A stretch of 22,025 bases of DNA from a virus, in the IMG/VR virus record IMGVR_UViG_3300025646_000432, positions 1 to 22,025 of that record, one strand, 5' to 3'. Shown here one piece after another: positions 1-22,025 of the stretch. The notes beneath the pieces were generated by a model. It was not told the origin of the DNA. It saw only the letters and a list, made by a program, of their open reading frames with translations, and ran no database searches. How positions within the stretch are numbered: the stretch's first letter is position 1; each line of letters begins with the position of its first letter. A program made the position numbers and the translations under genes.

Positions 1-81
1 CTTTTATCTTTTCTGTTAATTACTATGTTATTTGGCAGTAAAGAAATGCAAGAAAAAATAGAAAACAATAAATTTATTTAG
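1..81 (+). CDS. C-terminal end of a small or membrane protein (partial)
   Basis: An open frame enters from the left edge and stops at TAG (79-81), giving the last 26 residues of a protein. The visible part starts with a hydrophobic run (LLSFLLITMLF) followed by a charged tail (KEMQEKIENN), as in the end of a membrane protein with a short cytoplasmic tail. The next gene begins two bases later, which fits a shared transcript. Nothing identifies a family. An in-frame ATG at 25 exists, but the frame is open to the edge, so this is most likely the tail of a longer gene. Confidence 0.5.
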   Translation, partial: LLSFLLITMLFGSKEMQEKIENNKFI

Positions 82-83
82 TT

Positions 84-503
84 ATGAAAAAGTTATTATT
101 TATTTTAGTTTTATTGAGTGCATTTAATACTAATGCACAATTAGTTGTAAAAGAAGCTGCTAAAGATACTGTTATCTGGCAGGCAACAAAACTATCTACA
201 GTTCCTAAGATTGTAAAGTTTACAACAGAAGGAGAAGAAAGTTATACTATCTACTATCGCAATGCAAAATACACAAGCATAACTGATATAGATTACATAT
301 CAACAGGTGACATTGAAACAACCAAGCAGTTTTATGAATTGTGTAAAGAAGTATCGTCTAGTGGCAAAGAATATAATGTGCAAGTAGATGATAAAAACCT
401 TGTAATATCTAAAGGAACTATGGGTACAGTAATGATATGGATGTCAGGTTCTTATTTTTACTTAAGTGAAAAATACATTAATTCCATATTAGAAAAGTTA
501 TGA
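84..503 (+). CDS. Small secreted protein with Sec signal peptide
   Basis: This 139-residue protein has a classic N-terminal signal peptide: Lys-Lys, a hydrophobic core (LLFILVLL), then SAFNTNAQ. The likely cleavage is after Ala18, leaving Gln19 at the mature N terminus, the pattern typical of exported proteins of Bacteroidota. The mature part (about 120 residues) has alternating beta-like stretches and no membrane segment, cysteine lipobox or recognisable catalytic motif. It is therefore predicted to be periplasmic or secreted by the infected host. The gene overlaps the next one by ATGA (500-503). A role at the envelope, such as superinfection exclusion, is speculation; the family is not recognised. 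Confidence 0.8.
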   Translation: MKKLLFILVLLSAFNTNAQLVVKEAAKDTVIWQATKLSTVPKIVKFTTEGEESYTIYYRNAKYTSITDIDYISTGDIETTKQFYELCKEVSSSGKEYNVQVDDKNLVISKGTMGTVMIWMSGSYFYLSEKYINSILEKL

Positions 504-700
504 AAGTAGAAGTATTATTGAATGGGACAACTAAGATTGTACTTATTCCAGAAAATGAAATAGAAATTGCTATACTAAAAACTGTGTCTGTAGGTGGCAT
601 AGATGCTACAGTTATTACGCAGCATACCCAGATATTAGATAAAGTTATCCAAGAAGGATTAGTAATATCTCCAAGTAAAAGTGATGCTAACAAAAGTTAA
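500..700 (+). CDS. Small hypothetical protein (66 aa)
   Basis: Its start codon overlaps the stop of the secreted-protein gene (ATGA), so it is probably translationally coupled. The 66 residues look like a compact beta-rich module (VEVLLNGTTKIVLIP, then EIEIAILKTVSVGG) followed by a short helix and a polar tail. The C terminus overlaps the start of the radical SAM gene by 17-20 bases. There is no signal peptide, cysteine motif or membrane segment. Family not recognised. A 71-codon antisense frame over the same bases is taken as a shadow. Confidence 0.65.
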   Translation: MKVEVLLNGTTKIVLIPENEIEIAILKTVSVGGIDATVITQHTQILDKVIQEGLVISPSKSDANKS

Positions 701-1547
701 GAGAAAGTCTATGACCATAAGACCATCAGGGAGGTCAACTGATTTTATCAGCCCCTCCTTTGGTCATGGTTGTTTGTATAACTGTACTTACTGTTATATG
801 AAGAGACATAAGCTAGAAGGTTTAGATATTGCAACTAATACTTTGGATATACTAACAGCAATAGACCACCATGTGTGGTTTGCTGATGTAGAGAAACCTA
901 ATCAGACTGGTGATTTTATTACTTATGATATCTCATGCAATGAAGACTTTGCACTGCATGCTAAGTATCATGAATGGGAAAGAATATTTGAGTTCTTTAG
1001 AGATCACCCTCTTGCTATGGGTTCATTTGCTACTAAGTATGTGAATCCTGATCTTTTAAAATTTGATTCTGCTTATAAGATAAGAATCAGATTCAGTGTA
1101 ATGCCAGAGAAGTTAAGACAGATATTAGAACCTAATACAAGTACTATCCAAGATAGATTAGATGCGGTAGTTAAGTTTCAATCAGCAGGCTATGACGTAC
1201 ATCTTAATTTTAGTCCTGTAGTAGTATACGATGAATGGTTAGATGATTATAAAGAATTGTTTAAGCAAATACAATCTACAATGCAAAGAGATATGTGGAG
1301 TTATACTGCTGTAAAAGCTGAAGTAATATTTCTTACGCATAATGAAGCTAAGCATGAGTACAATCTAGCCCATCAACTACCAGGAGAAGAGTATCTATGG
1401 TGTCCTGACATTCAGGAAAGTAAGACATCCCAATATGGTGGTGAAAACATCAGGTATAAGCATGATCTAAAAGCTGAGTACATCAGACAATGGGCTGAGC
1501 TACATGATCAAATTATCCCTTGGAATACAATACGTTATATATTTTAA
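684..1547 (+). CDS. Radical SAM protein of the spore photoproduct lyase (SPL) family
   Basis: A 287-residue radical SAM enzyme. The [4Fe-4S] motif CX3CX2C is Cys30/Cys34/Cys37 in the segment GCLYNCTYCYMKRH. Further on, RIRFSV...EPNTS...RLDAV...AGYDVHLNFSPVV...W..DYKELF matches from memory the order of conserved blocks in Bacillus SplB (RFRFS, EPGTS, RLAA, AGYK, W..GYFELF). Cys85, in YDISC, sits where SplB has its hydrogen-donor cysteine. Known SPL uses a 5'-deoxyadenosyl radical to reverse 5-thyminyl-5,6-dihydrothymine. The protein lacks about 60 N-terminal residues compared with SplB (about 342 aa). I chose ATG 684 over GTG 681. The fold is secure; the lesion substrate is inferred and could be another UV dimer or something else. 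Confidence 0.82.
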   Translation: MLTKVKRKSMTIRPSGRSTDFISPSFGHGCLYNCTYCYMKRHKLEGLDIATNTLDILTAIDHHVWFADVEKPNQTGDFITYDISCNEDFALHAKYHEWERIFEFFRDHPLAMGSFATKYVNPDLLKFDSAYKIRIRFSVMPEKLRQILEPNTSTIQDRLDAVVKFQSAGYDVHLNFSPVVVYDEWLDDYKELFKQIQSTMQRDMWSYTAVKAEVIFLTHNEAKHEYNLAHQLPGEEYLWCPDIQESKTSQYGGENIRYKHDLKAEYIRQWAELHDQIIPWNTIRYIF

Positions 1548-1550
1548 GAT

Positions 1551-2000
1551 ATGATAAAAATTGGAAGTGCAAAATATAATGTAACTAACTTAGATCAAGT
1601 TGGTAGAAAAGTTGCTAAAGCTTTGACAAAAGATGTTGTTAATGAACACTATCTTATAACAAAGGATAAAGACAGCAATCTTAATTATTTATGGTGGATG
1701 TATAAAGATGGAAATAAGAAAGATCAATTTAATCCTTTTATTTTTAATTTTGAATTGAATCTTTTAGAAGCTCTTGATATTATAAATAAAGATCAATCAG
1801 ATCACATATCTCAAATGTTAAATTCAGAAGACTTAGATAATACTTATATTGCTGTGTGTAGTATATCTTATTTAAGAAAGGAAAGAATTGAGAAGCACGG
1901 TGAATATGGAAAATCTGATAATGTATCTGATGAGTTTAAAGAAGTTATTGATAGATACCCATCTATCGTAGTTAAAAGTTATTTATCTTTTGGAAAATGA
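1551..2000 (+). CDS. Hypothetical protein with an 'MLNSxDxDN' helical motif
   Basis: A 149-residue soluble protein three bases after the SPL-like gene, in the same apparent operon; its stop overlaps the next start (ATGA). Family not recognised. The middle (about residues 84-102) carries ISQMLNSEDLDNTYIAVCSI, which closely resembles a segment in two other proteins of this window (genes at 10244-10645 and 13335-14396). The shared core is ML-(N/S)-S-x-D-x-DN followed by an Ala in a hydrophobic helix, reminiscent of one HEAT-like helical unit. The rest is charged, with no enzyme motif, signal peptide or membrane segment. Confidence 0.7.
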   Translation: MIKIGSAKYNVTNLDQVGRKVAKALTKDVVNEHYLITKDKDSNLNYLWWMYKDGNKKDQFNPFIFNFELNLLEALDIINKDQSDHISQMLNSEDLDNTYIAVCSISYLRKERIEKHGEYGKSDNVSDEFKEVIDRYPSIVVKSYLSFGK

Positions 2001-2251
2001 GTGAAGAAGAATTAATAGAACTAAACTTTGATAAAGTAGTAGTTACTATAGAAGAAAGCGGTGATAAAAATGATTATTACTACTACAAATATAATCTTAA
2101 CGACAATTTTGTATTAATGAGTAATCCTTCTGATGAAAAAGAAGCTGGTCAGTGGTATGTAAATGATTGGGATTTAGGTATAAAAATTAAAGATATAGAA
2201 GATGTTGAATTATTGATCGCTCTTTTCAGAAAGTGGTCCAAGATCGTCTAA
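1997..2251 (+). CDS. Small acidic hypothetical protein (84 aa)
   Basis: It begins on the stop codon of the preceding gene (ATGA at 1997) and is probably translationally coupled. The protein is acidic and tyrosine-rich (DKNDYYYYKYN), with a tryptophan-containing segment (QWYVNDWDLGIKIKDIED) and a C-terminal helix. No family recognised. Its last 42 bases overlap the tail of a gene on the opposite strand (2210-2533), so the two transcripts converge through coding sequence. If the - strand gene were spurious, this one would be unaffected. Confidence 0.65.
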   Translation: MSEEELIELNFDKVVVTIEESGDKNDYYYYKYNLNDNFVLMSNPSDEKEAGQWYVNDWDLGIKIKDIEDVELLIALFRKWSKIV

Positions 2252-2533
2252 ACTTGCGTCAACGGGCTCTTTACTTGTATGTAATTGTAGTTTTTCATTA
2301 ATTATAGACATTAGAACTATTGATGCAGCTTCTTTCCAACAGTCATCGATTGTAACAGAAAGCACATCTAATGGTATAGGCGTTTTTAATATTTCTCCAG
2401 TTCTTAAATGAATATTGGTTCCTGCTTCAGGATTTCGTATATTTGTAAAAGATAACCTGGTGATATGAGTAACATTTAACTGTTCAAAATATCTTTGACC
2501 ATCTTGTTCTCTAAATTCAATTCCTATAAACAT
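2210..2533 (-). CDS. Hypothetical protein (107 aa) on the reverse strand
   Basis: The only substantial open frame between the flanking + strand genes, so probably real despite its isolated orientation. Its 107 residues start with beta-like stretches (MFIGIEFREQ, VTHITRLSF, TNIHLRTGEILKTPIPLDVL), then a helix (DDCWKEAASIVLMSIINEK) and a polar tail. The pattern 'G..IHLRTGEI' followed by 'PLDVL...IDD' loosely recalls small FlbD-like beta domains, but this is too weak to call. The C terminus overlaps the + strand gene ending at 2251 by 42 bases. The start faces the next + strand gene across about 39 bases. Confidence 0.6.
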   Translation of the reverse strand: MFIGIEFREQDGQRYFEQLNVTHITRLSFTNIRNPEAGTNIHLRTGEILKTPIPLDVLSVTIDDCWKEAASIVLMSIINEKLQLHTSKEPVDASLDDLGPLSEKSDQ

Positions 2534-2572
2534 ACTTTAAGTGTATAATATAAAGTTAATAATTTTTTGCTT
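2534..2572. promoter_or_regulatory. Short divergent intergenic region, candidate promoter pair
   Basis: These 39 bases separate the starts of a - strand gene (ends 2533) and a + strand gene (ATG 2573), so promoter elements for both directions should lie here or just inside the genes. The region is almost pure A/T and contains TATAAT at about 2544-2549 and a T-run before the + start. No convincing Bacteroidota-type TTTG / TAnnTTTG pair at correct spacing was found. The assignment rests mainly on geometry. Confidence 0.3.
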
Positions 2573-2959
2573 ATGTTTTTAACCACATTAGTAAAAGCCG
2601 ACTCTAAGTTAGGCTATGTTGATAAAAAAGATAAACTTCTTTATCAATTGTTTCTTGATAAAATAAAAGATGGACAAGAAGTAGAAGTATATTTTTCTAT
2701 TAAAGGATCAAAAGCAAATGCTTCTCAAATTGCTAAAGTTCACGCTTCTATACGTGAAATAGCGTCTGAATTAGGATTTTCTTTTGAAGATATGAAACTG
2801 ATTATAAAAGAAAAAGCAGGGCTTTGTTTTGAAGTACAAGACAGTGATGCTAAAAAAGTAGTGTGCAAATCTTTTGCTGATTGCAGTTACGCAGAAATTA
2901 GTTTGGCAATTGAAGCTTGTAATCAAGTAGCTGAAAAGAATAATATTATGCTTGGGTAG
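2573..2959 (+). CDS. Small phage protein, possibly NinB-like recombination factor
   Basis: A 128-residue protein starting at ATG 2573 (an in-frame TTG lies six bases upstream). The order of elements is a lysine-rich strand pair (KIKDGQEVEVYFSIKGSKA), a helix (SQIAKVHASIREIASELG), a helix leading to a glycine (FEDMKLIIKEKAGLCFEV), then KSFADCSYAEISLAIEACNQVAEKNNI. The pattern 'Q..K.H..IREIA...G....MK..IK...' and 'KS...CS..E....IE' resembles phage NinB/Orf-type recombination mediators as I remember them, but no residue is diagnostic. It overlaps the tail of a - strand gene by 14 bases. A role in DNA metabolism is only a suggestion. Confidence 0.7.
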   Translation: MFLTTLVKADSKLGYVDKKDKLLYQLFLDKIKDGQEVEVYFSIKGSKANASQIAKVHASIREIASELGFSFEDMKLIIKEKAGLCFEVQDSDAKKVVCKSFADCSYAEISLAIEACNQVAEKNNIMLG

Positions 2960-3260
2960 GTTCTACGTAACCTTCATCTCCAGGCTCTAATATCTCTTTT
3001 TCTACATATAAGTTATTTTCTTTAGCTGTTCTTTCAATTTCAGCAAGTAGTAACGTAACTGTATAAAAAGATCTTTCAAAGTCATTCATATCTTCGTATT
3101 TACCTGTCATGATTTTCTTAAGAGACTCTTCTCTTTTTGCATCATCAGTAACAGTTTGAAATAAAAAGTATGATAGAGCTTTTGTCATAAGATAATAAGA
3201 CTTGTTTACTTTAATTTCTACAAGTGCATCATCTTTGAGTTCTTTTACATTAATTGCCAT
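2946..3260 (-). CDS. Hypothetical protein (104 aa) on the reverse strand
   Basis: A 104-residue reverse-strand protein lying tail-to-tail (14-base overlap) with the preceding + gene and head-to-head with the uracil-DNA glycosylase gene, 30 bases away. No competing + strand frame covers it. Sequence: a short beta-like N terminus (INVKELKDDALVEIKVNKSYY), then mainly helices (TKALSYFLFQTVTDD, LKKIMTGKYEDM, FERSFYTVTLLLAEIER) and an acidic Gly/Pro tail. This looks like a small helical phage protein, perhaps structural or a chaperone, but nothing specific is visible. Its strand differs from all replication genes around it. Confidence 0.65.
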   Translation of the reverse strand: MAINVKELKDDALVEIKVNKSYYLMTKALSYFLFQTVTDDAKREESLKKIMTGKYEDMNDFERSFYTVTLLLAEIERTAKENNLYVEKEILEPGDEGYVEPTQA

Positions 3261-3290
3261 AATTATTAATTTTTTACAAATTTAAAAAAA
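3261..3290. promoter_or_regulatory. Very short divergent gap before the replication block
   Basis: Only 30 A/T-rich bases separate the - strand gene start (3260) from the UDG start (3291). A bacterial promoter with a -33/-7 pair does not fit twice here, so at least one promoter must extend into the neighbouring coding sequence. No clear consensus element was identified. Confidence 0.25.
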
Positions 3291-4004
3291 ATGTCAAACA
3301 AATTAGATATTGAAGATATCAAAGAGAAAGTTGCTGAAAAACTAAAACCTTCTGGATGGGACAGAATTCTTAGAGGTTTTATTTACAGTAAAGAGTTTGA
3401 TGATATCATTATTACTTTAGCTAAACAAAGCAAAGATGGTAAAAGATTTACTCCGGTATTAAAAAATTGGTTTAGGGCTTTTGAAGAATGTCCTTATGAA
3501 GACTTAAAAGTAATTATTGTAGGACAAGATCCTTATCCAGGATTAAATCATGCTGATGGTATTGCTTTTAGTTTGAGTAATTCTGATACAATTCAACCAA
3601 GTTTAGAGTATATGTTTAAAGCTATAAATGATACTGTATACGATGGAATGGGTGTTTGCACAGATATGAATTTAAAAAGATGGTCTAATCAAGGAGTATT
3701 ACTATTAAACACTGCTTTAACTACTGTAATTGGTAAAGTAGGACAACATCATATAGTATGGCAACCTTTTATGGCATATCTATTTGACTGGTTAACTTGG
3801 AATAACAATGGTCTTGTTTATATTTATTTGGGTAAAAAAGCTGAAGAGTGGTCACATGCTGTAAATGATAACAATTACAAGTTGTTTGCTACACATCCTG
3901 CATCAGCACTTTACAATAATCTAACTGATTGGGACTCAAATAATGTTTTTAAAACAGCAAACGAAATTCTTAAGAAGAACTATAACACAGAAATAAATTG
4001 GTAA
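3291..4004 (+). CDS. ung: Uracil-DNA glycosylase, family 1 (UNG type)
   Basis: A 237-residue family 1 uracil-DNA glycosylase, which cuts the N-glycosidic bond of uracil in DNA to start base-excision repair. The water-activating motif is GQDPY at 78-82 (Asp80), followed by PG, then HADGIAFS. A uracil-pocket segment LLLNTALTT lies near 137-145, and the C-terminal minor-groove/His motif is HPAS at 202-205 (His202). It differs from the usual family 1 strings: GQDPYP instead of GQDPYH, and HPAS instead of HPSP. Length is typical (about 220-240). It is the first gene of the + strand replication block; together with the MazG-like gene at 19593 it fits control of uracil in phage DNA. UDG is a recurrent gene of crAss-like phages. 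Confidence 0.93.
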   Translation: MSNKLDIEDIKEKVAEKLKPSGWDRILRGFIYSKEFDDIIITLAKQSKDGKRFTPVLKNWFRAFEECPYEDLKVIIVGQDPYPGLNHADGIAFSLSNSDTIQPSLEYMFKAINDTVYDGMGVCTDMNLKRWSNQGVLLLNTALTTVIGKVGQHHIVWQPFMAYLFDWLTWNNNGLVYIYLGKKAEEWSHAVNDNNYKLFATHPASALYNNLTDWDSNNVFKTANEILKKNYNTEINW

Positions 4005-4005
4005 T

Positions 4006-4599
4006 ATGGAAGACATCTTTAACAAATTAATTAAAAACAATCTTACACCTAACCAATATTATATTCTTTGGTGTGTAAAAAATAATTTAGCCCCTAAGTT
4101 CAATCTTAATCTTTCTGTTGAGATATTAAGACTTCAAAATGATGACTGGTTAAATGAAGATAAGAAACTTACTAGTAAGTCTATTATTCTTGTTCAAGAA
4201 TTAGAATCTTATTTCAAGAACAGTAAGAAAAAGTCTTCTGCTAACATAATGGGAGAAGATTTTATTAAGAGAATTGATGAGTATTTAGAAATTTTTCCTA
4301 AATTTAAACTTCCATCTGGCAAATACGCTAGATCTGATAAGAAGAATTTAGAGAATAATTTTAGATGGTTTTTTGAGAACCATAGTTATGATTGGGATAC
4401 GGTGATTAATGCAACAAAACTATATGTAGATGAATATGAGAGACAAGGATACAAGTACATGAGAACTTCTCAGTATTTTATCCGCAAATTAAACCCCGCT
4501 GAAAAGACCTTTGAGTCTGAATTAGCAAACTATTGTGAAGTATATCAAAATGGAGGCGGGAATTACACAGAATCACATTTTAGCGAAAGAGTAGTATGA
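4006..4599 (+). CDS. Hypothetical protein, candidate replication initiator or helicase loader
   Basis: A 197-residue soluble protein one base after the UDG stop. The N terminus (about 1-80) looks like a small helical DNA-binding domain (LTPNQYYILWCVKNNLAP, then EILRLQNDDWLNEDKKLTSKSIILVQELE, a winged-helix-like order). After a polar linker (KNSKKKSSANIMG) the C-terminal part is a helical domain (RIDEYLEIFPKFKLPSGKYARS, then NNFRWFFENHSYDWDTVINATKLYVDEYERQG). A winged-helix N-terminal domain plus helical C-terminal domain directly before a DnaB helicase gene is the usual arrangement for phage initiators and loaders. No motif proves it; the role is inferred from architecture and position. Confidence 0.75.
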   Translation: MEDIFNKLIKNNLTPNQYYILWCVKNNLAPKFNLNLSVEILRLQNDDWLNEDKKLTSKSIILVQELESYFKNSKKKSSANIMGEDFIKRIDEYLEIFPKFKLPSGKYARSDKKNLENNFRWFFENHSYDWDTVINATKLYVDEYERQGYKYMRTSQYFIRKLNPAEKTFESELANYCEVYQNGGGNYTESHFSERVV

Positions 4600-4769
4600 G
4601 GCGATTTAAGCTTTTTACAATTGCAGTACTGGGAAGTATAATAGGATACTTTGCGATAAATACTTTTATTGTACAAGTAAATATTTTTCAATATTTGGTA
4701 ATTGAGTTTATTGTAACAATTCTTCACACATTATATAATGTAGCAAAGAATCAAGAGCAACCAGCATAA
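4596..4769 (+). CDS. Tiny membrane protein (57 aa), two predicted TM helices
   Basis: A short gene filling the space before the helicase. Its ATG (4596) overlaps the previous stop as ATGA, and it stops at TAA 4767-4769. The 57 residues begin MRRFK, then a hydrophobic segment (LFTIAVLGSIIGYFAI), a short turn, a second hydrophobic segment (FQYLVIEFIVTILHTLY), and a polar tail ending QEQPA. Positive N terminus and two apolar segments predict a hairpin with both ends in the cytoplasm. Position between a putative loader and the helicase could mean membrane attachment of replication, but it may equally be a small host-modifying protein. Confidence 0.65.
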   Translation: MRRFKLFTIAVLGSIIGYFAINTFIVQVNIFQYLVIEFIVTILHTLYNVAKNQEQPA

Positions 4770-4776
4770 AAAACAT

Positions 4777-5784
4777 ATGAGTGATGTAAAAAAGACTCCC
4801 AAGAAAAAGTGGAATAGTCAAAGAGAAGGTTTTCAAGAATCTTTAAAATACTTGCAAGGTAGAATGCAAGGGCAAATAAAGAGTATAAGAACACCTTGGG
4901 CAAAGTTTAATGATGCAACCACAGATGGTTTAGAATGGAATACTATCAATGTTATTGGTGGTAGACCAGCAAGTGGTAAGACATTAATAGCTGAACAAAT
5001 TGTTAGAGAATCTTTTGTTCTAAATCCAGGCGAAGACTTTAGAGTACTACAGTTTCAATTTGAAATGCTTGCAAGAACTTCAGCAATACGTGAGTATTCA
5101 AGTATTGTTGGTAAATCTTATAAGTATCTATGTAGTGCTGATGGTAAACTAACGACAGAAGATTTACAAAAATGTTATGATTACGCAAAAAAGAAAGTAC
5201 AATATCCAATAGATGTAGTTGAAACTCCTTGTACAGTTGACGATTTCAAGGAAATAGTTAGGGATTATATGCACTTTCATGCAAGTTATGATTCAGAAGG
5301 GAATATAAAATTCAAGAATGTTATTATTACTATTGACCACTCTTTATTATTTAAGAAAGCATCTTATGAAAAAGATAAGCATGACATGTTAAATAATTTA
5401 GGAGAAGCTTTAACAGCTCTTAAGAAAATTTATCCTGTAATGTTTATTGTGCTTAGTCAGCTCAATAGAAATATTGATAATCCTGAGAGAAATGAAGATG
5501 GTAAATATGGTAATTATATTCTTGAGTCTGATCTATTTGGTGCTGATGCTTTATTGCAACATGCTGATAATCTTATCGGTATAAATAGACCTGCAAAACA
5601 AAAGATTAGATTTTATGGTCCTGATAGGTATGTGATTGACGATGACAGAGTTTTAGTACTACACTTTCTAAAATGTAGAAATGGTGATACGAGAATGAGT
5701 TTCTTTAGAGCTGAATTTGAAAAGATGAAAATAGTAGAGATGATTACACCTCCTCAACAGGAGAAACGATTAACAACCAAATAA
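4777..5784 (+). CDS. DnaB-type replicative helicase (RecA-core only)
   Basis: A 335-residue SF4 helicase core that would unwind the phage replication fork. The Walker A motif is GRPASGKT (62-69); the Walker B acidic position is in VIITIDHSLLF (Asp187); a later motif VLSQLNRNID is the DnaB/RecA H3-type segment (SQLNR); near the C terminus AD.LLQHADNLIGINRP and the basic LHFLKCRNGDTRMSFFRAEFE match the end of DnaB-family ATPases. Only about 50 basic residues precede the ATPase, so the DnaB N-terminal domain that normally contacts primase is missing. This is usual for some phage helicases and means loading and primase coupling may depend on other proteins, possibly the 197-aa product upstream. 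Confidence 0.9.
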   Translation: MSDVKKTPKKKWNSQREGFQESLKYLQGRMQGQIKSIRTPWAKFNDATTDGLEWNTINVIGGRPASGKTLIAEQIVRESFVLNPGEDFRVLQFQFEMLARTSAIREYSSIVGKSYKYLCSADGKLTTEDLQKCYDYAKKKVQYPIDVVETPCTVDDFKEIVRDYMHFHASYDSEGNIKFKNVIITIDHSLLFKKASYEKDKHDMLNNLGEALTALKKIYPVMFIVLSQLNRNIDNPERNEDGKYGNYILESDLFGADALLQHADNLIGINRPAKQKIRFYGPDRYVIDDDRVLVLHFLKCRNGDTRMSFFRAEFEKMKIVEMITPPQQEKRLTTK

Positions 5785-5793
5785 TTTTTAATT

Positions 5794-6330
5794 ATGAGTT
5801 TAACAACAAAAAGTAGTTCTGTAAACAGAAAAGAAAAGACAGAGTTGTTATTTAAGCATCATGAGTGGAAATTTAAACTTCTTGGTGAAGATGACCCACT
5901 TTTCATTGCTAAAGTAGCATATCCTCCTCCCGGAAAAAATGAGTATTTCATTGGAGTCTTTCCAAGTGAAATAAGAAAAGGTAAAGATATCTATACTGAA
6001 TTTACAAGTTCAGATTTAGATGTTGAAGATCCTGAAAGAACTCTTTATAAGTGGAGATATAATCCTCACTATGAAGAAGAATATGAAAAAACAGAAGTCA
6101 GTGCTACAGGAAGTTTTAGATATCTAATTCCTGTTGCTGAATTAGTTAAGATTCAGTTTGATGAAGAACCTACATCTGAACCAGCACTATTTCCAAATTT
6201 TGAAGAAATAATGAATCCTGATTTAGATGCACCACTTAGTCAAATGACTATTAGAGACTTAGCTGCTATTATGCTATCTAAACCAGTAAGTACTAAGAGT
6301 TGGCTTAATGATTTAATTAAAAACAAATGA
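5794..6330 (+). CDS. Hypothetical protein between helicase and Sak4-like ATPase
   Basis: A 178-residue soluble acidic protein, start in the context TTTTTAATTATG. Its stop overlaps the next start (ATGA). The N-terminal two thirds look beta-rich (HHEWKFKLL, LFIAKVAYPPPG, EYFIGVFPSEI, GSFRYLIPVAELVKIQF). After an acidic linker (DEEPTSEPALFPNFEEIM) comes a helical C-terminal segment (APLSQMTIRDLAAIML, then PVSTKSWLNDLI) that looks like a protein-binding helix pair. No catalytic motif seen. Its tight position between helicase and recombination ATPase suggests a replisome or recombination accessory role, which is inference only. Confidence 0.75.
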   Translation: MSLTTKSSSVNRKEKTELLFKHHEWKFKLLGEDDPLFIAKVAYPPPGKNEYFIGVFPSEIRKGKDIYTEFTSSDLDVEDPERTLYKWRYNPHYEEEYEKTEVSATGSFRYLIPVAELVKIQFDEEPTSEPALFPNFEEIMNPDLDAPLSQMTIRDLAAIMLSKPVSTKSWLNDLIKNK

Positions 6331-7046
6331 GTATAATACTTCCTACTAAAAAAGTAAAGGCAGAAAGAGTAAATCCCAAGAGGATGATAATATACTCTAA
6401 ACCTAAAACTGGTAAAACAACAGCTTTTGCTGGTTTAGATGATAATCTCATTATTGATTTAGAAAATGGTAGTGATTATGTTGAAGCTCTTAAAGTTAAA
6501 GCTAATAATTTACAAGAATTATTAGACTTAGGTAAAGCAGTAAAAGAAGCTGGTAATCCATATAAGTTTGTTACAGTAGATACTGTGACTGCATTAGAAG
6601 ATATGGTAATGCCTCTTGCAATAAAACTGTATAGAAAAACGCCTATGGGTAAAAACTTTGATGGAGATAGTGTAATTACATTACCGAATGGTGCTGGTTA
6701 TTTATATATTCGTCAAGCATTTTTTCAAGTATTAGACTTTATTGATACACTTGCTCCTACAATCATCTTGTCTGGTCATATTAAAGACAAACAAGTAGAT
6801 GATAAAGGTGAGATGGTAATGTCTGCAAATATTGATTTAACAGGTAAAATAAAATCTTTAATTTGTGCAAATGCTGATGCAATTGGATATATGTACCGAA
6901 AAGGAAACCAAACTATTCTTAGTTTTAAGACTGCAGAAGAGGTTACTTGTGGTGCAAGACCAGAACATTTACGAAATCAAGAGATTGTAGTAACTGAGAT
7001 GATTGATGGTGTCCTTAAAACAAATTGGGACAAAGTATTTATTTAA
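6327..7046 (+). CDS. Sak4-like / AAA_24 P-loop ATPase
   Basis: A 239-residue RecA-fold ATPase of the phage type often annotated AAA_24 or Sak4. Walker A is SKPKTGKT (24-31); the next strand ends NLIIDLENGSDYVEALKV; a Walker B-like strand is KFVTVDTVTALEDM (around 78-92); a further strand TIILSGHIKDKQVDDKGE has the His-containing sensor region; then NIDLTGKIKSLICANADAIGYM, which is typical of this group. Known Sak4 proteins act in single-strand annealing recombination, stimulated by SSB. Here an SSB-like gene follows 20 bases later, the usual pairing. It overlaps the preceding stop by ATGA. Family assignment is from motif order and context. Confidence 0.82.
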   Translation: MSIILPTKKVKAERVNPKRMIIYSKPKTGKTTAFAGLDDNLIIDLENGSDYVEALKVKANNLQELLDLGKAVKEAGNPYKFVTVDTVTALEDMVMPLAIKLYRKTPMGKNFDGDSVITLPNGAGYLYIRQAFFQVLDFIDTLAPTIILSGHIKDKQVDDKGEMVMSANIDLTGKIKSLICANADAIGYMYRKGNQTILSFKTAEEVTCGARPEHLRNQEIVVTEMIDGVLKTNWDKVFI

Positions 7047-7066
7047 TAATTTAACAAAAAAAGAAA

Positions 7067-7747
7067 ATGGCTTTAAGTACAACAGACTTAGGAAAAGAAG
7101 GTGGTAATGGACTACCAAAAACAATTGCTCCAGGAAATCATACTGTGAAAATTAACAGTGTAGAGCTAGAAGATTTTAAATTTATTGATGGTGCAAAACA
7201 TATAATCTTGCAAGTTGAAACAGAACCTATTAGTGGGTTTGAAGGATTTATGATTGATAAAGATGATCCAAGTAAAGGTCATTATGCAGGTCAAGTTGGT
7301 AAAGTAAAAGCTAGTCAATATGCATTTGCAGATGGTACAACCAAATCTGGTATTCAAATTCAAAGAGATAGATCTATTCTTATCTTTTTACAGAATCTTT
7401 GTAAAGCTATGGATAAAAATTCTTGGTTTGCTGATCAAGATAACAAACATGATAGCATTGAAGATTTTGTTACAGCATTTAACAATGATGCGCCTTTCAA
7501 AGATGTATATCTTGATGTATGCGTTGCTGGTAAAGAATATGAAGGTAAGTCAGGATATACTAATTATGACATGTGGTTACCTAAAGGTTCAAAAGATGGT
7601 TATGCATATGTAACTAAGGGTGGTAATGTCCTTAAATACAACGAAGATGACCATCTTAAGAAAATGGAAGTTAAAGAAGTTGGTTCTTTTGGTGATGATG
7701 ACTTAAGTGTCCCTCCAAAAGTGTCCACTGATTTCAGTCTTGACTAA
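7067..7747 (+). CDS. Single-stranded DNA-binding-like protein with acidic tail
   Basis: A 226-residue protein directly after the Sak4-like gene. The body is beta-rich (PGNHTVKINSVELEDF, HIILQVETEPI, PFKDVYLDVCVAGKEYEG), consistent with an OB-fold core, and the C terminus is a low-complexity acidic tail (GDDDLSVPP, ending DFSLD) like those by which SSBs recruit partners. The pattern suits a phage SSB that coats replication intermediates and loads the neighbouring ATPase. The gene is followed immediately by a strong terminator, separating it from the primase gene. An alternative is a DUF669-type protein, which occupies the same genetic position in other phages. OB fold is inferred, not proven. 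Confidence 0.68.
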   Translation: MALSTTDLGKEGGNGLPKTIAPGNHTVKINSVELEDFKFIDGAKHIILQVETEPISGFEGFMIDKDDPSKGHYAGQVGKVKASQYAFADGTTKSGIQIQRDRSILIFLQNLCKAMDKNSWFADQDNKHDSIEDFVTAFNNDAPFKDVYLDVCVAGKEYEGKSGYTNYDMWLPKGSKDGYAYVTKGGNVLKYNEDDHLKKMEVKEVGSFGDDDLSVPPKVSTDFSLD

Positions 7748-7753
7748 TTAGTT

Positions 7754-7783
7754 AAGGGGGAAGTCAAAAGCTTCCCCTTTTTC
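7754..7783 (+). terminator. Rho-independent terminator after the SSB-like gene
   Basis: GGGGAAG (7757-7763) pairs with CTTCCCC (7771-7777) around a 7-base loop, followed by a run of T. It starts about 10 bases after the SSB-like stop. Flanking AA/TT can extend the stem with a bulged G. The next gene starts only about 16 bases further on, leaving no room for a separate promoter between them. Confidence 0.85.
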
Positions 7784-7798
7784 TATTACCTTTATTTT

Positions 7799-8776
7799 AT
7801 GATTTCAACAAAAAACTTAATTGGGAATGTTAATGATGTTCCTGCAGAGTGGGTTTTTGAACATTATTTAGGATTAAGTGAAAAACTTACAGGACAAGAT
7901 GTAAAGATACACTCTGTCTTTAAAAGTGAGAAGACTCCTTCAATGTTTATATATTTTAAACCTTCTAATAATCAATATAAATACAAAGATTTTTCTTCCG
8001 GTAAACAAGGGGATAAAATCAACTTAGTTGCTGAGTTAAATAGTATAACTTATGGACAAGCAGCAATAAGAATTTGTGCAGATTATGAAAAGTATTTAAA
8101 AGATAATAATTATCACTCTGTAAATGAGTATAAAATACAAAATAAGTATAGAGTATCTGATTTTGAAATGAGGCACTGGACAAATATTGATGGTAAGTTT
8201 TGGATGAAATTTAAAATTGATTCAAAAATGCTAGATGAATATAATGTTTGTGGATTATCTTATTTCACTATGCAGAAAGAAGGCGAGGGTAGCAGATCTG
8301 AAATTGTATTTAAAGGAAATTATATCTATGGATATTTTAGAGATGATGGTACTTTATATAAAATATATCTCCCGAATAATCCAAATAAGAAATTTATCAA
8401 AGTGCAGAACTATATTCAAGGTATGGATCAGCTTACTTATGATAAAGACTATTTAGTTATCACATCTTCTTTGAAAGATCTAATGGCTTTTAGAAAGTTG
8501 GGTTATAAAAATGCAGAGGCTATTGCTCCCGATAGTGAGAATACTATGATTGCAGAACAGTATATTAAATCTTTGAAGAAAAAGTATAAGAATATATGTG
8601 TTTTATTTGATAATGATGAAGCGGGTATAACTGCCGCTAAAAAATATCAAGAAAGATATAATTTAAATTATGTAATGCTTGATATGGATAAAGATTTATC
8701 AGATTCAGTAAAAACATATGGTTTAACAAATGTAAAAGAAACATTACATCCTTTATTAAAAACCGCTTTAATTTAA
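7799..8776 (+). CDS. DnaG-type primase with degenerate zinc motif and TOPRIM domain
   Basis: A 325-residue primase-like protein that would make RNA primers at the phage fork. The N terminus retains the outline of the DnaG zinc domain (SEKTPS at 43-48, then YKYKDFSSGKQGD up to 72), but the cysteines that bind zinc are gone. The TOPRIM domain follows: VITSSLKD (SSLKD 223-227), FDNDEAG with Asp271 and Asp273, and LSDSVKTYG. The first TOPRIM acidic residue, usually Glu in 'EG..D', is replaced by Ser. Family membership is clear from motif order; activity could be altered or supported by other residues. It follows a terminator and precedes a coiled-coil gene by 6 bases. Confidence 0.85.
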   Translation: MISTKNLIGNVNDVPAEWVFEHYLGLSEKLTGQDVKIHSVFKSEKTPSMFIYFKPSNNQYKYKDFSSGKQGDKINLVAELNSITYGQAAIRICADYEKYLKDNNYHSVNEYKIQNKYRVSDFEMRHWTNIDGKFWMKFKIDSKMLDEYNVCGLSYFTMQKEGEGSRSEIVFKGNYIYGYFRDDGTLYKIYLPNNPNKKFIKVQNYIQGMDQLTYDKDYLVITSSLKDLMAFRKLGYKNAEAIAPDSENTMIAEQYIKSLKKKYKNICVLFDNDEAGITAAKKYQERYNLNYVMLDMDKDLSDSVKTYGLTNVKETLHPLLKTALI

Positions 8777-8782
8777 ACAATT

Positions 8783-9064
8783 ATGGATGACTATAGATTA
8801 GAAAGAGACGCTGATGACGCCATGGAGGCTTGTAGAAATGCTTATGATGCTGCTGATGTTATTCAAGAGCTTGTAAATCTTGTGGATGACCTTGAAAATG
8901 AAAATAGTAGTCTTAAAGAACAAGTAGAAGAAAGTTTTGAAAAGTGTGAAAAACTACAAAATGAATTAACTACTACAAAGACGCATTTAGAAGAATCTCG
9001 AAAAGAGAATCTTGAGTTATGGACCTTAGTACATAAATTACAATCAGGTGTGGACATATCGTAA
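8783..9064 (+). CDS. Small coiled-coil protein (93 aa)
   Basis: A 93-residue acidic protein predicted to be mostly one long coiled coil: from about residue 25 to 88 the sequence runs IQELVNLVDDLENENSSLK then KCEKLQNELTTTKTHLEE with hydrophobic residues at heptad positions. The N-terminal 24 residues are rich in Asp and Ala. No enzymatic motif. The last 17 bases overlap the next gene. Likely a dimeric adaptor or structural protein; its partner is not indicated by the sequence, although the primase lies immediately upstream. Confidence 0.75.
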   Translation: MDDYRLERDADDAMEACRNAYDAADVIQELVNLVDDLENENSSLKEQVEESFEKCEKLQNELTTTKTHLEESRKENLELWTLVHKLQSGVDIS

Positions 9065-9470
9065 TAGAGAATTTAACGAATTAGATATACCAGAGGGTGC
9101 TGTAGGATTTGTTTATCACATGTCAGTAATATTAAATGGAAATTCTTATGCTTACATAGGTAAAAAGAATTTCTTTTCTAATGTAAAAAAGAAACTTGGT
9201 AAAAAAGCTTTAGCAGCACTTACTGATAAAAGAGTAAAAAAATACGCTGTAGTAACTAAACCAAATTTTATGAATTACTATAGTAGTAATCAACAATTAA
9301 AAGAAGCTCATAAAGCTGGTTTCCTAATTAAAAGGGAAATACTAAAAATATGTTATTCTAAAGCAGAGTTAACATATCAAGAAACTAAATACCAGTTTTT
9401 ATATGAGGTGCTTGAAAAAGAAGAATATCTAAACGGAAATATTTTAGGTAGGTTTTATAAAATTAAATAA
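9048..9470 (+). CDS. GIY-YIG family nuclease
   Basis: A 140-residue putative nuclease of the GIY-YIG superfamily. The two halves of the motif are GFVYHMSV (around 20-27; GFVY replaces GIY) and YAYIGKKNF (around 35-43; YIG intact). Downstream are the expected elements: a basic stretch, NYYSSNQQLKEAHKAG resembling the 'YYGSS..L' region of phage GIY-YIG proteins, then KREILKICYSKAELTYQETKYQF, where Glu is a candidate metal ligand, and an Asn-rich end. I use GTG 9048 because the first ATG lies inside the motif and would remove GFVY. The gene overlaps the coiled-coil gene by 17 bases. It may be a homing-type or a phage DNA-processing endonuclease. Confidence 0.75.
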   Translation: MWTYRNREFNELDIPEGAVGFVYHMSVILNGNSYAYIGKKNFFSNVKKKLGKKALAALTDKRVKKYAVVTKPNFMNYYSSNQQLKEAHKAGFLIKREILKICYSKAELTYQETKYQFLYEVLEKEEYLNGNILGRFYKIK

Positions 9471-9471
9471 T

Positions 9472-9900
9472 ATGAGTAAAGAAAACGAATTTTCAGAAAT
9501 GTTTCTTGCATTAGGTGTGCAAGGTATTAAAGCAGTATCTGTATTTTATGAAGGGGGTGGTGATAGCGGAGCTATTGAATCTATCATATGTACTACAGAT
9601 GATTCTACAGCTAATGATTGGAGCAGTGACCCAGAATCTGTGAGTCACTATGACGACACAGTTAAAGGGCTTGTTGACTTTCCAGGTAAATACGAAACTG
9701 CTTTTCATGATATGTGTTATAGACATATATTAGATCATGTAAGTGATTGGTACAATAATGAGGGGGGTTATGGAAATATAATAGTATCTGTTCCTTCAGG
9801 TGAATTTTTTTGTAAAAACAGTATTAGAATTACAGAAATAGAAACCGAGGATTATTACGGTAACATTATTGAACACGCTGCAAGCAGTGATAAAGAATAG
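9472..9900 (+). CDS. Hypothetical protein with 'EGGGDSG' motif (DUF6878-like)
   Basis: A 142-residue acidic protein one base after the GIY-YIG gene. Its signature is VSVFYEGGGDSGAIESI near the N terminus, followed by a Ser/Asp-rich region, a helix (ETAFHDMCYRHILDHVSDWYNNEGGYGNI) and a strand pair (IIVSVPSGEFFCKNSIRITEIETE). The 'Y(E/D)G.GDSG.IE' pattern resembles a conserved unknown family I recall as DUF6878, found in phages and plasmids. It is followed two bases later by a DUF6915-like gene. No biochemical role known to me. Confidence 0.7.
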   Translation: MSKENEFSEMFLALGVQGIKAVSVFYEGGGDSGAIESIICTTDDSTANDWSSDPESVSHYDDTVKGLVDFPGKYETAFHDMCYRHILDHVSDWYNNEGGYGNIIVSVPSGEFFCKNSIRITEIETEDYYGNIIEHAASSDKE

Positions 9901-9902
9901 CA

Positions 9903-10244
9903 ATGGCACATCCTTGGCAACATGCAAAATCCTCAGCTAAAAAGTTTGGTGGTTCAGCAATGGATTATATAGATATTCATAAATGGTTTGATGAAACCAA
10001 AGCTTGGATAGGACATAGCAAACACAGAATGTTTAGACATCATAGTGAAGGTATCTTTGAATGTGAGAAAAGATTTGGTATGACTATTACTAACTGTGAT
10101 GGTAAAGAGGTGTATGTAAGATATATTGGAGAACAACATGTAAAAGAAGATTGCAACGGGTATATTCCAAGTGCAAAAGAATGGGTAGATAATATAAATA
10201 CACCCACAGAATGGATGATTAGAACATTAAAAATGGAAGACTAA
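9903..10244 (+). CDS. DUF6915-like conserved phage protein
   Basis: A 113-residue protein with a recognisable conserved pattern: MAHPWQHAKSSAKKFGG at the N terminus, IHKWFDETKAWIGHSKHRMFRHHSEGIF in the middle, then ITNCDGKEVYVRYIGEQHV.ED and a C-terminal IPSAKEW. It is rich in conserved His and Trp, which could bind metal, but its function is unknown to me. This family (DUF6915 as I remember it) is widespread in phages and proteobacterial plasmids. The stop overlaps the next start by one base (TAATG). Assignment is by remembered pattern only. Confidence 0.78.
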   Translation: MAHPWQHAKSSAKKFGGSAMDYIDIHKWFDETKAWIGHSKHRMFRHHSEGIFECEKRFGMTITNCDGKEVYVRYIGEQHVKEDCNGYIPSAKEWVDNINTPTEWMIRTLKMED

Positions 10245-10645
10245 TGAATTTAACAATTTCTGAAGCAGATAATTTATTATCTATGCTTAATTCAAATGAT
10301 AAAGATAATATGTATATAGCTTTTAAAGCTATTGAAGCCCATGATTTTTCAGGACCCGACTTTGGATATCTTATTTATTTGTATAAATTTAGTAACACCT
10401 CAATACAAGATTGGTCTGAAAACGCGCCAACACCGCTTAACAAATTAAAAAAATCTTGTAATAATGAGTTGCCTACTCTTACACATGCAAAAAGTATTAC
10501 ACTTTTAATTGAGAATGAGGCAAACCCTGATGTTATAAATGCTTATATAGAAAAGCATATAAAAGATATAAATAGCATGTTTTATAATATGGGATATCCT
10601 ATGGAGAATATTGATTTAACCCTTAATCTAAAAACTAATGAGTAA
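10244..10645 (+). CDS. Hypothetical protein with an 'MLNSxDxDN' helical motif
   Basis: A 133-residue protein beginning at a TAATG overlap and ending in an 8-base overlap with the metallopeptidase gene. Near the N terminus (about 9-34) it carries NLLSMLNSNDKDNMYIAFKAIEAHD, which shares 10 of 13 residues across its core with the 149-aa protein at 1551-2000 and resembles a segment of the 353-aa protein at 13335-14396. After this come aromatic-rich helices (FGYLIYLYKFSNTSI) and helical repeats to the end. No enzyme motif. Its coupling to the metallopeptidase/VWA gene suggests it could belong to that cluster. Confidence 0.7.
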   Translation: MNLTISEADNLLSMLNSNDKDNMYIAFKAIEAHDFSGPDFGYLIYLYKFSNTSIQDWSENAPTPLNKLKKSCNNELPTLTHAKSITLLIENEANPDVINAYIEKHIKDINSMFYNMGYPMENIDLTLNLKTNE

Positions 10646-11873
10646 AGAAGCAACTTTAGGTAAAGCATCTAAAGAACTTATGTGGAAAGAGCCCTTCTAT
10701 GGGTTCTTTCTTATTATGTTAAACAAAATTTGGAATAATAAACTTGTACCTACTGCCGGTGTAAGTAAAAATGGTATTAACTATCAGCTTACAATAAATG
10801 AAGATTTTTGGATGAGTTTATCTGAAAATCATAGAATTGGTTTATTAAAGCATGAGTTATTACATATTGCATATTTTCATCTAAGTAAATTCTTTGAATT
10901 CTCAGATAGAAAACTGGCAAATATAGCTATGGATATGGAAATCAATCAATATATTGATAAAGATTTTCTTCCTGATGGTGGTATTGATATAGATGATTAT
11001 AAAGATCTTAATCTTGAACGAAAAGCAGGTACTCGTTATTATTATGAAGCTTTACAAAAAGCAAAAAATAAGAAAGATCAAACTGGTACATCAGGTGATG
11101 AAAATTTTGATAAGCTTTGTGATGCTCTTGACGAAGGTGGCGACATTATTATTATCGGCAATGCTCCAGGAAATGGAGAAAAAGAAGTTAATATTCCTAA
11201 TCATGGTACATGGGAAGAATTTGATAATTTAAGTGAAGCTGAGCAAAAGATTATGCAAAAGCAATTAGATAGAATTATTCAAGAAGTTGCTGAGCAGACT
11301 GAAAAGAAAAGAGGTACTATACCTGGTCACATTAACGATTATCTTATTGCTATTAATGAAATAGAGCCTCCTAAGTTTGATTGGAAAGGATATCTTAGAA
11401 GATTTACTGGCACGAGTACAAAAATCTTTACAAAGAAGATTAGAAGAAAAGAAAATAAGCGCTATTCAGATAATCCAGGGTTAAAGATTAAAATGAAGCA
11501 ACACATGTTATTAGGTATTGATACTTCAGGTTCAGTAAGTGATAATGAGTTACAAGAGTTTATGAATGAGATTTATCACATTTATAAAACAGGTGTTGAT
11601 ATCACTATTATTCAATGTGATACTATAATCAGATCTATAGAACCTTATAAAGGTAAATTCGAAATGGCTTTTGGTGGTAGAGGTGGTACTGAATTTGACC
11701 CGGTTTTGGAATATTATAATGCTAATCTAAAGAAATATACAAGTCTTGTATATTTTACTGATGGTGAATGTGATACTTCAGTTAAACCTAAGAACCCTGT
11801 TTTATGGGTATTATCTGAACAGTCAAATATGAATAATTCTCTACCTGGTAAAGTAATTAAATTAGAGTTATGA
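10638..11873 (+). CDS. DUF2201-type metallopeptidase-like / VWA domain protein
   Basis: A 411-residue two-domain protein. The N-terminal domain has a zinc metallopeptidase signature HELLH at 72-76 (His72, Glu73, His76), with His81 as a possible third ligand, inside LLKHELLHIAYFHL. A linker region rich in charged residues follows (about 130-270). The C-terminal VWA-like domain has an intact MIDAS start DTSGS (Asp295, Ser297, Ser299) and a later Thr/Asp region GRGGTEFDP and LVYFTDGECD. DUF2201-VWA proteins work in known cases next to MoxR-type AAA+ ATPases, as here (12067-13242). The usual idea is ATPase-driven handling of a metal- or protein-bound target. The substrate here is unknown. Confidence 0.85.
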   Translation: MSKEATLGKASKELMWKEPFYGFFLIMLNKIWNNKLVPTAGVSKNGINYQLTINEDFWMSLSENHRIGLLKHELLHIAYFHLSKFFEFSDRKLANIAMDMEINQYIDKDFLPDGGIDIDDYKDLNLERKAGTRYYYEALQKAKNKKDQTGTSGDENFDKLCDALDEGGDIIIIGNAPGNGEKEVNIPNHGTWEEFDNLSEAEQKIMQKQLDRIIQEVAEQTEKKRGTIPGHINDYLIAINEIEPPKFDWKGYLRRFTGTSTKIFTKKIRRKENKRYSDNPGLKIKMKQHMLLGIDTSGSVSDNELQEFMNEIYHIYKTGVDITIIQCDTIIRSIEPYKGKFEMAFGGRGGTEFDPVLEYYNANLKKYTSLVYFTDGECDTSVKPKNPVLWVLSEQSNMNNSLPGKVIKLEL

Positions 11874-12064
11874 TATGTTGTATATGTAATAAAGAATTTG
11901 ATGAAATTGAAAAAATTGACATAGACGGTCATGAATTTTACTACAGAGGTGGGCATAATCCCCATCCTATAGAAGAAGAAGGAAGATGTTGTACTAATTG
12001 TAATTTCACAATTGTTGTACCAGAAAGAATGAAACTATCAATTAATAACAAAAACAAAGATTAA
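11870..12064 (+). CDS. Small zinc-ribbon protein (64 aa)
   Basis: A 64-residue protein coupled to the VWA gene by ATGA overlap. Two CxxC knuckles, CCIC (Cys3, Cys6) and CCTNC (Cys41, Cys44), frame a short body containing FYYRGGHNPHPI, so a single zinc site is expected. The pattern 'RGGHNP.P...EGRCC..CN..VV' recurs in small conserved bacterial and phage proteins as I recall them. It sits between the VWA/metallopeptidase and MoxR ATPase genes, suggesting that it is part of the same functional unit, perhaps as a substrate or nucleic-acid-binding adaptor. Confidence 0.8.
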   Translation: MICCICNKEFDEIEKIDIDGHEFYYRGGHNPHPIEEEGRCCTNCNFTIVVPERMKLSINNKNKD

Positions 12065-12066
12065 AA

Positions 12067-13242
12067 ATGGCTCAAGTAAAACTAAACATTGATGACCTAA
12101 AGAATTTTATGGGACATATGGTTAAGAATAACCAGCATATTCAAGCTCAGGGAAAAGTACCTGTAGCTGTTAACATTGAAGGTGAAGCAGGTCTTGGTAA
12201 GACTTCATCTATTTTACAACTAGCAAAAGAAATGGATATGGCTGTAGTTAAACTTAACTTAAGTCAAATCGAAGAACTTGGTGATTTAATTGGTTTTCCA
12301 TTTAAAGAATTTGAGATAGAAAATAAAGAAGGTAAAACTAAATGGATTCAAGATACTTTACTTGAGACTTATGTTAAAAGTGGATTTAAACCAACCGGTC
12401 AAAGTAGAATGTCGCATGCGTCTCCTGAATGGATTCAGGGACAAAGCGAGGGTGGTTTCTTGATTCTTGATGATTATACTCGTGCTGATCATAGATTTAT
12501 GCAAGCTACTATGGAATTAATTGATAGACAAGAATATATCTCTTGGAAACTCCCTAAGAACTGGCATATTGTATTGACTACTAATCCAGACAACGGTGAT
12601 TACAATGTTACCAGTCTTGATATTGCTCAAAAGACTCGATTCATTTCTGTTGAAGTAGATTTTGATGTTAGTGTATGGGCTAAGTGGGCAGAGAATGTAG
12701 GTATTGACGGTAGATGTATTAACTTTTTGTTGATGAATCCTGAAGTAATTACTAAATCTGTTAATCCTAGATCTATTACTACTTTCTTTAATGCAATCAG
12801 TTCTATACCTAAGTTTGAAGATGAGTTACCTCTAATTCAGATGATTGGTGAAGGTTCTGTAGGTGATGAAACAGCTAGTTTATTTACTATGTTTATTAAT
12901 AATAACTTAGATAAAATAATTAGTCCTCAAGATATTATTACTAACCAAAATGAAGCTTATGTTCTTGGAGCATTAAGCTCATCTGTTGGTAAAGATGATA
13001 ACTTTAGAGCTGATATTTCTAGTGTTATTACAACAAGAATTATAAATTACTGTTTAACACATGCTGATAAACATGGAGTAAATGATGCTATGATCAATAG
13101 ATTGATTAAGCTTACTACAGATTGTGATTCGTTTACAGATGATCTTAGATACTATATGGTAAAAGAAATACTAAATGGTAACAAGGTTAAGTTTCAAAAA
13201 CTAATGATGAATCCTGCGGTAGTCAAGATGGCTGTCAAGTAA
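12067..13242 (+). CDS. MoxR-type AAA+ ATPase
   Basis: A 391-residue AAA+ ATPase. Walker A is GEAGLGKT (39-46); Walker B is GGFLILDDYTRAD (Asp135, Asp136); a sensor 1-like segment is WHIVLTTNPDNGDYNVTSLD, and a following KTRFISVEVDFDVSVWAKWAENV matches the region after sensor 1 in MoxR-type proteins. The C-terminal portion (from about 210) is helical lid plus an extension. MoxR ATPases act as chaperones for VWA proteins, which agrees with the VWA/metallopeptidase gene just upstream. Tandem hairpins follow its stop. Membership is solid; the client is unknown. A specific role in phage DNA metabolism is suggested only by location. Confidence 0.85.
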   Translation: MAQVKLNIDDLKNFMGHMVKNNQHIQAQGKVPVAVNIEGEAGLGKTSSILQLAKEMDMAVVKLNLSQIEELGDLIGFPFKEFEIENKEGKTKWIQDTLLETYVKSGFKPTGQSRMSHASPEWIQGQSEGGFLILDDYTRADHRFMQATMELIDRQEYISWKLPKNWHIVLTTNPDNGDYNVTSLDIAQKTRFISVEVDFDVSVWAKWAENVGIDGRCINFLLMNPEVITKSVNPRSITTFFNAISSIPKFEDELPLIQMIGEGSVGDETASLFTMFINNNLDKIISPQDIITNQNEAYVLGALSSSVGKDDNFRADISSVITTRIINYCLTHADKHGVNDAMINRLIKLTTDCDSFTDDLRYYMVKEILNGNKVKFQKLMMNPAVVKMAVK

Positions 13243-13252
13243 TACAATTATT

Positions 13253-13270
13253 AAACAGTTCCCTGTTTTT
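13253..13270 (+). terminator. Weak first hairpin after the MoxR gene
   Basis: AAACAG (13253-13258) and CTGTTT (13263-13268) pair around TTCC and are followed by more T. The six-pair, A/T-rich stem is weak alone but lies 10 bases after the MoxR stop and ahead of a stronger hairpin, making a tandem arrangement. Confidence 0.45.
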
Positions 13271-13285
13271 CTTTCATTTTACAAC

Positions 13286-13320
13286 TAGAGGATAGAAATA
13301 ATTCTATCCTCTATTGTTTT
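13286..13320 (+). terminator. Strong second hairpin after the MoxR gene
   Basis: TAGAGGATAGAA (13286-13297) pairs perfectly over 12 bases with TTCTATCCTCTA (13302-13313) around an ATAA loop, followed by TTGTTTT. It ends about 14 bases before the next start codon (13335), too close for a separate promoter in between. Read-through or an overlapping promoter must supply the downstream gene. Confidence 0.85.
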
Positions 13321-13334
13321 AATTATTTTTAATT

Positions 13335-14396
13335 ATGAAACACTATAAATATATAAGTGGATATTCAGACTATTCACTTAATGATTTTACTGATATTATT
13401 GGAGCATTTAGTGATAATTATGTTTTGAACAATGCTCCCTTTACTCTTCATTCTGATTATACAATAAATCAAAATGAAAAACTATATTTTTTACCAGGCA
13501 CAAGTGTTCCTAGAATTAAATTAAAAGACATATTTGCTCAAACAAAATCAAAAACCACAAGAAATATTGCTGAGGCTACCAAAGTAATAGGTTCTGTAAA
13601 ATCTTTAGATAAACTACTAGACGCTACTTGGTATTATTGGGTAACTGTTCCAAAATTTCTGGAATTCTTAGAAATAGCACTTAACAAAGGAGATGTTCAT
13701 CCAGATGATTATAAAGATACTATAGATCATGTAATAAATGATGAAATTATACTAACTGATTATGCTTTTATTAGAAATCTTAAATGTAATGAAAGCATTA
13801 CATTGACACCTGAAATAGATTATATTCAAGGATCTCGTAAATTTTTACATCTTGAAGATAAATATTTTGATATATGGGATGAGCTTAAGGACTGCACTGT
13901 CTATGATGAAGCTACTCTTATCAGTTTAGTAAATGGTGACGATTCTACAAGTATTGATGAAAAAATGTTTGAGTCTTTAAGTCAAATGTTATCTAGTTCT
14001 GATGAAGATAATCATGTATTAGCTTTAGAGATAATGGCTAATTCTAATTACTCAGATAGTCTTTATTACTTATGTCTATTATTTGAACAGTTTCATTATA
14101 TAATCTCTAATACTAGAACTCGTAATCATGTAAACTTTAAATCTTTAGTTTATTACATGGGATTCGCAAGTCCTAATTATGTCAGTATGACTAAAGATTC
14201 AATTGTTGAATTATTGGTTGAAAGAGATGTTTTTACACCAAAAATGGCAATGGATCTTCTGCAGAAATATAATGAAGATATTATTAACTATGGAAGTAGT
14301 GAAAAATTTGCTGTTACTAAAGTAAGTTACTCAAAAGATGTGTTAGAATATTTAAATAATAAAAAAGTAAATGAGTCAGTTGTTGATACCGAATAA
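13335..14396 (+). CDS. Hypothetical protein (353 aa) with an 'MLSSxDxDN' motif
   Basis: A 353-residue soluble protein, start in the leader context TTTTTAATTATG. The N-terminal half includes YSDYSLNDFTDIIGAF and FLPGTSVPRIKLKDIF; the central region is helical (KFLEFLEIALNKGDVHP). Around residues 211-238 it has SLSQMLSSSDEDNHVLALEI, related to segments in the proteins at 1551-2000 and 10244-10645, followed by YYLCLLFEQFHYII and further helices. I do not recognise a family or a catalytic motif. The last 26 bases overlap the start of the nuclease gene, so the two are probably translated together. Confidence 0.8.
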   Translation: MKHYKYISGYSDYSLNDFTDIIGAFSDNYVLNNAPFTLHSDYTINQNEKLYFLPGTSVPRIKLKDIFAQTKSKTTRNIAEATKVIGSVKSLDKLLDATWYYWVTVPKFLEFLEIALNKGDVHPDDYKDTIDHVINDEIILTDYAFIRNLKCNESITLTPEIDYIQGSRKFLHLEDKYFDIWDELKDCTVYDEATLISLVNGDDSTSIDEKMFESLSQMLSSSDEDNHVLALEIMANSNYSDSLYYLCLLFEQFHYIISNTRTRNHVNFKSLVYYMGFASPNYVSMTKDSIVELLVERDVFTPKMAMDLLQKYNEDIINYGSSEKFAVTKVSYSKDVLEYLNNKKVNESVVDTE

Positions 14397-15387
14397 TGAA
14401 TTAGAAGAATTTTACAATAACAAATTCTACTTTAGTTACAGTAGTATAAATAAGCTTTTATTTTCACCCCAAGCTTTTTATAAACACTATATATTAAAAC
14501 AGAAAGAAGATCAAGTTGACGCTCATCTCGTTGCGGGAAGAGCGTTGCATTGTCTTCTGTTTGAACCTGATAATTTTGATGATTACTTTATAATGTTACC
14601 TGGTAAAATTCCTACAGATAGTAATAGGAAAATTATTGATCAAATATTTTATCATAATTACTTGCCAATGCAAAATGAATCACTAACTTTAGATGACTTT
14701 CCAGGTGATATTCTAGGACAACTCGTTGTAAACAACTTATACCAATCACTCAAAACAGACCCTCAAAGATTAGAAAAAATTCTTACTGATAATAACAAAG
14801 AGTATTTTGAATTTTTAAAACAGAAAGAAACAAAAACTGTTATTGACTCTAATGTAAAAGAACAAGCAGAAGAGAGTGTAAAAGTACTAAAAGCAAACGA
14901 CAAGGTTAATGCTTTACTCCAATTGGATCATGACAACTCTCAAAACGTCAAAGTGTTAAATGAATTAAAGTTACAATCTGATTCTGAAAATTATGATTTT
15001 GGCTATAAAGGTATTGTAGATAATATCGTTATAGATGACAATATAAAAACAGTATTTATTAATGACTTAAAAACAACTAATAAACCAATTCAAGATTTCC
15101 CTGCTTCAGTTGATTATTATCGTTATGATATACAAGCTGCAATTTATGCAATCTTAGTATATAATAACTTTATAAAAGAAAGATCAGATGCTTATGATTG
15201 GAACTTTGTATTTACTTTTATCGTTATAGATAAGTATAACCAAGTATATCCATATCAAGTGTCTGAGAGTACTCTAGCAAATTGGGAAAGTAATTTCTAT
15301 GGTATTACTGAAAGAGTAGATTACCATTATCGGCACAGAGATTATACTTTACCATACGAGCTAGCATTAGGTAATGTAAAACTCTAA
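14371..15387 (+). CDS. PD-(D/E)XK nuclease, RecB / exonuclease VIII-like
   Basis: A 338-residue nuclease of the RecB-like PD-(D/E)XK fold. The N-terminal motif FSYSSINKLLFSPQAFY and the GRALHCLLFEP segment (His60) match this group; the catalytic acid lies in GYKGIVDNI (Asp217); the D-x-K pair is INDLKTT (Asp232, Lys234); the helix after it, YDIQAAIYAIL (Gln255, Tyr259), is the QxxxY element. RecB-like phage exonucleases of this type trim DNA ends for recombination, which suits the Sak4-like ATPase and SSB-like protein upstream. Its start overlaps the preceding gene by 26 bases. The broad activity is secure; endo- versus exonuclease is not. Confidence 0.88.
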   Translation: MSQLLIPNNELEEFYNNKFYFSYSSINKLLFSPQAFYKHYILKQKEDQVDAHLVAGRALHCLLFEPDNFDDYFIMLPGKIPTDSNRKIIDQIFYHNYLPMQNESLTLDDFPGDILGQLVVNNLYQSLKTDPQRLEKILTDNNKEYFEFLKQKETKTVIDSNVKEQAEESVKVLKANDKVNALLQLDHDNSQNVKVLNELKLQSDSENYDFGYKGIVDNIVIDDNIKTVFINDLKTTNKPIQDFPASVDYYRYDIQAAIYAILVYNNFIKERSDAYDWNFVFTFIVIDKYNQVYPYQVSESTLANWESNFYGITERVDYHYRHRDYTLPYELALGNVKL

Positions 15388-15393
15388 ATTATT

Positions 15394-15960
15394 ATGGCAA
15401 TAGATGCGCTTTATAGAACTTATTTTCAAAAATCCAAGGTGTTATTATATCCGCTTCTTGGTATTAAAAGGGGTGCTGTAGCTGTTCCTGAACAAACTTA
15501 TTTGTCATGGAATACTCATTTAAACCCCGAGGATATGAAATTGATTACCATTTATCCACTACGTAAAGATTCTGAATTTTTAAATTTTGAAAAAAATGTG
15601 TTATTAAAACATCCAAGAATAACTGATTATGTTGTATTAGATAATGAAAGGTTGTTAATAACATTTGATTTTTCAGATATTAAGTATGATTGGAAATATT
15701 TTATAAATGGTAAGTATAGTAAAATGAATGTTAAACTAAAGCGCCAAATCAGAGATCACTTTGATAAAAATAGTGGTACATATACATATATTGAAAGTTT
15801 TCTTTTTCCTGAAAAATACTTTTCTTTATATGCAGAATTATTATTAGTCGAAGAATCTTTATTGAGAGATGTTGGTGAATTATGTAGCCCACCAAACCTA
15901 GAGAAAGAAAATTTAATTGCAGAAGTATTAGATTTGGAAAACAAGAAAATTCTAGGTTAA
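15394..15960 (+). CDS. Hypothetical protein (188 aa)
   Basis: A 188-residue protein beginning 6 bases after the nuclease stop. The N-terminal half is a basic, possibly beta-rich domain (SKVLLYPLLGIKRGAVAVPEQTYLSW, then DMKLITIYPLRKD); the middle has YVVLDNERLLITFDFSDIKYDW; the C-terminal part holds PEKYFSLYAELLLVEESLLRDV and ends in a charged helix. The YPLLGI segment near the N terminus and the paired acidic/aromatic strands suggest one compact domain. I do not recognise a family. Placement between nuclease and polymerase blocks suggests a replication-associated role, which is inference. Confidence 0.75.
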   Translation: MAIDALYRTYFQKSKVLLYPLLGIKRGAVAVPEQTYLSWNTHLNPEDMKLITIYPLRKDSEFLNFEKNVLLKHPRITDYVVLDNERLLITFDFSDIKYDWKYFINGKYSKMNVKLKRQIRDHFDKNSGTYTYIESFLFPEKYFSLYAELLLVEESLLRDVGELCSPPNLEKENLIAEVLDLENKKILG

Positions 15961-15992
15961 TTTGTAAAACAAACTTTTAAAAAAACCAACAG

Positions 15993-16361
15993 ATGAACAC
16001 AATTGGAGGTAACATGCTTCTTGTAAAATCTTCATGGAATGATGGAGAGACTTTCAGACTTCTTCCCTTAAGTGAAGATTGTCCTTATGTAGAATGTATC
16101 TATGATCCTACAACTAAAGTATTTGTAGTAATTAGTAGAATTGTCAAAACTACTTTGCACATGCTACCTAAACTAGATGATAATGGGGACCCTGCGCCTC
16201 TTAAAACAGCTAGAAAAAATGGTAGAATGGTAAAAGAAGAGCGTAGACAAATCGAAACTTTTCAAGAATACTATGTTGAAGATTTAGATGCTATTGATGC
16301 AATTATTGATGTATTTGCAACAAATAATTCTACATTTGACTATAAGAAGTTTATTAAGTAA
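15993..16361 (+). CDS. Hypothetical protein (122 aa), start ambiguous
   Basis: A 122-residue protein with a conserved-looking pattern: SSWNDGETFRLLPLSEDCPYVECIYD near the start, then VVISRIVKTTLHMLPKLDDNGD, a basic stretch, and RRQIETFQEYYVEDLDAIDAIID at the end. Two starts are possible: ATG 15993, or ATG 16014 preceded by GGAGGT at 16005-16010. The second has an unusually good Shine-Dalgarno spacing for this window and would give 115 residues beginning MLLVKSSW. I give the longer frame but consider the shorter one quite possible. Family unknown. A hairpin terminator follows. Confidence 0.72.
   Translation: MNTIGGNMLLVKSSWNDGETFRLLPLSEDCPYVECIYDPTTKVFVVISRIVKTTLHMLPKLDDNGDPAPLKTARKNGRMVKEERRQIETFQEYYVEDLDAIDAIIDVFATNNSTFDYKKFIK
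16005..16010 (+). promoter_or_regulatory. Shine-Dalgarno-like GGAGGT ahead of an internal ATG
   Basis: GGAGGT lies 3 bases before ATG 16014, inside the 122-aa frame that starts at 15993. Most starts in this window instead have A/T-rich leaders such as TTAATTATG. The site could mark the true start, or simply encode the Gly-Gly seen in the longer reading. Confidence 0.35.
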
Positions 16362-16384
16362 ACTAAACCTTGTCACGATAGGTC

Positions 16385-16412
16385 AGGGAGTAGATTGCTA
16401 CTCCCTTTCTTA
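16385..16412 (+). terminator. Rho-independent terminator before the polymerase gene
   Basis: AGGGAGTAG (16385-16393) pairs perfectly with CTACTCCCT (16398-16406) around an ATTG loop, followed by TTCTT. The T-run is interrupted, so it may be leaky. The polymerase start is about 20 bases downstream. Confidence 0.78.
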
Positions 16413-16431
16413 TCTAATCTAATTTTATTAT

Positions 16432-18333
16432 ATGCGTACACATTGGGTAATGGACTACGAAACTTTAAGTAATTGTTTTGTAGCAGTATTTGAAGATATA
16501 AAAACAACAGATACAGAAGTATTTGTAATACATGATCTTCAAAATGATATTGATAGCTTACTTGAATTTCTTAGAAGAAATATTACTCTTAATGAATGGC
16601 ATGTTTCTTTTAATGGTCTTGGGTTTGATAGTCAGATTACTGAGTATATACTTAGATATTCTGAACAACTTCAAGACATGGGAGGATGTGAAATTGCATC
16701 TTGGTTGTATGATAAAGCTCAGAATATTATTTCGAGTCAAAGTGAGGGTAGATTTTTAGAATATAGCCCTAGAGATCTGCAGATAAACCAAGTTGATGTA
16801 TTTAAACTAAACCATTGGGATAATCCAGCAAAAAGATCTAGTCTTAAATGGATTCAGTATACAATGGATTGGGAAAACATAGTTGATATGCCTATTCATC
16901 ATAGTACAGCAATAACAACTTTTGATCAAATAGATGAGATAATTCACTATTGTAAGAATGATGTTAGCTCTACTAAGAAAATTGCATTCTTAAGCAAAGA
17001 TCAAATTGCTTTGAGAAAGCAGTTAACTGATGAATATAATATCAATTTGTTTAGTGCATCCGAACCAAAAATTTCTAAAGAGTTGTTTCTACACTTCTTA
17101 AGTAAGAAGTTAGATATGAAAAAATATGATTTAAAAAATCTTAGAACCAAGCGTGATAAGATTATTGTAAACGATATTGTTCTAGACTATATCAGTTTTA
17201 AAACAGCAACATTTCAAAAACTACTAAGTAAATTTAAAGAGGTTGTAATATACTCAGATCAAACTAAAGGTGGTTTTAAATATTCAATACAATATAAAGG
17301 TGTTAAAACTGATTTTGGTTTAGGTGGTATTCATGGTGCCAGAACAAGTAAAGTCTATGAGTCTAACGATGATATGATCATTATGACTTCAGATGTTACT
17401 AGTTTTTATCCTAATCTTGCTATTAGAAATGGTTGGTCTCCTGCACACTTACCAAAGAAAGAATTCTGTGAACAGTATGAATGGTTCTTTGAAGAAAGAA
17501 AGAAGATACCAAAATCTGATATTAGAAACTATGTCTATAAGATTATTCTTAATTCAACATATGGCTTAAGTAATGATGAGAATAGTTTTCTATATGATCC
17601 AGAGTTTACAATGAGGATAACAATTAATGGTCAATTAAGCTTGGCTATGTTATATGAAATGATTACTGAAGAAATTCCAGGTGCTGTTCCACTAATGCAG
17701 AATACAGATGGTCTTGAGACTATGATTCCTAGAGAATACATAGATAAATACATGGAGATCTGTGAGCGTTGGGAAAAGATAACTAATTTACAGCTTGAGC
17801 ATGATAAGTACCAAAAATTGGTACTCGGTGATGTAAATAATTATATTGCTGTTGCTGAAAATGGTAAAGCTAAGTGTAAAGGCAGATTTGAATTTGAGAA
17901 TCTTGCTCTACATAAAAACAAAAGTTTTGCGGTAATTCCTCAAGCGATATATAATTACTTTGTAAATGGTATTAATCCTGAAGATTATCTAAAAAGTAAT
18001 AGAAACATATATGATTATTGCGGTGGTAAAAAGATAAAAGGTGATTGGAAATTTTATGAAGAGTTTGTCCAAGACGGTAAACATACTACTCAAGACATAC
18101 AAAGTACTATAAGATATTATGTATCAAACAAGGGTAGTAAGATTATTAAATATAACTATACTGACAAGAGAAGCACACAGATTGAAGCCGGGAAATGGTT
18201 GCAAACTTTATTTATTGATTACAAAGAATATGATTTTGAGAAGTATGATATTAACTATGATTATTATCTAAGTAAGATTCGTAAAGAAATTGAGAATCTA
18301 GAACCAAATGTTAATCAATTAAGTTTATTTTAA
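16432..18333 (+). CDS. DNA polymerase, family B, with 3'-5' exonuclease
   Basis: A compact 633-residue family B polymerase, likely the phage replicase. Exonuclease motifs: DYE (Asp8, Glu10) in WVMDYETL; FNGLGFD (Asn61, Asp66); YCKND (Tyr173, Asp177). Polymerase motifs: A is DVTSFYP (Asp321, Tyr326); B is KIILNSTYG (Lys370, Asn374, Tyr377); C is QNTDG (Asp426), where the first Asp of the usual DTD is Asn. The palm inserts are short, explaining the small size. The protein ends QLSLF (629-633), which fits the bacterial beta-clamp-binding consensus QL(S/D)LF. The gene follows a hairpin terminator and ends three bases before the DUF932-like gene. Confidence 0.94.
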   Translation: MRTHWVMDYETLSNCFVAVFEDIKTTDTEVFVIHDLQNDIDSLLEFLRRNITLNEWHVSFNGLGFDSQITEYILRYSEQLQDMGGCEIASWLYDKAQNIISSQSEGRFLEYSPRDLQINQVDVFKLNHWDNPAKRSSLKWIQYTMDWENIVDMPIHHSTAITTFDQIDEIIHYCKNDVSSTKKIAFLSKDQIALRKQLTDEYNINLFSASEPKISKELFLHFLSKKLDMKKYDLKNLRTKRDKIIVNDIVLDYISFKTATFQKLLSKFKEVVIYSDQTKGGFKYSIQYKGVKTDFGLGGIHGARTSKVYESNDDMIIMTSDVTSFYPNLAIRNGWSPAHLPKKEFCEQYEWFFEERKKIPKSDIRNYVYKIILNSTYGLSNDENSFLYDPEFTMRITINGQLSLAMLYEMITEEIPGAVPLMQNTDGLETMIPREYIDKYMEICERWEKITNLQLEHDKYQKLVLGDVNNYIAVAENGKAKCKGRFEFENLALHKNKSFAVIPQAIYNYFVNGINPEDYLKSNRNIYDYCGGKKIKGDWKFYEEFVQDGKHTTQDIQSTIRYYVSNKGSKIIKYNYTDKRSTQIEAGKWLQTLFIDYKEYDFEKYDINYDYYLSKIRKEIENLEPNVNQLSLF

Positions 18334-18335
18334 TT

Positions 18336-19520
18336 ATGCCTAGAAAAATCAACGAGGTAACAAAACAAACATTAGAAAGTGTGCCGCTACCAAATCATGC
18401 GAGCACATACACTGTAATTTCGCATAAGTCTATTATTGACTATGCATATCAAGAATTAGCCAATCAAGGATTTGGAATAAGCAGCGAGACTTATAAATCA
18501 ACACTTGATGGACAAATTGCAAGAGGTATACATACCTTACATTTTAATAGCGACCCTGAATTATCTATGATGTTTGGTTGGACTAATAGTTACAACAAAC
18601 AAGTTAGATTCCAATGTGTAGTTGGTGCATATGTAAACAATAATGGTTCTATCATGGTATCCGGTGAAATGGGTACCTATGCTAGAAAGCATACAGGTAC
18701 AGCAGATGCTGATGTAGTAGAGCATATGAAAAACCAGATTACAAATGCATATATGTATTATAATCAGTTAGTAGCTGATAAAGAAAGAATGAAAACAATT
18801 AATCTAACAACTAAGCAACAAGCTCAATTGTTAGGTGTATTGTTTGCAGAATATGAAATATTGACAACTGAACAAGCTAGCAGTGTTCGTCAGCAAATGG
18901 GTAAACCTAGCTTCTTTTATAACGGTGGTAAAGATACTCTATGGGCATTTTATAATCATGTTACTGTAGCTCTACAAGAATCTCATCCAAAAACTTGGAT
19001 GGAAGATCAGAGAATGCTTCACTGGGTAATTACTAATGAGTTCAATCTTAATGCACCTGTTCAAGAGGTTGTTGAAGATGTTGATGAAGTTAGTACGTTA
19101 TCAGATCCTTTAGATAATAACTATGGTCAACCAGAGAATCAAACAAATCTTCTAGTTCAGATTGCTGAGGCAACAGGTGATGAATCTGTGCTCCAAGTTC
19201 AGTATCCTCTTACACCAGAAGATGCTTTTCCACCGATACAAGAAGAAGTAGAAAGTGGTGCAATTTTGCACCAGTCTGAGGACATAGAGATTCCATTTGA
19301 CATTGATGCAAATGATGAGTTAAATGTTAAGTATATGGATCCTCTAGGTAATACATTTGAAGCACCAGTGGTAACAATGGATGTAGTTGATCTTAATGAA
19401 ACTACAAAGATGGCTGTTGTAATTACAGAAGAAGAAACAAAAGAAGATGATGATGATACTTTTGATATATCATTTGATTTAAGTGGAGATGACGATGACT
19501 CCTTTTCATTAGAGTTTTAA
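18336..19520 (+). CDS. DUF932-like phage/plasmid protein with acidic tail
   Basis: A 394-residue protein in two parts. The N-terminal 240 residues match my memory of the DUF932 (phage/plasmid-like) pattern: VISHKSIIDYAYQEL, a GN/G-type core, MMFGWTNSYNKQVRFQCVVGAYV, then a helical section with HVTVALQESHPKTWMEDQRM. The remaining 150 residues are low complexity and strongly acidic, ending in a run of Asp/Ser, DDDDSFSLEF. That end resembles the tail of the SSB-like protein (DFSLD) in this window. It is the gene after the polymerase, three bases apart. DUF932 proteins are often near replication genes, but their activity is not known to me. Confidence 0.75.
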   Translation: MPRKINEVTKQTLESVPLPNHASTYTVISHKSIIDYAYQELANQGFGISSETYKSTLDGQIARGIHTLHFNSDPELSMMFGWTNSYNKQVRFQCVVGAYVNNNGSIMVSGEMGTYARKHTGTADADVVEHMKNQITNAYMYYNQLVADKERMKTINLTTKQQAQLLGVLFAEYEILTTEQASSVRQQMGKPSFFYNGGKDTLWAFYNHVTVALQESHPKTWMEDQRMLHWVITNEFNLNAPVQEVVEDVDEVSTLSDPLDNNYGQPENQTNLLVQIAEATGDESVLQVQYPLTPEDAFPPIQEEVESGAILHQSEDIEIPFDIDANDELNVKYMDPLGNTFEAPVVTMDVVDLNETTKMAVVITEEETKEDDDDTFDISFDLSGDDDDSFSLEF

Positions 19521-19539
19521 TTTTTAGTTTGTCCACAGT

Positions 19540-19582
19540 AAATGGGGTAGGGTTCTTATGAATTCTATCCCATTTTTTTTTA
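19540..19582 (+). terminator. Strong rho-independent terminator after the DUF932-like gene
   Basis: AAATGGGGTAGGGTTC (19540-19555) pairs with GAATTCTATCCCATTT (19560-19575) around TTAT: 16 base pairs, three of them G-U. A long T-run follows. The MazG-like start is about 12 bases downstream. Confidence 0.9.
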
Positions 19583-19592
19583 ATTTTATATT

Positions 19593-19970
19593 ATGGAAAA
19601 ACAATTAAAAGCAGTAGAAAGATTTCATAAAGCCTTTGGTCAAGACAATGGTGCATGGCCTAAAAACTTAGACAAAGATGGTATAGCCTTGAGACACCGT
19701 CTTATGGCTGAAGAAAATGATGAGTATTTAGAAGCATGTGCTAAAAATTCTTTAGTAGATATTGCAGATGCTTTAGGTGATCAGTTGTATATTCTTTGCG
19801 GTACTATTCTTAAACATGGTATGCAACATATTATAGAGGATGTATTTGATGAAATACAAGCTAGTAACATGAGCAAACTAGGCGAAGATGGTAAACCTAT
19901 TCTTAGAGAAGACGGTAAAATACTAAAAGGTCCTGGATTTTTTAAACCCAATATTGATAAGTACTTATGA
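19593..19970 (+). CDS. MazG-like nucleoside triphosphate pyrophosphohydrolase
   Basis: A 125-residue single-domain all-alpha NTP pyrophosphohydrolase of the MazG / HisE-like kind, which hydrolyses NTPs to NMP and pyrophosphate. The metal-binding pattern is AEENDEY (Glu40, Glu41, Glu44) then DIADALGDQLY (Asp56, Asp59, Asp63). After it comes the short GEDGKPI/REDGKILKGPGFFKPN segment seen in phage members of the family. In a phage it would remove non-canonical nucleotides or alter host (p)ppGpp-like signalling; uracil-related clean-up would fit the UDG gene. It follows a strong terminator and overlaps the next gene by ATGA. Confidence 0.85.
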   Translation: MEKQLKAVERFHKAFGQDNGAWPKNLDKDGIALRHRLMAEENDEYLEACAKNSLVDIADALGDQLYILCGTILKHGMQHIIEDVFDEIQASNMSKLGEDGKPILREDGKILKGPGFFKPNIDKYL

Positions 19971-20143
19971 AAGTAGAATACAAAGGAAACACTAGATATC
20001 TTCGTATAATATCTGATCAAAATAACTATGCTATTATATCAGAAGATAAAGATGGCAAAGTCAAAAATCTAAAAGTAAGTTTAGAAGATATAGGTCTAAA
20101 CAAAGATAGTTTAACAAGTAAACATAAAAAGTTTATAAAGTAA
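19967..20143 (+). CDS. Small basic protein (58 aa)
   Basis: A short gene overlapping the MazG-like stop (ATGA, 19967-19970) and ending at TAA 20141-20143. The 58 residues are mostly beta-like in the first 30 (MKVEYKGNTRYLRIIS, then YAIISEDKDG), then KVKNLKVSLEDIG and a lysine-rich tail. It may be a small SH3-like or Tudor-like module binding nucleic acid or a partner protein, but this is a guess from strand pattern. The terminator begins within a few bases, so this is the last + strand gene of the block. Confidence 0.68.
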   Translation: MKVEYKGNTRYLRIISDQNNYAIISEDKDGKVKNLKVSLEDIGLNKDSLTSKHKKFIK

Positions 20144-20146
20144 AAT

Positions 20147-20178
20147 AGGGGGATCTTCGGGTCCCCCTTTTCTTTTTT
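20147..20178. terminator. UUCG-loop hairpin between convergent blocks, likely bidirectional
   Basis: GGGGGATC (20148-20155) pairs with GGTCCCCC (20160-20167), with a C(UUCG)G tetraloop and one G-U pair. A47-T68 extends it. A T-run follows on the + side. On the - side ATTTTA follows, so it may also stop the reverse transcript from the large gene ending at 20177. It marks the strand switch. Confidence 0.88.
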
Positions 20179-22025
20179 ATTTAAGATTTTCAAACATCTC
20201 TGCTTTCTTAATAGCCCATTCAGGTGACCAGTTTTTACCTTTAATACCAAATAATGAAAAGAAGTGATTCCACAATTTGTATTTTCCTTCATCTTGCCAT
20301 GCATAAGGCCCTACAGCTCTTTTATAATATGCTTTATCGCTACCTGTTACAATATAGAATAAATCTGTAATTAATTTAGCATATAAATCTAAAGTAGGTC
20401 CTGTAACAATTGTAGTACTATCTGTAAACTCTAACCAATCATTAACACCTAATCCTGGTAATGGTATGAACATTTCATTTTCTTTACGTATCATGATTAA
20501 TTGATATAATACATGATTTGCTGCCCAACCAAAAGCTCCATATGTTTCTTCTCTACTTCGAATTTTATTAAAACGATCTTCATCTCCAGAGTCATAACCA
20601 AATAATAATACTACTGCCATATATAATAAAGCTACATAAAGACCTTCAGATATCACTTTAGTTATTGCAATTTTATCTTCCTTACTCATCAGAGGCCAAT
20701 AATTTTTAGCATCTGTTACTAATTTATACATAGACTGAAAAGCAGTAATATAATATCCTTTAGTTGTAGTACCTAAATCCCAATCATATACTTCACCCCA
20801 TCTATTTTCTTTTGATAAATCTGCTTGGAATCTATTTAAAAACATAGGTAATGCAAACTTTCTATAGAAGGTACCTAGTCTATATAGCAGATATTTATTA
20901 GCTTGTGCACTGTCTACATCATCAGTCATACCATTTAACTTTTTACCAAGACCTTTTATTTTCAATCTAAAATCTAAAAACTTATCGTTTTTGTAAATAG
21001 TTATATCATCACCGACTTGAATAGAGTCTACATCTTTTATTTTATTTATTTTTATTAACTCTTCTACAGTTACTTTATATTGTTTTGCTATAGATTCAAG
21101 AGTATCGCCTTCAGTAAATTCATGAGTGAGACCTTCAGTACCATATCTAGGATCAACACCTTGTTTCAATACTAACTGTTTTTCAGAATTTAATTCCCAC
21201 GCATCAATATATCTTATCTGTTTAACAGAACCATCTGGTTGTACTTGATCTACTTTTTTTCTATACATCATTGCTGCAAAAAGAGTCAATCCTTCTTGAA
21301 CTTCCATATGTGTTCTTGGATCATACATCCATGTACCATTTAAAAAGTCTTTAAGAAAAGTTCTAGATGTAGATTTTCCAAAATCAGCTTTAGTTTTACC
21401 TGTGATAGGATCAAAGTTTTCCATTAATTGGATCATTAAACTCTTCGGACCTTTAGAATAAACATCTTTTGTAGATAATTGTATCATCGCTTGGTGTGCC
21501 CATACTCTACCTAATGCTAATGATTGTGCATTTATATATTTTCCACCCGCTGTTTCAACAAGTGTTTGAAATAACATACCATATTTATTCTTTAAGGCTG
21601 CTGAGATATCTAAAGCTGCATAAGCTCTGTGAGCACTTCGCATTAAACCTTGCGCAATTTTAGTAATCTTTACAGAATCTTCTGAAAGAGCATCTTGACC
21701 TTGTCCATAGTATACTTTATCAATAAAATAATCTAAAGCTTGAGCTCTTTTATTATCAGTTCTTTCTGGTATAAATCTAGTTATTTTAGCATTTTTCTTA
21801 TATGTTAAACTTGCTTTATTTACATTTTTAATAGCATTAGCTGGGTCATTTAAAACATCTGATAAAGCTTCTGCAATAGGCAACCCATCTTTCAATGCCT
21901 CTTGAGCATTTAATGAATACATATATTCAGCAAGAGATTTCAATGGATCTTTAGAAACAACATTTTTATCCATTCGATATAACCCCCTAATAGGTACTGT
22001 TGTAATAGGTTGACCTTGTAAATCT
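20177..22025 (-). CDS. C-terminal part of a large, probably virion-associated protein with LysM (partial)
   Basis: On the reverse strand an open frame runs from the right edge to TAA at 20177-20179. ATG 21973 has the frame open upstream of it to the edge, giving about 616 residues in view, so the true start is outside. Numbered from that Met: a helical region to 250; a LysM domain about 284-328 (EGDTLESIAKQYKVTVEELIKINK then IQVGDDITIY); a helical region; a hydrophobic segment near 440-460 (GLYVALLYMAVVLLFGY); and a C-terminal tail. It is the first gene of an opposite-strand block. In crAss-like phages such blocks carry giant virion and RNA polymerase proteins, so this is likely a virion or ejected protein. 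Family itself not recognised. Confidence 0.8.
   Translation of the reverse strand, partial: DLQGQPITTVPIRGLYRMDKNVVSKDPLKSLAEYMYSLNAQEALKDGLPIAEALSDVLNDPANAIKNVNKASLTYKKNAKITRFIPERTDNKRAQALDYFIDKVYYGQGQDALSEDSVKITKIAQGLMRSAHRAYAALDISAALKNKYGMLFQTLVETAGGKYINAQSLALGRVWAHQAMIQLSTKDVYSKGPKSLMIQLMENFDPITGKTKADFGKSTSRTFLKDFLNGTWMYDPRTHMEVQEGLTLFAAMMYRKKVDQVQPDGSVKQIRYIDAWELNSEKQLVLKQGVDPRYGTEGLTHEFTEGDTLESIAKQYKVTVEELIKINKIKDVDSIQVGDDITIYKNDKFLDFRLKIKGLGKKLNGMTDDVDSAQANKYLLYRLGTFYRKFALPMFLNRFQADLSKENRWGEVYDWDLGTTTKGYYITAFQSMYKLVTDAKNYWPLMSKEDKIAITKVISEGLYVALLYMAVVLLFGYDSGDEDRFNKIRSREETYGAFGWAANHVLYQLIMIRKENEMFIPLPGLGVNDWLEFTDSTTIVTGPTLDLYAKLITDLFYIVTGSDKAYYKRAVGPYAWQDEGKYKLWNHFFSLFGIKGKNWSPEWAIKKAEMFENLK

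What the first reader, a model, noticed from the sequence alone, without database searches (positions are those of the whole stretch)
684..1547. Phage-encoded spore photoproduct lyase-like radical SAM enzyme
Visible: CX3CX2C (Cys30/34/37), the RFS, EP.TS, RL.A, AGY and W..Y.ELF block order of SplB, and a Cys85 at the expected donor site. Known: SPL reverses 5-thyminyl-5,6-dihydrothymine, a lesion favoured in dry or A-like DNA of spores. Inference: the presumed host is a non-spore-forming Bacteroidota, so the phage may use this enzyme to repair UV lesions formed in tightly packed, dehydrated capsid DNA. This would be a novel role.
Basis: partly seen in the sequence, partly recalled or inferred. 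Interest (0 to 1): 0.8.

Follow-up and report, generated by a model that had tools for sequence, protein, structure and literature searches.

The report
Phage spore-photoproduct-lyase-type DNA repair enzyme
A crAss-like phage of (probably) Bacteroidota carries a shortened but catalytically complete relative of the enzyme that spore-forming bacteria use to undo a special UV lesion in DNA, and hundreds of uncultured relatives carry it too, so viruses may repair a lesion so far tied to spores and dried cells.

Summary
[quoted passage not shown] next family 0.52). The [4Fe-4S] cysteines (C30/34/37), H-donor cysteine (C85) and both radical-relay tyrosines (Y36/Y38) map exactly onto SPL. The protein lies closer to the non-spore 'SPL family' TIGR03886 than to sporulation SPL and lacks their N-terminal ~60 residues. 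It is not a one-off: at least 580 IMG/VR stretches match, 69-80% identical in the best 80, under purifying selection (dN/dS 0.12-0.21), in the replication module of crAss-like phages. About half of UDG-anchored loci carry SPL; no GenBank phage has a close relative. Cys85 is kept in 181/184 viral rows, while many cellular TIGR03886 proteins have Glu there. In 32 contigs SPL is cut by a split intein exactly before cluster Cys37, with a conserved antisense HNH-like ORF. Best explanation: a light-independent lyase that reverses spore photoproduct, or a close thymine lesion, in phage DNA. SP formation in capsids is untested. No published phage SPL was found in the papers searchable here.

The parts
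684..1547 (+). SPL-family radical SAM protein, 287 aa (GTG alternative start at 681)
771..797 (+). codons for C30-L-Y-N-C34-T-Y36-C37-Y38: [4Fe-4S] cluster motif CX3CX2C and the two relay tyrosines (Bs Y97, Y99)
   Evidence: mechanism PMC3742179
936..938 (+). codon of Cys85, equivalent of the H-atom donor C141 (Bs) / C140 (Gt)
1035..1037 (+). codon of Lys118 = Gt SPL Lys174, invariant in the family sample
1434..1436 (+). codon of Tyr251 = Gt SPL Tyr305
500..700 (+). small ORF overlapping the SPL start; not the missing SPL N-terminus (also present in a syntenic locus without SPL)
1551..2000 (+). conserved gene directly downstream of SPL (80 of 110 distinct phage SPL loci), function unknown
3291..4004 (+). 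uracil-DNA glycosylase, same module
4777..5784 (+). DnaB-like helicase
6327..7046 (+). Sak4-like ssDNA annealing protein
7799..8776 (+). DnaG-like primase
14371..15387 (+). exonuclease VIII-like
16432..18333 (+). phage family-B DNA polymerase

Best explanation
The gene makes a shortened spore-photoproduct-lyase-type radical SAM enzyme. Expressed in the infected cell with the replication genes, it binds a thymine-thymine lesion of the spore photoproduct kind in phage DNA. A [4Fe-4S] cluster on C30/C34/C37 cleaves SAM, and the 5'-deoxyadenosyl radical takes H6 from the lesion. The C-C bridge breaks, C85 returns a hydrogen to the thymine allyl radical, and Y38 (with Y36) relays the radical back to regenerate SAM. 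The result is light-independent direct reversal without cutting DNA. Shown here: family, fold, full catalytic residue set, conservation, selection, phage and module context. Inferred: the SP substrate, and that lesions in virion DNA, formed before injection, are the target.
For: Family and fold. Catalytic set mapped to Bs/Gt SPL: with the mechanism from PMC3742179. Cys85, Y36 and Y38 are near-invariant over 184 viral rows. dN/dS is 0.12-0.21. The gene sits in the replication/recombination module with UDG, DnaB, Sak4, primase and polymerase. A split intein with intact splice motifs is kept at the cluster Cys in 32 contigs, which suggests the spliced product matters. 27 related records have no photolyase domain. 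A TIGR03886 relative is UV-C-induced in a desiccation-tolerant non-spore-former (PMC12029717), and the D. deserti copy lies near ddrOP3.
Against: No member of TIGR03886 or of this phage clade has, as far as I found, been assayed. The window protein is below both NCBIfam equivalog cut-offs (305 vs 437.6 bits; 83 vs 400). Gt S142 (next to the donor) and R304 are replaced by E87 and Q250, and the N-terminal ~60 residues are missing. SP forms mainly in dehydrated or A-form DNA (PMC3949526), and I found no report of SP in phage capsids. About half of syntenic loci lack the gene, so it is not essential everywhere.
Confidence: 0.6

Rival explanations
1. The enzyme uses SPL chemistry on a different DNA substrate: another pyrimidine lesion, or making or removing a modified thymine as part of phage DNA modification.
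For: The closest relatives are TIGR03886, not sporulation SPL. Residues next to the donor differ (S142 to E87, R304 to Q250). It lies in the replication module with a UDG. SP has not been reported in phage particles.
Against: All SPL relay residues including the donor Cys are kept. The fold match to SPL is far better than to any other radical SAM family. No base-modification enzymes were recognised nearby.
Confidence: 0.2
2. It repairs SP, but in host DNA of a dried, frozen or UV-stressed host cell, keeping the infected cell usable, rather than in virion DNA.
For: Cellular relatives occur in many UV/desiccation-tolerant non-spore-formers; one is UV-induced (PMC12029717). B-to-A DNA change on drying is cited there for non-spore-forming bacteria.
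Against: Only 2 of 297 sampled Bacteroidota genomes (one the centre of the sample) have a full-score member, while it is common in these phages. The gene sits in the phage replication module.
Confidence: 0.12
3. Radical SAM protein acting on RNA or protein (tRNA editing or peptide modification), with SPL similarity only ancestral.
For: Other radical SAM proteins are common in phages (one search lists many).
Against: TM about 0.5 to those families against 0.84-0.87 to SPL; donor Cys and both tyrosines kept.
Confidence: 0.05
4. A passenger gene with no function in the phage.
For: Absent from about half of the syntenic loci, e.g. L373, where the flanking genes abut.
Against: dN/dS 0.12-0.21; 79% mean column identity over 27 divergent copies; split intein keeps the reading frames of both halves in all 29 complete cases.
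Confidence: 0.03

Closest known systems
TIGR03886 'spore photoproduct lyase family protein' (Deinococcus, Arthrobacter, Methylobacterium, Spirosoma, Rufibacter and others)
   Same: Best family score (4.8e-91); 40-46% identity over the whole length; same motifs RP.GRS, CX3CX2C, FATK.VN, RFSLMP, LTHN, Q(E).K.S(Q/E).GG.N.RY, (I/V)RY.F.
   Different: Phage proteins lack the N-terminal ~60 aa and form their own clade (100/99 support). They keep the donor Cys, whereas 56 of 87 cellular rows sampled have Glu there.
Sporulation SPL, TIGR04070 / SplB (B. subtilis, Geobacillus; PDB 4FHC-4FHG, 4K9R, 4RH0)
   Same: Fold (TM 0.84-0.87), cluster, donor Cys, relay Tyr pair, Lys174 and Tyr305 equivalents.
   Different: About 21% identity; N-terminus missing; S142 and R304 (Gt) not kept; not linked to sporulation.
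C. acetobutylicum SPL (as described in PMC5368176)
   Same: Shows that SPL activity tolerates changes in the radical relay.
   Different: It uses C74 on the other side of the pocket; the phage protein has the B. subtilis-type donor position (and Ser at the Gt S76 position).
Phage and cellular photolyases, UV endonucleases
   Same: Likely the same purpose, repair of UV damage to DNA.
   Different: Different fold and chemistry; no FAD photolyase domain was found in 27 related phage records.

Membership tests
Pfam SPL (PF20903) | Score above curated cut-off over the domain | tested here: met
   88.3 bits vs 27, residues 7-286
NCBIfam TIGR03886 | Score above equivalog cut-off 437.55 | tested here: not met
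   305.5 bits, model positions 62-346. Truncation alone does not explain it: a Bacteroidota fragment of similar length scores 462.7
NCBIfam TIGR04070 (sporulation SPL) | Score above equivalog cut-off 400 | tested here: not met
   82.7 bits
Spore photoproduct lyase (biochemical) | [4Fe-4S] CX3CX2C motif | tested here: met
   C30/C34/C37; C30 and C37 in 184/184 and C34 in 183/184 viral rows
Spore photoproduct lyase (biochemical) | H-donor Cys (Bs C141) | tested here: met
   C85; 181/184 viral rows
Spore photoproduct lyase (biochemical) | Relay tyrosines Bs Y97/Y99 | tested here: met
   Y36/Y38, invariant in 184 viral and 87 cellular rows
Spore photoproduct lyase (biochemical) | SPL fold | tested here: met
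   AF2 pLDDT 94.4; six best PDB hits are SPL, TM 0.84-0.87, rmsd 2.5-2.9 A
Spore photoproduct lyase (biochemical) | N-terminal region (~60 aa) as in Bs/Gt SPL and cellular TIGR03886 | tested here: not met
   Absent in the window and the phage clade
Spore photoproduct lyase (biochemical) | SAM-dependent reversal of SP to two thymines | not testable with these tools
   needs enzyme assay
Crassvirales (crAss-like phages) | crAss-type terminase/portal on genomes carrying this gene | tested here: met
   G003 TerL hits crAss-like records (cr130_1, cr55_1, Fpv20-type and others) and phrog_6681/6547; TerL found on most of the long SPL-bearing viral records searched. The window itself carries no terminase; assignment is by synteny and 70-74% identity to G001
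Host is Bacteroidota | direct link (spacer, prophage, culture) | not tested
   indirect only: TerL matches are to crAss-like phages with Bacteroides and Flavobacterium hosts

The most novel reading that the evidence does not exclude
A large crAss-like phage lineage uses SPL chemistry to reverse spore photoproduct that forms in its own tightly packed virion DNA under sunlight: spore-type DNA damage and repair carried by viruses. In part of the lineage the enzyme is assembled by protein trans-splicing at its iron-sulfur cysteine.
Probability: 0.3. Interest if true: 0.85.

Novelty: new variant of a known kind. Interest (0 to 1): 0.65.

Why it matters
SPL is the textbook answer to a lesion tied to spores and dry DNA. 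Finding a complete catalytic set, widespread and under selection, in uncultured environmental phages makes a question directly testable: does encapsidated DNA accumulate spore photoproduct? It also gives a natural Cys/Glu contrast at the H-donor site for studying the radical relay, and a split-intein family sitting on a radical SAM cluster cysteine.

Tried and rejected
Upstream 66-aa ORF (500-700) as the missing SPL N-terminus: rejected, no resemblance to the cellular N-terminus seen and it occurs without SPL (L373, L394). Close cellular copy of the phage gene: a genome-contig scan with phage-only patterns found none; a second scan with mixed patterns found 40-46% relatives, plus two 60-63% hits (L205, L206) in MAG contigs that look viral. 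Bacteroidota as source of the phage clade: the quick tree with a very distant Bacillus outgroup puts phages next to Bacteroidota; the careful unrooted tree gives phages their own branch, so left open. Photolyase as alternative repair in SPL-less phages: none found. Terminase-anchored prevalence: 2 of 15, uninformative because most contigs are structural-module fragments; replaced by UDG-anchored sampling (16 of 32). Defence-system reading: no PADLOC match. Published phage SPL: none found in the open library; subscription papers and preprints were not searchable.

Full report
What is there. The ORF at 684-1547 encodes 287 residues. It passes the Pfam SPL cut-off (88.3 vs 27 bits). Among NCBIfam models it scores best to TIGR03886, the 'spore photoproduct lyase family' (305 bits), well ahead of sporulation SPL TIGR04070 (83 bits), but stays below both equivalog cut-offs. 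The only PDB sequences with a significant match are Geobacillus SPL entries.

Structure. AlphaFold2 on a 43-sequence alignment gave pLDDT 94.4 and pTM 0.91. The six best PDB matches are all SPL (E about 1e-18 to 5e-20, TM 0.84-0.87, rmsd 2.5-2.9 A over about 290 columns). The next radical SAM family, PFL activase, has TM 0.52. Among predicted viral structures (BFVD) the best match has TM 0.64 and none is SPL-like at this level.

Catalytic residues. Aligned with a Bacillus SplB (numbering), the cluster cysteines, the H-donor Cys (Bs C141 = C85), the two tyrosines (Y97/Y99 = Y36/Y38), Gt K174 (K118) and Gt Y305 (Y251) are all kept. The roles of C141, Y97 and Y99 are from PMC3742179. Gt S142 and R304 are replaced (E87, Q250). 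The N-terminal ~60 residues of cellular proteins are missing.

The donor Cys splits the family. In 184 viral rows it is Cys in 181. In 87 cellular rows it is Cys in 31 (the Bacteroidota, Myxococcota and Acidobacteriota members, a Bacillus SplB, and two viral-looking MAG contigs) and Glu in 56 (Actinomycetota, Alphaproteobacteria, Deinococcus, Cyanobacteria and others). The state needs three changes on the tree. SPL from C. acetobutylicum works with a donor Cys in another place (PMC5368176), so Glu-type proteins need not be inactive. But the phage enzymes are, at the active site, more like true SPL than most cellular TIGR03886 proteins sampled are.

How widespread. One scan with the window protein gave 178 related viral stretches, the best 80 at 69-80% identity over nearly full length. 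In 50,697 GenBank phages there is one weak match (23%). dN/dS between phage copies is 0.12-0.21; some pairs have synonymous divergence above 1, so treat the exact values with care.

Which phages. SPL-bearing contigs of up to 123 kb carry a terminase that matches crAss-like phages (Bacteroides, Flavobacterium psychrophilum FpV-type, gut cr-phages), plus a crAss-type portal. SPL lies in the replication module: directly downstream is a conserved gene of unknown function (80 of 110 distinct loci), then UDG (56 of 70) and DnaB (40 of 57). Sampling by UDG rather than SPL, 16 of 32 distinct loci with at least 5 kb upstream carry SPL: 11 of the window's type and 5 of a divergent type. In L373 the flanking genes abut with SPL absent. 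So it is a common accessory gene of this lineage. 27 of these phage records contain no photolyase FAD domain.

Cellular relatives. The closest are Bacteroidota chromosomes (44-46%: Rufibacter, Spirosoma, Fibrisoma, Adhaeribacter, Mucilaginibacter). The gene is rare there: 2 of 297 sampled genomes are above cut-off (one of them the genome the sample was centred on), plus one short chromosomal copy. The phage clade is well supported as a unit (100/99). Its sister group is not settled: Bacteroidota with a distant outgroup, all cellular groups together in the unrooted tree.

Split intein. In L391 the gene is two ORFs. The first holds SPL residues 1-36 plus an intein N-half (TIGR01445 35.1 vs 24.5 bits). 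The second holds an intein C-half ending FANGILTHN, followed by Cys37 and the rest of SPL. A pattern scan found 31 more contigs. In all 29 with the full region the distance between landmarks is exactly 989 nt, the halves are in different frames, the N-half is 98-101 aa, and the C-half has its own start codon. In 26 of the 29 an antisense ORF of 283-303 aa with an HH[IL]IP (HNH-like) motif spans the insert and overlaps the N-half (for three contigs that end too near the region the script gave no antisense result). Pfam did not recognise that ORF. Reading: a trans-splicing split intein at the third cluster cysteine. Natural split inteins are known (e.g. PMC7090010). I found no report of one in an SPL, but that search was narrow. 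Trans-splicing is inferred from sequence, not shown.

Mechanism and doubt. Shown: family, fold, residues, conservation, location. From the literature: the SPL radical relay (PMC3742179); SP forms preferentially in dehydrated A-form DNA (PMC3949526); a TIGR03886 gene is induced by UV-C in a desiccation-tolerant non-spore-former (PMC12029717). Inferred: that this enzyme's substrate is SP, and that the SP arises in packaged phage DNA. No paper found reports SP in capsids. The main rival is the same chemistry on another thymine lesion or modification.

Verdict. The family was already known outside spore-formers, so the novelty lies in the viral clade: large, short-form, Cys-type, in the replication module of crAss-like phages, sometimes apparently trans-spliced. 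The claim about packaged DNA is open and cleanly testable.

Noticed in passing
L391:1175-3006 and L459-L489: SPL gene of 32 phage contigs split by a split intein exactly before cluster Cys37, with a 548-nt spacer and an antisense HNH-like ORF (about 300 aa) overlapping the intein N-half; insert length constant (989 nt between landmarks) in all 29 complete cases.
   Followed up: partly
L423:1902-2741, L425, L428, L439, L441, L454: A second, divergent SPL-like protein (about 31% identity, 280 aa) near UDG in other crAss-like phages, with an unusual cluster spacing CX3CX4C (CFGGCVDTYC) but the donor Cys kept (D[VI]ACNTD).
   Followed up: partly
L142 (Deinococcus deserti plasmid 3): TIGR03886 gene, with one gene between, near the DNA-damage regulator gene ddrOP3.
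   Followed up: no
window 10638-11873 and 12067-13242: Adjacent DUF2201 metallopeptidase/VWA-like protein and AAA ATPase, reminiscent of MoxR-VWA pairs; PHROG 1314 calls the first an HNH endonuclease, which the Pfam match does not support.
   Followed up: no
window 2210-2533 and 2946-3260, minus strand: Two small ORFs antisense to the replication module are conserved (45 and 98 loci), so they are probably real genes.
   Followed up: no
window 20177-21973, minus strand: 598-aa protein with an internal LysM-like stretch, no match in GenBank phages; start of an opposite-strand module.
   Followed up: no
G022 (245,646 bp record, L163): Contains two nearly identical terminases 127 kb apart: probably an assembly duplication of one phage genome.
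   Followed up: no
L365:17741-18619 (G214 contig C6): Short (293 aa) Cys-type SPL in a non-viral-looking 353-kb contig of a Bacteroidota genome, a possible cellular relative of the phage short form.
   Followed up: partly
L150-L153: Other viral contigs (56-321 kb) with cellular-type SPL family genes not in the crAss-like clade, two of them Glu-type: likely separate acquisitions.
   Followed up: partly

Follow-up and report, generated by a model that had tools for sequence, protein, structure and literature searches.

A conserved MoxR ATPase and metallopeptidase-VWA gene pair with a coupled helical partner on the replication arm of crAss-like phages

Results

Organization of the Locus and Its Carrier Phage

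The window, that is, the whole 22,025-nucleotide stretch analyzed here, corresponds to positions 1-22,025 of the IMG/VR record IMGVR_UViG_3300025646_000432, a 22-kb virus fragment (G000). It contains a gene for a DUF2201 metallopeptidase-VWA protein (hereafter VWA protein) and one for a MoxR-type ATPase, together with a small upstream gene (u10244), a zinc ribbon gene, two hairpins and a downstream gene (u13335), all listed in table 1. The gene boundaries and couplings of the preliminary description were recovered, including the ATGA overlap between the VWA and zinc ribbon genes and the start of the MoxR gene 2 bases further on. Its placement of the genes in a replication operon ending in tandem hairpins was also borne out: the neighbors of the module in the window are replication genes according to Pfam and PHROG, and the hairpins found 3' of MoxR fold with a z of -6.1 against shuffled sequences (0/200 shuffles as good). 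The intergenic space downstream of MoxR is structured in 45/45 relatives examined, as judged there without a shuffle control.

Table 1. Coordinates of the module genes and neighboring features in the window
Feature	Coordinates	Strand	Basis
u10244, 133-aa all-helical armadillo-like orphan protein	10244..10645	+	Coupling; AF2
DUF2201 metallopeptidase-VWA protein, 411 aa	10638..11873	+	Pfam; motif columns; VWA fold
CxxC...CxxC zinc ribbon, 64 aa, private insertion between the VWA and MoxR genes	11870..12064	+	
MoxR-type AAA+ ATPase, 391 aa	12067..13242	+	PHROG 1297; midasin profile match; invariant columns; tree
Hairpin pair 3' of MoxR; the second is terminator-like	13253..13317	+	Fold z; scan
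u13335, 353 aa; C-terminal half is a u10244 domain	13335..14396	+	u10244 profile

The window derives from an environmental crAss-like phage. The 22-kb fragment holds no capsid or muzzle genes, and membership in Crassvirales was examined on a 115,896-base relative (G007), which by Pfam carries both a crAss-type capsid (Crass_capsid, 1e-30) and a muzzle protein (crAss_MUZ, 1e-32) in one genome, the combination taken here as the mark of the order. Its terminase and portal match PHROGs; the large terminase of the clade phages is recognized by PHROG 6681 and not by the Terminase_6N model. In this 115.9-kb relative, the tested genes of the window cluster, from DnaB to PolB, all lie on one strand at ~28-43 kb, and the recognized virion genes lie on the opposite strand. 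A review of the Crassvirales assigns the replication genes to middle transcription and the virion genes to the late phase (PMC10136315). Because the module shares the replichore of the replication genes and not that of the virion genes, its expression is expected in the middle phase.

A MoxR scan of IMG/VR yielded 471 stretches encoding a relative of the window MoxR, and 80 of these loci, several of them on 90-122 kb contigs, were kept and examined; the VWA-MoxR neighborhood recurs in them. The pair is absent from three characterized crAss-like phages (crAss001, phi17:2 and Lbo-JY46) and therefore marks one crAss-like sub-lineage.

The Metallopeptidase-VWA Protein

The families named in the preliminary description held for both proteins. 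Pfam places DUF2201_N at residues 3-261 of the VWA protein (3.7e-17) and the DUF2201 VWA-like domain at residues 292-410 (5.5e-17), PhageMetallopep matches it at the HELLH site (KHELLH), and it belongs to PHROG 1314 (3.8e-66). The label of that PHROG, "HNH endonuclease," does not fit a DUF2201 metallopeptidase-VWA protein. Matches in a library of viral models include the S-TIM5 and PBS1 homologs, ATV ORF892 and, in two pieces, a "metallopeptidase domain protein" from a CrAss-like virus.

The zincin motif H72-E73-x-x-H76 is accompanied by a conserved D99, a putative third zinc ligand, so that both elements expected of a zincin are present by sequence comparison alone. In the alignments these four residues are invariant in the clade, and the D99 column is D in the aligned phages. 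HELLH and AxDxEIN occur in 75/75 intact clade copies, and HExxH is kept in 14/14 other, divergent phages, in which the MIDAS positions (D295xSxS/T351/D375) are conserved as well. With DUF2201_N, DUF2201, HExxH and MIDAS, the protein has the N-terminal metallopeptidase domain on a vWA protein described by Iyer et al. (2021). In the AF2 model, the VWA domain (residues 285-411) resembles vWF A2 with a Z of 12 and an rmsd of 2.5 over 126 residues, in a PDB comparison that took in only the VWA half; residues 244-287 of the model are of low confidence. In VMAP ternary conflict systems, the third component is VMAP and effector domains are fused to the vWA protein (PMC7159879). The Pfam scan found no further domain fused to the window VWA protein, and PADLOC, which covers defense components only, gave no match.

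The reading frame of the VWA gene is interrupted in four loci (L066, L069, L076 and L078). In L066 the insert, a group I intron by Rfam (83.4 bits), separates MD from MEIN, the inserts of L076 and L078 lie within HEL|LH, and L069 is apparently interrupted at both HEL|LH and MD|MEIN; the L069 and L076 inserts encode LAGLIDADG_3 proteins. Group I introns and LAGLIDADG-type elements use immutable sites. Since the inserts sit exactly at both zinc-ligand motifs, their positions argue that the HExxH and MD/MEIN codons would be unable to change. The MoxR gene of Vibrio phage JA-1 is likewise reported as broken up by HNH genes (PMC3670811), an interruption that we also observed and that offers a further hint beside the VWA inserts.

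The MoxR ATPase

The window MoxR matches PHROG 1297, "ATPase" (1.3e-35), and reaches no Pfam family in the Pfam scan. The PDB matches of its family profile are midasin AAA modules only and it is homologous to the "MoxR-like ATPase" of S-TIM5, which, together with PHROG 1297, places it with MoxR/midasin over other AAA+ clades. Its AAA+ core is complete, with Walker A (GEAGLGKT), Walker B (LILDD), sensor-1 (TTNP) and arginine (TRF) motifs nearly all invariant among 54 MoxR sequences. At the second acidic position of Walker B, Asp is found in 54/54 clade MoxRs, in both relatives from a Campylobacteraceae MAG and in 7/7 Bacteroidota MoxRs read, and Glu in all eight other phages alignable. This Asp (D136), where other phages have Glu, might slow hydrolysis.

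Conservation of the Pair and Rejection of the Zinc Ribbon

Absence of the pairing from related phages, named at the outset as grounds for giving up the idea, was not what we found. In 70 of the 75 related loci, no more than 13 nt separate the VWA and MoxR genes, which is the pairing with MoxR described by Iyer et al. (2021), and the two are adjacent or near in most of the 14 divergent phages examined. Constraint was expressed as the median, over the same locus pairs, of the dN of each gene divided by the dS of MoxR+VWA. The values were 0.10 for MoxR and 0.14 for VWA, and 0.13, 0.13, 0.11 and 0.14 for the replication genes PolB, Exo, primase and SSB, respectively. By this sequence-based measure, MoxR and VWA are constrained at the level of the DNA polymerase (PolB). 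The pair is a real and strongly conserved module, and probably an important one.

The zinc ribbon occurs only in the window virus and in one 100% identical contig, and its one homolog is found in an unrelated setting, which rules it out as a part of the module. The five loci that exceed the 13-nt spacing hold unrelated ORFs of 50 or 60 aa between VWA and MoxR. Hence, of the three-gene unit originally proposed, the coupled VWA-MoxR core stands and the zinc ribbon does not.

The Flanking Genes u10244 and u13335

The suggestion that the gene upstream may belong to the unit was strengthened. In the window, u10244 and VWA overlap by 8 bases (10638-10645), the stop of u10244 overlaps the start of VWA in 73/74 loci, and a reverse search from u10244 found VWA as the next gene in 59/61 loci with room. 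This recurrent overlap identifies u10244 as a lineage-specific third partner, with predicted translational coupling to the VWA gene. Its AF2 model is all helix (pLDDT 87), with no significant PDB match and a weak armadillo-like resemblance (Z ~6); against Pfam, PHROGs and PDB it gave only weak, scattered matches, and no copy of its domain was detected next to the pair in the 14 other phages examined.

Among the window ORFs, the u10244 profile matches the C-terminal half of u13335 (E = 4.9e-9), so that two copies of the u10244 domain flank the pair. The u13335 gene is directly downstream of MoxR and keeps this place in most relatives; its membership of the module is uncertain.

A first dN/dS pass gave 0.65 for u10244 and 0.72 for u13335, as if they were uniquely fast. 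With dS taken from MoxR+VWA in the same pairs, u10244 stands at 0.24-0.42, about 2-4 times faster than VWA/MoxR, and other uncharacterized neighbors are as fast or faster (g9472, 0.53-0.75; u15394, 0.57). Accordingly, we do not propose an arms race.

Kinship with Bacteroidota Pairs

In the trees of both genes, the window clade branches together with the pairs of Bacteroidota chromosomes (VWA, 99/98; MoxR, 100/99), away from the N4-like, PBS1-like, cyanophage and jumbo-phage pairs. Long branches and unsettled bootstrap values make the details of the MoxR tree rough. The VWA gene precedes MoxR in 7/8 adjacent Bacteroidota pairs, and most other phages examined have MoxR first. Both this gene order and the Walker-B Asp, as read from the alignments, agree with the kinship seen in the trees. 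A protein of the pair is carried by 26/298 genomes of the order sampled, and the cellular sampling was confined to Bacteroidota. The module is probably shared between the clade phages and Bacteroidota, and transfer may have gone in either direction.

HQxxH replaces HExxH in 4/16 of the Bacteroidota homologs. Two LRR proteins beside the cellular pair of one locus (L177) carry a short u10244-like stretch, found in only 2/16 cellular loci, and the u10244 motif gave nothing at genome scale in a phylum sample of 148 genomes. We treat this link to the cellular pairs as a lead only.

Discussion

The preliminary description regarded the locus as a candidate for an undescribed system, a claim that we withdraw, given that phage MoxR/VWA pairs have been reported before (PMC2147016, PMC4193335, PMC7824862). 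Two linked MoxR chaperonin subunits were named in phage 0305phi8-36 in 2007 (PMC2147016), gp24/gp25 of N4 are middle genes within the 14-gene N4 core (PMC4193335; PMC2784036), and Iyer et al. (2021) described a MoxR and metallopeptidase-vWA pair in jumbo phages (PMC7824862). In the literature searched, we found nothing on the function of N4 gp24/gp25, no report of MoxR in crAss-like phages and no client of a MoxR/VWA pair in a tailed phage; the CRISPRi-ART paper mentions neither phage N4 nor MoxR in its main text. What we add is a separate lineage, sister to the Bacteroidota pairs and with a Walker-B "DD," its replication-arm setting, its coupled helical partner u10244, and insertions that fall exactly at both zinc-ligand motifs, among them one Rfam group I intron.

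Among the known pairs, those of the group 2.2 jumbo phages (PMC7824862) resemble ours in that MoxR adjoins a vWA protein carrying a metallopeptidase domain at its N terminus, but the window clade differs in its Bacteroidota-grouped lineage, its Walker-B DD, its VWA-then-MoxR order, its position on the replication arm and its coupled u10244. The AAA ATPase gp24 and the vWFA protein gp25 of N4, core proteins of the Schitoviridae, share with the window the neighboring genes, the HExxH (HELWH in phage Jura) and the middle timing, which for the window is deduced from position; nevertheless, their order is reversed, their sequences are distant, u10244 is missing and the phage family is another. The Bacteroidota chromosomal pairs found here (for example L204, L212, L215 and L217) are closest in the trees for both genes, have the Walker-B DD and mostly keep the VWA-then-MoxR order. 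Unlike the window, they are not surrounded by phage genes, include HQxxH variants and lack u10244 apart from the short similar motif.

Two better-characterized systems suggest how such a pair may work. E. coli RavA-ViaA also joins a MoxR ATPase to a VWA cofactor, and assists dedicated protein complexes. RavA bears a LARA domain and ViaA a helical N-terminal region, and ViaA is not known to have the HExxH zincin domain of the window VWA protein. The archaeal virus ATV has a MoxR ATPase, p618, whose ATPase activity is stimulated by a strongly bound VWA partner, p892; p618 also binds virion proteins, and both act in tail development (review PMC4124505). In contrast to the window pair, no metallopeptidase domain is reported in the ATV system (PMC7824862).

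Our favored explanation, to which we give about an even chance, is that the locus encodes a phage MoxR/metallopeptidase-VWA remodeling pair whose expression would coincide with that of the middle (replication) genes, carrying out an ATP-driven, possibly proteolytic step in the replication phase. It draws on an adjacent, probably cotranscribed pair with intact zinc-site and MIDAS motifs and an AAA+ core, on PolB-level constraint, on the replication replichore and on the common lineage with Bacteroidota pairs. By analogy with RavA-ViaA and ATV p618-p892, MoxR would form an ATP-driven ring on which the VWA protein would dock via its MIDAS face, bringing a client; the ring would pull this client, which the zincin domain would hold or cut. 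The client may be a protein complex belonging to the replication/transcription phase, whether of phage or host origin. Presumably translated from one coupled message with the pair, u10244 may serve as adaptor, regulator or client.

The main rival is virion assembly or maturation, in which the pair would fold or clip structural proteins or packaged cargo, such as the giant virion RNA polymerase or ejection proteins. Such a role was proposed for the jumbo phages (PMC7824862) and would suit the binding of virion proteins by ATV p618 and its stimulation by p892 (PMC4124505), and the window VWA protein matches ATV ORF892, which partners the MoxR of that virus. Copackaging of a MoxR-like ATPase has been discussed for a jumbo phage preparation from Staphylococcus (PMC10638138), MoxR is present in ATV virion preparations as well (PMC4124505), and the pair lies near virion genes in some carriers (S-TIM5, and AH12, where it adjoins a baseplate gene). 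The MoxR in virion preparations and these carriers count against our favored explanation. However, the clade pair is on the replication replichore, away from the recognized virion genes, the N4 homologs are middle genes (PMC4193335), and the ATV precedent is a system without a metallopeptidase domain (PMC7824862). Because both the clade and N4 place the pair with replication-phase genes, we prefer a replication-phase client and consider a virion role somewhat unlikely.

Even less probable, in our judgment, is host takeover or counter-defense, by which the pair would remove or unfold a host protein (a defense factor or part of the RNA polymerase) with the fast-evolving u10244 as a targeting adaptor. 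The pair is common to Bacteroidota chromosomes, host targets are possible for a metallopeptidase, and u10244 outpaces VWA/MoxR while staying strictly coupled to VWA; yet the core is constrained like a polymerase and clade-wide, unlike patchy counter-defense genes, the rate of u10244 is equaled or exceeded by other uncharacterized genes nearby, and the lack of a PADLOC match, which speaks to defense components only, lends no help. A further reading concerns mechanism and overlaps the other explanations: the zinc site could be structural or client-holding, with the ring alone doing the work as a nonproteolytic chaperone. The HQxxH homologs show that zinc binding without catalysis may suffice in the family, and the ATV VWA partner is without any peptidase (PMC7824862), but the HExxH Glu is retained in every one of the 14 other phages and 75 clade copies, and we find this reading unlikely. 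The replication-phase remodeling pair that we favor must also accommodate D136 in Walker B, with possibly slow hydrolysis, and the fact that crAss001, phi17:2 and Lbo-JY46 live without the pair.

A bolder version, which we put forward as speculation with a small chance of being right, is that u10244, the VWA-metallopeptidase and MoxR make up a middle-phase remodeling protease with three parts in crAss-like phages, either acquired from Bacteroidota or passed on to them. Its constant engine would be fed with a chosen client by a helical adaptor that evolves fast; the client might be a host factor or the virion RNA polymerase after its injection.

Hundreds of phage records contain MoxR/VWA-metallopeptidase pairs (the VWA protein is in 418), and in the N4 family these genes belong to the core. 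For this VWA-protein family, "HNH endonuclease" is a misleading PHROG label; it is present in many GenBank records and merits correction. Together, MoxR, VWA and u10244 constitute a defined three-protein set for purification, which narrows the search for the client. With its PolB-level constraint, its place on the replication arm and its coupled small protein, the crAss-like lineage favors a replication-phase client over virion assembly.

Related loci and neighbouring genes

The replication arms of two contigs from a Campylobacteraceae MAG (L166 and L168) are about 50% identical to that of the window, and both contigs carry the VWA-MoxR pair as in the window. They are either Campylobacterota phages or misbinned crAss-like relatives. 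Among the chromosomal Bacteroidota loci, the MoxR/VWA pair of L177 lies near two leucine-rich-repeat proteins (L177 3-3413), each with an apparent BRCT-type stretch as judged by eye, and its VWA zinc motif is HQILH, not HExxH. At L204 3211-6827, the VWA/MoxR pair adjoins a large ATPase that resembles DndD, by eye only.

Several other features were noted in the window. The protein at 1551-2000 is the third one to carry the short LLxxLxSxDxxN motif seen in u10244, the helical protein encoded just upstream of the VWA gene (E 7e-6 among window ORFs). The phage replication arm also includes a radical SAM protein similar to spore photoproduct lyases (681-1547; Pfam SPL 5.8e-25). On the minus strand, an opposite-strand ORF of 598 aa with a LysM-like stretch (20177-21973) may form the end of a large virion protein that belongs to the other replichore. 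A terminator-like hairpin with a T-rich tail lies inside the beginning of the VWA coding region (10684-10711) and may be due to chance.

Insertions in and beside the VWA gene

In four of the related viral loci, the VWA gene is broken by inserted elements at the HExxH and MD|MEIN codons, the latter around the AxDxEIN motif with a putative third zinc ligand. One of these elements is a group I intron (Rfam), and LAGLIDADG genes lie inside two of them.

Interruptions of the VWA gene in related viral loci
Locus	Coordinates	Content
L066	4664-4970	
L069	2843-5095	element with LAGLIDADG gene
L076	730-1860	element with LAGLIDADG gene
L078	1-1176	

The overlap between u10244 and the VWA gene is broken in L061 only, where a 269-aa antisense ORF resembling the homing endonucleases of the elements above separates the two genes (3651-4520).

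In PHROG 1314, as well as in many phage GenBank records, the metallopeptidase-VWA family carries the label 'HNH endonuclease'. This label perhaps derives from intron endonucleases within some members of the family.
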